Shown here piece after piece: positions 1 through 64,000 of a stretch of 64,000 bases of DNA (positions within the stretch are counted from its first letter, which is position 1; every line of letters begins with the position of its first letter). Both the position numbers and the translations under genes were made by a program. The notes below the pieces were generated by a model. The model ran no database searches. It worked only from the letters and a program-made list of their open reading frames with translations, and was not told where the DNA came from. The stretch is from Ancylobacter amanitiformis. Lineage in GTDB: Bacteria; Pseudomonadota; Alphaproteobacteria; Rhizobiales; Xanthobacteraceae. Location: NCBI RefSeq assembly GCF_030814815.1, contig NZ_JAUSVR010000010.1, positions 1-64,000 of the forward strand. The letters run 5' to 3'.

Positions 1-404
1 TTGATGATGTGGCCGCGACGCCGCGTGCGCATGCCAGGCAGCACCGCCTTGATCATCGCGACGGGCCCGAAGACGTTGGCCGCGAACTGACGCTGAAGAT
101 CATCCATGGACGATTCCTCCAATACGCCCTCATGGCCATAGCCGGCATTGTTTACCAGCACGTCGACCAAGCCTACTTGCCGCTCGGCATCCGCCACAGC
201 GGCCGGGATGGCGTCGAAATCGGTCACGTCGAGCACCAGTGGGTGGGCGCGACCAGGCGCGAGTGCGGCGAACACCTCGGCGTCTCTGGTCCGCCGCACG
301 GTGCCGATCACATGGCGGCCCGCTTCAAGCGCGCCGAGGGCGAAGGCTCGCCCGAGGCCGGAACTGACGCCTGTGATGAGAAATGTCTTGGGGGCGGAAG
401 CCAT
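1..404 (-). CDS. SDR-family oxidoreductase, 3' end cut by window edge
   Basis: Reading leftwards from the ATG at 404, the protein begins MASAPKTFLITGVSSGLGRA, the classical short-chain dehydrogenase Rossmann start with the TGxxxGxG cofactor motif. An LVNNAG motif and a following conserved Asn-containing stretch appear further in. About 134 residues are visible; the catalytic YxxxK lies beyond the window. The family uses NAD(P)H to oxidise or reduce alcohols and ketones; the substrate is unknown. It is divergent from the TetR gene starting at 453, with a perfect palindrome between them, so it is the likely target of that repressor. Confidence 0.88.
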   Translation of the reverse strand, partial: MASAPKTFLITGVSSGLGRAFALGALEAGRHVIGTVRRTRDAEVFAALAPGRAHPLVLDVTDFDAIPAAVADAERQVGLVDVLVNNAGYGHEGVLEESSMDDLQRQFAANVFGPVAMIKAVLPGMRTRRRGHII

Positions 405-427
405 GGTACAACTCCGGTGATGATCAG

Positions 428-447
428 ATCTATATCATGATATAGAT
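428..447. promoter_or_regulatory. 20 bp perfect palindrome, putative TetR operator
   Basis: The half-site ATCTATATCA is followed directly by its exact reverse complement, giving a 20 bp uninterrupted palindrome. It ends 5 bp before the start of the TetR gene and lies 24 bp upstream of the divergent SDR start. Its AT-rich composition stands out against the GC-rich surroundings. TetR proteins typically bind such sites and repress both divergent promoters, so it probably serves both genes. Confidence 0.75.
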
Positions 448-452
448 AAGCC

Positions 453-1079
453 ATGACAGGAAACAAGACCCAGGCAGCGCCGACCGCCGCGCGCGGCGAG
501 CCGGTTCGCCAGCGTGTGTTGGACGCCGCCGAACGGCTGCTTCGCGACGGCAAGGCCGATTTCTCGATGCGCGACCTCGCAGCCGAAGCCGGGGTCAGCT
601 TTGCGACGCCGTTCAATCAGTTCGGCAGCAAGGCGGCGATCATGCACGCCCTGTCGGGCCGGCGGATCGATATGATGGCCAGGCGCTTTGCCGAGATGTC
701 GCCGCCGGCCGATGCTGCCGGCAGGGTCCTGCTGGCGATCGACACGGCGGTCCAGGTGATGCTGGAGGAGCCGGAGATAAACCGGGTTGTGATGGGCTGG
801 ATCGGCACAGCCGGTCCGTCCCCCGGAAAGGTCCTGGCGCACTCCACGACCTTATGGTCGCTGGCGCTGGGAGCCGGGGAAGGCTTGGCCGTGGCGGACA
901 GGGAGCGCGCGCTGTGTTGTCTGCCGGAACAGCTCGCCTTCGCCTTTCGCGGGGTTCTGTCGTTCTGGACCGCCGGCGAACTGCGGGATGAGGAACTTAC
1001 CTCGCAGGCAAGAGAAATGGCGAAGACATTGCTTCTCGGATTCGCTGGACGGCCGCACATCAGCGATTCCGCCCCATAG
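453..1079 (+). CDS. TetR/AcrR-family transcriptional regulator
   Basis: This 208-residue protein has the standard TetR layout. An N-terminal helix-turn-helix at about residues 18-62 (VLDAAERLLRDG...SMRDLAAEAGVSFATPFNQFGSK) is followed by an all-helical ligand-binding domain. The recognition helix has an unusual FATPFNQFGSK in place of the common xxTxYxHFxxK. The gene is divergent from an SDR oxidoreductase and starts immediately after a perfect palindrome, so it very likely controls that SDR and itself. The inducer cannot be deduced. Confidence 0.9.
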   Translation: MTGNKTQAAPTAARGEPVRQRVLDAAERLLRDGKADFSMRDLAAEAGVSFATPFNQFGSKAAIMHALSGRRIDMMARRFAEMSPPADAAGRVLLAIDTAVQVMLEEPEINRVVMGWIGTAGPSPGKVLAHSTTLWSLALGAGEGLAVADRERALCCLPEQLAFAFRGVLSFWTAGELRDEELTSQAREMAKTLLLGFAGRPHISDSAP

Positions 1080-1178
1080 GCCGCCGTGCGGCCGTCAAAG
1101 CCGACCGGCAAGCAACAAGCCTACGCGTCGAAGCGGCGCCCGTTTGCCCCTTCAGTCGGCGGCTCTCCTGTTCGGGGC

Positions 1179-1667
1179 TTACCCAGCCGCGCGCCAGCCC
1201 TGCTTGCGCAGATGGATGATCTGAGCGGTCAGTCCGACGACGAGCATGGCGAAAAGGCCGGCCAGGGCGCCCAGGAGGAGCGGCGACTTCGGATCGGTAA
1301 CCAGGGGATGGCCATCCGGGACGCGGCGAAGCGTTTCGCTGACGCTCGGCACCATCAAAAGAAACACCGTCAGGGTGAGGAAAATCGTCTCGAAATAGGT
1401 GCCCGCGCGGCCGAATTGCGGGACGTGGCCGATGCCATATCCGGCCAGCAGCAGCAGGAGCGTCGCCGCGCCGATGCCGTAGCTTACTGGCTCACGGGCA
1501 ACCAGAAACACGGTTGTCGCGCCGATCAGCATCGAAACGAAATAAAGGGCGCCGGGCACCGAGCGCGGCACGATCCTGCCGTGGCGGGCGAGCATGTAGA
1601 TGGCGAGCGGAATGGCGGGCAGGCTGCCAAGCGTATGCACCCAGCCGAGCGGTGAAATTCCGAACAT
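1179..1667 (-). CDS. Small integral membrane protein, unknown function
   Basis: From the ATG at 1667 (MFGISPLGWVHTLG...) the protein is about 162 residues with roughly four hydrophobic segments (SLPAIPLAIYMLA, ALYFVSMLIGATTVFLVA, IFLTLTVFLLMV, LLLGALAGLFAMLVVGLTAQI). A weak AGGACA ribosome site precedes this start; an upstream in-frame ATG at 1724 would add a hydrophilic 19-residue tail that does not look coding. I do not recognise a named family. It resembles small DUF2306-like or cytochrome-b561-like membrane proteins only in topology. It lies just downstream of, and in the same direction as, the MFS exporter gene, so the two may be cotranscribed. Confidence 0.65.
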   Translation of the reverse strand: MFGISPLGWVHTLGSLPAIPLAIYMLARHGRIVPRSVPGALYFVSMLIGATTVFLVAREPVSYGIGAATLLLLLAGYGIGHVPQFGRAGTYFETIFLTLTVFLLMVPSVSETLRRVPDGHPLVTDPKSPLLLGALAGLFAMLVVGLTAQIIHLRKQGWRAAG

Positions 1668-1811
1668 GGGGTTGTCCTGTTTTCTGATCTGGTGCGATCG
1701 ATGATCCCGGTCGACGGGCGTCACGGTTTGTGCAGGCGTGCGGGTTCTCGGCTCCGATAGAGCCGCGTTATTGGGGATAGGCGCCTCTGGGCATGCGTCG
1801 TGGAGGGGATC

Positions 1812-3305
1812 TCAAACCGCCTCCTCTGCCTCGCCATGCGGAGGAGGCGCCCGCCGGACGAGGCCGATGCTCAGAGCCACGCCGCCCGTGAGACAGAAGG
1901 CGATGCAAAGGACGGAGACGATGAGCGCCTGGGTGATGGCGGCCGGATCGGTTCGCGCGCCCAGCACCTGGTAGAAGATCCCGCCGATCACGGCGACGCT
2001 GAGCGCGGTGCTGACCTGGAGGGTCGAGCTGGCGATGCCGGCGATCATGCCGGAAAAGGCCGACGCGACCCGGCCTGTCACCATCGCCATCAGGGTCGGC
2101 AGCGCGAGCCCCTGCCCAAAACCGATGATGAACAGGAGGGCGGCAAGCGGCATCGATGCGGGATGCGCGCCGGTCAGTGTCGCCGCAATGAGCCCGGCGA
2201 GACCCAGGAGCCCGACAACCTCCAGCCCCATGCCGATCGCATTGACATAGGCGCCGAATAACCGTCGGAGAAAGGGCGTCGACAGCGGCCCGAGCAGGAA
2301 TCCGGCACCAAACGGCAGGAAGACGAGGCCCGCCTGCAGCGCCGTCACATGCAGCGCGTCCTGCAGATAGACGGAGAACAGCTGGAAAAAGCTGCCGATC
2401 GAATAGAGCAACAGCGCGATCAGCAGCGCGTGGCGCAGCCCCGGTGCCCGCAAGGCGCCCGGGTCGAGCAGGGGGGCACCGCCCGCTCGTGCCAGCCGGG
2501 TCTCATAACGCCAGAACAGCCATGCCAGCAGCGGCACCGCGGCGAGCGACAGCCAGGACCAGAGCGGCCACCCAGCTTCGCGCCCCTCGATCAGCGGCAC
2601 GAGCAGCGCACCGAGCGCCAGCATCGACAGCGCCACGCCGCCGAGGTCCAGCCGGCCTGCGCCCCGCGCGCGCGTCTCTTTCAGCAGAGGTGTGCCGAAC
2701 AGCAGGACGAGCATCACCACCGGCAGGTTGATGAGGAAGATCGCCCGCCACCCCAGCCCCATCACATCCAGCGAGATCAGGACGCCGCCCAATACCTGCC
2801 CGACCACGGCGGCCAAACCGAAGACCGCACCATAGATGCCAAGCGCCAGCGGCTTCTCCCTCTCGGGGAAAATCGCCTGCACCGAGGCGAGCGCCTGGGG
2901 CGCCATCACGGCGGCCGTTACCCCCTGCAAGGCGCGCCCGGTGACCAGCACCCAGGGCGACCCGGCGAAGCCGCACAGCGTCGAGGCGGCGGCAAAGCCG
3001 ATCAGGCCGAGAAAGAACACACGGCCGCGACCGAACAGATCGCCGAGCCGCCCACCCGTTGTCAGCGTCACGGCATAGAGCGCGGCATAGGAAGCAATGA
3101 CGAGTTGCTCGGCGGAGGAGGAGGCGCCCAATTCCCCCCGGATCGAGGGGAGCGCTACATTGACGATGAAGAAGTCGAGCGGCGGCAGGAACGCGCCGAC
3201 CAGCAGGATCACGAACATCGTCCAGCGCCGCGGCTCGAGCAGGGCGTCACCGTCCCGGACCATAGCGGCCGTAAAGGCCGTGGCTTCACATGTTGTCGCG
3301 CGCAT
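1812..3305 (-). CDS. MFS drug-efflux transporter, DHA2 (EmrB/QacA, 14-TM) type
   Basis: The 497-residue polytopic protein carries an MFS motif A between TM2 and TM3 (TTGGRLGDLFGRGRVF) and the LDFFIVNVALPSI segment in TM1 typical of the DHA2 family. Its length and number of hydrophobic segments fit 14 transmembrane helices. Members are proton antiporters exporting drugs, dyes or toxic metabolites. The ATG at 3305 is preceded by GGAAAG at suitable spacing. It runs codirectionally with the small membrane gene at 1179-1667; no dedicated regulator sits directly beside it. The substrate is unknown. Confidence 0.9.
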   Translation of the reverse strand: MRATTCEATAFTAAMVRDGDALLEPRRWTMFVILLVGAFLPPLDFFIVNVALPSIRGELGASSSAEQLVIASYAALYAVTLTTGGRLGDLFGRGRVFFLGLIGFAAASTLCGFAGSPWVLVTGRALQGVTAAVMAPQALASVQAIFPEREKPLALGIYGAVFGLAAVVGQVLGGVLISLDVMGLGWRAIFLINLPVVMLVLLFGTPLLKETRARGAGRLDLGGVALSMLALGALLVPLIEGREAGWPLWSWLSLAAVPLLAWLFWRYETRLARAGGAPLLDPGALRAPGLRHALLIALLLYSIGSFFQLFSVYLQDALHVTALQAGLVFLPFGAGFLLGPLSTPFLRRLFGAYVNAIGMGLEVVGLLGLAGLIAATLTGAHPASMPLAALLFIIGFGQGLALPTLMAMVTGRVASAFSGMIAGIASSTLQVSTALSVAVIGGIFYQVLGARTDPAAITQALIVSVLCIAFCLTGGVALSIGLVRRAPPPHGEAEEAV

Positions 3306-3386
3306 GAGTGTCTTTCCGTTCTCGAACCTGAACGTCGCTGCCGCCGCTCAATTCGGGCCGCTCTCTCCGGTAGCGAGTGCCGAATC

Positions 3387-4226
3387 CTAGTTGTGCGTGT
3401 CGAAATCGGTCGCGATGGAGATGTCGCGCCAGGCGGCGATGTCGGCGCGGAAGCAGTCCAGCTTCTGCTCCGCTATCGCGTGGGCGCGCGGCCCGATCGG
3501 GAGGTGCAGCGGCGGATGCTCGGCATCGACGGCCTGCAGCATCACGGCGACGGCTTTGGCCGGGTCGCCGGCCTGCCGGCCGTTATTGGTCTCACGGTAA
3601 TGGCGTCTCGCCGGCACCGTCTCGGCATAGGCGGCGATCTCCCGCCCCGCGGCGATCATCGAGCGACCGAGAAACGCGGTACGGAAGGGGCCGGGCTCGA
3701 CGATGATGACGCTCACGCCAAGCGGACGAAGCTCTTCGGCAAGCGCCTCGGACAGGCCTTCCACCGCGAACTTGCTCGCATTGTAGAAGCCGAAACCCGC
3801 GGAGCCGGCTATACCGGCGCCGGAGGAGAGATTGACGATGCGGGCCCCGGCACGTTTGCGCAGCGCCGGCAGGGCGGCGCGGGTCGTCTCGATCAGGCCG
3901 AAGACGTTCACCTCGAACATCGGCCGATATTCGTCCGGCTGTCCTTCTTCGATCGCGCCGATGAAGCCGAAGCCGGCATTGTTGACCAGCACGTCCAGGC
4001 CACCGAACGCGCCTTCGGCCAGAGCCACGGCCTTTGCGGCGTCGCCGGCGCGGGTGACGTCCAGCGCAACGCTGCGCACCGTCTCGGGATAGCGTTCGCA
4101 TAGCGATTGCAGGCTATCCGTCGAACGCGCGGTGGCGACGAGGCGATCGCCTCGCGCGGCCACCGCCTCGGCAAGTTCCCTGCCCAGGCCCGACGAGCAT
4201 CCTGTGATCAGCCAGGTTTTCACCAT
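3387..4226 (-). CDS. SDR-family oxidoreductase
   Basis: The start at 4226 (MVKTWLITGCSSGLGRELA) is set by an AGGAGG site a few bases upstream; the longer reading frame adds a tail without coding character. The 279-residue protein has the TGCSSGLG cofactor loop, VLVNNAG, the catalytic YNASKFAVEG (Tyr-Lys) and the PG(P)F segment of classical SDRs. This subgroup often has names such as 'oxidoreductase' or 'NAD(P)-dependent ketoreductase'. It is divergent from a LysR regulator, the usual arrangement for LysR control of a neighbouring oxidoreductase. Confidence 0.9.
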   Translation of the reverse strand: MVKTWLITGCSSGLGRELAEAVAARGDRLVATARSTDSLQSLCERYPETVRSVALDVTRAGDAAKAVALAEGAFGGLDVLVNNAGFGFIGAIEEGQPDEYRPMFEVNVFGLIETTRAALPALRKRAGARIVNLSSGAGIAGSAGFGFYNASKFAVEGLSEALAEELRPLGVSVIIVEPGPFRTAFLGRSMIAAGREIAAYAETVPARRHYRETNNGRQAGDPAKAVAVMLQAVDAEHPPLHLPIGPRAHAIAEQKLDCFRADIAAWRDISIATDFDTHN

Positions 4227-4331
4227 GTTCTCCTCCTGCATGTGAGCCGAGCCCGGCGTGACCCGAGGCATGCGCTCCGGTGTCCGCGCCACTCCCGGCG
4301 GATGAGGTGAATGTAGGTGATTGGATTTGTT

Positions 4332-4349
4332 CGATAACTGACAGTATCG
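4332..4349. promoter_or_regulatory. Inverted repeat, putative LysR operator
   Basis: CGATA and TATCG flank an 8 bp spacer, and the site contains the T-N11-A core typical of LysR-type binding. It sits 33 bp upstream of the LysR start and about 105 bp upstream of the divergent SDR start, as expected for an autorepressing and activating LysR site. Confidence 0.5.
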
Positions 4350-4382
4350 TACGTTCTCCGTTCATATTTGTGAGGGGTGGCG

Positions 4383-5249
4383 ATGGAGTGGAGTGACGTC
4401 CGGATCTTTCTGGCCATCGCCCGCACCGGCACGCTGGGCGCAGCCGCCCGCGCGCTTCAGCTGAGCCATCCCACGGTCGGGCGCCGCCTTCGGGCTCTCG
4501 AAGAGGCCACCGGCCACACGCTGTTCCAGAGAACGGCCGACGGCTTCATTCCGACCGAAGAGGGAACCGCCGTCATCGCTCTGGCCGAGCAGATGGAGGA
4601 CGGCGCTCTGGCCATCGAGCGGCGATTGGCGGGGCAGGAGCAAGCCCTTCAGGGCACCTTGCGCATCTCGTCCGCCGACTGGTTTGGCGCCTATGTCCTG
4701 CCGCCCATCATCGACGATTATGCGAAGGTCTATCCGTGCGTTGATCTGGAAATTCTCACCGGCACCCGCCTGTTCAGCCTCGCGCAGCGGGAGGCCGACA
4801 TCGCTTTCCGGATCGTCCCGTTCGACAACCCCGATATCGTGCAGCGACGGCTGGTCCGTCTGCCCTATGGCGTCTACGTCGCGGCAGGCTCACCCGAGCC
4901 GGTATATGGTGATGGCGCCGGCTTCCGGCTCATCACCCACGACACGTCGACCGGCCAGTTCCCGGATATTGCCTGGCTCACCGAGAGCTTTCCGAACGCG
5001 AAGCCGCTGCTGCGGTCGAACAATCGGAACGTGCAGGGGCGGATGTGCCGCCAGGGCATCGGCATCGCCGTCCTGCCGCAGGTGGTCGGAAGTCAGATAG
5101 AGGGTCTTCGCAAGCTCGATCTGCCGGTGGAGCCACCCTCACGGGATATCTGGATGGGCTATCACCGGGACATAAGGCGCCTTCAGCGGCTGCGGGCCTT
5201 CATAACCGTCGTGACCGAACATATTGCGAAGACACCACTCCAACTGTGA
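4383..5249 (+). CDS. LysR-family transcriptional regulator
   Basis: The N-terminus (MEWSDVRIFLAIARTGTLGAAARALQLSHPTVGRRLRALE) is the LysR winged helix-turn-helix, and the remaining ~200 residues form the periplasmic-binding-like effector domain. The length (288 residues) is normal. The ATG at 4383 was chosen over an in-frame GTG at 4377 because GAGG at 4373-4376 gives correct spacing. It is divergent from an SDR gene, with a T-N11-A inverted repeat in the shared promoter, so it probably regulates that SDR. Confidence 0.92.
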   Translation: MEWSDVRIFLAIARTGTLGAAARALQLSHPTVGRRLRALEEATGHTLFQRTADGFIPTEEGTAVIALAEQMEDGALAIERRLAGQEQALQGTLRISSADWFGAYVLPPIIDDYAKVYPCVDLEILTGTRLFSLAQREADIAFRIVPFDNPDIVQRRLVRLPYGVYVAAGSPEPVYGDGAGFRLITHDTSTGQFPDIAWLTESFPNAKPLLRSNNRNVQGRMCRQGIGIAVLPQVVGSQIEGLRKLDLPVEPPSRDIWMGYHRDIRRLQRLRAFITVVTEHIAKTPLQL

Positions 5250-5372
5250 TTGCTGCAGTCGGCAATTCAGACTGAGGGCCGGTCTTCAGCGAAGAGCGGC
5301 GAGGAACTCTGGCGCTCGGGTTCTAACGCCGAGCCACGGGCGCCGCCACATGACAGGGCAAAATGCCGCTGA

Positions 5373-5470
5373 CGCGACCACATCGTGCGAATCTCAAAGC
5401 GGCGAATGTTACGCTTTCGGCAGAACAGATCGCCCGGCTTGATGAGGCGAGCGCGATCTCGCTCGTCTAG
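5373..5470 (+). pseudogene. Aldo/keto reductase C-terminal remnant
   Basis: Reading to the TAG at 5468-5470, the frame ends LKAANVTLSAEQIARLDEAS followed by a short tail. This is the characteristic C-terminus of aldo/keto reductases (L-x-A-L-x-V-T-L-S-x-E-Q-x-A-R-L-D-E-A-S). Nothing upstream encodes the rest of the barrel, so only the last ~30 codons survive. The remnant abuts an IS3-type transposase fragment on the opposite strand, suggesting loss of the gene through IS activity. Confidence 0.6.
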
Positions 5471-5535
5471 CCCCGCTCGCTGATCTGAAGGACCGCGTCC
5501 CGCTTGAAGTCCTCGGTGAAGTTCGCTTTGCCCAT
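5467..5535 (-). mobile_element. IS3-family transposase OrfA, N-terminal remnant
   Basis: From the ATG at 5535 the frame reads MGKANFTEDFKRDAVLQISE, then RG and stop. This matches the N-terminal opening of IS3/IS911-type OrfA helix-turn-helix proteins (M-x-K-x-x-F-[ST]-E-D-F-K-R-D-A-V). A GGAGGC ribosome site precedes it. The frame stops exactly at the junction with the aldo/keto reductase remnant, so the element is broken after 22 codons and no OrfB is present. Confidence 0.7.
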
Positions 5536-5725
5536 CGGGGCCTCCTTGCCTCAAAATTTAGGGAAGAAGGCGTCCAGGAATCTCGGGGCGATTCAATCGA
5601 GCGGTCGCTTGACGGTCTCGAGGCGTCCACTCTCCTGCAAATCTGCAATGGCCTCAATCACGCGCGCGATGACGTTTCGGTCGCCGCGACACGACGTTTC
5701 AGGCGCGGGAGCGCATGCCGGCTGG

Positions 5726-5759
5726 GCCAAACCTAATATTGAGCCAAACCTAATATTGA
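5726..5759. repeat. 17 bp perfect tandem duplication
   Basis: GCCAAACCTAATATTGA occurs twice head to tail. It lies about 36 bp upstream of the putative Mur operator of the sit operon. It could be a duplicated regulatory site or a simple slippage product; its AT-rich sequence differs from the surroundings. Confidence 0.85.
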
Positions 5760-5794
5760 GAATGAGTTGCAACTGATGGTCGGGCATGCCATGT

Positions 5795-5815
5795 TGCAAA
5801 TAGTTCGCAATTGCA
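5795..5815 (+). promoter_or_regulatory. Putative Mur/Fur-type metal-responsive operator
   Basis: The 21 bp site begins TGCAAATAGTT and ends CGCAATTGCA, so its ends are the inverted pair TGCAA / TTGCA. This resembles the manganese-responsive sequence bound by the Fur paralogue Mur upstream of sit/mnt genes in alphaproteobacteria. It lies 12 bp before the sitA start. A second short dyad, AGTTGCAACT, lies about 20-30 bp further upstream and may be an additional site. The assignment rests on resemblance and position. Confidence 0.55.
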
Positions 5816-5827
5816 GAAGGGGCGCTC

Positions 5828-6748
5828 ATGTTTGTTCGTATTCCCCGCCGTCTCGTCGCCGGGATCGTGAGCGTGATGGCTCTCGCGTTGATGGCGGCCC
5901 CTGCGCGCGCGCAAGAAAAATTCAAGGCCGTCACCACCTTCACGGTCATCGCCGACATGGCGCGCAATGTCGCGGGCGATGCGGCCATCGTGGAATCCAT
6001 CACCAAGCCGGGTGCGGAGATCCACAATTACGCCCCGACGCCGGGTGACATCATCAAGGCGCAGGGCGCCAAGCTCGTGCTGTGGAACGGGCTCAATCTC
6101 GAACTCTGGTTCGAGAAATTTTTCCGCAACCTCAAGAACGTGCCGGGCGTGATCGTCTCGCAGGGCGTCGAGCCCATGGGCATCGCGGAGGGCCCCTATA
6201 GCGGCAAGCCGAACCCGCATGCCTGGATGTCGCCCAGTGCCGCGCTGATCTATGTCGACAACATCCGCGATGCCTTCGTGAAATACGATCCGGCCAATGC
6301 CGAGACCTACAAGGCGAACGCCGCCGCCTACAGCCAAAAGATCACCGATGCCGTCGCCCCGATCCGCGCCGAGCTTGCCGCGATCCCGGAAAACAAGCGC
6401 TGGCTGGTGTCGAGCGAGGGCGCGTTCAGCTATCTCGCGCGCGATTTCGGCCTGAAGGAGCTCTATCTCTGGCCGATCAATGCCGACCAGCAGGGCACGC
6501 CGCAGCAGGTGCGCAAGGTGATCGACAAGGTGCGGGCCGACAACATCCCCGTCGTCTTCAGCGAAAGCACCATCTCGCCCGATCCGGCCAAGCAGGTGGC
6601 CCGCGAGACCGGCGCCCGCTATGGCGGGGTACTCTATGTCGATTCCCTCAGCGAGGCGGACGGCAAGGTGCCGACCTATATCGATCTGCTGCGGGTGACG
6701 TCGCAGACCATTGCCGAGGGTTTGGCCGACAAGAGCGGGGCGCCATGA
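5828..6748 (+). CDS. sitA: Manganese/iron ABC transporter, periplasmic binding protein SitA
   Basis: The 306-residue protein begins with a Sec signal peptide (cleavage likely near APARAQ, about residue 29) and belongs to the ZnuA/PsaA/SitA metal-binding family. The metal ligands can be placed at H66 ([10 protein letters not shown]), H131 (NPHAWMS), E197 ([10 protein letters not shown]) and D272 (VDSLSEADG). The absence of a His-rich loop and the His-His-Glu-Asp set favour Mn2+/Fe2+ over Zn2+. The SDSLSEADG-type ending and the order A-B-C-D match SitABCD. The gene is first in a translationally coupled four-gene operon and follows a candidate Mur operator. Confidence 0.93.
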
Positions 6749-7608
6749 ACGCCTCGCCACTGCCACTGGGAATCGCCGTCACCGACGTCACCGTCACCTA
6801 TCGCAACGGCCACACCGCGCTGCGCGATGCCAGCTTCACCGTGCCCACCGGCACCATCACGGCGCTGGTCGGCGTCAATGGCAGCGGCAAGTCCACCCTG
6901 TTCAAGGCGATCATGGGCTTCGTGCCGGCCTCCAAAGGCTCGATCTCGCTGCTCGGCATGGCGGTGCATCAGGCGCTGAAGCGCAACATCGTCGCCTATG
7001 TGCCGCAGAGCGAGGATGTCGACTGGAACTTCCCCGTCCTGGTCGAGGATGTCGTGATGATGGGCCGCTACGGCCATATGAACATGCTGCGCCTGGCGCG
7101 GGCGCGCGATCATGCGGCCGTGGAGGCGGCGCTGGCCCGCGTGGGCATGAGCGAGTTCCGCAAACGGCAGATTGGCGAGCTCTCGGGCGGGCAGCGCAAG
7201 CGGGTGTTCCTCGCCCGCGCGCTGGCGCAGGATGCCCGCATCATTCTGCTCGACGAGCCCTTCACCGGGGTCGATGTGAAGACCGAGGACGCCATCATCC
7301 AGCTGCTGCGCGCGCTGCGCGACGAGGGCCGCGTGATGCTGGTCTCGACGCATAATCTGGGCAGCGTGCCGGAATTCTGCGACCGCACGGTGCTGGTCAA
7401 GGGCACGGTGCTGGCCTATGGCCCGACGCGCGAGACCTTCACCCAGGCCAATCTGGAAAAGACCTTCGGCGGCGTGCTGCGCCACTTCGTGCTGGAGGAC
7501 GCGCCGCCCGGCCAGCCGCAGGCGGTGAGCCTGATCTCCGACGACGAGCGGCCCTTCGTGGTCTACGGCACGGATGACGGCACCAAGCCGGCGGCGGGCC
7601 CGCGATGA
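6745..7608 (+). CDS. sitB: Manganese/iron ABC transporter ATPase SitB
   Basis: The 287-residue ABC ATPase has a Walker A (GVNGSGKST), Q-loop (VPQSEDVDW), signature ([10 protein letters not shown]), Walker B (IILLDEPF) and H-loop (STHN). Its start overlaps the sitA stop by 4 bp (ATGA), implying translational coupling. The [13 protein letters not shown]-loop region is characteristic of the Mn/Fe/Zn transporter ATPases. It powers metal uptake through SitC and SitD at the inner membrane. Confidence 0.94.
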
Positions 7609-8465
7609 TGGCGCTGCTGCTGGAGCCGTTCGGCTATGGCTACATGGTCAACGCGATGTGGGTCAGCGCCCTGGTCGGCGCGGTGTGCGCGTTCCTCTCC
7701 GCCTATCTCATGCTGAAGGGCTGGTCTCTGATCGGCGACGCGCTGTCGCACGCCATCGTGCCCGGCGTCGCCGGCGCCTACATGCTCGGCCTGCCGTTCT
7801 CGCTGGGCGCGTTCTTCTCGGGCGGGCTTGCCGCTGGCGCCATGCTGCTGCTCAACCAGCGCACCAAGCTGAAGGAAGACGCCATTATCGGCATCATCTT
7901 CACCTCGTTCTTCGGCCTCGGCCTGTTCATGGTGTCGCTGTCGCCGACCTCGGTGAACATCCAGACCATCGTGCTCGGCAACATCCTCGCCATCACGCCG
8001 GAAGACACGCTGCAACTCGCCCTCATCGGGTTCGTCTCGCTCGCCGTGCTGCTCGCCAAATGGAAGGACTTGATGGTGACCTTCTTCGACGAGAGCCATG
8101 CGCGCTCGATCGGCATCAATACGACAGTGCTGAAGATCGTGTTCTTCACCCTGCTATCGGCCTGCACGGTGGCGGCCTTGCAGACCGTCGGCGCCTTTCT
8201 GGTCATCGCCATGGTGGTGACGCCGGGCGCCACCGCCTATCTGCTGACCGACCGTTTTCCCAAGCTGCTGGTGATCAGCGTGGCGATCGGTGCGCTCACC
8301 AGTTTCAGCGGCGCCTATCTCAGCTATTACGTCGACGGCGCCACCGGCGGGATTATCGTGGTGCTGCAAACCCTGATCTTCCTCACCGCGTTCTTTCTCG
8401 CGCCCCAGCACGGTATGCTCGCGGCACGCCGGCGCGCGGCGGATGCGCTGGAGGAAGCGCCATGA
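7605..8465 (+). CDS. sitC: Manganese/iron ABC transporter permease SitC
   Basis: This 286-residue permease of the ABC-3 (ZnuB/MntB) family has about eight to nine hydrophobic segments. The family-typical [25 protein letters not shown] segment follows the first helix. It overlaps sitB by 4 bp. The paralogous gene sitD follows with another 4 bp overlap, so the membrane channel is a SitC/SitD heterodimer. Confidence 0.93.
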
Positions 8466-9307
8466 GCGCGATATTCGAGACGCTGGCGCAGCCCTTCCAG
8501 TTCGAGTTCATGCGCAACGCGCTGCTGATCTCGGTGCTGGTGGCGGTGCCGACCGCGCTGCTGTCGTGCTTCCTCGTGCTCAAGGGCTGGTCGCTGATGG
8601 GCGACGCGATCTCGCACGCCGTGCTGCCCGGCGTGGTGCTCGCCTATATCGCCGGCATTCCCCTGGCGGTGGGCGCGTTCTCGGCCGGCATGGTCTGCGC
8701 GCTCGCCACCGGCTTCCTGAAGGAGAACAGCCGGATCAAGCAGGACACCGTGATGGGGGTGGTGTTCTCCGGCATGTTCGGGCTCGGCATCGTGCTCTAC
8801 ACCAAGATCGAGACCGACATGCATCTCGACCACATATTGTTCGGCGACATGCTGGGCGTGGGCTGGGAGGACATTCTGGAGACCGGCATCATCGCCGCCA
8901 TCACCGCCGGCGTCATCGCGCTGAAATGGCGCGACCTGCTGCTGCACGCCTTCGATCCGGCGCAGGCCAAGGCCATCGGCCTGCCGGTGCGGGTGCTGCA
9001 TTACGGCCTGCTGTGCCTGCTCTCGCTCACCATCGTCGGCGCGTTGAAGGCGGTCGGCATCATTCTGGTGATCGCCATGCTGATCGCGCCGGGCGCCATT
9101 GCCTTCCTGCTGACCCGCACCTTCGGCGCGATGCTGGTGGCGGCCGTGGCCATCGCCACCACGTCATCGCTGGCGGGCGTCTATCTCAGCTTCTTCATCG
9201 ACAGCGCCCCGGCCCCTACCATCGTGCTGCTGATGAGCCTCGGTTTTGTCGGCGCCTTGGCGGTTTCAAGCCAAAAGGCGGTAACGGCAGATCGTCGGGA
9301 GGCGTGA
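8462..9307 (+). CDS. sitD: Manganese/iron ABC transporter permease SitD
   Basis: From the ATG at 8462 ([22 protein letters not shown]) the protein is 281 residues. It is a second ABC-3 family permease, clearly paralogous to SitC (LVLKGWSLMGDAISHAVLPGVVLAY). The reading frame extends further upstream, but the 4 bp overlap with sitC fixes the start. It closes the sit operon; after the stop there are about 110 bp before nasT. Confidence 0.93.
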   Translation: MSAIFETLAQPFQFEFMRNALLISVLVAVPTALLSCFLVLKGWSLMGDAISHAVLPGVVLAYIAGIPLAVGAFSAGMVCALATGFLKENSRIKQDTVMGVVFSGMFGLGIVLYTKIETDMHLDHILFGDMLGVGWEDILETGIIAAITAGVIALKWRDLLLHAFDPAQAKAIGLPVRVLHYGLLCLLSLTIVGALKAVGIILVIAMLIAPGAIAFLLTRTFGAMLVAAVAIATTSSLAGVYLSFFIDSAPAPTIVLLMSLGFVGALAVSSQKAVTADRREA

Positions 9308-9420
9308 ATGCGCCGCGCGCCAAGTGTGCGTCGCGACAGGTCGCCTGGCGTGAAGATTGCTTGCTTCGCCGCGAACCATTCCCTCGAACGTGGACCGTGG
9401 AATCAAACTTGCGCCAGGAC

Positions 9421-10011
9421 ATGACGAACGATCCCGGCCTGAAGATCGTCATCGTCGATGCAAGCCCGTTGCGGGCCGCGATCCTCGAAGCCGGGCTGCG
9501 CGAGGCCGGCTATCTCAACGTCATGCGGCTGGCGGAGCACAGCAATCTGCTCGCCCGGCTCCATGCCATCGACCCCGACGTGATCCTGATCGATCTCGAA
9601 GACCCCAGCCGCGACGTCGTCGAGCAGATGTTTCAGGTGTCACGCGAAGTGAAGCGGCCGGTCGCCATGTTCGTCGACCAGTCGGATTCCTCCACCATCG
9701 AGGCGGCGATCGAGGCCGGCGTTTCCGCCTATATCGTCGACGGACTGAAGAAGGAGCGGGTGCGACCGATCGTCGACATGACGATCAGCCGGTTCCGGGC
9801 GTTTTCGCGGCTGCGCGACGAGCTGGAGCAGACCCGCACCGCCCTTGAGGAGCGCAAGACGCTCGACCGGGCCAAGGGCATTCTCATGAAGATGAAGGGG
9901 TTCGACGAGGAGGCCGCTTACGCCTTGCTGCGCCGGACCGCGATGAACGAGAAGAAGCGCATGGTCGACATTGCCCAATCGGTGATCACGGCCGCGGACC
10001 TGTTCAAATGA
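9421..10011 (+). CDS. nasT: NasT-type response regulator with ANTAR RNA-binding domain
   Basis: Residues ~7-125 form a receiver-like domain (LKIVIVDASPLRAAILEAGL...VILIDLED), and the C-terminus (ALEERKTLDRAKGILMKMKG...AYALLRRTAMNEKKRMVDIA) is a typical ANTAR domain, which binds paired hexaloop RNA hairpins and causes antitermination. The protein is 196 residues, the NasT/AmiR length. The ATG at 9421 has AGGA too close upstream; in-frame GTG (9397) and TTG (9409) codons are alternatives. With the adjacent nasS it should switch on the downstream nrt/nir/nas genes when nitrate is present. Confidence 0.88.
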   Translation: MTNDPGLKIVIVDASPLRAAILEAGLREAGYLNVMRLAEHSNLLARLHAIDPDVILIDLEDPSRDVVEQMFQVSREVKRPVAMFVDQSDSSTIEAAIEAGVSAYIVDGLKKERVRPIVDMTISRFRAFSRLRDELEQTRTALEERKTLDRAKGILMKMKGFDEEAAYALLRRTAMNEKKRMVDIAQSVITAADLFK

Positions 10012-10024
10012 GAAGGTGCGCGTC

Positions 10025-11173
10025 ATGAGACGACTTGCCATCGGCTTCATCCCGCTGACCGACGCGGCCGTGCTGATCGCCGCCGCCGAACTGGGCTTTG
10101 CCACGACCGAAGGGCTGGAGATCGACCTGCATCGCGAGGTGTCCTGGGCCAATATTCGCGACAAGGTGAATGTCGGCCTGCTCGACGGCGCCCACATACT
10201 GGCGCCGCTCGCCATCGCCTCCAGCCTCGGGCTCGGCCATGTCCGCGTGCCGCTGGTGGCGCCCTTCGCGCTGAACCTGAACGGCAGCGCGATCACTCTT
10301 GCGCACCCGATCTACGAGGCGATGGAGGCGACCGGGCATGATCTGTCCTCCGGTCTCGGCGTGGCGCAGGCGCTGGGCGAGGTGGTGCGCGCGCGCGCCG
10401 CGCAGGGGCATGACCCGCTGACCTTCTCCACCGTCTACACCTTCTCCACCCACACCTACATGCTGCGGCATGTGCTGGCGGCGGGCGGGCTCGACCCCGA
10501 TCGCGATGTGCGCCTCGTGGTGGTGCCGCCGCCTTTCACGGTGGAGAGCCTGCGCAGCGGGCTAATTCACGGATTTTGCGTCGGCTCGCCCTGGAATGCG
10601 GTGGCGGTGGAAGCCGGCGTCGGGCGCATCGCGCTGCTCGGGCCGGAAATCTTCGGCTGGGCGCCGGAGAAGGTGCTGGGTGTGCATGCCCGCTTCGCCG
10701 AGGCGGAGCCGGACGTGCTGCGCCGGCTGGTGCGCGCGCTGCATGCCGCCGCGCTCTGGAGCGAGGCGGCGGCCAACCGTGCCGAACTGGCGCACCTATT
10801 GTCGGCCCCGGCGTTTCTCGGGCTGCCCGCCGAGGTGCTGGCGCGCATGCTGGAAGGCCGGCTGAACACCACGCAGGCCGGGCTGCCGCGCGAAAATCCC
10901 GACTTCCTCGTGCTGCATCGCGACGGCGCCAACCGGCCGGATGCCCGTCACGCCGCATGGATCTACGCGCAGATGGTGCGGGCGGGGCAGACGACCTATT
11001 CTCCCGACGATGCGCGGGAGGCCGGCGCAGTCTATCGCGCCGATGTCTATGACGATGCTCTCGGCATCGCGCCAGCCGGATCGTCGGTCGGCGACCCGGT
11101 GAAGACCTGCTTCGGCGAGGCGTTCCGGCCGGAAGATCTGGCGGATTATCTGGCGCGGGTGAAGCCGGCTTGA
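10025..11173 (+). CDS. nasS: NasS nitrate/nitrite sensor (cytoplasmic NrtA-like protein)
   Basis: The 382-residue protein is homologous to the nitrate-binding proteins NrtA/CmpA (GFIPLTDAAVLIAAAELGF, DGAHILAPLAIA, PPFTVESLRSG, CVGSPWN) but has no signal peptide, as expected for cytoplasmic NasS. In this family NasS binds and inhibits NasT, and nitrate or nitrite releases it. An AGAAGG site gives correct spacing to the ATG at 10025, 13 bp after nasT. The paralogous TAT-exported NrtA is encoded downstream, so sensing and transport versions of one fold sit in the same locus. Confidence 0.9.
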   Translation: MRRLAIGFIPLTDAAVLIAAAELGFATTEGLEIDLHREVSWANIRDKVNVGLLDGAHILAPLAIASSLGLGHVRVPLVAPFALNLNGSAITLAHPIYEAMEATGHDLSSGLGVAQALGEVVRARAAQGHDPLTFSTVYTFSTHTYMLRHVLAAGGLDPDRDVRLVVVPPPFTVESLRSGLIHGFCVGSPWNAVAVEAGVGRIALLGPEIFGWAPEKVLGVHARFAEAEPDVLRRLVRALHAAALWSEAAANRAELAHLLSAPAFLGLPAEVLARMLEGRLNTTQAGLPRENPDFLVLHRDGANRPDARHAAWIYAQMVRAGQTTYSPDDAREAGAVYRADVYDDALGIAPAGSSVGDPVKTCFGEAFRPEDLADYLARVKPA

Positions 11174-11225
11174 GGCGGGTGGAAAGTCCCGAAAGAGACT
11201 TGCCGGAATAGCGCCGCCAATCGTG

Positions 11226-11258
11226 CCGTCATGGCCGGGACAAGCCCGGCCGTGACGG
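11226..11258 (+). terminator. Stem-loop after nasS, probable terminator
   Basis: CCGTCATGGCCGGG pairs with CCCGGCCGTGACGG (one G-T wobble) around a short ACAAG-type loop, forming a very stable hairpin about 55 bp after the nasS stop. There is no U-tract. The sequence resembles a dispersed GGCCGGG-stem hairpin common in Hyphomicrobiales genomes, so it may be a repeat as well as a transcription boundary. Confidence 0.5.
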
Positions 11259-11309
11259 TCTGATCGTTGTTGGGTCCCGATCCGTCAGTCGTCGCCACCT
11301 CAACCATCT

Positions 11310-11321
11310 GCGCAATTGCGC
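11310..11321. promoter_or_regulatory. 12 bp palindrome upstream of the nrt promoter
   Basis: GCGCAATTGCGC is a perfect palindrome about 140 bp upstream of the sigma54-like promoter, a distance usual for enhancer-binding activators. It does not match the classical NtrC site (GCAC-N7-GTGC) well, so the protein that would bind it is unknown. Confidence 0.3.
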
Positions 11322-11458
11322 GCCACGTGATGCCTGACTTTGCGCCGCTCTCGCCAAGACGAGACGGCACTCACCGCCGGCAAGCGGTCACCGCCGAGGT
11401 CGCGCAAGTCTCTGGCATCAAATGATTTCCGAACCGGATTTGGAACGGCGCCAGAAAC

Positions 11459-11474
11459 TGGCACGGGTCTTGTA
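11459..11474 (+). promoter_or_regulatory. Sigma54-type -24/-12 promoter upstream of nrtA
   Basis: TGGCACG-GGTC-TTGTA matches the RpoN consensus TGGCACG-N4-TTGCA except for one base at the -12 GC (GT here), with exact spacing. It predicts a transcript starting near 11485 and hence a leader of about 180 nt before nrtA. Nitrogen assimilation operons are classical RpoN/NtrC targets. A GCCAG-AAA-CTGGC dyad (11450-11462) overlaps the -24 element. Confidence 0.6.
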
Positions 11475-11543
11475 TTAGATAGTTCTGCCGGTCGGCCAAC
11501 GATGACCCCGGCATTTTCATTTCGAAGCCCAGCGGTGGGTCCC

Positions 11544-11581
11544 CAGCAAAGATGCTGATTCCGCGACGGTTCAGCCCGTCG
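11544..11581 (+). promoter_or_regulatory. Leader hairpin pair, candidate NasT (ANTAR) target
   Basis: Two adjacent hairpins each have a six-base loop. CAGC/GCTG encloses AAAGAT, and CGACGG/CCGTCG encloses TTCAGC; six bases separate them. ANTAR proteins recognise two hexaloop hairpins with A at loop position 1 and G at position 4. The first loop fits; the second does not. The second stem competes with a possible pairing of GCGACG (11563-11568) with CGTCGC (11604-11609), as in an antitermination switch. No U-tract is visible, so this is tentative. Confidence 0.4.
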
Positions 11582-11663
11582 GGATCGGCACTTCTATGCG
11601 TTTCGTCGCCGCGTTGGCTTCCATGGCACGCGCGGCTTCTCGAAGACATCCGAGGGCTCAGCC

Positions 11664-13010
11664 ATGACATTTCGCATGCCAATCATCCGCCGTCATTCCG
11701 CCAAGGCCACATCCCCGGCCACGGGTATTTCCCGGCGCTCGCTGCTGAAATCCTCCGCCGCCACGCTGGCGACCGCCGCGCTGTTCGATGCCATCCACAT
11801 GGCGTTCCCCGGCGGCGTGCCGGACGCTCATGCCGCGACGCCGGAAACCACCAAGGCGGTGCTCGGCTACATCGCCCTGATGGATGCGGCGCCGCTGGTC
11901 ATCGCCAAGGAAAAGGGCCTGTTCGCCAAATATGGCGTGCCCGATGTCGAGGTGAACAAGCAGGCCTCCTGGGGCGCCACGCGCGACAATCTGGTGCTCG
12001 GGGGGGCGGCCAACGGCATTGACGGCGCCCATATCCTCTCGCCGATGCCCTACCTCATCTCGACCGGCAAGGTAACGCAGAACAGCGTGCCGACGCCGAT
12101 GTACATCCTCGCGCGGCTCAATCTCGACGCGCAGGCGATCTCGGTCTCCAATGACTACAAGGACCTCAACGTCACCGCCGACGCCTCGGCGCTGAAAGCC
12201 GCCTTTGCCGCCAAGAAGGCGGCCGGCAAGGAGGTCAAGGTCGCGATGACCTTCCCCGGTGGCACCCACGATCTCTGGCTGCGCTACTGGCTGGCGAGCG
12301 CCGGCATCGACCCTGACAAGGATGTCTCCACCATCGTGGTGCCGCCGCCGCAAATGGTGGCGAACATGAAGGTCGGCAACATGGACGCGTTCTGCGTCGG
12401 CGAGCCGTGGAACGAGCAACTGGTCAACCAGGGCATCGGCTTCACCGCCTGCACGACCGGCGAAATCTGGAAGCTCCACCCGGAAAAGGCGCTCGGCATG
12501 CGCGCCGACTTCGTCGACGCCAACCCCAACACCGCAAAGGCCATCGTGATGGCTGTCATGGAAGCCCAGCAATGGTGCGACCAGATGGGCAACAAGGAAG
12601 AAATGGCCACCATCGTCGGCAAGAGGCAATGGTTCAATGTCCCGGTCGCCGACATCATCGGCCGGGCGCGCGGCGACATCAATTACGGCAATGGCCGGGT
12701 GGTGAAGGGGTCCGACCAGTATATGCGATTCTGGGCCGACCACGCCTCCTACCCCTTCAAGAGCCATGACACCTGGTTCGTTACCGAGGACATCCGCTGG
12801 GGCAAGTTCGACCCGGCGATCGACGTGAAGGGCCTGGTCGACAAGGTCAACCGCGAGGACGTCTGGCGCGCCGCCGCCAAAGAGTTGGGCGTATCCGACG
12901 TGCCGGCGACGTCGTCGCGCGGCAAGGAGACCTTCTTCGACGGCAAGGTGTTCGATCCCGAAAACCCGGCCGCCTATCTCGCCAGCCTCGACATCAAGCG
13001 CGTGGCGTGA
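11664..13010 (+). CDS. nrtA: Nitrate ABC transporter substrate-binding protein NrtA
   Basis: The 448-residue protein carries a twin-arginine signal (SRRSLLKSSAATLATAALF, cleavage near DAHA/AT) and the NrtA/CmpA fold. Visible motifs are the GYIALMDAAPLVIAKEKGLF opening, the SWGATRDNLVLG and GAHILSP motifs, and the FCVGEPWNEQ segment near the ligand site. It delivers nitrate (and probably nitrite) to NrtB/NrtC at the inner membrane. It follows a ~490 bp leader region and is separated from nrtB by a strong hairpin, suggesting higher expression of the binding protein. Confidence 0.93.
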   Translation: MTFRMPIIRRHSAKATSPATGISRRSLLKSSAATLATAALFDAIHMAFPGGVPDAHAATPETTKAVLGYIALMDAAPLVIAKEKGLFAKYGVPDVEVNKQASWGATRDNLVLGGAANGIDGAHILSPMPYLISTGKVTQNSVPTPMYILARLNLDAQAISVSNDYKDLNVTADASALKAAFAAKKAAGKEVKVAMTFPGGTHDLWLRYWLASAGIDPDKDVSTIVVPPPQMVANMKVGNMDAFCVGEPWNEQLVNQGIGFTACTTGEIWKLHPEKALGMRADFVDANPNTAKAIVMAVMEAQQWCDQMGNKEEMATIVGKRQWFNVPVADIIGRARGDINYGNGRVVKGSDQYMRFWADHASYPFKSHDTWFVTEDIRWGKFDPAIDVKGLVDKVNREDVWRAAAKELGVSDVPATSSRGKETFFDGKVFDPENPAAYLASLDIKRVA

Positions 13011-13040
13011 GGCGCGTGATGGCGGCGAACCGTCCAGCGC

Positions 13041-13063
13041 GCCCTCTCCCTCAGGGAGAGGGC
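13041..13063 (+). other. Intra-operon stem-loop between nrtA and nrtB
   Basis: GCCCTCTCCC and GGGAGAGGGC form a perfect 10 bp stem with a TCA loop, without a U-tract. Such hairpins after binding-protein genes commonly stabilise the upstream mRNA or attenuate transcription, giving more binding protein than permease. Confidence 0.65.
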
Positions 13064-13108
13064 TCAGGGCCGCGTTTCATTTGATCCCCGTTGCTTGGGA
13101 GCTGATCC

Positions 13109-14002
13109 ATGTCCGTCTCCGTACTGAAAACCAAACCGGCCCAGCCTCCTCGTCAAAGCGCCGAGGTCGTGACGCTCGCCTTGCCGCGCAAGGCGGTGAA
13201 GCCCAGCCGCCTGCAGGCGATGGCGCATAGCCTCGCCGTCTCGGTGGTGCCGCCGACGATCGTCATCCTGCTGCTGCTCGGCTTCTGGGAACTGCTGTGC
13301 GGCGGACCCGGCGCGACGCTGCCGCCGCCTTCCACCATCTGGCAGGAATCCTACGACCTCATCGTCAACCCGTTCTTCGTCAACGGCTCGCAGGATATCG
13401 GCCTCGGCTGGCGGGTGCTGATCTCGCTGCAGCGGGTGGCGATCGGCTTCGGGCTGGCGGCGGTGGTCGGCATTCTCATGGGCGTGGTGATCGGGCAATC
13501 GGTGTGGGCGATGCGCGGGCTCGACCCGGTGTTCCAGGTGCTGCGCACCGTGCCGCCGCTGGCCTGGCTGCCGATCGCGCTCGCCGCGTTCCGCGATTCC
13601 AGCCCCTCGGCGATCTTCGTCATCTTCATCACCGCGATCTGGCCGGTGATCATCAACACGGCGGTCGGCGTGCGCAACATCCCGCAGGACTACCGCAACG
13701 TGGCGCTGGTGCTGCGGCTCAACGCGCTGGAATTCTTCGGCAAGATCATGCTGCCGGCGGCGGCGCCCTACATCTTCACCGGCCTGCGCATCGGCATCGG
13801 CCTGTCCTGGCTCGCCATCGTCGCGGCGGAAATGCTCACCGGCGGGGTCGGCATCGGCTTCTTCATCTGGGACGCGTGGAACTCCTCGCGCCTGTCCGAC
13901 ATCATCGTGGCGCTCGTCTATATCGGCGTGGTCGGGTTCATCCTCGACCGCGTCGTTGCCGGCATCGGCGCCTTCGTCACCCGTGGCACCCAAGCCGCGT
14001 GA
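13109..14002 (+). CDS. nrtB: Nitrate ABC transporter permease NrtB
   Basis: The 297-residue membrane protein has about six transmembrane helices and the permease EAA-type loop (RLNALEFFGKIMLPAAAPYIFTGLRIGIG) that contacts the ATPase. Similarity pattern and context (nrtA upstream, nrtC downstream) place it in the NrtB/SsuC/TauC family. The Pro-rich hydrophilic N-terminus of ~45 residues is cytoplasmic. Confidence 0.92.
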   Translation: MSVSVLKTKPAQPPRQSAEVVTLALPRKAVKPSRLQAMAHSLAVSVVPPTIVILLLLGFWELLCGGPGATLPPPSTIWQESYDLIVNPFFVNGSQDIGLGWRVLISLQRVAIGFGLAAVVGILMGVVIGQSVWAMRGLDPVFQVLRTVPPLAWLPIALAAFRDSSPSAIFVIFITAIWPVIINTAVGVRNIPQDYRNVALVLRLNALEFFGKIMLPAAAPYIFTGLRIGIGLSWLAIVAAEMLTGGVGIGFFIWDAWNSSRLSDIIVALVYIGVVGFILDRVVAGIGAFVTRGTQAA

Positions 14003-14025
14003 CCTTGCCGCCTGAGGAGGCTCCC

Positions 14026-14820
14026 ATGACCGCTTATCTCAAGCTCGACCACATCGACAAATCCTTCGCGCGCGGCGGCAGCACCACCGAAGTTCTGCGC
14101 GAGGTCTCGCTGGACATCGCCAAGGGCGAGTACATCTCGGTGATCGGCCATTCCGGCTGCGGCAAGTCCACGCTGCTCAACATCGTCGCCGGGCTGACGC
14201 CGGTGACCAATGGCGGCGTGATCCTCGAGGGGGTCGAGGTCAACAGCCCCGGCCCCGACCGCGCCGTGGTGTTCCAGAACCACTCGCTGCTGCCGTGGCT
14301 CAGCGTCTATGACAATGTGAAGCTGGCCGTCGACAAGGTGTTCTCCGGCGTCAAATCGCGCGCCGAGCGCCATGAGTGGTGCGTGCACAATCTCGATCTC
14401 GTGCAGATGGGCCATGCCAGGGACAGGCGCCCCTCGGAAATCTCCGGCGGCATGAAGCAGCGCGTCGGCATCGCCCGCGCGCTCGCCATGCAGCCCAAGG
14501 TGCTGCTGCTGGACGAGCCGTTCGGCGCGCTGGACGCGCTGACCCGCGCGCATCTGCAGGATTCCGTCATGCAGATCCATGCCAGCCTCGGCAACACCGT
14601 GATCATGATCACCCATGATGTCGACGAGGCGGTGCTGCTGTCCGACCGCATCGTGATGATGACCAACGGTCCCGCCGCCGGCATTGGCGACGTGCTCGAC
14701 GTGCCGATGGCGCGCCCGCGCCGCCGGCTCGAACTGGTCACCGACCCGGCCTATCTCAAATGCCGCGAGGCGGTGCTGAAGTTCCTCTATGAGCGCCACC
14801 GCTTCGTCGAAGCGGCGTGA
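14026..14820 (+). CDS. nrtC: Nitrate ABC transporter ATP-binding protein
   Basis: From the ATG at 14026, with GAGGAGG seven to eight bases upstream, the protein is 264 residues. It has Walker A (GHSGCGKST), signature (ISGGMKQRVGIARAL), Walker B (VLLLDEPFGALD) and the H-loop (ITHDVDEAV). It is a single-domain NrtD/TauB-like ATPase, lacking the NrtA-like regulatory C-terminal domain of cyanobacterial NrtC, so nitrate inhibition of transport through that domain is not expected. A longer upstream frame exists but is a shadow of nrtB. Confidence 0.92.
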   Translation: MTAYLKLDHIDKSFARGGSTTEVLREVSLDIAKGEYISVIGHSGCGKSTLLNIVAGLTPVTNGGVILEGVEVNSPGPDRAVVFQNHSLLPWLSVYDNVKLAVDKVFSGVKSRAERHEWCVHNLDLVQMGHARDRRPSEISGGMKQRVGIARALAMQPKVLLLDEPFGALDALTRAHLQDSVMQIHASLGNTVIMITHDVDEAVLLSDRIVMMTNGPAAGIGDVLDVPMARPRRRLELVTDPAYLKCREAVLKFLYERHRFVEAA

Positions 14821-14827
14821 GGGCGAC

Positions 14828-16066
14828 ATGAGCGAGCCCCTCATCGTCATCGGCAACGGCATGGCGGCCGCCAAGTTCTGCGAGGAACTGGCGAACCAGG
14901 GCCTCGGCCGCTACTCCGTGGCCGTGATCGGTGCCGAGCCGCACCTTGCCTATAATCGCGTGCTGCTGTCCTCGCTGCTCGCTGGCGAGGTCACGGCCGG
15001 CGACATCGAATTGCGCAGCCGCGACTGGTGGCGCGCACGCGGCGTCACGCTGATCTATGGGCGGCCGGCGATTTCCGTCGATACCGACCAGAATCGCGTG
15101 AACCTCGCGGACGGCTCGTCGCTGGGCTTCTCGAAGCTGGTGCTGGCGACCGGCTCGCACCCGATCCGCCTGCCGATCCCCGGCATGGAGCTTCCCGGCG
15201 TCATGACCTTCCGCGACATGGCGGATGTCGACGCGCTGCTCGCGGCCGCCAAGCCCGGCACGCGTGCCATCGTCATCGGCGGCGGCCTGCTCGGGCTGGA
15301 GGCTGCCACCGGCATAGCCGGGGCCGGCGTGCAGACCACCGTCATCCACCTGATGGACCGGCTGATGGAGCGCCAGCTCGACGCCCGCGCCGGTGCCCTG
15401 CTCAGACAAGCCGTCGAGGCACGCGGCATCGAGGTGTTGCTGGGCGCTTCCACCGCCGCCATCGCGGGCGAGGGGAGGGTCGAGGGCCTACGCCTCAGCG
15501 ATGGGCGCTTGCTGCTGGCCGATCTCGTCATCGTGGCCTGCGGCGTGCGGCCCAATGCCGATCTCGCCCGCGCCGCCGGGCTGGACTGCAATCGCGGCGT
15601 CATCGTCGACGATGGGTTGGCCACCAGCCATCCCGCCATCCACGCCATTGGCGAATGCGCCGAGCATCGCGGCCAGGTCTATGGTCTCGTCGAACCGGCC
15701 TATGAGCATGCCCGCGTGCTGGCGCGCCGCCTTTCCGGCAAGTCCGCCGCCTATGCCGGGAGCGTCACCGCGACCAACCTCAAGGTTTCCGGTGTCCATG
15801 TGTTCTCGGCCGGCGATTTTACCGGCGGGGAGGGCACGCAGGATATCGTGCTGTCCGATCCCGGCATCGGCCTCTATCGCCGCCTCATCCTGCGCCAGGA
15901 CGCCTCTGGCACAAGGCTGATCGGCGCGGTGCTGTTCGGCGACACTGCCGACGGCCTGTTCTACCTCGACCTTATCCGAACCGGTCGCGACATAGGCGGC
16001 GAGCGCGCCGACCTCGCCTTCGGTCCCAATCTCATGACCGATCTCAAAACCACGGAGGCCGCGTGA
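14828..16066 (+). CDS. FAD/NAD(P)-dependent oxidoreductase of nitrate assimilation (NirB N-terminus/NasC-like)
   Basis: The 412-residue protein has an FAD-binding GNGMAAAKFCEEL start, a second dinucleotide fold (VIGGGLLGLEAATGI) and the ATGSHP and GECAEHRGQVYGLVEPAYEHA segments shared with the N-terminal half of NirB. The siroheme half is absent. The likely role is passing electrons from NAD(P)H to the nitrate reductase NasA, like Klebsiella NasC, because nitrite reductase here has its own reductase partner encoded downstream. It begins 7 bp after nrtC and overlaps nirA by one base. Confidence 0.85.
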   Translation: MSEPLIVIGNGMAAAKFCEELANQGLGRYSVAVIGAEPHLAYNRVLLSSLLAGEVTAGDIELRSRDWWRARGVTLIYGRPAISVDTDQNRVNLADGSSLGFSKLVLATGSHPIRLPIPGMELPGVMTFRDMADVDALLAAAKPGTRAIVIGGGLLGLEAATGIAGAGVQTTVIHLMDRLMERQLDARAGALLRQAVEARGIEVLLGASTAAIAGEGRVEGLRLSDGRLLLADLVIVACGVRPNADLARAAGLDCNRGVIVDDGLATSHPAIHAIGECAEHRGQVYGLVEPAYEHARVLARRLSGKSAAYAGSVTATNLKVSGVHVFSAGDFTGGEGTQDIVLSDPGIGLYRRLILRQDASGTRLIGAVLFGDTADGLFYLDLIRTGRDIGGERADLAFGPNLMTDLKTTEAA

Positions 16067-17841
16067 TGGGCACCGAATTCTCCGCCGAGCAGAAGCGCTA
16101 TCTGGAAGGCTTCGTCTCCGGCCTCGCCGCCACCCGCGCCGCCGGCGGGCTGACCGGCAGCGCCGCTCCCGCCCCCGCAGTTGCGGCTGAGCCGACCGGC
16201 CCGGATGCGAGCGCCCACCGCGCGATGGCCCGCACCGAGGCTTCAGGCCGCAAGCTGGTGCCCGAGGAAAAGGGCAAGCGCGAGGAACTCGGCCTCGATT
16301 CCTATGCGCGGATGAAGCAGCACGCCCGCGACGGCGTGTTTCCCAAGGGCCCGGATATTTTTCGCTGGAAATTCCACGGCCTGTTCTATGTCGCGCCGAC
16401 GCAGGACAGTTTCATGTGCCGGCTACGCATTCCCAATGGCATCCTGAAATACTGGCAGTTCGCTGGCGTAGCCGACATCGCGGCCACCCATGCCGGCGGC
16501 TACAGCAACGTCACCACCCGCGCCAATCTGCAGGTGCGCGAGATCCCCGCCACCGATGGGCCGATCCTGCTGGAGAAGCTGATCGGCCTCGGCCTCACCT
16601 CGCGCGGCGCCGGCGCCGACAATATCCGCAACGTCACCGGCGGGCCGACCGCCGGCATCGACCCGCAGGAACTGCTCGATACCCGCCCCTATGCGCTCGA
16701 CTGGCATCACCACATCCTCGCCGACCGCTCGCTCTACGGCCTGCCGCGCAAGTTCAATGTCGCCTTTGATGGCGGCGGGCGGATCGGCGCGCTGGAGGAC
16801 ACCAACGACATCGGCTTCCAGGCCGTCGAGGTAGCGGACGGTTTCGGCGTCGAGCCCGGCGTGTGGTTCCGCCTCGTGCTGGGCGGCATTACCGGCCATC
16901 TCGACCTCGCCCGCGACACCGGGGTGATCGTGCGCCCGCAGGACGCGACCAGGCTGGCCGACGCCATCGTGCGGGTGTTCATCGACCATGGCGACCGCAC
17001 CGACCGCAAGAAGGCGCGGCTGAAATACCTTCTCGACGCCTGGGGCTTCGAGAAGTTCTTGGCGGCGACCGAGGAGAAGCTGGGCACCCCGCTCATCCGC
17101 GTGGCGGCGCAGGCCGTCGCCAAGCGGCCGGAGCCGGACCGGCTCGGTCATGTCGGCGTCCATGCCCAGAAACAGCCGGGGCTGAATTGGGTCGGCGTGG
17201 TGCTGCCGGTCGGCAAGATGACCGCGGAGCAGATGCACGGCCTCGCCCGCATCGCCCGCGATCTCGGCGATGGCGACCTGCGGCTCACCGTCTGGCAGAA
17301 CCTCATTCTCTCGGGCGTGTCCGACGCCAATGTCGCCCTCGTCGAGGCCGCGCTGGAAGCGCTGGGCCTTACCTCGCGCGCCACGGCCATTCGCGCCGGG
17401 CTGGTGGCCTGCACCGGAGCGGCCGGCTGCAAGTTCGGCAATGCCGACACCAAGGCAACCGCCGAGGCCATCGCCCGCCATTGCGAGGAGAGGGTGGAGA
17501 TCGACCAGCCGGTGAACATCCACGTCACCGGCTGCCACAATTCCTGTGCGCAGCATTACATCGGCGATATCGGGCTGGTCGGCGCCCGCGTGCCGGTGAG
17601 CGAGGATGGCGATACGGTGGAGGGCTATCACCTCGTGGTCGGTGGCGGGTTCGGCGCCGACGCCGCCATCGGGCGCGAACTCTATCGCGACGTGAGGGCG
17701 GACGACGCGCCAAGGGTGGTCGAAGGGCTGCTCAAGACCTGGATCGCCCGCCGCGCCACCCCCACCGAGACGCTCGCCCAGTTCACCCGTCGCCATGAGC
17801 CGGAGGCTTTGCGCGCGCTTGTCGAGGAGGCTGCGGAATGA
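16066..17841 (+). CDS. nirA: Assimilatory siroheme nitrite reductase NirA
   Basis: The 591-residue protein contains the paired nitrite/sulfite reductase ferredoxin-like half domains and the siroheme/4Fe-4S ligand cysteines C449, C455 (CTGAAGC), C490 and C494 (CHNSC). It reduces nitrite to ammonium with six electrons. The start ATG at 16066 shares its A with the previous stop and has GGAGG at good spacing. The N-terminus has FSAEQKRYLEGFVSGL, echoed in the next gene's product. Single-subunit NirA normally takes electrons from ferredoxin; the flavoprotein encoded next is the probable donor. Confidence 0.93.
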   Translation: MGTEFSAEQKRYLEGFVSGLAATRAAGGLTGSAAPAPAVAAEPTGPDASAHRAMARTEASGRKLVPEEKGKREELGLDSYARMKQHARDGVFPKGPDIFRWKFHGLFYVAPTQDSFMCRLRIPNGILKYWQFAGVADIAATHAGGYSNVTTRANLQVREIPATDGPILLEKLIGLGLTSRGAGADNIRNVTGGPTAGIDPQELLDTRPYALDWHHHILADRSLYGLPRKFNVAFDGGGRIGALEDTNDIGFQAVEVADGFGVEPGVWFRLVLGGITGHLDLARDTGVIVRPQDATRLADAIVRVFIDHGDRTDRKKARLKYLLDAWGFEKFLAATEEKLGTPLIRVAAQAVAKRPEPDRLGHVGVHAQKQPGLNWVGVVLPVGKMTAEQMHGLARIARDLGDGDLRLTVWQNLILSGVSDANVALVEAALEALGLTSRATAIRAGLVACTGAAGCKFGNADTKATAEAIARHCEERVEIDQPVNIHVTGCHNSCAQHYIGDIGLVGARVPVSEDGDTVEGYHLVVGGGFGADAAIGRELYRDVRADDAPRVVEGLLKTWIARRATPTETLAQFTRRHEPEALRALVEEAAE

Positions 17842-19457
17842 ACGCCCCAACGCCCGTTCCCCCGATCATCTCGTTCTTCCCCGAGACGGCGCCGTTCAAC
17901 GAGGAGCAACGCGCCTGGCTGAACGGCTTCTTCGCCGGCATGCTCGCGCCGCAGGGTGCGCCCACCGCTTTGTCCGCCACCGAAAATGCCGCGCAGATGC
18001 CGGCCACCGTCGACGATGGCGCTGACGATGGCGCGCCCTGGCACGACGCCTCCATGCCGCTCGACGAGCGATTGAGGCTGGCCGAGGGCAAGCCGCTGCC
18101 GCGCCGGATGATGGCGGCGATGGCGCAGCAGGATTGCGGCCAATGCGGCTATCTCTGCGAGACCTATGCCGCCGCCATCGCGTCGGCCAAGGAAACGAAA
18201 CTCAACCTGTGCGCGCCGGGTGGCAAAGAGACGACCCGGGCGCTGAAGGCGCTCGCCGCCGAACTCGGGGCCCAGCCCCCGGACGCGGTGCCCGCACGTG
18301 CCGGAAATGTCGCGCCGGATACGCACGGAACCGCGCTCCCCGCAGCGCCTTGCAGCCGCGACAACCCGGCGCTGGTGACGCTGACCGCCCGGCATCGCCT
18401 GAACAAGGACGGCTCGGAGAAGGAGACCTGGCATGTCGAGTTCGACATCGATCAATCCGGCCTCGACTACGCCGTCGGCGACAGTTTCGGGGTATTTCCA
18501 GAGAACGATCCAGGCCTTGTGGCTGCCTTGCTGGAAGCGCTCGGCGCCACGTCGCAGGATATGGTCGGCGAGCGCCACGCCGCCGACGTGCTGGCGCGCG
18601 ACATCTGCCTCGGCGCCGCGCCGGACAGCCTGTTCCAGTTATTGACCTACCACACCGGCGGCGAGATGCGCCGCAAAGCCCGCGCCTTGGCCGCCGGTGA
18701 GGACCCGGACGGTGACGCGGCAACCCTCGATGTGCTTGCCGCTATTGAGAAATTCGGTCGCCCGCGCATCGCGCCGGAAGTGCTTATCGAGGCGCTGGAG
18801 CCGCTGCAGCCGCGCCTCTACTCGATCTCGTCGAGCCCGAAGGCGACGCCCGGCCGGCTGTCTCTGACCGTCGATACGGTGCGCTACCGCGTCGGCGACC
18901 GTACCCGCCTTGGCGTCGGTTCGACCTTTCTGGCGGGCCGGCTGGATCAGGCCACCCCGATGCGCGCCTATGTCCAGAAAGCCCACGGCTTCGCCCTGCC
19001 GACCGACCCCGCGACCCCCGTCATCATGGTCGGCCCCGGCACCGGCATCGCCCCGTTCCGCGCCTTCCTGTGGGAGCGCATGGCCATGAAGGCTCCGGGC
19101 CGCAACTGGTTGTTCTTCGGCCACCAGCGCAGCGACTGCGATTTCTTCTATGAGGATGAACTGGTCGGCATGCGCGCCTCCGGCCATTTGCCGCGCCTGA
19201 CGCTGGCCTGGTCGCGCGATGCGTCCGAGAAGGTCTATGTGCAGGACCGCATGCGCGAGGTCGGTGCCGACCTGTTCGGCTGGCTGGAGGACGGCGCGCA
19301 TTTCTACATTTGCGGCGACGCCAAGCGCATGGCGCGCGACGTCGAGCACGCGCTGGTCGATATCGTCGCGGCCCATGGCACGCGCTCGTCCGCTGATGCG
19401 CAAGCCTATGTGATCGCACTGAAAAGAGCGGGTCGCTACCAGGCGGACGTTTATTGA
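17838..19457 (+). CDS. CysJ-like NADPH reductase with N-terminal Fe-S domain, nitrite reductase partner
   Basis: The C-terminal ~370 residues are an FNR-type flavoprotein like CysJ and cytochrome P450 reductase: RLYSISSSPK binds FAD, VGPGTGIAPFRAFLWER and the C-terminal FYICGDAKRMARDV and RYQADVY bind NADPH. There is no flavodoxin (FMN) domain. Instead residues ~95-130 carry C100, C103, C107 and C125 (DCGQCGYLCETY...LNLC), a probable 4Fe-4S cluster. Residues 20-35 (FNEEQRAWLNGFFAGM) match a segment at the start of NirA. It overlaps nirA by 4 bp and presumably supplies NADPH electrons to it. Confidence 0.85.
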   Translation: MNAPTPVPPIISFFPETAPFNEEQRAWLNGFFAGMLAPQGAPTALSATENAAQMPATVDDGADDGAPWHDASMPLDERLRLAEGKPLPRRMMAAMAQQDCGQCGYLCETYAAAIASAKETKLNLCAPGGKETTRALKALAAELGAQPPDAVPARAGNVAPDTHGTALPAAPCSRDNPALVTLTARHRLNKDGSEKETWHVEFDIDQSGLDYAVGDSFGVFPENDPGLVAALLEALGATSQDMVGERHAADVLARDICLGAAPDSLFQLLTYHTGGEMRRKARALAAGEDPDGDAATLDVLAAIEKFGRPRIAPEVLIEALEPLQPRLYSISSSPKATPGRLSLTVDTVRYRVGDRTRLGVGSTFLAGRLDQATPMRAYVQKAHGFALPTDPATPVIMVGPGTGIAPFRAFLWERMAMKAPGRNWLFFGHQRSDCDFFYEDELVGMRASGHLPRLTLAWSRDASEKVYVQDRMREVGADLFGWLEDGAHFYICGDAKRMARDVEHALVDIVAAHGTRSSADAQAYVIALKRAGRYQADVY

Positions 19458-22183
19458 TGAACGCGCAGATTCCGCCTGTCGCTCCCACGGTCCAGCCCGT
19501 CATGCGCACGACCTGTCCCTATTGCGGCGTCGGCTGCGGCGTTCTCGCAAGCCCGGACGGGGCGGGCGGCGCCTCGATCGCCGGCGACCCCGACCATCCC
19601 GCCAATTTCGGCCGGCTTTGCTCGAAGGGTTCGGCGCTGGGCGAGACGCTGGGGCTGGAAACGCGCCTTCTCCACCCGATGGCGCGCGGCAGGGATGGCC
19701 GAATGGCTCGTGCCGATTGGGATACGGCGATCGGCTCGATCGCACAAGCCTTTGGGAAAACAATAGAAACTCACGGTCCCGATGCCGTCGCGATCTATCT
19801 CTCGGGACAATTGCTGACCGAGGATTATTACGCCGCCAACAAGCTCGCCAAGGGCTTCCTCGGCACCGCGAATGTCGACACCAATTCGCGGCTCTGCATG
19901 GCCTCCTCCGTCGCCGGCCATCGCCGCGCCTTTGGCTCGGACACCGTGCCGGGCGTCTATGCCGATCTCGACGAGGCCGATCTCGTCGTGCTGATCGGCT
20001 CCAATGCGGCGTGGTGCCACCCCATCCTGTTTCGCCGCCTGGAAGCCGCCCGCGCCATGCGCGGCACCAAGCTCGTCGTCATCGACCCGAGGCGCACCGC
20101 GACCGGCGACGAGGCCGACCTGTTCCTGCCGGTAAATCCCGGAAAGGACACGGTTCTGTTCGCGGGGTTGCTGGCCTGGCTGGCGGACCATGACGCGTTG
20201 GACCATGCCTATATCGACGCCCACACCACGGGCCTCGCCGACACGCTGGCCGGCGCCCGCGCGATGGCGCCTGATATCGCGGCCGTGGCGCGCGAGACCG
20301 GGGTTTCCGCCGCAGACCTCGTGCAATTCTACACCCTGTTCGCCACCCATGAGCGCGCGGTCACCTGCTATTCGCAGGGCGTGAACCAGTCGGCGCAAGG
20401 CACCGACAAGGTGAACGCCATCATCAACGTCCATCTTGCCACCGGCCGCATCGGCCGTCCCGGCATGGGCCCGTTCTCCCTCACCGGCCAGCCCAACGCG
20501 ATGGGCGGGCGCGAGGTTGGCGGACTTGCCAACCAACTCGCCGCGCACATGAATTTCACGCCGGTCGAGATCGACCGGGTGCGGCGGTTCTGGCAGGCGC
20601 CGCGCTTGGCCGAGCGCGAGGGGCTGAAGGCGGTTGCCATGTTCGAGGCCATCGCCGCCGGCCGCATCAAGGCGCTGTGGATCATGGGCACCAACCCGGC
20701 GGTGAGCCTGCCGCGCGCCGGGGCCATGCGCGAGGCTTTGGAATCGCTGGATTTTCTCGTCGTTTCCGAGAATGTCGCGAGCAACGACACGCTGTCGTGC
20801 CGGCCGCATCTGGTGCTGCCCGCGCTTGCCTGGGGCGAGAAGGACGGCACTGTCACCAATTCCGAGCGCCGGATTTCCCGTCAGCGGGCGTTTCTGCCGC
20901 CGCCCGGCGAGGCGCGACCGGACTGGTGGGCAATCGCGCAGGTCGGCCGGCGGCTGGGCTTCGACGAGGCCTTCGCCTGGCGCAGCGCCGCCGATGTGTT
21001 TCGCGAACATGCCGCCCTGTCCGCCTTCGAGAATGACGGCAGCCGGGATTTCGACCTCAGTGGCCTCGCCATGCTCGATGATGCCGCCTTCAACATCATG
21101 GCGCCGGTGCAGTGGCCCGTCCGATCGGCAGGCGATAGCGCCGACAAGCGCTTCTTCGCCGACGGTCATTTCTTCACGCCCGATCACCGGGCGCGCTTCG
21201 TGACGCCGAAGCCCGCCCGGCTGGCGCGCGAGACCAGCACCGATTTTCCTTTTATTCTCAACACCGGCCGCATTCGCGACCAGTGGCACACCATGACGCG
21301 AACCGGCCTCAGCCCCCGGCTTGGCGCGCATCTGCCCGTGCCATTCGTCGAGATCCACCCGTCGGATGCCACAAAACTCGGCATTGAGCATGGCGGGTTG
21401 GTTTCACTGCGATCCGCTCACGGCAGCGCCGTGGTCGAGGCGCGGTTGAGCGTCGGCCAGAAGCGCGGCGCGCTGTTCGCGCCCATCCACTGGTCCGATG
21501 CCACGTCGTCAAATGCGCGGATCAACGATCTGGTCGCGCGGATCACGGACCCGGTCTCGGGCCAGCCGGAATCCAAGGCGACGCCGGTTGCCGCGATGGC
21601 TCTGCCGGTGCGCTACCGTGGTTTCGTGCTGAGCCGTAGGCCCGTCACGGAGCTTCCCGCCACCTGGTGGGCGAAGGTCGCGCTGGAAGGTGGCGCGGGC
21701 TACCTCACGGCGACCGATCTTGGACCGGAGGAATGGAAGCGTCATACGGCGAAAATTCTGCTCACCAGCGACTATGCCGAATATGTCGATGCACCGGGCG
21801 GCGTGTATCGCGCCGCCGCCTTCGATGAGGCTGGCGCGCTTACAGGCGCCGTTTTCCTGTCGCCCAGTGGCGCCCCGGCGTCGTGGGACGGGCTGAAGGC
21901 GCTGCTGGCCGCCCGGACGCTGAGTTCAGTGGGCCGCCGCAACCTGCTCTCCGGCCGCGGCGAGGGACAGATCACGCCGCGCGGGCCCCTGGTCTGCGCG
22001 TGCTTCGCGGTCTCCGCCCCGCAGATCGAGCAGGCGCTTGCCAGTGAGTCGGGCGCCGATGTCGCGCGCCTCGGCCAGTTGTTGCGAGCGGGGACGAATT
22101 GTGGCTCCTGCGTACCGGAGTTGAAGAAGCTCATTCGGCAGAGGGCCATGCTGGACATGGCTACCATTACGCCGCCAGCGTGA
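19457..22183 (+). CDS. nasA: Assimilatory nitrate reductase catalytic subunit NasA
   Basis: The 908-residue molybdopterin oxidoreductase has an N-terminal 4Fe-4S motif C20, C23, C27 and C55 (TCPYCGVGCGV...LCSKGS), the bis-MGD-binding core (NSRLCMASSVAG, GTNPAVSLPRA) and a C-terminal molybdopterin dinucleotide domain. The last ~60 residues are a BFD-type [2Fe-2S] domain (CACFAVSAPQIEQAL...GTNCGSCVPELK). It reduces nitrate to nitrite in the cytoplasm, drawing electrons probably through the FAD protein at 14828. The ATG shares a base with the previous stop; it is the last gene of the operon. Confidence 0.94.
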   Translation: MNAQIPPVAPTVQPVMRTTCPYCGVGCGVLASPDGAGGASIAGDPDHPANFGRLCSKGSALGETLGLETRLLHPMARGRDGRMARADWDTAIGSIAQAFGKTIETHGPDAVAIYLSGQLLTEDYYAANKLAKGFLGTANVDTNSRLCMASSVAGHRRAFGSDTVPGVYADLDEADLVVLIGSNAAWCHPILFRRLEAARAMRGTKLVVIDPRRTATGDEADLFLPVNPGKDTVLFAGLLAWLADHDALDHAYIDAHTTGLADTLAGARAMAPDIAAVARETGVSAADLVQFYTLFATHERAVTCYSQGVNQSAQGTDKVNAIINVHLATGRIGRPGMGPFSLTGQPNAMGGREVGGLANQLAAHMNFTPVEIDRVRRFWQAPRLAEREGLKAVAMFEAIAAGRIKALWIMGTNPAVSLPRAGAMREALESLDFLVVSENVASNDTLSCRPHLVLPALAWGEKDGTVTNSERRISRQRAFLPPPGEARPDWWAIAQVGRRLGFDEAFAWRSAADVFREHAALSAFENDGSRDFDLSGLAMLDDAAFNIMAPVQWPVRSAGDSADKRFFADGHFFTPDHRARFVTPKPARLARETSTDFPFILNTGRIRDQWHTMTRTGLSPRLGAHLPVPFVEIHPSDATKLGIEHGGLVSLRSAHGSAVVEARLSVGQKRGALFAPIHWSDATSSNARINDLVARITDPVSGQPESKATPVAAMALPVRYRGFVLSRRPVTELPATWWAKVALEGGAGYLTATDLGPEEWKRHTAKILLTSDYAEYVDAPGGVYRAAAFDEAGALTGAVFLSPSGAPASWDGLKALLAARTLSSVGRRNLLSGRGEGQITPRGPLVCACFAVSAPQIEQALASESGADVARLGQLLRAGTNCGSCVPELKKLIRQRAMLDMATITPPA

Positions 22184-22403
22184 CTTTCCGCACGACGTTG
22201 AGTTTCCGGGTCGTGCAGCCTTCAATGCTGACAGCCTGAACGACGCCTTCGGCATCACTGACGGGTGCCCCGTATTGCGCGCAATTGCGGCGGGCCATGG
22301 CACGCAGATGCGGCGCTACCGACCGCAACAACCGTCGATACGCATGGGCATCGCCCGATAGCTGGCGGATGGCGCGCGGAATGGTGTACTCGGGATCGGG
22401 TGT
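22167..22403 (-). pseudogene. Possible ECF sigma factor fragment, overlapping nasA 3' end
   Basis: The minus-strand frame ending at 22167 reads TPDPEYTIPRAIRQLSGDAH and then AYRRLLRSVAPHLRAMARRN, followed by YGAPVSDAEGVVQ. This resembles region 2 of ECF sigma factors (GDAxAYRxLLxxLAPHLRxxARR...DAEDVVQ). After VVQ the expected ETLL helix is replaced by unrelated sequence and a stop. The frame stays open upstream to about 22626 without a credible start. It looks like a sigma factor truncated by rearrangement next to nasA; it overlaps the last 17 bp of nasA. Confidence 0.4.
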
Positions 22404-22623
22404 AGCGCACCACGTGATCCGCGCCTTGGCCTGCGGATCGGTTGCCGCGCTGCCATTATCGGTGTCCCGATCGTCCTTGCGCTTCTTCGTCCGCTTCAGG
22501 AATGCCAGGCTGGGCGATGGGCTGGCGGAGGAGTTCGTGAAGCACAGCGGCAGGCGAGGGGTCGGCGCCTCGGTATGAGAAAACGCCTCCTTGAGAGCCG
22601 CCAGCAGGTGTTGCTCTCCGCCG

Positions 22624-22730
22624 CTAGAGCTTTTCCGGTGAATTCCGGTTCACCGAAAAAGCTCTAGGTTATTGTTCTGACGCATTTTCTTCACACGAAC
22701 CGGAATCCACTTCGCTCGAAAATGCTCTAG
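22624..22730. repeat. 107 bp dispersed repeat, copy 1
   Basis: This element is bounded by CTAG at both ends and is 105/107 identical to the copy at 43728-43834. Its first 43 bp form a long inverted repeat (CTAGAGCTTTTCCGGTGAA and its near-complement), followed by a segment ending TCGAAAATGCTCTAG. Similar sequences are widespread in Hyphomicrobiales intergenic regions. Its right edge abuts, and truncates, the hydrolase pseudogene at 22731. Confidence 0.92.
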
Positions 22731-23146
22731 GCGCGGTGCCGACGAGGATGAGCTTGCGGACCAGCGGTCCGTGCTCGGTGGCGATCTGCTGGGCCATGAA
22801 GTCGCCCCAAGGGAAAAGCCCGGCAGATCAACCCAGGTGAGGCCGAGCCGGTGGATGAAGTCGACCGCATCTCCTGCCATCGCCGCGACCTTGTCGGCGT
22901 TTGACCGGTCGAGCGCCTGACCCCGGCCTTGTCGAAGGCGATGACAGGACGATCGGCGGCAAGCGCGTTGACGACGGCAGGATCCCGCGCGTCGATGTTA
23001 CCCGAGACGTGCTGCAGGAGAACGAGCGGCGTTCCGGTCGGCGGGCCGAGGCGGCGATAGGCAAAGCTGATTCCGCCGCCTTCAATGTAACGGGGGGCCG
23101 CTTCAAGCGTGTCGTTGTCCCGGCTCGCTATGTCGAACTCGGTCAC
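22731..23146 (-). pseudogene. Alpha/beta hydrolase, frameshifted and truncated
   Basis: From the ATG at 23146 the frame begins MTEFDIASRDNDTLEAAPRY and continues through LVLLQHVSGNIDARDPAVV and VIAFDKAGVR. It is then continued in a second frame (MAGDAVDFIHRLGLTWVDLP, nucleophile region GFSLG) and finally in a third (GDFMAQQIATEHGPLVRKLI, then LVGTAP). At least two frameshifts are needed, and the homology stops exactly where the 107 bp repeat begins, so the C-terminal half, including the catalytic Asp and His, is lost. Intact homologues are around 280 residues. Confidence 0.8.
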
Positions 23147-23341
23147 GTCATGCTCCGGATGGATGGCATTGAAGGATCGGTGTCGGGATTGGTGCGGCGC
23201 AGCCGCCGCGACCTGTTCCAGATGTGGCTGGAGTTTCTGTGGTTATGGGCCGAGGGCTGCCGCGATCGGCGGTCGGTGACTTCCGCATCCGCAGAGAACA
23301 CGCCTTGGGCTCCCGGCACGAAAGTACCGGGAGCGGGGCCG

Positions 23342-24112
23342 TCACTTCACGAGCGATGCCTTTTCGATCACCGCGGCGACTTCCTTCGCATGGACGACGA
23401 GCGAGGCATGACTGCCGGCGACTTCCGTCGTCTGGGCTTTCATTCGGGTGGCAAAAAACTTCTGGGCCTCGGGTGCGATCACCTTGTCCTTGGTGCTGAT
23501 CACGTAGAATGTCGGCTTGTCGCGCCACGCGGCCGTATCGACCGGCGCCTCGAACGCGGTGTGATTCAACGGAAGCTGATGATTTGCCAGGGATTCGGCG
23601 ATCTGCGGGGGAAGGTCAGCTGCAACTGCCGATGGGAACACCTTGGGGTCGATGTAAAGGTTGCCCTTGTCGTCAGGATGAATCGCCGCGGTGCCTTCGG
23701 TTGCCGGGCCGCTCTTGGCGAGCGCCGCCAGAGATTGCCCCACGTCGGGCGCGAATGCGGAGACGTAGACCAGCGCCGAGACCTTGGGGTCGTTGCCGGC
23801 TTCCGTGATGACGACGCCGCCCCAAGAGTGGCCGACGAGAACGGTCCTGCCCTTCTGCTGCGCCAGCGCCTGTTTGGTTGCATCGACGTCAGCGGCCAGC
23901 GAGGTGAGCGGATTTTCGACGAGCGTGACGTTGTAGCCCTTCTTCGTGAGGATATCGGCAACCGGCTTCCAGCTCGTCTGGTCGACGAAAGCCCCGTGGA
24001 CGAGGACGATATTGTTGGCCGCCCCCTTGGGCAGTTCGGCAGACTGGGCGGGGGAGGCAACGGTTGCTCCGGCCATGAAGATGGTGGCGACCGAGAGGAG
24101 AAGATTTCGCAT
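23342..24112 (-). CDS. Exported alpha/beta-fold hydrolase
   Basis: The start at 24112 (MRNLLLSVATIFMAGATVAS) follows AGGAG at six bases and gives a Sec signal peptide cleaved near AQSA/EL. The mature protein has the oxyanion HGAFVDQTSW motif, nucleophile GHSWGG and a C-terminal His in GSHASLVVHAKEV. This matches the 'alpha/beta hydrolase' subgroup often annotated as esterase or haloperoxidase-like. Total 256 residues. It is divergent from an AraC-type regulator gene, which probably controls it. The substrate is unknown. Confidence 0.85.
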   Translation of the reverse strand: MRNLLLSVATIFMAGATVASPAQSAELPKGAANNIVLVHGAFVDQTSWKPVADILTKKGYNVTLVENPLTSLAADVDATKQALAQQKGRTVLVGHSWGGVVITEAGNDPKVSALVYVSAFAPDVGQSLAALAKSGPATEGTAAIHPDDKGNLYIDPKVFPSAVAADLPPQIAESLANHQLPLNHTAFEAPVDTAAWRDKPTFYVISTKDKVIAPEAQKFFATRMKAQTTEVAGSHASLVVHAKEVAAVIEKASLVK

Positions 24113-24261
24113 GGAGTACTCCTGTTGAGATGACGGACGACGCGGGTCCTGGAGAGGGCCGGCGTGCGGGCAAAGCCGCGCTTCTTTGCGTCCGTCGTTT
24201 TGCAAAATGGTTTGCCGCGCGAGCTGTTGGCTCGACGTGAGATGACGTAAGACGGGGAGGC

Positions 24262-24289
24262 TTCGGACGTTAGGCGTTGATCGTCCGAA
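24262..24289. promoter_or_regulatory. Inverted repeat between hydrolase and AraC gene
   Basis: TTCGGACG and CGTCCGAA are separated by 12 bp in the divergent promoter region, and a third CGTCCG-like element follows at ~24300. This is a candidate binding site for the AraC-type regulator. Confidence 0.4.
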
Positions 24290-24327
24290 TATTGCGTCTG
24301 ACCGTCCGCCGCATTACGATCCGGAAG

Positions 24328-25329
24328 ATGGACATCCTTGCCCAAGTTCTCGATCGCATCCGCCTCGGTGGGACGCTGCTCTTCAACTTCGAGCTCGGGC
24401 ATCCATGGAATCTGGCATTGCCGGCGCGTCCCTACGCCCTGTTCCATTATCTCAGTCGCGGATCAGCTACCCTGGTGCTTGAACAGGGGCCAGAACTCCA
24501 CATGGTCGAGGGAGACTTCGTTGTCGTCACGCGCGGCGAGCCTCACCTGATTTATTCGGACCGCCGGGCGAAGCCTTTGGCGATCCTGGACCTCGATCGG
24601 CCGTCCGGACGCCTTGGCGTCGTTCGTCATGGAGGCAACGACCAGCCGCTCTCGGCGATGATCTGCGGCAATTTCACTGTGGAGCGGCCCTCGCGCGGCA
24701 GCGTCCTGGAATTGCTTCCGCCCCTGCTTCTCCTGAAGTCGACAGACGGCGGCGGCGGGCTCGAGACGATTCTGGAACGCATGGTGAGCGAGTCGGCCTT
24801 CGCGCGACCCGGCCAGGACGTCGCCCTTTCGCGACTGACCGACATACTCTTCGTCGAGGTGTTGCGGAGCTGGATCACGTCTCTCGATTCCGGAGAGGGC
24901 GGATGGCTGGGGGCGATGGCGGACCCGCACATAGGGCCGGCGCTTCAGTTGATCCACGAACGGCCGGATCGGCCCTGGGCCCTTGGCGAGCTCGGGAGCC
25001 GCGTGGGGCTCGGTCGCTCGGCGTTTTCGGCTCGCTTCACCAAGCTCGTCGGCGAGCCCATGTACCGCTATCTGATCGCACGCCGGATGTCGGAGGCTGC
25101 GTTTCTGCTCGAAACTAGCGACGAGGGGATTGCACGGATTGCGACCCGTGTCGGCTACGAGACAGCGGCCGCGTTTTCGAAGCTGTTCCTTCGCCATCAC
25201 GGACTATCGCCCGGGCGGTACAGAGCCGTTCGCCGTTCTGAAAGTGGCAGAAGGCAGGGGGACGTTACGGAAACAGAGGTTGCGGTGGGGCCCAAGGATG
25301 CATGCCGACATCGTCAATTGGCAGAGTAG
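24328..25329 (+). CDS. AraC-family transcriptional regulator
   Basis: The N-terminal half is a cupin-like sensing domain of the Cupin_6 type ([20 protein letters not shown]...[14 protein letters not shown]). The C-terminal ~100 residues carry two helix-turn-helices of the AraC family ([21 protein letters not shown] and [20 protein letters not shown], then HGLSPGRYR). The start at 24328 is chosen by family alignment; an in-frame upstream start at 24277 has no family support. About 333 residues. The last bases overlap the convergent LysR gene by 16 bp. Probable target: the divergent hydrolase. Confidence 0.88.
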
Positions 25330-26231
25330 GTGCCTTGGCGGCCCGCAATCTCACGAGCCAAGGCAAGGAACGCCTTGACTCCCGCCGATAAATTCCGGCG
25401 GCCGGGATAATAGAGACAAAGTCCGGGATAGGGGGGAGTCCAATCCTCCAATACCCGCAACAGATGACCCGCCTCTATGTCGGGAAGAACGCTTTCTTCC
25501 ATGAAGTAACCAATGCCGATATTCTCCAGGACGGCGGCTCGCGCGAGGTTTGACTCGTCGAGCACAAGGGGTCCCCGCACGTCAATCTGAACGGTTTCTC
25601 CGTCTTTCTCCAGGCGCCAACGGAAAAGCGCGCCGTCCGGCAAGCGGATGCGGATACATCTGTGATCGAACAGATCTGGAGGTACGCGCGGCTTTTCATG
25701 ATGTTTGAAATATTCGACGGATCCGACAATCGCATGTCGTTGCGGACGACCGAGTTGAACTGCAATCATGTCACTGGGAATCAAGCCGGCGACCCGCACG
25801 CCGAGGTCGAAACCCTCAGCGACGACGTCGATCAGGCGTCCTTCGGTAACCAGATCGACGTTCATGTCCGGAAATCGACGAATAAATTCCGTTATGAGCG
25901 GCGAGATGATCGCGCGAGCCGCAAACGGAGCCGCGTTGATACGTATCGTTCCGGATGGCGTCTCACGTTGTGAACGCACCGCGTCCAATGCGCCGTGAAC
26001 ATCCTGAAGTGCCGGCCCTACCTGCTCCACGAACATTTTGCCGGCCTCGGTCAATGACACACTGCGCGTTGTGCGATTGAACAGGCGGACGCCGAGGCTG
26101 GCCTCAAGTTTGCCGATCGTGTGGCTGAGCGCCGTTGTCGACATGCCGAGATCGATCGCCGCCGCGCGGAAGGTCCCCCGCCGCGCTATCGCGAGGACCG
26201 CTCCCAGATCCGTCAGGCTCGCGCGATCCAT
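25314..26231 (-). CDS. LysR-family transcriptional regulator
   Basis: This standard 305-residue LysR protein has the N-terminal [23 protein letters not shown] continuing [21 protein letters not shown], followed by an effector-binding domain ([20 protein letters not shown]...). The sequence is most like the AaeR/DmlR-type subgroup that controls adjacent oxidoreductases. It is divergent from the SnoaL-like/SDR gene pair, with an inverted repeat between them, so that pair is the probable target. Confidence 0.92.
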
Positions 26232-26240
26232 TGTCCCGAA

Positions 26241-26264
26241 AATCCAGATACGACATCCTGGATT
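26241..26264. promoter_or_regulatory. Inverted repeat, putative LysR operator
   Basis: AATCCAG and CTGGATT flank a 10 bp spacer just upstream of the LysR gene start, in the promoter shared with the SnoaL-like/SDR genes. The geometry fits a LysR-type regulatory binding site. Confidence 0.5.
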
Positions 26265-26333
26265 GTCCTACTTCTCCCAGCAATCGTCGAGCCTTATTTT
26301 GACATCAACACGTTTCCGACGAGGAGCCGAACG

Positions 26334-26654
26334 GTGGACATGCCGAAGATCGTGAAGGCCTATTTCGACGCCGAGCATCGCAACGACCCCGATGCCCTGG
26401 CCGGGGTGTTTTCCACTGAGGCGATCGTCAAGGACGAGGGCGCGGTCCATCGGGGACCCCGCGCGATCCGCGATTGGTGGGTTGCTGCGAAGGAAAGGAC
26501 CCACCATGTCACCGCTCCCATCGAACTGGCGGGAAGTGACGACAAGGTCTCCGTCCGCGCACGGGTGTCCGGGGACTTCCCCAACAGCCCGGTAACGCTC
26601 GAATTCGCGTTCACGATCGAACAGGGCAAGATCGTCGAACTGGAAATCGGGTGA
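26334..26654 (+). CDS. SnoaL-like (NTF2-fold) small protein
   Basis: The GTG at 26334 has GAGGAG seven bases upstream, better spaced than the ATG at 26340. The ~106-residue protein ([20 protein letters not shown]...[13 protein letters not shown]...[20 protein letters not shown]) has the nuclear transport factor 2-like cone fold pattern typical of SnoaL-like proteins, which may be isomerases, dehydratases or non-catalytic. Its stop overlaps the next SDR start (TGATG), so the two are translationally coupled. Confidence 0.8.
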
Positions 26655-27433
26655 TGGCCAATTTCCTCACGCTGAACGGCAAACGCGCCCTGGTTACAGC
26701 GGGAACCAAGGGTGCCGGCGCCGCGACCGTCGAACTGTTCCGCGAGCTTGGGGCCAAGGTGCTGACGACGGCCCGCTCTCGCCCCGAAGGTCTGCCCGAG
26801 GCGTTCTTCATTGCGGCCGACCTGACCACCGGGGAGGGCTGCGCGAAAGTGGCCGAGGCGGCCCATCAACGGCTCGGCGGCGTCGACATCATCGTCCACA
26901 TGCTGGGAGGGTCCTCGGCGCCGGCAGGGGGCTTTGCGGCCCTGACCGATGACCAGTGGCAGACGGAACTCGATCTCAATCTGCTGCCCGCTGTTCGGCT
27001 GGATCGGCAACTCGTCCCGGGCATGGTCGAGCAGGGGGGCGGCGTCGTCGTCCATGTCTCGTCGATCCAGCGGGTGCTGCCGCTTCCGGAATCGACGACG
27101 GCCTACGCCGCCGCAAAGGCCGCGCTTTCGACCTACAGCAAGGCATTGTCGAAAGAAGTGTCTCCCAGAGGCGTGCGCGTGGTTCGGGTTGCGCCGGGCT
27201 GGATCGAGACGGAAGCGGCTGTGCGCTACGCCCAGCGTCTGGCCGATCAGGCCGGCACGGACTATGAGGGCGGCAAGAAGATCATCATGCAAGCTCTGGG
27301 GGGCATTCCGCTCGGCCGCCCGGCCAAGCCGGAGGAAGTCGCCAGCCTCATCGCCTTTCTGGCCTCCGACCGCGCGGCGGCGATAACCGGAGCCGAATAC
27401 GTCATTGACGGTGGAACGGTTCCCACGTCCTGA
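26654..27433 (+). CDS. SDR-family oxidoreductase
   Basis: The 259-residue protein has a cofactor-binding segment [20 protein letters not shown] (a TAGTKGAG variant of TGxxxGxG), a VSS catalytic serine and [13 protein letters not shown] as the Tyr-Lys motif. It ends with [13 protein letters not shown], the classical SDR tail. NNAG is replaced by MLGGSS, as in several SDR subgroups. It is coupled to the SnoaL-like gene and probably regulated by the divergent LysR protein. Confidence 0.9.
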
Positions 27434-27669
27434 GAGCCGCGCCTCACGCCGTCAAGCCGGCTCGGCGAGATCCGCGGTCGCTGCGCCGGCACTGCCGGAC
27501 CGCTCCCTGGACACGCAGCGGCGCAGGCCGCGCCCGATATCGGTTCAATCAATTCTAGCAACTCTCCTATTTTTGCACCGCACATCCTATATTGCTGGGG
27601 AGGAGATACGCGCGCCATCCTGTCGACTTCGCGGGGACGGGGCGCCGGCTCCCAAGCGATGGGACGGCG

Positions 27670-28836
27670 ATGGAAAAAGCGCATAAGGATATTCTGACCA
27701 CGGCCGAGACCGCCAAACTGCTCGGTGTGTCGGTTCGCACGGCGCAACTGCTCATCGAGGGTGGCTCCGTACCGTCATGGAAGACGCCGGGCGGGCATCG
27801 CCGGGTCTACCGAGCGGACATTATGGGGCTGATCGAGCGGCCCGCGCCGGGCTCCCCCTTCTCGTCCGCTACCGTTGTCATTGTCGCTCCGTCCGAACGG
27901 CTCGCGCACTATGATCGCCTGTTCGCCGCCGTGCCCGAGTGCACGGCCGAGATCTTCGACGATGTCCACCGGGCGCTTTTTGCCATCGGCTCCATGCGGC
28001 CGCACGCCATCATCGTCGATCTTGAACCGGGCGATGCCGAGCGGGAGACGCTGCTGCACAGCCTTGCCGCCAACCCGTCATTGGGCCACAGCCGGATTGT
28101 GGTGGTTGCGGCCGCGGGCACGATGGCCGGTGTGGATCTGCCCCGTCGCGTTGCACCTGTCGAGGCCGCCGAACAGGCCGCCGCGGCGATACGTATATCT
28201 CTGGTCGATGCGGGGGCGCCGACTCCGCCGGTCTCCGACACGCTGTTTCCGATCGCTCTCAATGAGAGCCAGAGGCTGGTGGCGCTCGAGCGCTCCGGGC
28301 TGCTGGATACGCTCCCCGAGGAAGCGTTCGACCGCCTGACCTGGCTGGCGGCTCGCAATCTCGACGCGCCGATCGCGTTGCTGACCCTGCTCACGCCCAC
28401 GCGGCAATGGTTCAAGTCGCGCGTCGGCCTCGACACGCCGGAAACCTCGCGAAGCTGGGCATTCTGCAATCATACGATCCTGCAGAAGGGGGTGTTCTCG
28501 GTGGAGGATCTTCCAAGCGATCCGCGTTTTGCCGATAATCCGGCTGTGGCGGGCGCTTTGGGTTTCCGCTTCTATGCCGGAGCCCCCGTGCATGACGATG
28601 AGGGGTTCGTCGTGGGGTCGCTGTGCATCATTGATCGCCGGCGCCGCACGTTGGACGGCGGCGAGACGCAGACCCTCCTGGCACTTGCGGCGATGGCTTC
28701 CGACGAGGTGCGGCTACGCGCCATCGAGCGTCAGTTGCGGAACACCCTTCGCAAAGCGGAGCGGCAGGCACCTGGCCGGGACCACACATTGGCGCTCGAG
28801 CCAACCGGGGGCGCGCGTTCCCAGGATCGGGTGTGA
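27670..28836 (+). CDS. Excisionase-type HTH / pseudo-receiver / GAF regulator
   Basis: This 388-residue protein combines three parts. Residues ~8-55 are a MerR/excisionase-like helix-turn-helix (TTAETAKLLGVSVRTAQLLI, TPGGHRRVYRAD). Residues ~67-178 are receiver-like, with D117 in AIIVDLEPG at the phosphoacceptor position but without the acidic pair after the first strand. Residues ~205-365 are a GAF domain (ALERSGLLDTLPEEAFDRLT...SWAFCNHTIL...GSLCIIDRR) like those preceding sensor or diguanylate cyclase domains. No output enzyme follows. It probably binds DNA and senses a small ligand or redox signal. Confidence 0.75.
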   Translation: MEKAHKDILTTAETAKLLGVSVRTAQLLIEGGSVPSWKTPGGHRRVYRADIMGLIERPAPGSPFSSATVVIVAPSERLAHYDRLFAAVPECTAEIFDDVHRALFAIGSMRPHAIIVDLEPGDAERETLLHSLAANPSLGHSRIVVVAAAGTMAGVDLPRRVAPVEAAEQAAAAIRISLVDAGAPTPPVSDTLFPIALNESQRLVALERSGLLDTLPEEAFDRLTWLAARNLDAPIALLTLLTPTRQWFKSRVGLDTPETSRSWAFCNHTILQKGVFSVEDLPSDPRFADNPAVAGALGFRFYAGAPVHDDEGFVVGSLCIIDRRRRTLDGGETQTLLALAAMASDEVRLRAIERQLRNTLRKAERQAPGRDHTLALEPTGGARSQDRV

Positions 28837-29168
28837 GGCTGGAACGGCAGGCTCGCATTGCCCATGCCTTCCACCATGACAAAAATGTCCTCGTCTGCCG
28901 CACGCCCGGGAAGACGATGTTTCTGCCCGTCACGGCGTCGCTGACGTCAACCCACACAGCCAATTCGGCGTTTTGAGCCTTCGTTCAACCTGTGGGGATC
29001 GCCATATCCTGGCGTCAGTTCGGTCCAAAAAGGTCCGTGAAAAATTCTTCCGCTTTTTAAATCATATGATGCAAGGCGGCTGTTGAAATGCATACAGACG
29101 ATGCCGTTATGACAGAACTATTTAGCTTATATAGAATATTTCCCAAGTAATGTCCTATTATCCATTCA
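28837..29168. other. Non-coding gap, no gene recognised
   Basis: The stretch after the HTH-GAF gene has only short open frames without recognisable homology. Its second half (29040-29160) is notably AT-rich compared with the region and may contain a promoter or foreign DNA. Confidence 0.5.
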
Positions 29169-29440
29169 TCAGGCTGGCGCAAGGTGCACGACTTGCTTTT
29201 CGCCCAGGGCATCCACGTCACCATTATAGAGGCTGCGATGACGGCTTTCGAGGCGGACGTGACCGCCGCGAAGCGCAGCCTTCTGACCGCGCCGGCAGGA
29301 CGCTTCCTGCGATAACGAGCATCAGGGCGATGGCCGACGAGTCCTTCCGTCTCGATCCGAAGGTCGCCGCGATCAACGGCGCCGCACACCCGATGATCCA
29401 TCTCGGCTGCATCGACGGCCGTTCACGTCACCCCCGCTGA
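29169..29440 (+). pseudogene. Alpha/beta hydrolase remnant with internal deletion
   Basis: The frame from 29169 reads SGWRKVHDLLFAQGIHVTII, then FEADVTAAKRSLLTA and a stop. It aligns with the region between the oxyanion motif and the nucleophile of the hydrolase at 23342-24112 (TSWKPVADILTKKGYNVTLV...LAADVDATKQAL). After a frameshift, MADESFRLDPKVAAINGAA resembles that protein's later NLYIDPKVFPSAVAADLP region. The nucleophile GHSxGG segment is missing, so an internal deletion joined two parts of a related gene. Confidence 0.55.
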
Positions 29441-29689
29441 TGGGGCCAGCCGGCGCGGCGCAGGCCCGGCCGGCCGGCAATGCGACGCCAATGCCGGCAT
29501 GATCCGCACGAGGCTGCAGGTCCGGCGGTGGCTGCGCATGGCGAATCGCGTTCAAGAGTGCCCCCCGAAATCGAGGCAGAGATGCCTCCATCGCTCCAGC
29601 CGCGGTGGATCGCGACGATATAGCAGAAAGGCATATTTGCTAAATTTGATAAATTTGATAATGACCTCCCGTTCAACGGAGTTTTCACC
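29441..29689. promoter_or_regulatory. Upstream region of the GMC oxidoreductase gene
   Basis: No gene is recognised. The last 60 bp switch to AT-rich sequence with a 9 bp tandem duplication (AAATTTGAT twice, near 29642-29659) followed by a GGAG ribosome site before the ATG at 29690. This is the likely promoter, and the AT repeat may be an operator. Confidence 0.35.
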
Positions 29690-31306
29690 ATGAACGAGAC
29701 GGATAATGACGACGCGCTGGGCTTCGCCAGACGGGCGGCCGAAAATCAGAGCCGGCTGAGGGCGCGACCTCCGGCGCAATACAATTTCATCGTCTGCGGC
29801 GCCGGCTCAGCCGGCTCGGTCGTCGCGAGACGGCTGGCTGAGAACCCGGACATGGACGTGCTCCTCGTCGAAGCCGGGGGGGACGATGAAGCCGAAAAGG
29901 TGCTCGACCCGTCGCGGTGGCCTCTCAATCTCGGCAGCGAGCGCGACTGGGGCTTTCAGGCGACGCCCAATCCGCATTTGGACGGCCGAAGCTTGTCGAT
30001 GTCGATGGGCAAGGGTCTGGGTGGCGGGTCCAGCATCAATGTAATGGTGTGGGCGCGCGGTCACCGCAGCGACTGGGACTTCTTTGCCAAGGAGAGCGGC
30101 GATCCCGCCTGGGGCTACCCGTCAGTGCTCGATATCTATCGTCAGATCGAGAATTGGCAGGGCACGCCTGATCCGCACTACCGCGGTACATCAGGTCCGG
30201 TGTGGGTCCAGCCGGCGCGCGACCCCAGCCCGGTCGCCCTCGCCATGCTCGATGCCGCCACCGAAATCGGCATTCCGCGCTTTGATCATCCCAATGGGGC
30301 GATGATGGAGGGCGCCGGGGGCGCCGCAATTTCCGACATGCTGGTGCGGGAGGGGCGACGTCACTCACTCTTCCGCGCCTATGTTCATCCCTGGATGGAC
30401 CGGCCGAACCTCACGGTGCTGACTGGTGCGACGGTGCGCAGGGTGCTCTTCGACGGACGGCGCGCCGTCGGAATCGAGGTGATACGCGACGGTAAGATCT
30501 CGCGAATCGACGCAACTCAGGAAGTGGTTCTTTCGCTCGGCGCGATCCATACGCCGAAAGTGCTGATGTATTCGGGGATCGGCGATGCGTCGGAGCTCGG
30601 GCGACATGGCATCCCCGTCCGCCAGCATTTGCCCGGTGTCGGCGCGAACCTGCAGGATCACACGGCATTTTGCTGCATCTGGGAGTACCGCGACGCCATC
30701 GCGCCGCGCAATAATGGGAGCGAGGCGAAGCTTTACTGGAAGACACGTCCCGAGCTCGATTCGCCCGACGTGCTGTTCTGCCAGGCTGAATTCCCGGTGC
30801 CCAGCGAACGAACGGCGGCGAGGGGGGTGCCCGCGCAGGGCTGGACGATGTTCGCCGGGCTGGCGCGTCCGTCCAGCCGTGGCCGGCTTCGCCTCACCGG
30901 TGCCGACCCTATGTCCGCGATCGAAATCGACGCGAACATGATGTCGGACCCGGCCGACATGGATTCGGCGCTAGCATGTATCGAACTGTGCCGCGAGCTT
31001 GGAAACGCCCGGGCGTTTCAGCCGCTGGTGACCGGTGAATCGCTACCGGGCCCGCTCAAGGGCGAGGCGATGAAGCAGTTCGTTCGCGATTCCGCGGTCA
31101 CCTACTGGCATCAGAGCTGCACGGCGAAGATGGGTCGCGACGAGATGTCGGTCGTGGATGCCTCTCTCAACGTCTACGGCGTCGAGGGTCTGCGTATCGC
31201 CGACGCCTCCATCATGCCGCGCGTCACCACCGGCAACACGCAGGCGCCCTGTGCCGTCATCGGCGAGCGGGCTGCCGGGATGATCCGCCGGACCTACGAC
31301 CTCTGA
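29690..31306 (+). CDS. GMC-family FAD oxidoreductase (choline/alcohol dehydrogenase-like)
   Basis: The 538-residue protein has the FAD-binding NFIVCGAGSAGSVVARRLAE motif at ~residues 32-51, the GMC signature GKGLGGGSSINVMVWARGH (~105-123), a second signature (LSLGAIHTPKVLMYSGIG) and the C-terminal catalytic His region (TYWHQSCTAKMG). It also has the FAD-contacting GLRIADASIMPRVTTGNTQAP stretch. The family oxidises alcohols such as choline, PEG or aromatic alcohols. An unusual ~30-residue hydrophilic N-terminal extension precedes the FAD motif. It stands alone, followed by a hairpin; the substrate is unknown. Confidence 0.92.
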   Translation: MNETDNDDALGFARRAAENQSRLRARPPAQYNFIVCGAGSAGSVVARRLAENPDMDVLLVEAGGDDEAEKVLDPSRWPLNLGSERDWGFQATPNPHLDGRSLSMSMGKGLGGGSSINVMVWARGHRSDWDFFAKESGDPAWGYPSVLDIYRQIENWQGTPDPHYRGTSGPVWVQPARDPSPVALAMLDAATEIGIPRFDHPNGAMMEGAGGAAISDMLVREGRRHSLFRAYVHPWMDRPNLTVLTGATVRRVLFDGRRAVGIEVIRDGKISRIDATQEVVLSLGAIHTPKVLMYSGIGDASELGRHGIPVRQHLPGVGANLQDHTAFCCIWEYRDAIAPRNNGSEAKLYWKTRPELDSPDVLFCQAEFPVPSERTAARGVPAQGWTMFAGLARPSSRGRLRLTGADPMSAIEIDANMMSDPADMDSALACIELCRELGNARAFQPLVTGESLPGPLKGEAMKQFVRDSAVTYWHQSCTAKMGRDEMSVVDASLNVYGVEGLRIADASIMPRVTTGNTQAPCAVIGERAAGMIRRTYDL

Positions 31307-31313
31307 AGGTCTC

Positions 31314-31349
31314 GCGCCAGGAATGTCCATGATGCGATGTTCCTGGCGC
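31314..31349 (+). terminator. Stem-loop downstream of the GMC gene
   Basis: GCGCCAGGAA and TTCCTGGCGC form a perfect 10 bp stem with a 16-base loop, starting 7 bp after the stop. No U-tract follows, so it may be a Rho-independent-like or mRNA-end structure. Confidence 0.55.
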
Positions 31350-31441
31350 CCCATTGGGAGATCGCCCGTGTATCCCGCGACGTGTCCACAGAGCGGACGG
31401 CGGCAACGCCGTCAGGCCCGCCCACTCATGTGCTGAACCTG

Positions 31442-31495
31442 CTTGTCGTTTCCAGGGATCTTGTCGTTTCCAGGGATCTTGTCGTTTCCAGGGAT
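31442..31495. repeat. Three perfect 18 bp tandem repeats
   Basis: CTTGTCGTTTCCAGGGAT occurs three times in direct succession in the ~290 bp gap between the GMC gene and pdxA2. No gene is recognised around it. The unit length is a multiple of three, but there is no supported reading frame. Confidence 0.95.
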
Positions 31496-31598
31496 CGCGA
31501 TCTGCGCGCATGCCTCGCGCCGTATCTTCGCGCGCATGGTTGCGGCGCCGTCGGCAGCCGTGAAAGGCCGGCGAACTCTCGGTTGCCGGCCGACGGCT

Positions 31599-32666
31599 TC
31601 AGCCTTCTCGTGCCGGATGGGCGGCTTGAGCCGCCAGAGGGCCTTGATCTGCTGGATTGCGTGCGAGTTGCAGCGCGAAGTCGATGGCCTCGATCAGGCT
31701 TTCCTCCTTGGCAATGCCTTTCCCCGCAATATCGAAGGCGGTGCCATGATCGACGGAGGTGCGGATGATGGGCAGTCCGAGGGTGATGTTCACGCCGGAA
31801 AGCGCTTTCCACTCGCCGGTTTCCGGGTCGACGTCGAAGCCCAGAAGCTTCACCGGTACATGGCCCTGATCGTGATACATCGCGACCACGGCATCATAGC
31901 TGCGGCCGCGCAGCTTGACGAAGATGGTGTCGCCGGGCACCGGGCCGATCACCGTGATATCCGAGCCCTCATAGGTGGCGACGAGCGGGGCCGTCACGTC
32001 GATATCCTCGCGGCCGAAAATGCCGCCTTCGCCGGCATGCGGATTCAGCGCGGCGATGCCGATGCGCGGATGGCGGATGCCGAGCGCGCGCAGCATGCCC
32101 GCCGTCAGGTCGATGACGCGGCGCAGGCGCGCCGGCGTGAGCTTTGACGGGACATCCGCCAGCGCGACATGGGTCGAGAGGTGGCTGACGCGAAAGTCGC
32201 CATGGGCCAGCATCATCACGGAATCCCGTGCCCCCGTGAGATCGGCGAGCATGTCGGTGTGGCCCGAATAGGCGTAGCCGGCGAGATTCAGCGCTTCCTT
32301 GTTCAGCGGCGCGGTGACGATGCCGGCGATGATGCCGGCCTGGGCGAGGCGGACCGCCTTCTCTATGGCGAGAAAGGCCAGCCGGCCGCCTTCCGCGCTC
32401 ATGTGCCCCACACGGATCGGCTCCCGCTCAGGGCCGGCCTCGAGGACCGCCAGGGAGAAGGGTTGCGCGGGGTCGGTGATTTCGGGGATCGGCGCTGCCG
32501 CCAGCATGGCCTCGGCCGACCGCAGAGCGGCCACGCTGCCAATGACGACCAGCGATATTTCGCCCGCTTGCAGGCGGGAGGCGAGGCGGGTGCCGGCCTT
32601 GACGATGATTTCCGGACCGATGCCGGCCGGGTCTCCCATGGTGATGGCAAGGCGCGGAACAGCCAT
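31599..32666 (-). CDS. pdxA2: PdxA2-type 4-phospho-tetronate dehydrogenase (PdxA family)
   Basis: The start at 32666 has AGAGG nine bases upstream. The 355-residue protein has PdxA hallmarks: LAITMGDPAGIGPEI at the N-terminus, GHTDMLADL and STHVAL with metal-binding His, NPHAGEGG and VAMYHDQGHVPVK. True PdxA oxidises 4-phosphohydroxythreonine in vitamin B6 synthesis. Paralogues encoded beside DUF1537 kinases act as 4-phospho-D-threonate or D-erythronate 3-dehydrogenases, releasing CO2 and giving dihydroxyacetone phosphate. The adjacent DUF1537 kinase gene strongly favours the catabolic PdxA2 role here. Confidence 0.87.
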   Translation of the reverse strand: MAVPRLAITMGDPAGIGPEIIVKAGTRLASRLQAGEISLVVIGSVAALRSAEAMLAAAPIPEITDPAQPFSLAVLEAGPEREPIRVGHMSAEGGRLAFLAIEKAVRLAQAGIIAGIVTAPLNKEALNLAGYAYSGHTDMLADLTGARDSVMMLAHGDFRVSHLSTHVALADVPSKLTPARLRRVIDLTAGMLRALGIRHPRIGIAALNPHAGEGGIFGREDIDVTAPLVATYEGSDITVIGPVPGDTIFVKLRGRSYDAVVAMYHDQGHVPVKLLGFDVDPETGEWKALSGVNITLGLPIIRTSVDHGTAFDIAGKGIAKEESLIEAIDFALQLARNPADQGPLAAQAAHPAREG

Positions 32667-32735
32667 GAAAGTCATCCTCTTTCCAGAATACGCCATTCGA
32701 TATCAAAACAGATCATAATCGCGCAATAGATATCT

Positions 32736-33815
32736 TCATCGGCCGTTCGACGCCGTGTCGAGTAGCTCGCGCAGCAGATCCGGACGCCCGAACGCGCCGG
32801 ATTTCGAGAGGACGCGGACACCGTCGAAGCGTCCGCCGCGCAGCCGCGACATGGCCAGTCCCGGCTCCGGCGCGCCCTCCACCGCGAGGCTCTCGGCGCC
32901 GATGGCATCGGCGACGTCGCGCAGTGTCTCGCCGCCGGCCACGAACAGGGTGCCCGGCGGCGGGCAACGGGCGAGCAGCCGGGAAAACCGCTCGGCAATG
33001 ACGAGGGCGGCATCGGCGCGGGTGCCCTCGAAGGCTACGGTGACGATGCAGGACTGGCCGCCGGCGAGACGTTCGAGAACCCTGTCGATGTCGGACGGGC
33101 TGGCCGAGAGCCGGACATGCCGGCGCGGGTCCGGCGCGATGGCATGCTCGATCTGCGTTCGTGTCACCGGGTGGTTCGAGCCGAAGAGCGCGAGCAAGGG
33201 GGCCTGCCGGCGCGGGCTTTCCGGGGGGGCGCCGGCCGGGGCCACCGGCGCGGGCCGGGCCCGGGCGAGCGCGGCCGCGAGGCCGCCGGTGCCGACCCAG
33301 AGCCGGGGGCGGTGAGCGGACATCTCGCGTGCGACGATCGCGTCGAGATCCATATCGCTCTCGGCATCATGCACACGGATGTCGGCATGGATGAGCCCCG
33401 CCTGGCGCAGCGCCGCGTGAATATGGTCACCGAGCGGCTCGTTCGTATCCGTCTTCCACTGGCGGCCGGCCCGGGTGACGCGGCCCTGGAAGGGAAATGC
33501 CGGGGCGACGACGAGCCGCCGCCCTTCCGCCATCACCGCGAGCGCGCCAAGTTCCGCCGCCCAGTTGCCGCGCATCAGGCTATCGATCTTCTTGAAGGCC
33601 GGTTCGCCCGCGAGAAGCCAATCCGTGAACCTGCCCTGACGGGCAACGGCCCTGTCGCCATCGACCTCGCGCGTGGCGGCATCGATGGCCGCCATGGCCG
33701 GCAGGCCGTGCTCGGCACGCCACAGCACCGGAAGGGGAGAGAAAGGCGTGGCGAAGGCCGCGGCGCTGTCCAGCGCGCCGGTCAGGTCGTCGGCAAGGAT
33801 ACGCACGCCCGTCAT
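32736..33815 (-). CDS. Four-carbon acid-sugar kinase (DUF1537/OtnK-DtnK family)
   Basis: From the ATG at 33815 (MTGVRILADDLTGALDSAAAF) the protein is 359 residues. ADDLTGA is the N-terminal signature of the DUF1537 kinase family, KKIDSLMRGN is the second N-terminal motif and FVAGGET (GGET) marks the C-terminal nucleotide-binding domain. Members phosphorylate D-threonate, D-erythronate or 3-oxo-tetronates; a related branch acts on 3-oxo-isoapionate. Being next to pdxA2, it most likely makes 4-phospho-D-threonate or -erythronate. The gene follows deoR after one base, so it is coupled to that regulator gene. Confidence 0.88.
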   Translation of the reverse strand: MTGVRILADDLTGALDSAAAFATPFSPLPVLWRAEHGLPAMAAIDAATREVDGDRAVARQGRFTDWLLAGEPAFKKIDSLMRGNWAAELGALAVMAEGRRLVVAPAFPFQGRVTRAGRQWKTDTNEPLGDHIHAALRQAGLIHADIRVHDAESDMDLDAIVAREMSAHRPRLWVGTGGLAAALARARPAPVAPAGAPPESPRRQAPLLALFGSNHPVTRTQIEHAIAPDPRRHVRLSASPSDIDRVLERLAGGQSCIVTVAFEGTRADAALVIAERFSRLLARCPPPGTLFVAGGETLRDVADAIGAESLAVEGAPEPGLAMSRLRGGRFDGVRVLSKSGAFGRPDLLRELLDTASNGR

Positions 33816-33816
33816 C

Positions 33817-34680
33817 TCAGCCACAGCTGCCGCCCTGCGGCTGCCGGGGAACGGGAACGACACGCACGGCGACATTCAGCCCGGCCAGTTCCGCCAGCAC
33901 GGCCAGATCGACGCCGTCATCCGTGACGATCTCCTGGACGTTCGAAACATCGCAAATGGTGCAGAAACTCGGGCTGGTGAATTTCGAGCTGTCGGCAAGC
34001 ACGATGACGCGCCGGGCCGCCGCGATCATTGCCTGCTTCATCGTGGCCACCTCCAGAGAGGTCTCCGTCAGCGTTCGGCCGGTAATGGCATGGGTTCCGA
34101 GCAGGGCGATGTCGGCATGGAGGTTCCGCAGGAAATCCTCACCGGGGCGGCCGACCAGCGTCAGCGAACCCTGCCGCACCGTGCCGCCGGGCACGACGAG
34201 GTGAACATTCGGCGCGCCGGCCAGTACCTGGGCGATGGCGAGGCTGTTGGTGACGGCGGTGAGGGGGAGGTGACGGGCGACGACGGCGCGCGCCACGGCG
34301 AGCACCGTCGTGCTGGCGTCGAAAATGACGCTTTGCCCGGGCTGCAATTCATCGGCGACGGCGGCGGCGATCGCGTTTTTTTCCTGGCACAGCAATTGTG
34401 CGGCGATGGCGGCATCCGGTTCGAACGTGGCCCGCTCGGTGCTCTGGAGCAGGGCGCCGCCATGGGTGCGCTCCAGCGCGCCCTGCTTCACCAGATGCTC
34501 AAGGTCGCGCCGGATGGTCGACGCCGACGCGCCGATGGCATCGGCCAGTTCCTGGATACCCGCCGCGCCCTCGCGCCTCAGGCGTTCGAGGATGAGCGCC
34601 CGGCGCTTGGCGGGAATCATGTCGACACGCCCGCGCGCCATCTCCTCGCCGCTGTCGCCCTGCCGTTCGCTCGTGGTCAT
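33817..34680 (-). CDS. DeoR-family transcriptional repressor of the tetronate operon
   Basis: The ATG at 34680 has GAGGG upstream; an internal start at the MIPAKRRALILERL methionine is an alternative. The N-terminus is a DeoR winged HTH (ALILERLRREGAAGIQELADAIGASASTIRRDLEHL, then LERTHGGA), followed by a DeoR sensor domain resembling ribose-5-phosphate isomerase folds (VADELQPGQSVIFDASTTVL). DeoR proteins sense phosphorylated sugars. It is first in the deoR-kinase-pdxA2 operon, so it probably autoregulates and responds to a phospho-tetronate or triose phosphate. Confidence 0.9.
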   Translation of the reverse strand: MTTSERQGDSGEEMARGRVDMIPAKRRALILERLRREGAAGIQELADAIGASASTIRRDLEHLVKQGALERTHGGALLQSTERATFEPDAAIAAQLLCQEKNAIAAAVADELQPGQSVIFDASTTVLAVARAVVARHLPLTAVTNSLAIAQVLAGAPNVHLVVPGGTVRQGSLTLVGRPGEDFLRNLHADIALLGTHAITGRTLTETSLEVATMKQAMIAAARRVIVLADSSKFTSPSFCTICDVSNVQEIVTDDGVDLAVLAELAGLNVAVRVVPVPRQPQGGSCG

Positions 34681-35152
34681 GGGATCCCTCGGTGCGACCA
34701 TGGGTGGGGTTGCCGCTCCACGGTACTGAATGATCGATTATGAAACATTTTGACGCAAGATGGAATTTTCTTCCACAATTATTGCGGAAGGATCAACGCT
34801 CTCGGCCATCCTGAAAACCGGCAGTGCCAGGGTCATCTGCCATTCGCGCGCGTCCACCTCGCGCAATCACGCCGCCCTTCCGGGCGTGCGACCGGCGGCC
34901 CCTGCCGCGGGAAGGAAACTGCCGCACGGGCCCCATGCTGGCGAGGGCCGGGTGCCGGCATCAAATGTTCTGTGATTTTTCATCCATTATTATCAATGGC
35001 TTGAACGGATGTCCGGCCCGCTCGCGTCGGCCCGGGCTACAAAACCGAATGCGTACGCTTGACCGAATTCAGAAAGATTGGCAACAATGGGAACGTTCTC
35101 AGAGAACGTTCCCGCAAGTGGAGCGGCTCCGGGCACGTGGGAGGAAGAAAGA
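34681..35152. promoter_or_regulatory. Divergent promoter region between deoR operon and ABC importer
   Basis: No gene is seen in these ~470 bp. Near the deoR side TGGAA-TTTTC-TTCCA (34761-34775) is a small dyad that could be a DeoR operator. Near the importer side lies the 25 bp palindrome listed separately. The middle is less GC-rich than the flanks. Confidence 0.5.
35089..35113. promoter_or_regulatory. 25 bp perfect palindrome, putative LacI-type double operator
   Basis: GGGAACGTTCTC, one A, then the exact reverse complement GAGAACGTTCCC. Each arm is itself centred on the palindrome GAACGTTC, the CG-centred form typical of LacI-family operators, so two sites lie side by side. It ends 39 bp upstream of the ABC ATPase start at 35153. 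The LacI gene at 40249, at the end of this importer operon, is the obvious candidate binder. Confidence 0.7.
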
Positions 35153-36763
35153 ATGACGGACGCCACAGGCCGCCCCGATACCGGGGAGCGGCAACCCTCG
35201 TTTCGTGAAATGCGTGCCTCGGGCGTCAGCAAGTCCTATGGCGCGACCGTCGCTCTCGAACATGCCGACATCGCGCTCCGGGCCGGCGAGGTTCACGCGC
35301 TCCTCGGCGAGAACGGGGCTGGCAAATCCACTCTCGTGCGCATCTTCACCGGCGCCGTGATCCCCGATCGCGGCGCGATGCAACTGCATGGCGAGACCTA
35401 TGCGCCGCGCTCCATCCTCGAGGCGCGCCAGCGCGAGGTCGCCACCGCCTTTCAGGAACTGAGCCTCGTTCCCAATCTCACCGTGGCGCAGAATTTCCTG
35501 CTGCCGTCGCTGGCCCGGCCGGGGCGCCCGCTGATTTCCGCCCGGCAGGTGATCGCTCGCGGCGCGGAAATCCTGGAGCGTCACGGGCTCCGCCGCATCG
35601 ACCCCGCCGCGCGTGTCGGCGACCTGCCGCTCGCCGAGCGCCAGCGCATCGAGATCGCCCGCGCCATCGAGAATGCCGGCCGCGTGCTCATCCTTGACGA
35701 GCCGACGGCCTCGCTCGCCGAGACCGACTGGCTGTTCGAGCAGATCGGCAAGGCGCGCGCGCGCGGCGTCGCCATTCTCTATATCTCGCACCGTCTTGCC
35801 GAGGTGCGGGAAATCTGCACTGCGGCAACCGTGCTTCGCAATGGCCGCTCCATCGGCACGGTTGGTCTCGGCGACGCCAGCGATGGCGATATTTTCGAGA
35901 TGATGGTCGGCCACCGGGTCGAGCATACGCGCCGGCCGGCGCGGGTGGCGGGCATGGCCAGCGCGCCGCGCCTCGCCGCCGCCGATCTCGCCGGCCACGG
36001 GCTGCGCGGTGTGAGCTTCCAACTCGGGGAAGGCGAGATTCTCGGCGTCGCCGCGCTGGAAGGGCAGGGGCAGCGCGGGCTATTCCGTGTGCTGGCCGGG
36101 CTGGAGACGCCCACCGGCGGGGTGATCCGCGTCGACGGCAAGGCGACCGCCTATCGCACCCCGCGCGCGGCGCTGCGCTGTGGCTCCGGCATCAGCTATC
36201 TCCCCGAGGAGCGCAAGACCGAGGGCATCCTTGCCGGCCTGTCGGCCGCTACCAATGTGGTGTTGCCCTTCCTGCCGCGTGTCGGCCGGGCGGGCCTGAT
36301 CGGCCGGCGCGACGAGGAGAAGGCGGCGTTGCCGGCGGCGCAGAACGTGGCGCTGAGCCCGCGCTATCTCGGCTTCGCCATTGGCGACCTGTCCGGCGGC
36401 AATCAGCAGAAAGCGTTGATGGCGCGCACGCTGGCCACCGGCGCGCGCACCCTGTTGCTGTTCGACCCCACGCGCGGCGTCGATGTCGGCACCAAGGAAT
36501 CCATCTATGCCGCCATCCGCGCCTTCGCCGAGGGTGGCGGCTCGGTGCTGTTCTATTCCTCGGAACTGCCGGAGATCGTCCAACTCGCCGATCGCTGCCT
36601 GGTTCTCTATGGCGGCCAGGTATTCGGCGAACTGGAAGGCGCCGACATCGCCGAACAGAAACTGGTGGCGGCGATGATCGGCCATGGCACGCGCCCGCCG
36701 GCCGGCCACGCGTCCGTCTCCTCCGCCGGTCCCGTTCACGCCGTCGCGGAGAGCGCCCGATGA
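35153..36763 (+). CDS. Ribose-type sugar ABC transporter, dual ATPase (RbsA/MglA-like)
   Basis: GGAGGAAG before 35153 fixes the start (536 residues). The first half has Walker A GENGAGKST, Q-loop and Walker B VLILDEPTAS, but its signature is LPLAERQRIEIARA. The second half has the degenerate Walker A (LEGQGQRGLFR) and good signature (LSGGNQQKALMARTL) usual in RbsA-like proteins. Two permease genes and a binding-protein gene follow with 4 bp overlaps or short gaps. Facing the tetronate operon, it may import that sugar acid or a precursor polyol. Confidence 0.92.
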   Translation: MTDATGRPDTGERQPSFREMRASGVSKSYGATVALEHADIALRAGEVHALLGENGAGKSTLVRIFTGAVIPDRGAMQLHGETYAPRSILEARQREVATAFQELSLVPNLTVAQNFLLPSLARPGRPLISARQVIARGAEILERHGLRRIDPAARVGDLPLAERQRIEIARAIENAGRVLILDEPTASLAETDWLFEQIGKARARGVAILYISHRLAEVREICTAATVLRNGRSIGTVGLGDASDGDIFEMMVGHRVEHTRRPARVAGMASAPRLAAADLAGHGLRGVSFQLGEGEILGVAALEGQGQRGLFRVLAGLETPTGGVIRVDGKATAYRTPRAALRCGSGISYLPEERKTEGILAGLSAATNVVLPFLPRVGRAGLIGRRDEEKAALPAAQNVALSPRYLGFAIGDLSGGNQQKALMARTLATGARTLLLFDPTRGVDVGTKESIYAAIRAFAEGGGSVLFYSSELPEIVQLADRCLVLYGGQVFGELEGADIAEQKLVAAMIGHGTRPPAGHASVSSAGPVHAVAESAR

Positions 36764-37785
36764 GCGATATCGCAACCACATCCGGCGGCGCCGCCCCTTC
36801 CGCCGCCCCTTCCGCCGCCCGCTCGGGCCCGGCCCCACGTCACCGGCTCTGGCGGCTGACGCAGGGCGCCGGCCTGATCCTCGGGCTTTATGTGCTGCTC
36901 TACGCGCTCTACGCCTACCAGCAGCCGCGCGCGCTGGACGCCTATGCCATCGCGGCGCTGATGAACAACACGGCGCCGCTGGCGCTGGCCGCCGCCGGCC
37001 AGACGCTGGTGGTGCTGAGCCGGGGCTTCGATCTTTCGATCGCCGGCGTGATCTCGCTCTGCAATGTCGTGCTCGCCGTCTATCCCCTGGAGGGGCCGGG
37101 CGGGGCGCTGCTCTCGATGCTGCTCTGCCTCGCCATTGGCGGCGCCGTGGGGGCGGTGAATGGCTGGCTGGTGGCCTATCTCCGGCTCCAGTCCATCGCC
37201 GCCACGCTGGCGACCATGATCATCTGCCAGGGCATCGCGCTGGTGATCCTCAACGCGCCGGGCGGCTATGTCTCGGAATGGATCGCCGACGAACTGACGG
37301 GGCGGCTGTGGGGCGCCGTGCCGGTCTCGGGGCTCGCCGTCGCGGCGGTGGTCGGGCTGTGGCTGCTGGTGCGGCGCACCGATTACGGTGTCGCGCTCTA
37401 TGCCATCGGCGCCGACGAGCCGGCCGCCGCGCTCTCCGGCGTCAATGTGCGGCGCACCCGGTTCATCACCTTCGTCGGCGCCGGCATGCTCTACGGCCTT
37501 GCCGGGCTGATGCTGAGCGCGCAGACGGCGACCGGCAATCCCAATTCCGGCACGCCGCTGCTGCTGCTCTCCTTCGCGGCGGTGGCGCTGGGCGGCACGT
37601 CGCTGAGCGGCGGGCGCGGCGGATTGTTCGCCTCGGTGGTGGGGGCGGCGACCCTCACGCTTTTGCAGAAGGTGCTGTTCTCCAGCGGCGTCTCCTCCTT
37701 CTACACCGGCCTGTTCCAGGGCGTGGTGCTGATCGTGGCCGTGGTCTTCAGCGGCCTGCTGACCCGCATCGGAGAGCGGAAATGA
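36760..37785 (+). CDS. Sugar ABC transporter permease 1 (RbsC-like)
   Basis: This 341-residue permease of the BPD_transp_2 (RbsC/AraH) family has roughly ten hydrophobic segments and the family motifs GQTLVVLSRGFDLSIAGVISL, GVNVRRTRF and ALGGTSLSGGRGG. The hydrophilic N-terminus is Ala/Pro-rich. It overlaps the ATPase gene by 4 bp. Its partner is the paralogue encoded next, so the channel is a heterodimer. Confidence 0.92.
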   Translation: MSDIATTSGGAAPSAAPSAARSGPAPRHRLWRLTQGAGLILGLYVLLYALYAYQQPRALDAYAIAALMNNTAPLALAAAGQTLVVLSRGFDLSIAGVISLCNVVLAVYPLEGPGGALLSMLLCLAIGGAVGAVNGWLVAYLRLQSIAATLATMIICQGIALVILNAPGGYVSEWIADELTGRLWGAVPVSGLAVAAVVGLWLLVRRTDYGVALYAIGADEPAAALSGVNVRRTRFITFVGAGMLYGLAGLMLSAQTATGNPNSGTPLLLLSFAAVALGGTSLSGGRGGLFASVVGAATLTLLQKVLFSSGVSSFYTGLFQGVVLIVAVVFSGLLTRIGERK

Positions 37786-38807
37786 CGGCCATGAACGAAA
37801 ATCCCACCTCGCAGGCCCGTTTCCAGCAGAGCGGCGACACGCGGCGCAGCGCCCGCATCAGCGCCGAGACCGTCAGCACCCTCGCGGTGGCCATCCTGTG
37901 CGTGGCGCTGCTGGTCGGCGCGCGCTTCATCAGCCCTTCGCTCGGCTCCTGGTCGCAGGTCGAGACGGTGCTGGTGCTGGGCTCGTTCCTGGTGGTGCTG
38001 TCCTTCGGGCAGGGACTTGTGATCCTCACCGGCGGGCTCGACCTGTCGCTGCCGGCGGTGGCGACGCTGGGCGGCATCCTCGCCACCAACTGGGTCGGGG
38101 CGAGCGATCCCGGCGCCTGGTATCTGCTGCCGCTGGTGCTGCTGGCCTGCGGCTGCGTCGGCTTCCTCTCCGCCGCCGGCATCGTCTGGCTGAAGGTGCC
38201 GCCCTTCATCATGACGCTGGCCATGTCGATCATCGTTTCCTCGCTGCTTCTGGGCTACACCAAGGGCACGCCGCGCGGCGCCGCTCCCGACGCGGCGGTG
38301 GCGCTGATGAAGGGCCATCTGCTCGGCCTGCCGGCGCCGGTGGTGTTTCTTGTCGCCTTCGTCGTGCTGGGCTGGCTGTTCCAGAGCCGCTCGATCTTCG
38401 GGCGCTATCTCTATGCCATCGGCACCAATGTGGAGGCCGCGCGCATCGCCGGCGCCCCCGTCACGGCGATGCGCATCCTGCCCTATGTGATCAGCGCGGT
38501 GAGCGCCGGTTTCGCCGGCCTGATGCTGGTCGGCTATTCCAGCGGCGCCACGCTGCGCATGGGCGACAGCTACCTCCTGCCTTCCATCGCCGCGGTGGTG
38601 ATCGGCGGCTCCTCGATCCTCGGCGGGCGCGGCACGTTTCTCGGCACGGTGGGCGGGGCGATCCTGCTGACCACGCTCGGCACCATCATCTCCGCCATCG
38701 GCCTCGAATTCGGCCTGCGCACCATCATCGAGGGCGCCATCGTGCTCGTGGCACTGCTGCTGCTGCGCGAGGAGCTTTTCCAGAAACTCGGCTCGCTCTG
38801 GCGTTGA
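37782..38807 (+). CDS. Sugar ABC transporter permease 2 (RbsC-like)
   Basis: Starting at the ATG overlapping the previous stop (37782; an ATG at 37791 is also possible), the 341-residue protein is a second RbsC-type permease, with GQGLVILTGGLDLSLPAVATL, YAIGTNVEAARIAGAPV and VIGGSSILGGRGTFLGT motifs. The frame extends upstream as a shadow of permease 1 and is not used. It completes the membrane part of the importer. Confidence 0.9.
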   Translation: MTAMNENPTSQARFQQSGDTRRSARISAETVSTLAVAILCVALLVGARFISPSLGSWSQVETVLVLGSFLVVLSFGQGLVILTGGLDLSLPAVATLGGILATNWVGASDPGAWYLLPLVLLACGCVGFLSAAGIVWLKVPPFIMTLAMSIIVSSLLLGYTKGTPRGAAPDAAVALMKGHLLGLPAPVVFLVAFVVLGWLFQSRSIFGRYLYAIGTNVEAARIAGAPVTAMRILPYVISAVSAGFAGLMLVGYSSGATLRMGDSYLLPSIAAVVIGGSSILGGRGTFLGTVGGAILLTTLGTIISAIGLEFGLRTIIEGAIVLVALLLLREELFQKLGSLWR

Positions 38808-38864
38808 GTCCGGGCGAGCGAGACGAACCACAAGAACAACGCTAAATCTCAGGAGGAAACGACG

Positions 38865-40088
38865 ATGATATCGACGCTGCTCAAGACCGCGACCGCTGCC
38901 CTGCTGCTCGGCGCGGCGTGTCTCGGGGCGATCCAGCCCGCCGAGGCCGGGGCCCCCAAGGACGGCAAGAAGTACAAGATCTATCTGAGCCTGAGCTATT
39001 CCGGCAATGCGTGGCAGTCCGAGGCGGCCAACATCGTCAAGGCGCTTGCGGCCACCCCGCCTTACAACGACCTGGTCGAGTTGAAGGAGGTGATCTCCGG
39101 CGCCGACCCGCAGGCGCAGATTTCCGCCTATGAGAGCATGATCGACGCCGGCGCCGACGGCATTGTCAGCTTCCCGATCTCCGCCACCGCGCTCAACCGC
39201 ACCATCAAGCGCGGCTGCGAGCAGGGCGTGCTGTTCTTCATGTACGACGCCACCGTCACCGAGAGCTGTGCCTACAATGTCAGCTATCTCTCTTCCGGCT
39301 TCGGCGAGAACTCGGCGCAGGCGCTGGTCAACGCGCTCAATGGCAAGGGCAAGATCTTCCTGTCGCGCGGCGTGCCCGGCAACTCGGTCGACCAGCGCCA
39401 CACCGACGGCGCCAAGCACATCTTCGCCAAATATCCCGGCATCGAGGTGGTGTCCGAATATTACTCGTTCTGGGACGACCGCACGACGCAGCAGGAGACC
39501 GCCAAGGCGCTGGCCGCGCATCCCGACGTCCAGGGCATCTGGGCGCAGGCGGGCGAATACGGCGCCATCCAGGCGCTGCTCGACAAGGGCGGAAATCTCG
39601 TGCCGCTCACCGGCGAGAATTCCAACGGCTTCCGCCTCGCCCTCGCCGATCCGGCGATGCAGGCCAAGGGGCTGACCGGCGTCTCGGCCGGCTCGCCGCC
39701 GGCGCAGTCGGGCTATGCCTTCAAGCTGATGATGGAAATCCTCACCGGCAAGCGTGAACTGAAGCCCACCAATATCGAATACCCGCTGCCCTGGGTGCCG
39801 GCCGACAAGGTGAAGCTGTGCGCGGGCGACACGTTCGAGAATGGCTGCAACGTCTTCCCGAAGGACCGCGTGCCGTCCTCCTTCGTCACCGAAGTGCTGA
39901 ACCCGGTGCTGCTGCCCGAGCTGAACATCGATTCGGCGCTGAACGGCACGCCGGTGAAGGGCGCGACCATTCAGCCGCTGCCGGCGGAAGTGACCAAGGC
40001 GGCCAATGAGCCGGGCATCAACTGCGCGCGCTGCGAGGCGGCCAAGGACCAGTACAAGCTGACCAAGGTGCAATCGACGGTGAAGTGA
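38865..40088 (+). CDS. Sugar ABC transporter periplasmic binding protein
   Basis: AGGAGG precedes the ATG. The 407-residue protein has a Sec signal peptide (MISTLLKTATAALLLGAACL, cleavage near AEA/GAP) and a type I periplasmic-binding fold (YKIYLSLSYSGNAWQSEAANIVKAL, MIDAGADGIVSFPISATALN). It is longer than RbsB (about 300) by a C-terminal ~70-residue extension containing paired Cys (LCAGDTFENGCNVF and NCARCEAAK), possibly disulfides. The ligand is unknown; the neighbouring tetronate genes suggest a sugar acid or polyol. Confidence 0.9.
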   Translation: MISTLLKTATAALLLGAACLGAIQPAEAGAPKDGKKYKIYLSLSYSGNAWQSEAANIVKALAATPPYNDLVELKEVISGADPQAQISAYESMIDAGADGIVSFPISATALNRTIKRGCEQGVLFFMYDATVTESCAYNVSYLSSGFGENSAQALVNALNGKGKIFLSRGVPGNSVDQRHTDGAKHIFAKYPGIEVVSEYYSFWDDRTTQQETAKALAAHPDVQGIWAQAGEYGAIQALLDKGGNLVPLTGENSNGFRLALADPAMQAKGLTGVSAGSPPAQSGYAFKLMMEILTGKRELKPTNIEYPLPWVPADKVKLCAGDTFENGCNVFPKDRVPSSFVTEVLNPVLLPELNIDSALNGTPVKGATIQPLPAEVTKAANEPGINCARCEAAKDQYKLTKVQSTVK

Positions 40089-40112
40089 GGCGGCGCGAGC
40101 CGACGCGACCTG

Positions 40113-40162
40113 CCGCCCGGCGCTTCTCGGTGCCGGGCGGCCCGATGCCCGGTCGGGGCATC
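40113..40162 (+). terminator. Double stem-loop after the binding protein
   Basis: CCGCCCGGC/GCCGGGCGG (40113-40140) is followed by GATGCCC/GGGCATC (40144-40162). Neither has a U-tract, but the tandem arrangement about 25 bp after the stop suggests transcription termination or mRNA stabilisation before lacI. Confidence 0.6.
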
Positions 40163-40248
40163 GCGATATCCCGGCTGCGAACGAATCTGCTTTCCTCCCG
40201 CAACGGACCCGACAGCACCGCCGGCGGTGGCGAGACAGGAGACAGGCC

Positions 40249-41292
40249 TTGAGCGACGCGCAACGAGACAAGGGACGCCGGGTGACCGTGAAGGATCTCG
40301 CCCGCGATCTCGGCATGTCGGTCTCGACGGTCTCGCGGGCCTTCTACCCCGACGCGGTCGTCGCCTCGGAGACGCGCCGGCTGGTGCTGGAACGCGCCGC
40401 CGCGCTCGGCTATCGCCCCAATCCCTTCGCCCAGAGCCTCATCACCAAGAAGACCCAGATCGTGGGCATGGTCGTTTCCGACCTGACCAACCCGTTCTAC
40501 CCCGAAGTCATGACCGAGATGACGGCGATGCTGCAGGAGGCCGGCATGAATGTCATGCTCTCCGCCGCCAACCAGCCGGAGAAGATCGACGATGCGGTCG
40601 ACCTTCTGCTGACCTATCAGCCGGACCTCGTCATCGTGCTGGCCGCCAACATGGCCTCGCATGCCCGCGAGAAATGCGAGCGAGCCGGGGCGCCGTGCAT
40701 CTTCTTCAACCGCCTGTCCGCCGACGGCCTCGGTTTCGGCGTGACCTGCGATAATGAGGCCGGCGGCCGGCTGGTCGCCGATCACCTCATCGATAGCGGC
40801 CACAGGCACCTCGCCTATATCTCGGCCTTTCCCGGCGCCTCGACCAATGTGGAGCGGCACCGGGGCTTCTGCCGGCGGGCGGAGGAGCGCGGCTTCGAGC
40901 GCCCGATCGTGATCGAGGCCGGCCGCTTCAGCTACGAGGCCGGCTATGCCGCCGGACTTGAGGCGGAGAGGGCCGGGCGCCCGATTGATGGCGTGTTCTG
41001 CGCCAATGACATCGTCGCCATCGGCTTCATCGCCGGGGTGCAGGAAAGCGGCCGGCTCCGCGTGCCGGACGACCTCTCGGTGGTCGGCTTCGACGACATC
41101 ACCATGGCGGGCTGGCCCTCTCACCAACTGACGACGGTGGCACAGCCGCTGGACGGGATGATGGCGGCGACCGTCCGTCTCGCCCGCGATCTGGCCGTCG
41201 ATCGCCAGAAGGATCCGCACATCCTGCGGCTGCCGCCGGGACGGCTGATCGAGCGCCACACGACGCGCCGGCGCGATGGAGAAACGGCATGA
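40249..41292 (+). CDS. LacI-family transcriptional regulator
   Basis: The TTG at 40249 with AGGAG about seven bases upstream is the most likely start. Residues ~10-60 are a LacI HTH (VTVKDLARDLGMSVSTVSRAFY...GYRPNPFAQSL), followed by the sugar-binding core (IVGMVVSDLTNPFYPEVM, AISAFPGAST-like loop, VVGFDDITMAGWPSHQLTTV). Total 347 residues. It follows the importer operon and is the natural candidate for binding the 25 bp GAACGTTC palindrome at its promoter. The next gene overlaps its stop by 4 bp. Confidence 0.92.
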   Translation: MSDAQRDKGRRVTVKDLARDLGMSVSTVSRAFYPDAVVASETRRLVLERAAALGYRPNPFAQSLITKKTQIVGMVVSDLTNPFYPEVMTEMTAMLQEAGMNVMLSAANQPEKIDDAVDLLLTYQPDLVIVLAANMASHAREKCERAGAPCIFFNRLSADGLGFGVTCDNEAGGRLVADHLIDSGHRHLAYISAFPGASTNVERHRGFCRRAEERGFERPIVIEAGRFSYEAGYAAGLEAERAGRPIDGVFCANDIVAIGFIAGVQESGRLRVPDDLSVVGFDDITMAGWPSHQLTTVAQPLDGMMAATVRLARDLAVDRQKDPHILRLPPGRLIERHTTRRRDGETA

Positions 41293-41843
41293 CGCTGCAG
41301 CGACACACTCTTTTCGATCGCCTGACCACCGTGCACCGCCCGGACTGCGCGCTGTTCGCCGATGGTCCGCTGCCGGCGCAGGTCATGGGCCCGGACGATC
41401 TCGCCCTGCGGCTCGGTTCGGAAACGAGCGGCCGCTACGCCGCCGCGTGCCGTCCGGTGTTCGAGGATCTGCGCCGCGTCGTCGGCCAGCTGGCCGGGCT
41501 GATGATCCTGGCGCAACTCACCGAATCGTCGGAGGTCGCCTGTCTCGCCGAACTGGAGAGCTGCCGGCGGCGCTGGGCCGAGGCGGGCGAGCGGATCGGG
41601 CTGCTTGCCGCTCCCGATGCCCTTATCCCGCATCGGGAGCAGATCGCCGCCGCGCACGCTTTTTCCGGCCTTGCGCTGGGAACGTTCTCTGAACTTCGCC
41701 CGCGCGGCGACAACGAAGCCGCCTTCGACGTCATCTCCCGCCATGTACGACGTGCCTACGCCCATCTGAGCGCGGCCACCGCCGAAAAGGCGGGGCTCGC
41801 CATGGTGGATCTCTCCCATGCCTGTTGCTCCTGCGGGCGGTGA
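41289..41843 (+). CDS. Conserved-looking protein of unknown function
   Basis: The ATG overlaps the lacI stop (ATGA), so translation is coupled. The 184-residue product (MTLQRHTLFDRLTTVHRPDC...) is soluble, largely helical by composition, and ends LSHACCSCGR with three clustered Cys that could bind metal. I recognise no family. Its coding region contains the 12-mer GGGAACGTTCTC (41678-41689), identical to one arm of the palindrome at 35089. Codon use matches the neighbours, supporting a real gene. Confidence 0.65.
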   Translation: MTLQRHTLFDRLTTVHRPDCALFADGPLPAQVMGPDDLALRLGSETSGRYAAACRPVFEDLRRVVGQLAGLMILAQLTESSEVACLAELESCRRRWAEAGERIGLLAAPDALIPHREQIAAAHAFSGLALGTFSELRPRGDNEAAFDVISRHVRRAYAHLSAATAEKAGLAMVDLSHACCSCGR

Positions 41844-41887
41844 GCCGCCGGATCTAAGAACAAATCAGAAAAGGAAGGAAACGAGCC

Positions 41888-42778
41888 ATGTCCGACTATT
41901 CGATCTGGGTTTGCGAATATTCCTACGTCAAGAACTATCACAAGAGCGGCGTGCTCTATGGTGCGCATAACCAGGGCTTCGTGAAGCTTCCCTACTGCTA
42001 CGTCGTCATCAAGGGCCGCGATCACGTCGCGATGGTCGATGTCGGCTACAACGACAAGGACTACGGCAAGGTTCTGGGCGATCGCTTCGGGGTGGAGAAC
42101 TGGCGCAATCCGACGACGGTTCTGGCCGAGATCGGCGTGAAGCCGGAAGAGGTCGACACCTGCTTCATCACCCACGCGCATTTCGATCATTTCGGCAATG
42201 TCGAGGACTTCCCGAACGCCAAATTCTACATCCAGGAGCGCGAGATCGCGAAATGGGTGTGGGCGATGTCGCTGCCGGACCGGCTGCGCTGGATGATGGT
42301 GGCGGTCGATCCCGGCGACATCGTGCGCGGGGCCGATCTCGCCCGGCAGAAGCGTCTGGTCACGGTCAACGGCGCCGTGAGCGACGTGCTGCCCGGCATC
42401 GACCTGCATGCCGCCGATGACAGCCACACCTGGGGCTCGATGTGGGTGACGGTGCGCAATGACGGACAGGCGCAGTCGCAGGACAGCTGGGTGCTCGCGG
42501 GCGACCTCGTCTATGTGTTCGACAATATCCACGGGCCCGGGGCGGCCGTCGACGAGAAGGAAGTCTATACCCCGGTCGGCCTCGCGGTCGGCAGCCAGAC
42601 CAATCTGGTGCTCGCCACCGAGGCCATGATGAAGCAGGTGGGCTACGATTCCCACCGCGTCATCCCGGTCCATGAGGAGCGGCTGCGCGACACCTTCCCC
42701 TCGCGCATCACCCGGGAGGGCCTGCGCATCACCGAGATCTGCCTTGCCGACGGCGAGACCTCGAAGGTGTCGGCATGA
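41888..42778 (+). CDS. Metallo-beta-lactamase-fold hydrolase (AHL-lactonase-like)
   Basis: The 296-residue protein has the dinuclear zinc motif HAHFDHFGN (HxHxDH), DSHTWGSMWV and a late GDLVYVFDN Asp, followed by a final His region (RVIPVHEERL). It resembles the 'N-acyl homoserine lactonase family' branch. Many members hydrolyse other lactones. In a sugar-acid cluster a sugar-lactone hydrolase role is an attractive inference. It follows a GGAAGGAAA ribosome site and overlaps the next dehydrogenase gene by 4 bp. Confidence 0.85.
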   Translation: MSDYSIWVCEYSYVKNYHKSGVLYGAHNQGFVKLPYCYVVIKGRDHVAMVDVGYNDKDYGKVLGDRFGVENWRNPTTVLAEIGVKPEEVDTCFITHAHFDHFGNVEDFPNAKFYIQEREIAKWVWAMSLPDRLRWMMVAVDPGDIVRGADLARQKRLVTVNGAVSDVLPGIDLHAADDSHTWGSMWVTVRNDGQAQSQDSWVLAGDLVYVFDNIHGPGAAVDEKEVYTPVGLAVGSQTNLVLATEAMMKQVGYDSHRVIPVHEERLRDTFPSRITREGLRITEICLADGETSKVSA

Positions 42779-43731
42779 CGCGCCCGGCACCTGACGCGGC
42801 CCATCCTGTCGCCATCGTCGGCGCCGGCCTCGTCGGCTCCGGCTGGGCGCTGGTCTTTGCCCGCGCCGGCTTGCGGGTGCAGGTCTACGATCCCGTAGCC
42901 GAGGTGCGCGCCGGTATCCTGCCCTGGGCGCGGGAGAGCGCGGCCGCGCTGGCGGGGGTCGGCCTGATCGAGGATGTCGAGGCGGTCCTGGCGCGGCTGC
43001 ATGTGTGCGACACGCTGGAGGCGGCGCTGGACGGCGCCGCCTATATCCAGGAGTCGGTATTCGAGCGGGTGGATGTGAAGAGCGCGATCTGCCGCGCCAT
43101 CGACGCCGTCATGGCACCGAATGCCATTGTCGGTTCCTCCTCCTCCGGCATTCCCGCCTCGCGCTTTACCGAGGACTGCACCCATCGCGGGCGTTTCCTG
43201 ATCGCCCATCCGGTCAACCCGCCGCATCTCGTCCCGGTGGTCGAACTGGTGCCGGCACCGTGGACCGAGGCCGAGGCGCTGGAAGGCGCGCGGGCGCTGA
43301 TGCACGCGGTCGGGCAGGTGCCGGTGACGCTCTCCCGCGAGATTGACGGCTTCATCCTCAACCGTCTCCAGGGCGCGCTGCTGAACGAGGCCTGGGCGCT
43401 CTATGACGAGGGCTATGCCGGCCTCGCCGACATTGACGCGACCATCGCCCACGGGCTCGGGCTGCGCTGGGCGTTCATGGGCCCATTCGAGACCATCGAC
43501 CTGAACGCGCCCGGCGGCATCGTCGACTATGCCGCCCGGCTCGGGGGCATGTACCACGCCATGGCCCAGAGCCGCGCGCCGCGCGCCTGGCCGGAAGAGA
43601 CCATCCGCCGGGCCGGCGAGGAGCGCCGCGAGGCGCTTCCGGAAGCGGAACTCGCGGCCCGCCGCGCCTGGCGCGACCGCGCGCTCACCGGCATCGCCGC
43701 CTTCAAGAAGGCCAGCGGACTCGCTCCCTAG
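42775..43731 (+). CDS. 3-hydroxyacyl-CoA dehydrogenase-like enzyme (hydroxyacid dehydrogenase)
   Basis: The 318-residue protein has the Rossmann motif VAIVGAGLVGSGWALVFARAG, SSSSGIPAS and the catalytic HPVNPPHLVPVVELVP motif, then a helical C-terminal dimer domain (GFILNRLQGALLNEA). This short type includes L-carnitine dehydrogenase and L-gulonate 3-dehydrogenase as well as hydroxyacyl-CoA enzymes. In this context a sugar-acid 3-dehydrogenase is plausible. Its stop codon TAG (43729-43731) is supplied by the left end of the 107 bp repeat, so the natural C-terminus may have been changed. Confidence 0.85.
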   Translation: MTRPAPDAAHPVAIVGAGLVGSGWALVFARAGLRVQVYDPVAEVRAGILPWARESAAALAGVGLIEDVEAVLARLHVCDTLEAALDGAAYIQESVFERVDVKSAICRAIDAVMAPNAIVGSSSSGIPASRFTEDCTHRGRFLIAHPVNPPHLVPVVELVPAPWTEAEALEGARALMHAVGQVPVTLSREIDGFILNRLQGALLNEAWALYDEGYAGLADIDATIAHGLGLRWAFMGPFETIDLNAPGGIVDYAARLGGMYHAMAQSRAPRAWPEETIRRAGEERREALPEAELAARRAWRDRALTGIAAFKKASGLAP

Positions 43732-43834
43732 AGCTTTTCCGGTGAATTCCGGTTCACCGGAAAAGCTCTAGGTTATTGTTCTGACGCATTTTCTTCACGC
43801 GAACCGGAATCCACTTCGCTCGAAAATGCTCTAG
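43728..43834. repeat. 107 bp dispersed repeat, copy 2
   Basis: It has the same length and orientation as the copy at 22624-22730, with only two differences. It starts with the CTAG that also holds the stop codon of the preceding dehydrogenase, and ends with CTAG. Its inverted-repeat half here pairs almost perfectly (CTAGAGCTTTTCCGGTGAA against its complement). It sits between two genes that would otherwise form one operon, and could act as a terminator or attenuator. Confidence 0.92.
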
Positions 43835-43887
43835 CCCATCCCGCTCTTCTCGCCTTCGAGACACCTGTAAACGTAAGGACCAGCACC

Positions 43888-45198
43888 ATGGCCGTAACCC
43901 ATCTGAAGCGCGGCAAGCCCTCCGAAGAGCGCTCGCAGGACGACCGCAAGGTTCGTGAGACGGTCGAGACCATCCTCGCCGACATCGAGGCGCGCGGCGA
44001 CGCGGCGGTGCGCGAACTGTCGGAGAAATTCGATCGTTATTCGCCGCCGGCCTTCCGTCTGACCTCCGGCGAGATCGAGGCGCTGATGGCGCGGGTTTCG
44101 ACGCGGGACATGGAAGACATCCGCTTCGCGCAGACGCAGGTGCGCAATTTCGCGCAGGCCCAGCGCAATTCGATGACGGATATCGAGATCGAGACGCTGC
44201 CCGGCGTCATTCTCGGCCACAAGAACATCCCGGTGCAGTCGGTCGGCTGCTATGTGCCGGGCGGCAAGTTCCCGATGGTCGCCTCGGCGCATATGTCGGT
44301 GCTGACCGCCGCGGTGGCCGGCGTGCCGCGCATCGCCGCCGCGACCCCGCCCTTCAAGGGCGAACCGAACCCGGCGGTGATCGCCGCCATGCATCTGGGC
44401 GGCGCGCATGAGATCTATGTGATGGGCGGTATCCAGGCCATCGGCGCGCTGGCGATCGGCACGCAGACCATCGCCCCCGTCGACATGCTGGTCGGGCCGG
44501 GCAATGCCTATGTCGCCGAAGCCAAGCGCCAGCTCTATGGCCGCGTCGGCATCGATCTGTTCGCCGGCCCGACCGAGACGATGGTGATCGCCGACGACAC
44601 CGTGGATGGCGAGATCTGCGCCACCGACCTGCTTGGGCAGGCCGAGCATGGCTACAATTCGCCGGCCGTTCTCGTCACCAACAGCCGCCGCCTCGCCGAG
44701 GACACGCTCGCCGAGATCGACCGTCTGCTGGCGCTGCTGCCGACCGCCGACACGGCGACGAAATCCTGGGCCGATTACGGCGAGGTAATCCTGTGCGACA
44801 GCCATGAGGAGATGCTCGACGTCGCCAACGACATCGCCTCCGAGCATGTGCAGGTGATGACCGACCGGGACGACTGGTATCTCGCCAACATGCATTCCTA
44901 TGGCGCGCTGTTCCTCGGGGCCCGCACCAATGTCGCCAATGGCGACAAGGTGATCGGCACCAACCACACGCTGCCGACCCACAAGGCGGGGCGCTACACC
45001 GGCGGCCTGTGGGTGGGCAAATTCCTCAAGACGCACAGCTACCAGAGGATCACCACCGACGAGGCGGCGGCGATGATCGGCGCCTATGGCTCGCGCCTGT
45101 GCCTGCTGGAAGGCTTCGTCGGCCATGCCGAGCAGTGCAATGTGCGCGTGCGCCGCTACGGCCACAAGAACGTGCCCTATGGCGAGGCGGCGGAATGA
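43888..45198 (+). CDS. Histidinol dehydrogenase-like alcohol dehydrogenase (HisD family)
   Basis: The 436-residue protein has the HisD fold and catalytic landmarks: [41 protein letters not shown], the base region SEHVQVMT (Glu-His) and a C-terminal His in [14 protein letters not shown]. HisD oxidises L-histidinol in four electrons. Paralogues in catabolic clusters, such as HpsN for dihydroxypropanesulfonate, oxidise other terminal alcohols to acids. No his genes are nearby and the flanks are catabolic, so a polyol or sugar alcohol substrate is likely. Confidence 0.9.
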
Positions 45199-45956
45199 AC
45201 GTCGCCGCGCCCTCGTTCCGGCTTGATGGGAAACGGGTACTGGTGACGGGCGCGGGGCGGGGCATCGGCCTCGCCATCGCGCGGGCCTGCGCCGCCTCGG
45301 GTGCGGACGTGACCCTGTGCGCCCGTTCGGCGGGCGAGATCGGCGAGGCCGCGGCCGCGTTGCGCGGGCTGGGTCTCAAGGCCGAGGCGCTGCCGGCCGA
45401 CGTCACCGATGTGGAGGGGTTCGCCGCGCTCGTCGCGGCGCGCCCGGCCTTCGACGTGTTCGTCAACAATGCCGGCACGAACCGGCCGAAGCCCCTCGCG
45501 CAGGTGACGGTCGAGGATTACGACGCCGTGCTGGGGCTGAACCTGCGCAGCGCCGTGTTCGCAGCCAAGGCCGTCACCGCCCGGATGATCGAGGCGGCGC
45601 GCGGCGGCTCGGTGATCAACATGTCCTCGCAGATGGGCCATGTGGGAGCGGCCAACCGCACGCTGTACTGCGCCTCGAAATGGGGGCTGGAGGGCTTCAC
45701 CAAGGCGCTGGCGGTGGAACTGGCGCCGCATCGCATTCGCGTCAACACCATCTGCCCGACCTTTGTCGAGACGCCGATGACCGAGCCCTATTTCCGTGAT
45801 CCGGCGTTTCGCGCCGAGGTGTTGGCGAAGATCCCGCTGGGCCGCATAGGGCAGGTGGAGGATGTGGCGGCGGCGGCGGTGTTCCTCGCCAGCGATGGCG
45901 CGTCGCTCATGACGGGCAGCGCGCTGATGCTGGATGGAGGGTGGACGGCGCTGTGA
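45195..45956 (+). CDS. SDR-family oxidoreductase
   Basis: The 253-residue classical SDR has [27 protein letters not shown], the MSSQMGHVG serine region, [14 protein letters not shown] (catalytic Tyr-Lys) and ends [13 protein letters not shown]. It overlaps the HisD-like gene by 4 bp and is thus coupled to it. The pair could oxidise successive hydroxyls of one substrate. It is most like gluconate 5-dehydrogenase and related sugar-acid or polyol SDRs in overall pattern, but the substrate is not determined. Confidence 0.9.
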
Positions 45957-46299
45957 ACCGTGCGGATCGTCCCGCCGCGATCCGTGCCGCCCATCGCCGG
46001 ACATCGAGACCGGCGCGCCTGAACGACGCGGCCACCTGTTCTCTCCCGGGAGGGCGTCATTGCGGAACGCGAGCGGCCCGTGCGGCCCGGGCGGTTGCCT
46101 TCTGGCCCGCCTTCGCTCGTACGGCCAAGGCGTCCCAGTGCCGGCCGAGCGAGGGGCGGGCGCTGCGCCGCTGGCAGTTGAAGGTGGCGGGCTCTTGCCG
46201 GCGCGCGGGCGGCGTGCTCCGGTGTGATCACATTCGCCCCGGCATTGTCCGCGAGAGGCCGGCGTGCCGGGGCGTCCGGATCCTGAGGGTGCGTGCATC
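45957..46299. other. Intergenic region, no gene recognised
   Basis: GC-rich gap of ~343 bp between the SDR and the alcohol dehydrogenase. Short open frames exist but none has a ribosome site plus recognisable product. It presumably holds the promoter of the alcohol dehydrogenase gene near its right end. Confidence 0.5.
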
Positions 46300-47340
46300 A
46301 TGAAAGCCGTCGTCTATGAAGCCTTCGGGCAGGCGCCTGAATTGCGAAACGTTGCCGATCCGACGCCGGAGCCTCATGGCGTGGTGGTCAAGGTCGAGGC
46401 AACGGGCGTCTGCCGCAGCGACTGGCACGGCTGGGTCGGGCATGATCCCGATATCCGCCTGCCGCATGTGCCGGGTCATGAACTGGCCGGCACCATCGTC
46501 GCGGTGGGACGCCGGGTGATCCGCTTTCGCGTCGGCGACCGGGTGACGGTGCCTTTCGTGGCCGGCTGCGGCGCGTGCCCGCAATGTCATGCCGGCCATC
46601 AGCAGGTGTGCGATCACCAGTTTCAGCCCGGCTTCACCCATTGGGGCTCGTTCGCCGAATATGTCCGGCTCGACCAGGCCGACCTCAATCTGGTGCGGCT
46701 GCCGGAGGAGATTGATTTCGTCACCGCGGCCACGCTGGGGTGCCGGTTCGTCACCTCGTTCCGCGCGGTGGTGGACCAGGGCCGCACCAGTGCCGGCCAG
46801 TGGGTGGCGGTGCATGGCTGCGGCGGCGTCGGCCTGTCGGCGATCATGATCGCCGCGTCGCTCGGCGCCAATGTCGTGGCGGTGGATATTTCCGACGACA
46901 AGCTGGCCTTCGCCCGCGAGATGGGCGCGCAGGTCGTCATCAATGCCGCACGGGTCGGCGATGTGGCCGCGGCCGTGATGGATGCCACCCAGGGCGGCGC
47001 CCATGTCTCGCTCGACGCGCTGGGACACCCGCAGACCTGTTTCAACTCGGTGGCGAACCTGCGCAAGCGCGGGCGGCACATTCAGGTCGGCCTTCTTCTC
47101 GCCGACCAGGCCGCGCCGCCCATTCCCATGGCGCTGGTGATCGCCAGGGAGCTGGAGATCCTCGGCAGCCACGGCATGCAGGCGCATCGCTATGGCGACA
47201 TGCTGGCGATGATCCGCGCCGGCAGCTTGACGCCGCAGCGCCTCATCGGCCGGCGGATCACGCTGGAGGAATCGATTGTCGCGCTGACCACGATGGATCG
47301 TTTCGACGGCACGGGCGTCACGGTCGTCGACCGCTTCTGA
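46300..47340 (+). CDS. Zinc-dependent medium-chain alcohol dehydrogenase
   Basis: From the ATG at 46300 the 346-residue protein has the catalytic zinc site ([20 protein letters not shown]) and the four-Cys structural zinc loop ([15 protein letters not shown]). An NAD(P) Rossmann motif follows ([15 protein letters not shown]). The family oxidises alcohols and polyols to aldehydes or ketones. It follows the HisD-like/SDR pair in the same direction after a ~340 bp gap, so it may be a separate unit. It is convergent with the aminotransferase gene. Confidence 0.92.
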
Positions 47341-47367
47341 GCGTGCGCCGCGCCGGGGAGCGCGGGT

Positions 47368-48456
47368 TCAGGCGTGGGGCGCAAGGCCGGCGAGTGCGGC
47401 TTCGATATCGGCCGGCAGGCCGGCCCCGCGCAGTTCCACGCCCAGTGCCTCGATACCTCGCGCGACCGCTGCCGGCGCGGCGCGCGGGCCGGTATGGTTG
47501 AGGCGGATCAGACGCTCGGTGCCGGGGCCGATGCACGCGGTGATCTCGACCTCGACGGGGAGGGCGGCGAGCAGCGCTGCCCGATCCATGCCCGCCGGCA
47601 GCACCGCCGCGGTGACGAGGTTCGACGGCGCGCCCCTCTCGGGCCAGAGCTTGAGGCCGAGCCGCTGCACGGCGCGGCGGGTCGCCACCGCCGCAAGGGC
47701 GTGGCGCGCGATGACGGACGTCAGTCCCCCGCGCTCGATCCGGTCCAGCGCGGCGGCGAGCGCATGCCATTCGAGCGGGGCGGGCATGCCGGGCAGCGGA
47801 CCGCGCCCGGTGTCCAGCCAGCCCTGCTTGAGATCGCGCAGCGAGAGAATGGAGCCGGTCGGCGCATCCGGCCGTTCCGCCAGCGCCCAGGCGCGCTCCG
47901 AAACCGATATCGCGGAGAGGCCGGCCGGCCCGCCGAGCGCCTTTTGCGGGCCGATGACGGCGACGTCGATGCCGAGCGCATCGATGTCGAGCGCATGGCC
48001 GCCGGCGGAGGCCACCGCGTCCACCACCGTGACGATGCCGCGCGGGCGGGCGAGGGCGAGGATCTCGGGGAGCGGGTTGAGGATGCCGCTGGCCGATTCC
48101 GCGTGGACCAGCGCGAGCAGGGCGGTTCGCGGATGCCGGTCGAGCGCGGCGGCGACGGCCTCCACCTCGATCGGCGCGGCCGGGGCGGCGGTGAGTTCGA
48201 TCACCTCGGCGCCGGCCCGGCGCAACCAGCCGCCGACCATGACGCCATAGGGGCTGGTGACGATGTTGAGCACCGGCAGGCCCGGCCGGGCGAGGCTCGC
48301 CGCCACCGCTTCCAGCGCCACCACGGCCTCGGCCTGCACGAACACGATATCGGCCTTGGTGCCGAAGAGCCCAGCCAGCCGATCGGCGATCTGTCGGTAG
48401 CCGAGGGCGGGGAAGGGGGGCGGATCGAGCAGCAGCGTCCAGTCGGGCGGGGTCAT
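47368..48456 (-). CDS. Class V aminotransferase (PLP enzyme)
   Basis: The 362-residue protein follows the alanine-glyoxylate / serine-pyruvate aminotransferase pattern: an N-terminal ALGYRQIADRLAGLFG segment, VVDAVASAGGHALDIDALG with the PLP-contacting Asp, and the Schiff-base lysine in VAVIGPQKALGGPAG. It is the last gene of the peptide-type ABC importer operon (overlap 4 bp with the upstream ATPase gene). This suggests it processes the imported compound, probably an amino acid or amine derivative. A desulfurase or kynureninase-like activity cannot be excluded. Confidence 0.85.
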   Translation of the reverse strand: MTPPDWTLLLDPPPFPALGYRQIADRLAGLFGTKADIVFVQAEAVVALEAVAASLARPGLPVLNIVTSPYGVMVGGWLRRAGAEVIELTAAPAAPIEVEAVAAALDRHPRTALLALVHAESASGILNPLPEILALARPRGIVTVVDAVASAGGHALDIDALGIDVAVIGPQKALGGPAGLSAISVSERAWALAERPDAPTGSILSLRDLKQGWLDTGRGPLPGMPAPLEWHALAAALDRIERGGLTSVIARHALAAVATRRAVQRLGLKLWPERGAPSNLVTAAVLPAGMDRAALLAALPVEVEITACIGPGTERLIRLNHTGPRAAPAAVARGIEALGVELRGAGLPADIEAALAGLAPHA

Positions 48457-49234
48457 CCGGTTCTCTCCCTCGCGAGATGGGGCACGGCGGCAACCAGCGC
48501 ACGCGCCGCCGCGCTCTCCGGCGCGCGCACGACCTGCGCCGCCGGGCCGTTCTCCACGATCCGCCCGCCCTCCATCACCGCGATGCGGTGGGACACCGCG
48601 CGGACGGCGGCGAGGTCGTGCGAGATGAAGATATAGGCGAGGCCGCTCGCGCGTTGCAGGTCGACCAGCAGTTCGAGGATGCGCGCGCGCACCGCGACGT
48701 CCAGCGCCGACACCGCTTCGTCCAGCACGATGAGGTCCGGCTTCAGCGCCAGCGCCCGCGCGATCGCGACACGCTGGCGCTGGCCGCCGGACAGATCGAG
48801 GATCGAGCGGCCCGCATGGTCGGGCGGAAGGCCGACGCGCGTGAGCAGCTGGGCGACCTCGTCCGGCCAGCCGGCGCGGGGGGCGAGGGCGTGGATGCGC
48901 AGCGGGTCGGTCAGCACGCCGGCCACCGTGGCGCGCGGGTTGAAGGCGGCGAGGGGATCCTGGAACACCATCTGCAGGTGCCGGCGTGCCCGGCGCAGCG
49001 GCGCCCCCTCCAGCGACAGCCAGTTCGCCCCGCGAAAGCGGATGCTGCCGCCATCGGGCGCGACGAGGCGCACCAGCACGCGGGCGAGCGTGGACTTGCC
49101 GCAGCCGGAGGCGCCGACCAGGCCGAGCGTCTCGCCGGGCGCGAGGGTGAGCGAAACATCGTCCAGCGCGGCGACGCGGCGGCCTCCGCTGTGGAACGTC
49201 TTGGTGAGGCCGGCGACCTCCAGCAGGGCGGCGT

Positions 49235-49238
<4 letters not shown>
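48453..49238 (-). CDS. Peptide/nickel-type ABC transporter ATPase (DppF-like)
   Basis: The 261-residue ATPase has Walker A GASGCGKST, signature LSGGQRQRVAIARAL, Walker B LIVLDEAVSALD and H-loop SHDLAAV. It is the DppF/OppF-type second ATPase of a dipeptide importer. It overlaps both the upstream DppD-like gene and the downstream aminotransferase gene by 4 bp. The usual Cys-rich C-terminal tail seen in many OppF proteins is absent. Confidence 0.92.
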
Positions 49239-50034
<796 letters not shown>

Positions 50035-50038
<4 letters not shown>

Positions 50039-50868
50039 GGCGCCGCCCTTCCGCGCCTGTCCAGCGCCTCGCCGATGCCCTCGCTGACGAGATAGATGCC
50101 GAGCACGGTGACGACCAGCGCCAGCCCCGGCAACAGCGAGAGCGAGGGCGCGGTGCGCAGCAGGTTGCGTCCCTCGGCGATCATCGTGCCCCAGGTGACG
50201 ATGTTGGGATCGCCGAGGCCGAGGAAGGAGAGCGCCGCCTCGATCAGCACCGCCGCCGCCACGATCAGCGCGGCAATGGCGAGCGCGGGCGTCAGCGCAT
50301 TGGGCAGGATCTCGCGGAAGGCGATTTCGGCCGGGTGCATGCCGATCACCCGCGCCGCCGCCACGAAGTCGCGTTCGCGCAGCGACAGCACCTGTGCCCG
50401 CACCAGCCGCGCCGGCTCGGTCCACGCGCCGAGCGCGATGGCGAGCACCACCGTGCCGATGGAGGGGCCGAGCGTGGAAACGAAGGCGAGCGCCAGCAGG
50501 AAGCGCGGCACCACCTGGAAAGCATCGGTGATGCGCATCAGCGCCTCGTCGACCAGCCCGCCGGCAAAGCCCGCCACCGTTCCGACCACCGAGCCGATGA
50601 GCAGCGCCGCCGCCATGGCGGCAAGGCCGACGGCCAGCGAGGCGCGGGCGCCATGGATGAGCCCGGCCAGCACATCGCGCCCCAGCCGGTCGGTGCCGAG
50701 CGGCAGACCGGCGTCGCTGAAGGGCGGTAGCAGCGCCGGGCCGGCAATGGCGAGCGGATCGCGCGGGGCGAGCCACGGCGCGGCCAGCGCCGCGAGGGCG
50801 ATCGCCGCGAGGATGAGGAGGCCGGCCATGCCGGCGCCCGAGCGCAGGTAGCGGCGCAGAAAGGCCAT
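50035..50868 (-). CDS. Peptide/nickel-type ABC transporter permease (DppC-like)
   Basis: From the ATG at 50868 (MAFLRRYLRSGAGMAGLLIL) the 277-residue permease has about six helices, the GTDRLGRDVLAGLIHGARASL motif of DppC/OppC proteins and an EAA loop (AARVIGMHPAEIAFREILPNALTP). The start codon shares a base with the stop of the DppB-like gene. The reading frame extends upstream only as a shadow. Confidence 0.92.
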
Positions 50869-51854
50869 CAGCCCGCCTGCCTTGCGCCGATGCGCGGGTC
50901 CAGCCACGCATAGAGGAGATCGATGGCGAGGTTGATGGCGATCACCATCACCGCGCTCACCAGGATGATGCCGGCCAGCAGCGGCCCGTCGCGCCCGGCC
51001 ACCGCTTCGCTGGCCAGCCGCCCGAAGCCGGGAATGGCGAAGACGCTCTCGATGACGACGGAGCCTCCCAGCATGGCGGCGGCCTGCAGGCCGAGCATGG
51101 TGACGAGCGGCAGCAGCGCGTTGCGCGCCACGTGCCGCCACACGATGCGCGCTCGCGACAGCCCCTTGGCCTGCGCGAAGGTCACGAAATCCAGCTGCCA
51201 CACCTCGGCCATGGCCGAGCGCATGACGCGCAGGAAAAGCGCGAGATAGATGAAGCCCAGCGCCGCCACCGGCAGCACGAGATGACGGGCGATGTCGGCC
51301 GCCCGCGCCAGCCCGGTCTTGCCGGAGGCGATGGTCTCGATGCCGGAGCCGGGCAACCAGCGCAGATCCACCGTGAAGAACAGCACCAGAACCAGCCCGA
51401 GCCAGAAGCCCGGCACGGCGTAAAGCGCGAGCGAGCCCACAGACAGCAGCCGGTCGGTGAGGCTGCCGGGTCGCGCCCCGGCCACGACGCCGAGCAGCGA
51501 GCCGAGCCCGAAGGACAGCGCCAGCGCCGAGCCCATCAATAGCAGCGTGTTCGGCAGGCGCTCCGTGATCAGCGCGCTCACGGGCCGGTCGAAGGCCACC
51601 GACCAGCCGAGATCGAGATGGGCCAGCGCGGCGAGATAGATCCATAGCCGGGCGAGGACGGACTGGTCGAGCCCGTAGTGCTGGCGCAACTGGGCGACCA
51701 GCGTCGCGTCGCCGCCGCCGCTGGTGACGAGATAGGCATCGACCGCGTCGCCCGACGCCAGTTCCAGCAACAGGAAGGTGGCGAGCACGAGAATGAGCAG
51801 CACCGGCACGGCGGCCAGCGCGCGCCGGCGCGCGAGAACCCAATTGCCTGTCAC
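50868..51854 (-). CDS. Peptide/nickel-type ABC transporter permease (DppB-like)
   Basis: The GTG at 51854 (VTGNWVLARRRALAAVPVLLIL) is the best start; upstream codons of the same frame would run into the binding-protein gene. The 328-residue protein has the N-terminal helix and first periplasmic loop of DppB (GLDQSVLARLWIYLAALAHLDLGWS), the EAA loop (AKGLSRARIVWRHVARNALLPLVT) and the VIESVFAIPGFGRLASEAV motif. It is the second gene of the operon. Confidence 0.88.
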   Translation of the reverse strand: MTGNWVLARRRALAAVPVLLILVLATFLLLELASGDAVDAYLVTSGGGDATLVAQLRQHYGLDQSVLARLWIYLAALAHLDLGWSVAFDRPVSALITERLPNTLLLMGSALALSFGLGSLLGVVAGARPGSLTDRLLSVGSLALYAVPGFWLGLVLVLFFTVDLRWLPGSGIETIASGKTGLARAADIARHLVLPVAALGFIYLALFLRVMRSAMAEVWQLDFVTFAQAKGLSRARIVWRHVARNALLPLVTMLGLQAAAMLGGSVVIESVFAIPGFGRLASEAVAGRDGPLLAGIILVSAVMVIAINLAIDLLYAWLDPRIGARQAG

Positions 51855-51894
51855 CTCGACGCCCCGTCTGCCCGTCTGTCTGCCCGCCTGTGCT

Positions 51895-53496
51895 TCAGCC
51901 CTGCAGCGCCGTGTCCGACCAGTTGGAAACGGCCCAGCGCGGGTTGCTGGCGACATTCTCCACCGTGTCGCGCGCCACCGTGATGAATCCCCACTCGGCG
52001 ACGTTGATCAAGGGCAGGTCGGCCGCCACCAGCTTCTGGAACGTCTTGTAGAGCTGGGTCCGGGCGCTGGTGTCGACCGTCCTTGCCGCCTGCGCGATGA
52101 CGGCGTCTATCTCCGCGCTCACGAAGCCGCCCTGGTTGGAGAAGGGCACTCCGGCCGGCAGGCCCGACTTCACCAGAATGGTGGTGGAGATGGCCGGATC
52201 GCCGCGAAACACCGGCGGCGCCACGGCAAGGTCGAAGGCGTGGTCGGCATAGACCGCCTTGATATGGGCGGCGGCATCATTGTTCACGAGCTGCGCGTCG
52301 ATGCCGACGGCCTTGAGCGCCTGCTTGAGGTAATCGCCGAACTGCCGCGTCTCGTTGAAATAGGGCGCCGGCAGCAGCCTCAGGGTAAAGCGCACGCCGT
52401 CCGCGCCCCGCGTGTAGCCGGCTTCATCCAGCAGGGCGTTGGCGCGTGCGACGTCAAACGGATAGGTCTCGACATCGGGTGTGTAGAACTCGCCCGCATT
52501 CTTCGGCACCGGCCCGGTCGAGGCGGTGGCATAGCCGAGGAAGATGGTGTCGACGACAAATTTGCGATCGATCGCGTGGGCGATGGCCTGGCGCACCTTG
52601 AGGTCGGCCAGTTCCTTGCGGCGATGGTTGATTTCGACCACGAGCTGGTAGGTGAGCCCCTCATAGCCCTCGGGAACCACCTTGATGCCCGGCACCTTGG
52701 CGATGCGGGCGAGATCGGCCAGCGGCACCGCCGAGAAGGCGGCGAGCTGGATCTCGTCCGCCTCCAGCGCGGCACCGGCGCCGGCGCGGTCCGGCAGCAC
52801 GCGGAAGATGATCTCCTCCAATGCCGGCTTGCCCTTGTCCCAATAGGCGTCGTTGCGGGTGAGCCGGTAATATTGCCCCGGCTTGTATTCCGCGAATCTG
52901 TAGGGGCCGGTGCCGACCAATTGCACATTGGCCGGGTTGGTGGCGATGTCGGTTCCCTCATAGAGGTGCCTGGGCAGCACGGCCGTCACCGCCGGCAGCG
53001 CGTTGCGGATCAGCTGGATCGGGGTCGGCTGGCTGAAGCGGAACACGGCGGTGAGCGGGTCGGGCGTGTCGACCGCCGTCAGATCGGCGAAGATGGTGCG
53101 GCCGAGATTCTGCAGCGGCTTCCACACCTGAAGCGCGGAGAAGGCGACGTCGGCCGAGGTGAAGGGCTTGCCGTCATGCCATGTCACGTCGGGGCGCAGC
53201 CGGAAGGTGACGGAAAGTCCGTCGCTCGATCCTTCCCACGCGAGCGCCAGACGCGGCGCCAGCCCGTTCTCGCCGGTATAGGAGGCCTCGGCCAGCGGCT
53301 CGATCACCTTGCTGGCCACGAAGAACACGCCATTGGAGGCGACGATGGCCGGATTGAGGTTTTTCGGCTCGGAATCGGCGGCGACGACCAGCCGTCCGCC
53401 CCCCGCCGCGTGCGCCCGCAGGCCGAGCGTGGCCAGCCCCGCCAGCGCGGCGGTACCTTGCAGAAGGAGGCGGCGTGAAACGGTCAAAACAGCCAT
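51895..53496 (-). CDS. Family 5 extracellular solute-binding protein (peptide/opine-type)
   Basis: The 533-residue protein starts with a signal containing SRRLLLQGTAALAGLATLGL (twin-arginine-like, cleavage near AHA/AGG). It then shows the SBP family 5 (DppA/OppA) pattern: DSEPKNLNPAI, TWHDGKPFTSADVAFSALQ, GTGPYRFAEYKPGQYYRL and VRQAIAHAIDRKFVVDTI. Such proteins bind peptides, opines, nickel chelates or glycosides. It is the first gene of an operon with two permeases, two ATPases and a class V aminotransferase. Confidence 0.92.
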   Translation of the reverse strand: MAVLTVSRRLLLQGTAALAGLATLGLRAHAAGGGRLVVAADSEPKNLNPAIVASNGVFFVASKVIEPLAEASYTGENGLAPRLALAWEGSSDGLSVTFRLRPDVTWHDGKPFTSADVAFSALQVWKPLQNLGRTIFADLTAVDTPDPLTAVFRFSQPTPIQLIRNALPAVTAVLPRHLYEGTDIATNPANVQLVGTGPYRFAEYKPGQYYRLTRNDAYWDKGKPALEEIIFRVLPDRAGAGAALEADEIQLAAFSAVPLADLARIAKVPGIKVVPEGYEGLTYQLVVEINHRRKELADLKVRQAIAHAIDRKFVVDTIFLGYATASTGPVPKNAGEFYTPDVETYPFDVARANALLDEAGYTRGADGVRFTLRLLPAPYFNETRQFGDYLKQALKAVGIDAQLVNNDAAAHIKAVYADHAFDLAVAPPVFRGDPAISTTILVKSGLPAGVPFSNQGGFVSAEIDAVIAQAARTVDTSARTQLYKTFQKLVAADLPLINVAEWGFITVARDTVENVASNPRWAVSNWSDTALQG

Positions 53497-53662
53497 GACG
53501 TGCTCGGACCCGGTCGCTCATGGGAGATACGCCGACGATCCGTCCCCTGGTCAGATGTCGTATGAACCAAGATGAGACACCGAAGCCGCGGCGGTTTCAA
53601 TAGGATTTATACTTCTTTTGTATGTTTTCGTCGCAGGCGAGGAACATAGGTGTGAGAATTTA

Positions 53663-53675
53663 TTACGTAACGTAA
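53663..53675. promoter_or_regulatory. 13 bp palindrome upstream of the peptide-type importer
   Basis: TTACGT-A-ACGTAA is a perfect dyad about 167 bp upstream of the binding-protein start, in an AT-rich stretch that probably contains the operon promoter. No regulator gene is adjacent; GntR- or CRP-like proteins bind similar sites. Confidence 0.35.
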
Positions 53676-53751
53676 CAGGCGGGCGATGCCTTTCATCGCT
53701 CGACCAACCGCTGGAGCAGCCCTGCCGCGCACCTTGGCCGGGCGCCGCCCT

Positions 53752-54083
53752 TCACTCACCACGGGGATAGCGGCGGTCGTCTTCCAGATTGTTGAGGTCG
53801 AGGTGATTGCGCATGTAGTGCTCGGAGGCCCTCTGCCGCGGCTGGAAATCCCCGGGGGGTAACAGGCGCCGTTGCGCAGCGCGGGGTAGACCGCGTGCCG
53901 GCGCGCCTGGCTGGCGCGCACCTCTGCATCGAAGCGGGCGAGGTCCCCTTTGGCTTCCGCGAGCACGCGCAGCCGGGCCTCGATCTCGGCGAGGACGGGA
54001 TCGCCGGCGCGGTTGTGGCGCTCCAGCGGGTTGGCCGACGTCGGCAGGGCGGGCGACGGCGACGGCGGCGGAAGGATGCCCAT
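53752..54083 (-). pseudogene. Unknown small protein gene with a frameshift
   Basis: From the ATG at 54083 (MGILPPPSPSPALP...) the frame codes ANPLERHNRAGDPVLAEIEA and later ARRHAVYPALRNGACYPPG. It loses coherence after a C6G4 run; moving one frame continues DFQPRQRASEHYMRNHLDLN and NLEDDRRYPRGE to a stop at 53752. One missing G would explain it, either a real mutation or a sequencing error. The family is not recognised. It lies just downstream of dhaL in the same direction. Confidence 0.5.
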
Positions 54084-54163
54084 CGTCCAGGCATCCCCGC
54101 CGGGGAAAGGCGAAGGGCCGGCCTGCCCCAGCGGGTTTCGCGCGGCCCGGTGAGCGCGCGCCG

Positions 54164-54802
54164 TCAGCCGGCGACGACCTCGCTCATGGTCTTGACCAGC
54201 AGCACGCCGACCGTGGCGCCGGCATCCTGCAGGCCCACGGTCTTCTCCTGGAAGGCGGCCGCCTTGCCGTGCTGGGCCACCATGGTCCTGGTGCGCTCCA
54301 GCGCCGCCTCGGCCTCATCCGCCGCCGCCTTCAAGGCCGGGGCCAGCGCGGCGCCGGAAGCGGCCTGCGCTTCCAGCACGCCGGCGACGGGATCCAGAAC
54401 GTCGAGAATGGTCTTGTCGCCGAGCCTCGCCTTGCCGCGCTCGGCGATGCCGGTGGCGTAGGCGCGCCAGAAGGCGGCCAGTTCCGGCGTGCCGATGGTG
54501 TCCTTGCCCTCCAGCGCCTTGGCGCCGCGCAGGAAGCCGGTGGCGGTGAGCGTGCCCATGGTGGAGGGCGCGGTCTTCGCCATGGTGGCGCCGGCGCCGC
54601 GCAGCAGCTTCGATAGCCCCGCCTCCGGACCTTCCGCCGCCACCGTGTCATAGGCGGCGGCGAAGGCCTTCGCCATGGTGATGCCGAGATCGCTGTCGCC
54701 CACCTTGCCGTCCAGCGCGATCAGGAAGTCGCGCTGGACGGCGAACATGTCGCGCCAGGCGCGGATGAGGCTGATGAGATCCTCGGCGCGGATCGCGTCC
54801 AT
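54164..54802 (-). CDS. dhaL: Dihydroxyacetone kinase nucleotide-binding subunit DhaL
   Basis: From 54802 (MDAIRAEDLISLIRAWRDMF) with a GGAGA ribosome site, the 212-residue helical protein has the DhaL metal-binding motif LDGKVGDSDLGITM (Asp 31, 36, 38 equivalent to the Mg-chelating aspartates) and the GATMAKTAPSTMGTLTATGF and DAGATVGVLLVKTM segments. It provides nucleotide for phosphoryl transfer to the substrate held by DhaK. It directly follows dhaK (gap ~11 bp). Confidence 0.93.
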   Translation of the reverse strand: MDAIRAEDLISLIRAWRDMFAVQRDFLIALDGKVGDSDLGITMAKAFAAAYDTVAAEGPEAGLSKLLRGAGATMAKTAPSTMGTLTATGFLRGAKALEGKDTIGTPELAAFWRAYATGIAERGKARLGDKTILDVLDPVAGVLEAQAASGAALAPALKAAADEAEAALERTRTMVAQHGKAAAFQEKTVGLQDAGATVGVLLVKTMSEVVAG

Positions 54803-54813
54803 GGTGTGTCTCC

Positions 54814-55815
54814 TCAGGCCTTGTAATGGGCGAAGAACGGCGTGTTCGCCGGGGCGGCGATGAGCGGATCCAGCTCGGCATCGAGCTTGAGCACCGAGAT
54901 CGAGGCGCCGGCCATTTCCATGGCGGTGGCGAACTCGCCGATCCACACGTATTTCACCTTGGCGCCCTTTTCCTCGAACAGCTGCGAGACGCGGCGGAAC
55001 AGGATGTAGAGTTCTTCCTTCGGCGTGCCGCCGAGGCCGTTGACCAGCACGGCGAACTCGTCGCCGCGGCCCGCCGGCAGCTCGGCGAAGACGCGCGCCA
55101 TCATCTGGTCGACCACCGCGTCGGCGGGGGCGAGCTTGGTGCGGCCGATGCCGGGCTCGCCATGAATGCCCATGCCGATTTCCATCTCGTCGGCGCCGAC
55201 GTCGAAGGTCGCATGGCCGATTTCCGGTACCACGCAGCTCGACAGCGCGACGCCGATGGTCCGCACGTTCAGCCGGGCCTTGTCGGCAAGGCGCGTCACC
55301 TCGTCGAGCGAAAGCCCGTTCGCGGCCGCCGCGCCGGCCGCCTTGTAGACGAAGAAGATGCCGGCGACGCCGCGCCTTTTGTGCTCCTCGCCGACCACGG
55401 AGGAAGCGACGTCGTCATTGCCGACGACCTGTTTCACCGCGATTCCGTCAAGGTCGGCCAGTTCGGCGGCCATGTCGAAATTGATGATGTCGCCGGTATA
55501 GTTGCCATAGATGTAGAGCACGCCGGCGCCCTGATCGATGGCCTTGGTCACTTCGTACATCTGCTCGGCGCTGGGCGACTGGAACACGCCGCCGACGGCG
55601 CAGCCATCCAGCATGTTGTCGCCGACATAGCCGAGGAACAGCGGCAGATGGCCCGAGCCGCCGCCCGTGGCGATGCCGACCTTGCCGGCCTTGCGGCTGG
55701 CAACGACGAGGCAGCGCCGGTCGTCGTTCACATAGGTGACCTGGGGATGAGCGCGGTAGATGCCGTCCAGCATCTCGTCGACGAAGTTCGCCGGATCGTT
55801 GAGAAACTTCTTCAT
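54814..55815 (-). CDS. dhaK: Dihydroxyacetone kinase substrate subunit DhaK (tetrulose kinase possible)
   Basis: From 55815 ([20 protein letters not shown]) with AGAGG upstream, the 333-residue protein has the [17 protein letters not shown] motif, [12 protein letters not shown] and the covalent-binding histidine H218 in [12 protein letters not shown], at exactly the E. coli DhaK position. DhaK forms a hemiaminal with dihydroxyacetone. Relatives in polyol clusters accept L- or D-erythrulose. It belongs to the importer operon that begins at 60672. No DhaM (phosphotransferase) gene is present in the window. Confidence 0.92.
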
Positions 55816-55852
55816 TGTCCTCTTGGCTCCCAAAGCTTGGTAATCCGACGGC

Positions 55853-56878
55853 TCAGCTTTTCTTCTGCGCGGTCACGAAGAAGGCGGCGGCGAGCAGGAT
55901 GAAGCTGCCGACCACGACGCGCTGCCAGGTGGATGGAATGCCGACCATGACCAGCACGCTGTTGACCACCACCACCAGCAGCACGCCCAGCAGCGTGCCG
56001 AGCACGGAGCCGGTGCCGCCGGTAATGCGCGCCCCGCCCAGCACGACGGCGGCGATGACGTTGATTTCGCTGCCGACGAGGTCGAACGGGTTCGACTGCC
56101 GGTTGGCGCAGGTATGGATGATGCCCGCCAGCCCGGCGAGGCCGCCGGCATAGGCGAACAGGAAGATGTGGATGGTGCGCAGGCTGTAGCCGAGGCGCTC
56201 GGCCACGTTGGCATTGCCGCCCACCGCGAAGATGGCGCGGCCCATCAGCGTGCGGTTCAGCATCCACCACGTCACCAGCGCGGCCGCCGGCAGCACCAGG
56301 AAATAGAAGGGCAGGGTGATGGTGCGCCCGTCCGCCGCGTCGAACTGCACCAGCGGCAGGCGCCCGAACGCGCCCATGTTCGGCGGCAGCGACATGATCC
56401 ACACCGTGCCGATGAAGGCGAGGAGGATACCGCGAAACAGATATTGCGTGCCGATGGTGACGATCAGCGAGGGCACCTTCAGGTGATGCACCAGAAGGCC
56501 GTTGACGACGCCGAGCAGCGCCCCGCCGACCACCGCCGCCACCAGCAGCAGCGCGATCGGCGCGTCGGGCCAGTGGTTCTTCACCAGCAGCGTCAGCGTA
56601 TACATGGTGAAGGCGGCAATGGCGGTGAACGACACGTCGATGCCGCCCGCCGCCAGGATGATGAACACACCGAGCGCGAACAGCCCCATCACCACACTGG
56701 CGCGGCCGATATCGACCAGCGAGGAGGGATGCAGGAAGGCCGGGTTGACGATGGCGACGGCGGTGCAGATCGCCAGAAGCAGCGCGAAGGTGATGATCTC
56801 CGGCCGCCGGCGCACCAGCGCCATGAAGGCGTTCGGCTTCCCCGTGGCGGCGCTGTCGTGAAGATGGGTGGCGCTCAT
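55853..56878 (-). CDS. Sugar/polyol ABC transporter permease (RbsC-like)
   Basis: This 341-residue RbsC-family permease starts MSATHLHDSAATGKPNAFMA and has family motifs (VFIILAAGGIDVSFTAIAAF, AVGGNANVAERLGYSLRTI, VVLGGARITGGTGSVLGTLLG). It overlaps the ATPase gene by 4 bp and precedes dhaK by ~37 bp. It pairs with the second permease encoded upstream at 59677-60672. Confidence 0.92.
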   Translation of the reverse strand: MSATHLHDSAATGKPNAFMALVRRRPEIITFALLLAICTAVAIVNPAFLHPSSLVDIGRASVVMGLFALGVFIILAAGGIDVSFTAIAAFTMYTLTLLVKNHWPDAPIALLLVAAVVGGALLGVVNGLLVHHLKVPSLIVTIGTQYLFRGILLAFIGTVWIMSLPPNMGAFGRLPLVQFDAADGRTITLPFYFLVLPAAALVTWWMLNRTLMGRAIFAVGGNANVAERLGYSLRTIHIFLFAYAGGLAGLAGIIHTCANRQSNPFDLVGSEINVIAAVVLGGARITGGTGSVLGTLLGVLLVVVVNSVLVMVGIPSTWQRVVVGSFILLAAAFFVTAQKKS

Positions 56879-58503
56879 GGGCGGGGCTCCGTCTCAACGG
56901 CAGGCGGCGTTCTGGCGGGAATGTCCGGCTTGGCGGCGAGCATGGCCTTGTAGAGAAGGTCCTCGTCCGCCGCGCGCGCGTCATATTCGGCGACGATGCG
57001 CCCGTCCTTCATCACCAGGATGCGGTCGCAGTTCTGCAAGAGTTCCGGCAGGTCGTCGCTGACGATGACGAGGCCCATGCCCTGTTCGGCGAGAAGCTGG
57101 ATGACGCGGTAGATCGTATCCTTGGAGCCGACATCGACGCCGACGGTGGGGCCGTGCAGTACGAGCAGCTTGGGCAGGATGGACAGCCAGCGGCCGATGA
57201 GCACGCGCTGCTGGTTGCCGCCCGACAATGCGCCGACCGGCAGATCGAGGTTGCGGGTGTTGAGCCGCATGTCCTGCGACAGCTTGTCGGCGAGCGCGCG
57301 GCCCTTCGCCTGATCGACGATGCCGAAGGCGTTGGCGAGCTGGCGCACGACAAGGGCGATCTCGTTCTCCAGGATCGACTTGTCGAGGAACAGGCCTTCC
57401 GCCAGCCGGTCTTCCGGCACATAGCCGATGCCGAGCCGGATCGCCTGCGCGGGATGGCGGATCCGCTCCACGCGTCCCTCGACGGCGATGCTGCCGTCGG
57501 TCGCCGGCATTACCCCGGCAATGGCCATGGCGAGTTCGTTGCGCCCGGAATCGGCGAGGCCGGTAATGCCGACGATCTCGCCCCGGTGCACGGTGAAGCT
57601 GACGTCGCGCAGGTAAGGAGGGCGGGAAAGGCCGCGGATCGTGATCAGCTCCTCCGGCCCCGCCGTGCCGGTGCGGTAGCGTTCGGCGTCGATCCGGCGG
57701 CCGGTCATGAGTTCGGCCAGCTGGTGCTTGGAGTAGTCCGCGAGCGGGCCCTGCGCCACGCACTGGCCATCGCGGAAGACGATGGCGTGGCCGCCGATGC
57801 GGTAGCACTCGTCGAGCTTGTGGGTGACGAACAGCACCGCCACGCCTTCCGAGCGCAGGCGCTCGACGACCGCGATGAGGTTGTCGACCTCGCGGCGGGT
57901 GAGCGAGGTGGTCGGTTCGTCCATGATCACCATCTTCGCCCGCGTGGCGATGGCGCGGGCGATGGCGATGAGCTGGCGCTGCGCCAGCGGCAGGTCGGAG
58001 ACCACGGTGGAGAGGAAGGCGCGGTCGGCCGGCAGCCCGACGGCCTTGAGCGCGGTGGCCGCCGTCTCGCGCAGGCGGGCGCGATCGAACAGGCGCGCCA
58101 GCCGGCCGCCATGGGCGACCAGCTGCTCGCTGAGCGCGACATTCTCGGCGACGTTGAGGTTGGGCAGCAGCGAGAGGTCCTGATAGACCGTCTCGATGCC
58201 CGCGCTGAGCGACTGGATCGCGGTGAGCGAGCGGTGGCTGGTGCCCTCCAGAATGATCTCGCCTTCGTCCGGGGCGTGCGCGCCGGACATGATCTTGATG
58301 ACGGTGCTCTTGCCGCAGCCATTCTCGCCCAGCAGGTGATAGGCCTCGCCCGGCCGAATGGTGAAGCCCACCCCGCGCAGCGCGTGGACGCCGCCGAAGC
58401 GCTTGTGAATGCCGCGCAGTTCCAGAAACGGACGCGCGGGCGTCACGCTGGCGGAAGACGCGACACTGGCGGAAGACGTGGCCGGGTCGATGGCGTGGGA
58501 CAC
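56875..58503 (-). CDS. Sugar/polyol ABC transporter dual ATPase (RbsA-like)
   Basis: The 542-residue protein has two ATPase halves. The first has Walker A GENGCGKST and Walker B MVIMDEPTTSL, with a divergent signature (LPLAQRQLIAIARAI). The second has the degenerate Walker A TGLADSGRNELAMA and signature LSGGNQQRVLIGRWL, as in RbsA. The hydrophilic Ser/Ala-rich N-terminus (about 25 residues) is of no clear function. It follows the binding-protein gene after ~100 bp containing a strong hairpin. Confidence 0.92.
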   Translation of the reverse strand: MSHAIDPATSSASVASSASVTPARPFLELRGIHKRFGGVHALRGVGFTIRPGEAYHLLGENGCGKSTVIKIMSGAHAPDEGEIILEGTSHRSLTAIQSLSAGIETVYQDLSLLPNLNVAENVALSEQLVAHGGRLARLFDRARLRETAATALKAVGLPADRAFLSTVVSDLPLAQRQLIAIARAIATRAKMVIMDEPTTSLTRREVDNLIAVVERLRSEGVAVLFVTHKLDECYRIGGHAIVFRDGQCVAQGPLADYSKHQLAELMTGRRIDAERYRTGTAGPEELITIRGLSRPPYLRDVSFTVHRGEIVGITGLADSGRNELAMAIAGVMPATDGSIAVEGRVERIRHPAQAIRLGIGYVPEDRLAEGLFLDKSILENEIALVVRQLANAFGIVDQAKGRALADKLSQDMRLNTRNLDLPVGALSGGNQQRVLIGRWLSILPKLLVLHGPTVGVDVGSKDTIYRVIQLLAEQGMGLVIVSDDLPELLQNCDRILVMKDGRIVAEYDARAADEDLLYKAMLAAKPDIPARTPPAVETEPRP

Positions 58504-58560
58504 GGAAATTTCCTGACACCGGAGGCGGCGCGCGCCGGCAGGGGGGCGCGGGCAGGAGCG

Positions 58561-58586
58561 CCGGGGAACGCGCAGGCGTCCCCCGG
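58561..58586. other. Intra-operon stem-loop between binding protein and ATPase genes
   Basis: CCGGGGAACGC and GCGTCCCCCGG pair at 10 of 11 positions around a GCAG loop. On the transcribed strand it lies just 3' of the binding-protein gene with no U-tract, typical of mRNA-stabilising or partially terminating hairpins that favour binding-protein expression. Confidence 0.6.
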
Positions 58587-58606
58587 CTTTTGCGGCTATC
58601 GGGCGA

Positions 58607-59617
58607 TCAGAAGAGGTATTCCTTGTAGTTGGCCTTGTCGGCGATCACCATGCCGTTGCCGATGATGAGGACACCCTCGCCCGGGCCCTTGATAACCTTC
58701 ACCTTCTCATAGCCGGGCACGCCGAGATTGGCGCCGTCCTCGATCTTCTTGCCGGCGATCAGGCTCTTGGCGACCGAGTTCATCGCCATGCCGGCCTTCT
58801 GCGGATCCCAGAAGCCGATGGCGGTGATGGCGCCGGATTCGAGCAGGTCCTGCGAGGGGTTGGGCAGGCCGGTGCCGACCAGGCACACCTTGCCCGAGAG
58901 GCCGGCCTCGTCGATGGCGCGGCCGACGCCCAGCACGTCATTGCCGGCCGAGGTCTGGAAGCCCTTGATGTCGGGGTGCTTGCGCAGGATTTCCTTGGCC
59001 TTCTCATAGGTGCCGTTGGCGTCGTCGAACGACTCGTTGTTCGCGTCGACCAGCTGCATGCCGGCATATTTCTTCGCGTTTTCCTCGCCCGCGCCGACCC
59101 ACTGCATGTGCGTGCGGCTGCCGAGCGAGCCGACGAAGGTGGTCCACTTGCCCTTGCCGTCCATGCACTTGGCGAGGCGCTCGTTGAGGGCGCGGCCGTA
59201 ATCGGCGTTGTCGAACGCCTCGACGTCGGCGTTGGTGTTCTTCTGGTTGTCCGCCTCGTGGGTCACGACGATGATGCCGCGATCCATGGCGCGCTTCAGC
59301 GTGCCCTCCAACACGGACGGGTCCATCGGCACCACGGCAAGGCCGTTCACGCCCTTGGCGATGAGATCGGTGACGATCTGCAGCTGCTGCGCGGCGTCGG
59401 CGGTGGCCGGGCCATACTGGGTGGCGACGACGTCCGGATTGTCCTTCTGGAACTGCTTGACGCCGGTTTCCATGCGGTCGAACCACGGAATGCCGCTGAT
59501 CTTCACCACGGTGGCGATGACCGGCTTGTTCTGGGCCATCAGCGCGCCGGCCGAGCCGGCAAGGATGGTGGCCGCCAGGGCCGAGCCGAGCAGGGCCTTC
59601 TTGGAAAGGGTTCCCAT
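58607..59617 (-). CDS. Sugar/polyol ABC transporter periplasmic binding protein
   Basis: The start at 59617 (MGTLSKKALLGSALAATILA) has GGAGG upstream. The Sec signal is cleaved near LMA/QN, giving a type I sugar-binding protein (IATVVKISGIPWFDRMETGV, GLAVVPMDPSVLEGTLKRAM, GIIVVTHEADNQKN). The length (336 residues) fits RbsB-like proteins binding autoinducer-2, rhamnose or small polyols. The reading frame extends upstream as a shadow of the permease. It supplies substrate to the two permeases of this operon. Confidence 0.92.
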   Translation of the reverse strand: MGTLSKKALLGSALAATILAGSAGALMAQNKPVIATVVKISGIPWFDRMETGVKQFQKDNPDVVATQYGPATADAAQQLQIVTDLIAKGVNGLAVVPMDPSVLEGTLKRAMDRGIIVVTHEADNQKNTNADVEAFDNADYGRALNERLAKCMDGKGKWTTFVGSLGSRTHMQWVGAGEENAKKYAGMQLVDANNESFDDANGTYEKAKEILRKHPDIKGFQTSAGNDVLGVGRAIDEAGLSGKVCLVGTGLPNPSQDLLESGAITAIGFWDPQKAGMAMNSVAKSLIAGKKIEDGANLGVPGYEKVKVIKGPGEGVLIIGNGMVIADKANYKEYLF

Positions 59618-59676
59618 CGTTTCCTCCATTGTTGTTTTCACCCTCAGAACCAGTTTCGATGCGTGAGGGGCGCGCA

Positions 59677-60672
59677 TCACACGAGCTTGGTGCTCTTGTC
59701 GGGAATGAGGAAGCCGACCACGTTGTAGCGGCCGACCGCCAGGAAGGTCAGGAGCAGCGCACCCCAAGCGAAATCGCGCACGAAATTGGAGAGCCCGCCG
59801 AAATTCAGCATGCTGGACATGAGCTGCAGCGCGATCGCCGCCAGCACCACGCAGACCACCCGGCCATAGCCACCCTCGGGGCGCACCCCCGCCATGACGG
59901 CGATGAGGATGGCGATCAAGAGGTAGGACGTGCCGTAATCCCATTTCACGTTGACGTTTCGGGCGGCGATGATGATGCCGGCGAGGCCCGAGAGCAGGCC
60001 GCTCGTCGCATAGGTGGCGATCAGCACGCCCGTCCGGGGAAAGCCGGCATAGGTGGCGGCCTTCGGGTTGGTGCCCATCAGCATGAGCCACAGGCCGAAC
60101 GGGGTGAATTTCAGCAGCGCGGCGACCAGCGCGGCGACGCCGATGAAGATCAGGAAGCTGATCGGCACGCCGAGAAACAGCCCGTTGCCGATCTCGGACA
60201 GCAGGTCCGGGCTGCCCACCGCCACCGCGCGCCCGTCGGAGGCCACCACGGCAAGGCCGGTGAACAGCATCTGCGTGCCCAGCGTGCACAGGATGGGCGT
60301 GATGTTGAGGCGGCTGATCAGCAACCCGTTGAAGGTGCCGCCGATGAGGCCGACCAGCAGCGCGCCGGCGATGAAGGCCAGCGAATACGCGCTGGACGGA
60401 TCGGTGCTCGACAGGAACTTGCCGACCACGACCGCCGCGACGACGCCCGACAGATTGGCCAGCGCGATGCCGGAGAGGTCGATGCCGCCATTGCCGGCGC
60501 ACATGGCCAGCATCACGCCGATGGCGAGAAAGCCGATTTCCGGCAATTGCCCGGCCATGGACTGGAGATTGAACGGGGCGAGGAACGAGCCGCCGGAAAT
60601 GGCCGCGCCAACGGCCAGCACCGCCACGTTGATGACGATGAGCATGACCAGCTGTCCGCCGGTATTCCGCAT
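59677..60672 (-). CDS. Sugar/polyol ABC transporter permease (RbsC-like)
   Basis: This 331-residue RbsC-type permease has motifs MLAMCAGNGGIDLSGIALAN, LMGTNPKAATYAGFPRTGV and AVMAGVRPEGGYGRVV. It is the first gene of the operon; its promoter region holds two TTTA(G/C)TAAA sites. Gene order permease-SBP-ATPase-permease-dhaK-dhaL, with the two permeases split, is less usual than the rbs order. Confidence 0.92.
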   Translation of the reverse strand: MRNTGGQLVMLIVINVAVLAVGAAISGGSFLAPFNLQSMAGQLPEIGFLAIGVMLAMCAGNGGIDLSGIALANLSGVVAAVVVGKFLSSTDPSSAYSLAFIAGALLVGLIGGTFNGLLISRLNITPILCTLGTQMLFTGLAVVASDGRAVAVGSPDLLSEIGNGLFLGVPISFLIFIGVAALVAALLKFTPFGLWLMLMGTNPKAATYAGFPRTGVLIATYATSGLLSGLAGIIIAARNVNVKWDYGTSYLLIAILIAVMAGVRPEGGYGRVVCVVLAAIALQLMSSMLNFGGLSNFVRDFAWGALLLTFLAVGRYNVVGFLIPDKSTKLV

Positions 60673-60698
60673 GGTCTCCTCCCGAGCGTGGTTCGTTT

Positions 60699-60727
60699 TT
60701 TAGTAAATTCTGACCAGCTTTACTAAA
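60699..60727. promoter_or_regulatory. Paired TTTA(G/C)TAAA operators upstream of the polyol operon
   Basis: TTTAGTAAA (60699-60707) and TTTACTAAA (60719-60727) are each 9 bp palindromes, centred 20 bp apart (two helical turns), and together form an inverted repeat. They lie 27-55 bp upstream of the permease start. The same core recurs at 61112-61120 before the divergent lacI gene, so LacI is the likely binder. Confidence 0.65.
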
Positions 60728-60870
60728 TGCGTAGCAAAGCCTTTGGCGGGGTGCAAGCGGCAGCGTGGTCGGTTTCGCGCGTGTTTCGGCGGGGGAGCCG
60801 GATGGCGAGGGCGCGTGCATGACCAAATGCACGCCATGCCCCGCGCTAACGTCGGAAACGGGTGCCGGTG

Positions 60871-60892
60871 GGTTTCTGGTATACCAAAAACC
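60871..60892. promoter_or_regulatory. 22 bp near-perfect palindrome with core TGGTATACCA
   Basis: The core TGGTATACCA is a perfect 10 bp palindrome extended to 22 bp (ends GGTTT / AAACC) with one mismatched pair. This form fits GntR-family (FadR/FCD) operators (T-G-G-T-N-N-A-C-C-A). It lies in the middle of the divergent dha-operon/lacI region, but no GntR gene is in the window. Confidence 0.5.
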
Positions 60893-61109
60893 CTTATTTT
60901 ATATGCATTGCAGCAAAGCTGTCCGTTGCCGTCAATCGCTCCGGGTCGTGCCGAGGCGCGCGCCGCGCGCGCTGGCCGCCCAAGATACCGTCGCTGGCGG
61001 CCCAATTATTGGGCGCCGTCCCGGTGGTCTCCCTACGCCTGCGTGGCTCGGTGGCAAGGCAGTTGCAACGTCACGTTTTTTGCCTTAACCGTCGGAAAGA
61101 GAGCCTGAA

Positions 61110-61122
61110 TGTTTACTAAACA
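61110..61122. promoter_or_regulatory. TGTTTACTAAACA palindrome before lacI
   Basis: TGTTTA-C-TAAACA is a 13 bp dyad about 48 bp upstream of the lacI start, sharing the core TTTACTAAA with the operator pair at 60699-60727. It is probably the autoregulatory LacI site. Confidence 0.6.
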
Positions 61123-61170
61123 AAAATCGCCCTTGGGCGGATATTACGGCTCCGGGAAGCGCTTCGCGTC

Positions 61171-62259
61171 ATGAAAGCAAGGAAGTCTTTCACCATCAGG
61201 GACATAGCCGGGGCGGCGGGGGTGTCGCCGGCAACGGTGTCCTTGGTGCTGAACGGAAAGGGAGAGATTTCCGGCCTCACCCGCGCCCGCGTGCTGGAGG
61301 CTGCCGCCCGGCTGAACTATGCCCCCCGCATCGCCCGTACCCGCGCCGAGGCCGCCAGCACCATCCGCTTCCTCAAGATCGCCAAGCACGGCCATACGGT
61401 GAACCGCGACCACAGCGTGTTCGTCTCGGATTATATCGATGGCATGTCGGCCGAGGCGACGCGGCGCGGCTTCACGCTGGAGGTGGTCAGCCACGAGTGG
61501 CAGAACATCATCGCGGTGGCCGACACGCTGGCGGTGGCGCCGGTGAGCGGGGTCATCGCGCTCGGCACCGAACTGTCCGAGGTGGATATCAGGGTGTTGC
61601 AGGGCGTCGGCCTGCCAATCGTGTTCATCGACACGTTCTATGACGTGGTCGAGGCGAATTTCGTCAACATGAACAACGAGGACGCGGTGCACCAAGTGCT
61701 GGCGCGGCTGCGCCAGCAGGGATTCGCGCGCATCGGCTTCGTGGCGAGCCATGTCGAGACCACGAATTTCCGCCTGCGGCAGGAGGCGTTCCACCGCAAC
61801 ATGGCGCGGCTCGGCCTCGACGTCGATCCCGCGCATATCCTCTCCGTGGAATCGACCCATGACGGGGCCCATGCCGACACGGTGAAGGCGCTGGCCGACG
61901 GCATCGATCTGGCCGACTGCTATTTCTGCACCAACGATGTCATCGCTTACGGCTTCATCAAGGCCCTGCGCGAGTTCAACATCGCCATTCCCGAGGATGT
62001 CGGCGTGGTCGGCTTCGACAATCTGCCGCTCAGTTCCACCATGGAGCCGGCGCTGACCACGATCGACGTCTCCAAGCGCAAGATCGGCAATCTCGCCGTC
62101 ACCGTGCTGGACGACCTGATCAACGCCGCCGAGCCGCCGCCGCCGGTGAAGATTCTGGTCGGCGCCCGTCTTGTCACCCGCATGAGCGACCGCGGGCCGG
62201 CCGAGCCGCGCCCGGCGCCGCGCTCGGTCCGCCGGCGCGGCATCGCCGAAACCGCCTGA
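61171..62259 (+). CDS. LacI-family transcriptional regulator of the polyol operon
   Basis: The 362-residue protein has a LacI HTH at residues ~6-55 (FTIRDIAGAAGVSPATVSLVLNGKGEISGLTRARVLEAAARLNYAPRIA). The sugar-binding core includes VVGFDNLPLSSTMEPALTTIDV and CYFCTNDVIAYGF. It is divergent from the importer/dhaKL operon, with matching palindromes at both promoters. The C-terminus carries an Arg/Pro-rich tail of ~25 residues beyond the usual fold. The inducer is probably the imported polyol or a phospho-ketose. Confidence 0.92.
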   Translation: MKARKSFTIRDIAGAAGVSPATVSLVLNGKGEISGLTRARVLEAAARLNYAPRIARTRAEAASTIRFLKIAKHGHTVNRDHSVFVSDYIDGMSAEATRRGFTLEVVSHEWQNIIAVADTLAVAPVSGVIALGTELSEVDIRVLQGVGLPIVFIDTFYDVVEANFVNMNNEDAVHQVLARLRQQGFARIGFVASHVETTNFRLRQEAFHRNMARLGLDVDPAHILSVESTHDGAHADTVKALADGIDLADCYFCTNDVIAYGFIKALREFNIAIPEDVGVVGFDNLPLSSTMEPALTTIDVSKRKIGNLAVTVLDDLINAAEPPPPVKILVGARLVTRMSDRGPAEPRPAPRSVRRRGIAETA

Positions 62260-62268
62260 GGAGACGTC

Positions 62269-62931
62269 ATGCCCCGGCTCGCGCTCATCCATACCGTGCC
62301 CGCGCTGGTGCAGCGCTTCCGTCCGCTGGTCGAGGCGGCGCTGCCCGGCTGGGAGCGCGTCCATCGGGTCGATGAAAGCCTGCTGGCGGATACGATCCGC
62401 GAGGGGCGGCTGACCGAGGCGACCGAGGCCCGGCTCGCGGCGCATGTGCGCGATGCGGCCGGCGCGGCCGATGCCGTGCTCGTCACCTGTTCGACGCTCG
62501 GCGAGGCGGTGGACCGGCTGCGGCCGCACCTGCCCGTGCCGCTGTTCCGCATCGATCGCGGCATGGCCGAGGCGGCGGTGCGGCAGGGCTCCCGCATCGG
62601 CGTGCTGGCGACGCTTCCCACCACGCTGGGCCCCACGCTGCGGCTGATCTTTGAGACCGCGCTGGCGCAGGGGCGCGAGATCACGCTGCTGGAGCGGCTA
62701 TGCGAGGGCGCTTTCGCCGAACTCGCGCAGGGCCGCCGCGATGCGCATGACGCGATGATCCGTGCGGCGTTCGATGAGGTGGCGCCGCAGGTCGATGTCG
62801 TGGTGCTGGCGCAGGCCTCCATGGCCAGCGCGCTCGATGCCGCGACGGACGGGCCGGTGCGCGTGCTCACCAGCCCCGAACTCGGCATCGCCGCAATTGC
62901 CGTCGCGCTCGGGGCACGAGACGAGGCCTGA
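62269..62931 (+). CDS. Aspartate/glutamate/hydantoin racemase-like protein
   Basis: This 220-residue protein starts 9 bp after lacI. It has the two-domain racemase-like pattern: an N-terminal half ending VTCSTLGEAV with a candidate catalytic Cys (VLVTCST), and a C-terminal half with VVVLAQASMASAL, where the second catalytic Cys of true racemases is replaced (AQASM). The loss of the second Cys argues against two-base racemisation and for an isomerase, decarboxylase (as in the arylmalonate decarboxylases) or sugar-related role. Confidence 0.8.
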   Translation: MPRLALIHTVPALVQRFRPLVEAALPGWERVHRVDESLLADTIREGRLTEATEARLAAHVRDAAGAADAVLVTCSTLGEAVDRLRPHLPVPLFRIDRGMAEAAVRQGSRIGVLATLPTTLGPTLRLIFETALAQGREITLLERLCEGAFAELAQGRRDAHDAMIRAAFDEVAPQVDVVVLAQASMASALDAATDGPVRVLTSPELGIAAIAVALGARDEA

Positions 62932-62973
62932 ACGGCCGCGCGACAAATCCGCCACGTCAGGGAGACGCCTTCG

Positions 62974-64000
62974 ATGAAATACCGCACGCTCGGCCGCTCC
63001 GGCCTCAAGGTTTCGGCGCTCAGCATGGGCACGTTTTCGTTCGGCGGCGTCGGCGATTTCGCCAAGGTCGCCAATCACGGTGTGAGCGAGGCGCGCCGGC
63101 TGGTGGATGTCTGCCTCGACGGCGGCATCAACGTCATCGACACCGCCAACATGTATTCGCTCGGCCGCTCCGAGGAGATCGTCGGCGAGGTGCTGGAGGG
63201 GCGGCGCGAGCGCGTGCTGATCTCATCCAAGGCGCGCATGCGCATCGGCGAGGGGCCCAATGACGAGGGCACCTCGCGCTACCATCTGATCCGCGAGTGC
63301 GAGAGAAGCCTGAAGCGCCTGCGCACCGACCATATCGACATCTATTTCCTGCACGAATGGGATGGGCTCACCCCGATCGAGGAAACGCTTTCCGCGCTCG
63401 ACGCGCTGATGCGCCAGGGCAAGATCCGCTATATCGGCTGCTCCAATTATTCCGGCTGGCACGTGATGAAGGCGCTCGGCATTGCCGAGGCGAAGAACCT
63501 GCCGCGCTTCGTCACCCAGCAGATCCATTACACGCTGGAAGCGCGCGAGGCGGAATATGAGCTGCTGCCCATTGCCGTCGACCAGGGCGTCGGGGTGATG
63601 GTGTGGAGCCCGCTGGCCGCCGGCCTGCTCTCCGGCGCGTTCGGGCGGGACCTTTTCCCGGCGGATTCCCGCCAGGCCGCCGGCTGGACCGAGCCGCCGA
63701 TCCGCGACCGCGAGCGGCTGTGGAACATTGTCGATGTGCTGAACGACATCGCGCATGCGCGCGGCGTGAGCGCGGCGCAGGTGTCGATCGCCTGGACCCT
63801 GTCGCGCCCGGGCATCGCCTCGCTGGTGGTGGGGGGCACGCAGGAGAGCCATTTCCGCGACAATATCGCCGCCCTCGATCTCGAACTGACGGCCGAGGAG
63901 CGGGAGCGGCTGAACCAGGTGAGCCGCCCGCCCTACCTCTATCCCTACTGGCACCAGCATAATTTCGCCCGCGACCGTTTCCGCGCCGGCGACTGGGCGC
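62974..64000 (+). CDS. Aldo/keto reductase, 3' end cut by window edge
   Basis: From the ATG at 62974 (MKYRTLGRSGLKVSALSMGT), with AGGGAG upstream, about 342 residues are visible without a stop. Family landmarks are GGINVIDTANMYSLGRSEEI (catalytic Asp and Tyr), the Lys in VLISSKARM, the His in IYFLHEWDG and the NADPH-binding SNYSGWHVMKALG. This is the voltage-gated-K-channel-beta-like branch of the aldo/keto reductases, often encoded in sugar operons. It ends in YPYWHQHNFARDR. It is likely cotranscribed with lacI and the racemase-like gene. Confidence 0.93.
   Translation, partial: MKYRTLGRSGLKVSALSMGTFSFGGVGDFAKVANHGVSEARRLVDVCLDGGINVIDTANMYSLGRSEEIVGEVLEGRRERVLISSKARMRIGEGPNDEGTSRYHLIRECERSLKRLRTDHIDIYFLHEWDGLTPIEETLSALDALMRQGKIRYIGCSNYSGWHVMKALGIAEAKNLPRFVTQQIHYTLEAREAEYELLPIAVDQGVGVMVWSPLAAGLLSGAFGRDLFPADSRQAAGWTEPPIRDRERLWNIVDVLNDIAHARGVSAAQVSIAWTLSRPGIASLVVGGTQESHFRDNIAALDLELTAEERERLNQVSRPPYLYPYWHQHNFARDRFRAGDWA

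Follow-up and report, generated by a model that had tools for sequence, protein, structure and literature searches.

The window analysed here, a stretch of 64,000 nucleotides from the 4.84 Mb genome of Ancylobacter amanitiformis, carries a nitrate assimilation cluster that is preceded by nasT, nasS and a long leader (Table 1). The first-pass annotation had made nasT an ANTAR protein, nasS a signal-less paralogue of NrtA and the interval ahead of nrtA a leader of about 490 bp that contains TGGCACG-N4-TTGTA, and in all of this it was borne out: the receiver and ANTAR domains of NasT both score above their Pfam cut-offs, NasS is an NMT1_2 protein that has no leader and shares 31% identity with the NrtA whose gene begins at 11664 in the same window, the gap between nasS and nrtA measures 490 nt and the promoter-like sequence lies at 11459-11474. 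With a REC-ANTAR protein and a leaderless NrtA-like protein encoded by adjacent genes, the locus has the make-up of a NasS-NasT pair. The closest named match of nasT is that of Ancylobacter rudongensis (98% identity), and the best solved relative of its product is EutV (6wsh/6ww6, E 6e-20). In the alignment of these two proteins the receiver has VDG in NasT where EutV has VKP, a position that we take to be the site of the receiver lysine; the absence of this lysine from NasT would suit regulation through NasS binding better than regulation through phosphorylation. The PDB relatives of NasS are the C-terminal domain of NrtC/CmpC and NrtA (2g29). NasS begins right at the conserved domain, whereas the window's NrtA carries an N-terminal extension with a twin-arginine-like leader, which scores 19.9 bits with Pfam TAT_signal, under the cut-off of 22.7. 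At the far end of the cluster, the molybdopterin oxidoreductase is by its context the assimilatory nitrate reductase; the NCBIfam nitrate-reductase models match its product with scores below their cut-offs.

Table 1. Features of the nasTS locus, the nrtA leader and the cluster behind it
Feature	Coordinates	Strand	Description or evidence
nasT	9421..10011	+	REC + ANTAR antiterminator protein, 196 aa; Pfam PF00072 (Response_reg) and PF03861 (ANTAR) above cut-off
nasS	10016..11173	+	NrtA-like sensor protein without N-terminal leader; Pfam PF13379 (NMT1_2)
sigma54-type promoter TGGCACG-GGTC-TTGTA	11459..11474	+	like element in 66/70 leaders
P1 hexaloop hairpin gcccAGCGGTgggt (GCCC-AGCGGT-GGGT; A1, G4)	11527..11540	+	folding, relatives' alignment
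P2 hexaloop hairpin cagcAAAGATgctg (CAGC-AAAGAT-GCTG; A1, G4)	11544..11557	+	folding, relatives' alignment
competing terminator-type hairpin	11546..11599	+	-26.5 kcal/mol, z -4.41, 0/200 shuffles as stable; compensatory changes
further conserved stem, between competing hairpin and nrtA start	11608..11636	+	98.7% of cells paired, 11 distinct sequences
nrtA, nitrate ABC transporter substrate-binding protein	11664..13010	+	phmmer to NrtA 2g29, E 5.5e-170
nrtB permease	13109..14002	+	TIGR01183 above cut-off
nitrate transporter ATPase, nrtC/D type	14023..14820	+	TIGR01184 above cut-off
oxidoreductase resembling NirB N-terminal half (FAD/NAD)	14789..16066	+	TIGR02374 positions 1-396, below cut-off; PF07992
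NirA-family nitrite reductase	16063..17841	+	NF007126 above cut-off
CysJ-like flavoprotein reductase	17838..19457	+	NF004859 above cut-off
molybdopterin oxidoreductase with BFD-like [2Fe-2S] domain	19454..22183	+	PF00384, PF01568, PF04879, PF04324

The leader was compared with those of other loci in a collection of 70, of which 56 came from 81 loci (80 and the window) and 14 were added by hand from elsewhere. The criterion for the 56 was a P2 core, GCAANGNNGC, situated over 100 nt behind nasS, so that the conservation of P2 among the 70 is built in. Loci without the core were dropped before counting, as were those in which the match fell in other sequence (L046, L054 at its first match, L055, L057, L071, L076 and L109); L054 was added again at a later site. 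The P2 loop also served to divide the collection into 39 nrtA-type and 31 nirA-type leaders, the latter being those with AACGA[AG]. The gene directly behind nasS is nrtA in 24 of the former and nirA in 28 of the latter, and the rest are unlabelled.

When positions 11520-11560 are folded they give two adjoining small hairpins, P1 and P2. In each loop the folding program pairs A1 with U6, so that four bases are left; taken at six bases, the loops are AGCGGT in P1 and AAAGAT in P2, and the leader thus holds two short stem-loops whose six-base loops both carry A1 and G4. The nine closest leaders (L035-L043) have the same arrangement in the same place between nasS and nrtA, gccc-A..G..-ggg[ct] followed by [ct][ag]gc-AA.G..-gctg, and the linker between the hairpins is 3 nt long in the window and 2-3 nt in L036-L043. 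For eutP of Enterococcus faecalis, the passages drawn on here give natural linkers of 5-12 nt and report that a linker of 3 nt cut induction (PMC3369931). When 23 leaders are aligned, 96.7% of the stem cells are paired, and four of the eight pairs show two-sided changes, a figure that none of 500 shuffles reached. Where nrtA or nirA lies directly behind nasS the P2 core is found in 52 of 55 leaders (24 of 27 with nrtA, 28 of 28 with nirA). The three nrtA leaders without it are L061, L063 and L067; it is also missing from L060, in which nrtA is split and which was not counted. L060, L061 and L067 have cagc-GACGCC-gctg where P2 sits, with a T-run after each, and the G at the first position of this loop means that the A1 rule is not absolute. 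A P1 with an A1/G4 six-base loop on at least three pairs is present in 29 of the 39 nrtA-type leaders, the ten others being L049, L051, L064, L073, L077, L081, L082, L086, L114 and L123, and in one of the 31 nirA-type leaders (L099), there by chance pairing.

Downstream, the 5' arm of a longer hairpin (11546-11599) takes in the loop and the 3' arm of P2, and P2 and this competing hairpin are therefore mutually exclusive. The minimum-energy fold of the full leader contains the competing hairpin, the z score of the full leader being only -1.62. A GCGGC-like arm farther downstream, with a T-run after it, is the pairing partner of the P2 loop and 3' arm in most leaders of the nrtA type. Among 12 leaders of the Ancylobacter group (11 of them distinct) 93% of the cells of the competing hairpin are paired, two-sided changes affect six pairs (six or more in 11 of 500 shuffles) and the covariation score lies above that of all 500 shuffles; further pair types are not more numerous than in the shuffles (284 of 500). 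The P2 loop is AAAGAT in the window and in L035 and AA[AT]GCC in the other ten, with the downstream arm differing accordingly; at column pair 36-73 of the alignment, for example, the window and L035 have U-A and the rest C-G. The further stem that lies between the competing hairpin and nrtA has a single pair with a two-sided change and a covariation score that 48 of 500 shuffles reach, and because this support is weak we propose no function for it.

Judged by its sequence, the unusual point of the leader is a missing U-tract. Taking as the measure the best T-score over 15 bases, a good U-tract (above 3.9) is present in 31 of the 39 nrtA-type leaders. Of the others, L043 scores 3.32, L098 3.18, the window 2.69, as does L035, and L039-L042 score 2.68; L035 and L039-L042 are, like the window's, Ancylobacter leaders. 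The window's competing hairpin thus lacks the U-tract of an intrinsic terminator, and a terminator scan had no hit in the window's leader, against one in L036. For this reason 'antitermination leader' denotes likeness and descent in this text, and intrinsic termination at the hairpin must be considered uncertain, since the U-tract of most nrtA-type leaders is absent in this lineage; the nasTS tree does not tell one from two losses of it in Ancylobacter. The hairpin might then be no intrinsic terminator at all and might instead pause the polymerase, expose the leader to Rho or act post-transcriptionally, with NasT relieving its effect. Such a reading, possible in our view and yet rather unlikely, draws support from the retention of the hairpin by compensatory changes despite a weak U-tract in the window, L035 and L039-L042, and from the leaders whose P2 loop is of the Bradyrhizobium nirA type, 31 in all, in which the T-score is at most 3.47 and a good U-tract is likewise lacking. 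However, the frequency of good U-tracts among the nrtA-type leaders indicates that the usual mechanism is intrinsic termination, and a weak terminator may in this lineage simply be leaky or be aided by another factor. Among the literature titles listed, with limited cover of subscription journals, none linked Rho with ANTAR. It is a tentative and improbable, if more specific, conjecture that the dual-hexaloop switch of some Ancylobacter has lost the U-tract while compensatory changes preserved the competing hairpin, and that NasT may there control a non-intrinsic hairpin (Rho-linked, pausing or post-transcriptional); the Bradyrhizobium-type nirA leaders, in which P1 also has a five-base loop, would provide a second case.

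The hairpin pair that NasT would recognize is P1 with P2. The first-pass annotation had correctly seen the pairing CAGC-AAAGAT-GCTG with A1 and G4 in its loop, which is P2, but had joined it to CGACGG-TTCAGC-CCGTCG at 11564-11581. Both of these stems can form; the relatives, however, conserve 11527-11540 together with 11544-11557, and at 11564-11581, which in the window is the tip of the competing hairpin, they hold that same tip with a changing loop. It is thus very improbable that the earlier pair is the NasT target, and with P1, overlooked before, in place of 11564-11581, the supposed deviation of the second loop (TTCAGC) from the consensus vanishes. The wider proposal, that the nrtA leader holds a dual hexaloop target of the NasT type, is sustained by the comparison of the relatives' leaders: it was to be given up if a comparative alignment showed no conserved paired hairpins, and the alignment shows that they are conserved.

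The leader structure co-occurs with NasT. A covariance model, R1, has the nrtA leader as its sole strong match in the A. amanitiformis genome (38.4 bits, the next being 20.8). In a search of 61 genomes, made with stricter filters and with NasT counted as present at a match E below 1e-40, R1 found a match of at least 29 bits in 25 of the 29 genomes with NasT and in none of the 32 without it, a tally that is partly circular because 18 of the 25 strong-match genomes had supplied sequences to the model. The best score among the 32 was 26.5 bits. The four NasT genomes without a strong match in this search were G034, G046, G051 and G060; in the G034 leader (L120), nonetheless, the P2 core is present and so is an A1/G4 P1, though a weak one. 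When the window and its nearest relative, L035, were omitted from the model (R2), the site still ranked first genome-wide, with 26.9 bits against 21.5 for the next and an E of roughly 0.02. These 26.9 bits are near the best R1 score in genomes without NasT. The whole window gave no Rfam match at the gathering threshold, and positions 11150-11700 at a permissive threshold gave one match, to a microRNA family (E 3.2). That these pairings arose by chance in a GC-rich sequence is scarcely credible: the bare motif is indeed common, with 18 dual A1/G4 pairs in the window (P1/P2 included), but P1/P2 are set apart from these by their conservation, and covariation and co-occurrence with NasT argue in the same direction.

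Sixteen further R1 matches in the same genome score between 15.2 and 20.8 bits. The one in the window (28056-28089, minus strand) was regarded as a chance match, since it falls inside an open frame, 27592-28836, that runs on the opposite strand; nine of the 16 were viewed as short stretches of sequence, and no second NasT target in this genome is claimed, though weak ones may exist.

The promoter motif TGG[CT][AC][CT]-N6-TG precedes the P2 core in 66 of the 70 leaders (35 of 39 nrtA-type and all 31 nirA-type), at a distance from the core of 66-88 nt in 64 of the 66 (range 56-117); those without it are L120 and L029-L031. A -24/-12 type element is thus conserved in place. Among the 56 leaders examined further, 53 of the elements start with TGGCAC, while 32 end with TTGAA and 15 with TTGTA. 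The canonical -12 part of a sigma54 promoter is TTGC, which is rare here; TTGAA is the commonest and the window has TTGTA. Both RpoN and NtrC are encoded in the genome, and the earlier proposal of a sigma54-type promoter is supported by the comparison of leaders. In a search based on the NtrC consensus, NtrC-like 17-mers with at most one mismatch were found upstream of the promoter in 21 of the 56 leaders (14 of 24 nrtA, 5 of 28 nirA and 2 of 4 unlabelled), against 3.1 expected from single-base shuffles. The window falls outside the 21, its best site having two mismatches. A scan for sigma70 promoters found nothing.

By its sequence, then, the locus genuinely belongs to the NasT leader family, as an ordinary case of it, and its sigma54-type promoter is conserved. 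We consider it highly probable that it acts as a two-layer switch for nitrate assimilation, in which NtrC and sigma54 start transcription and NasT relieves the competing hairpin ahead of the nrtA cluster. Sigma54 start sites lie about 12 nt after the -12 element, and under nitrogen limitation NtrC and sigma54 would thus initiate near 11484. When nitrate is absent, NasS would hold NasT and the nascent leader would fold into the hairpin 11546-11599, consuming P2 and lessening the transcription that reaches nrtA and the genes after it, presumably by termination. When nitrate or nitrite is present, NasS would release NasT, which could then bind the A1/G4 hexaloops of P1 and P2 and hold P2 in its short hairpin; the competing hairpin would thereby be blocked and the nrtABC-nirA-nasA-type cluster transcribed.

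The nrtA and nirA leaders of the Hyphomicrobiales form a clear and alignable family of NasT targets, in which sigma54 promoter, P1, P2 and competing hairpin follow one another in a fixed order. Its natural variants, with or without a U-tract and with or without a six-base P1 loop, are ready tests of the need for both hexaloops and for an intrinsic terminator. Among the literature titles listed, with limited cover of subscription journals, the one that came up for Ancylobacter with nitrate and NasT concerns arsenic. The systems compared here were characterized in other bacteria. The closest characterized relatives by taxonomy are in Bradyrhizobium diazoefficiens, which shares the NasT family and leader hairpins; its NasT targets, nosR and nirA (PMC6759348), differ, and in the related nirA leaders of our collection the P1 loop has five bases and a good U-tract is lacking. 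In Paracoccus denitrificans, nitrate dissociates NasS-NasT and NasT binds the nasA leader RNA (PMC3795266), in which hairpin I is required for induction (PMC5424462). The present locus resembles that system in having nasT-nasS before the nas operon, a hairpin leader, to which NasT binding was shown there, and an NtrBC layer (PMC3795266, PMC5424462). It differs in that a sigma54-type element stands directly before the RNA switch and that the first target is nrtA, for an ABC transporter; in Paracoccus the passages drawn on give an NtrC site ahead of nasT and none as yet ahead of nasA (PMC5424462).

With EutV of E. faecalis the leader shares two short hairpins with six-base A1/G4 loops, the second overlapping the terminator stem, and the ANTAR homology of the protein (PMC3369931, PMC8934654). 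The work that described the dual hexaloop overlapping a terminator also predicted targets ahead of nitrate and nitrite transporters (PMC3369931), and a single hexaloop is reported as the minimal binding unit (PMC8934654). Unlike the present system, EutV responds to ethanolamine via a histidine kinase and acts on intrinsic terminators, and its linkers of 5-12 nt compare with one of 3 nt here. Finally, the nas genes of Klebsiella are governed by the Ntr system plus NasR (PMC5424462), and the NasR/nasF leader of Klebsiella oxytoca likewise combines Ntr-dependent activation with nitrate-responsive ANTAR antitermination (PMC5424462, PMC3369931). There NasR joins the NIT and ANTAR domains in one protein, whereas here NasS and NasT are separate; but since two-layer control has already been described for Klebsiella nas, the switch proposed for Ancylobacter would belong to a known kind.

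A second NasT lineage, 48-49% identical, occurs in five genomes of the same genus (those of the nasT/nasS loci L029, L030 and L031, together with G002 and G009), and in all five it is accompanied by a similar dual hexaloop. The leaders of L029, L030 and L031 were scored further; the U-tract was good in all three, and the pattern search for a sigma54 element upstream of P2, the second hexaloop hairpin, was negative in each of them.

In the Bradyrhizobium nirA-type leaders, P2 is kept with an AACGA[AG] loop (e.g., L056:7961-7993 and L066:7962-7994), and in the 19 such leaders of alignment A4 the first hairpin, P1, can be read as a stem closing a loop of five bases (gtccAAGATggat and similar sequences). 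Behind the competing hairpin, the terminator-type structure whose 5' arm takes up P2, all 31 nirA-type leaders lack a good U-tract. A further variant of P2, in which G replaces A at the first loop position (cagc-GACGCC-gctg), is found in L060:7130-7600, L061:1700-2160 and the L067 leader, and in these three leaders the competing arm is followed by a T-run.

An additional stem, conserved across the 12 aligned leaders of the Ancylobacter group, follows the competing hairpin and precedes the start of nrtA (window 11608-11636). At the relative locus L044, where nasS and nrtA are ~2.3 kb apart, the RNA switch (8071-8107) is placed before nrtA and not behind nasS. Upstream of nasT, the window carries a putative metal-type ABC transporter (5828-9307), so named from the ORF list alone.

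Components of the putative metal-type ABC transporter
Feature	Window position	Basis
Substrate-binding protein	5828-6748	ORF list reading alone
ATPase	6745-7608	ORF list reading alone
Two permease frames	within 5828-9307	ORF list reading alone
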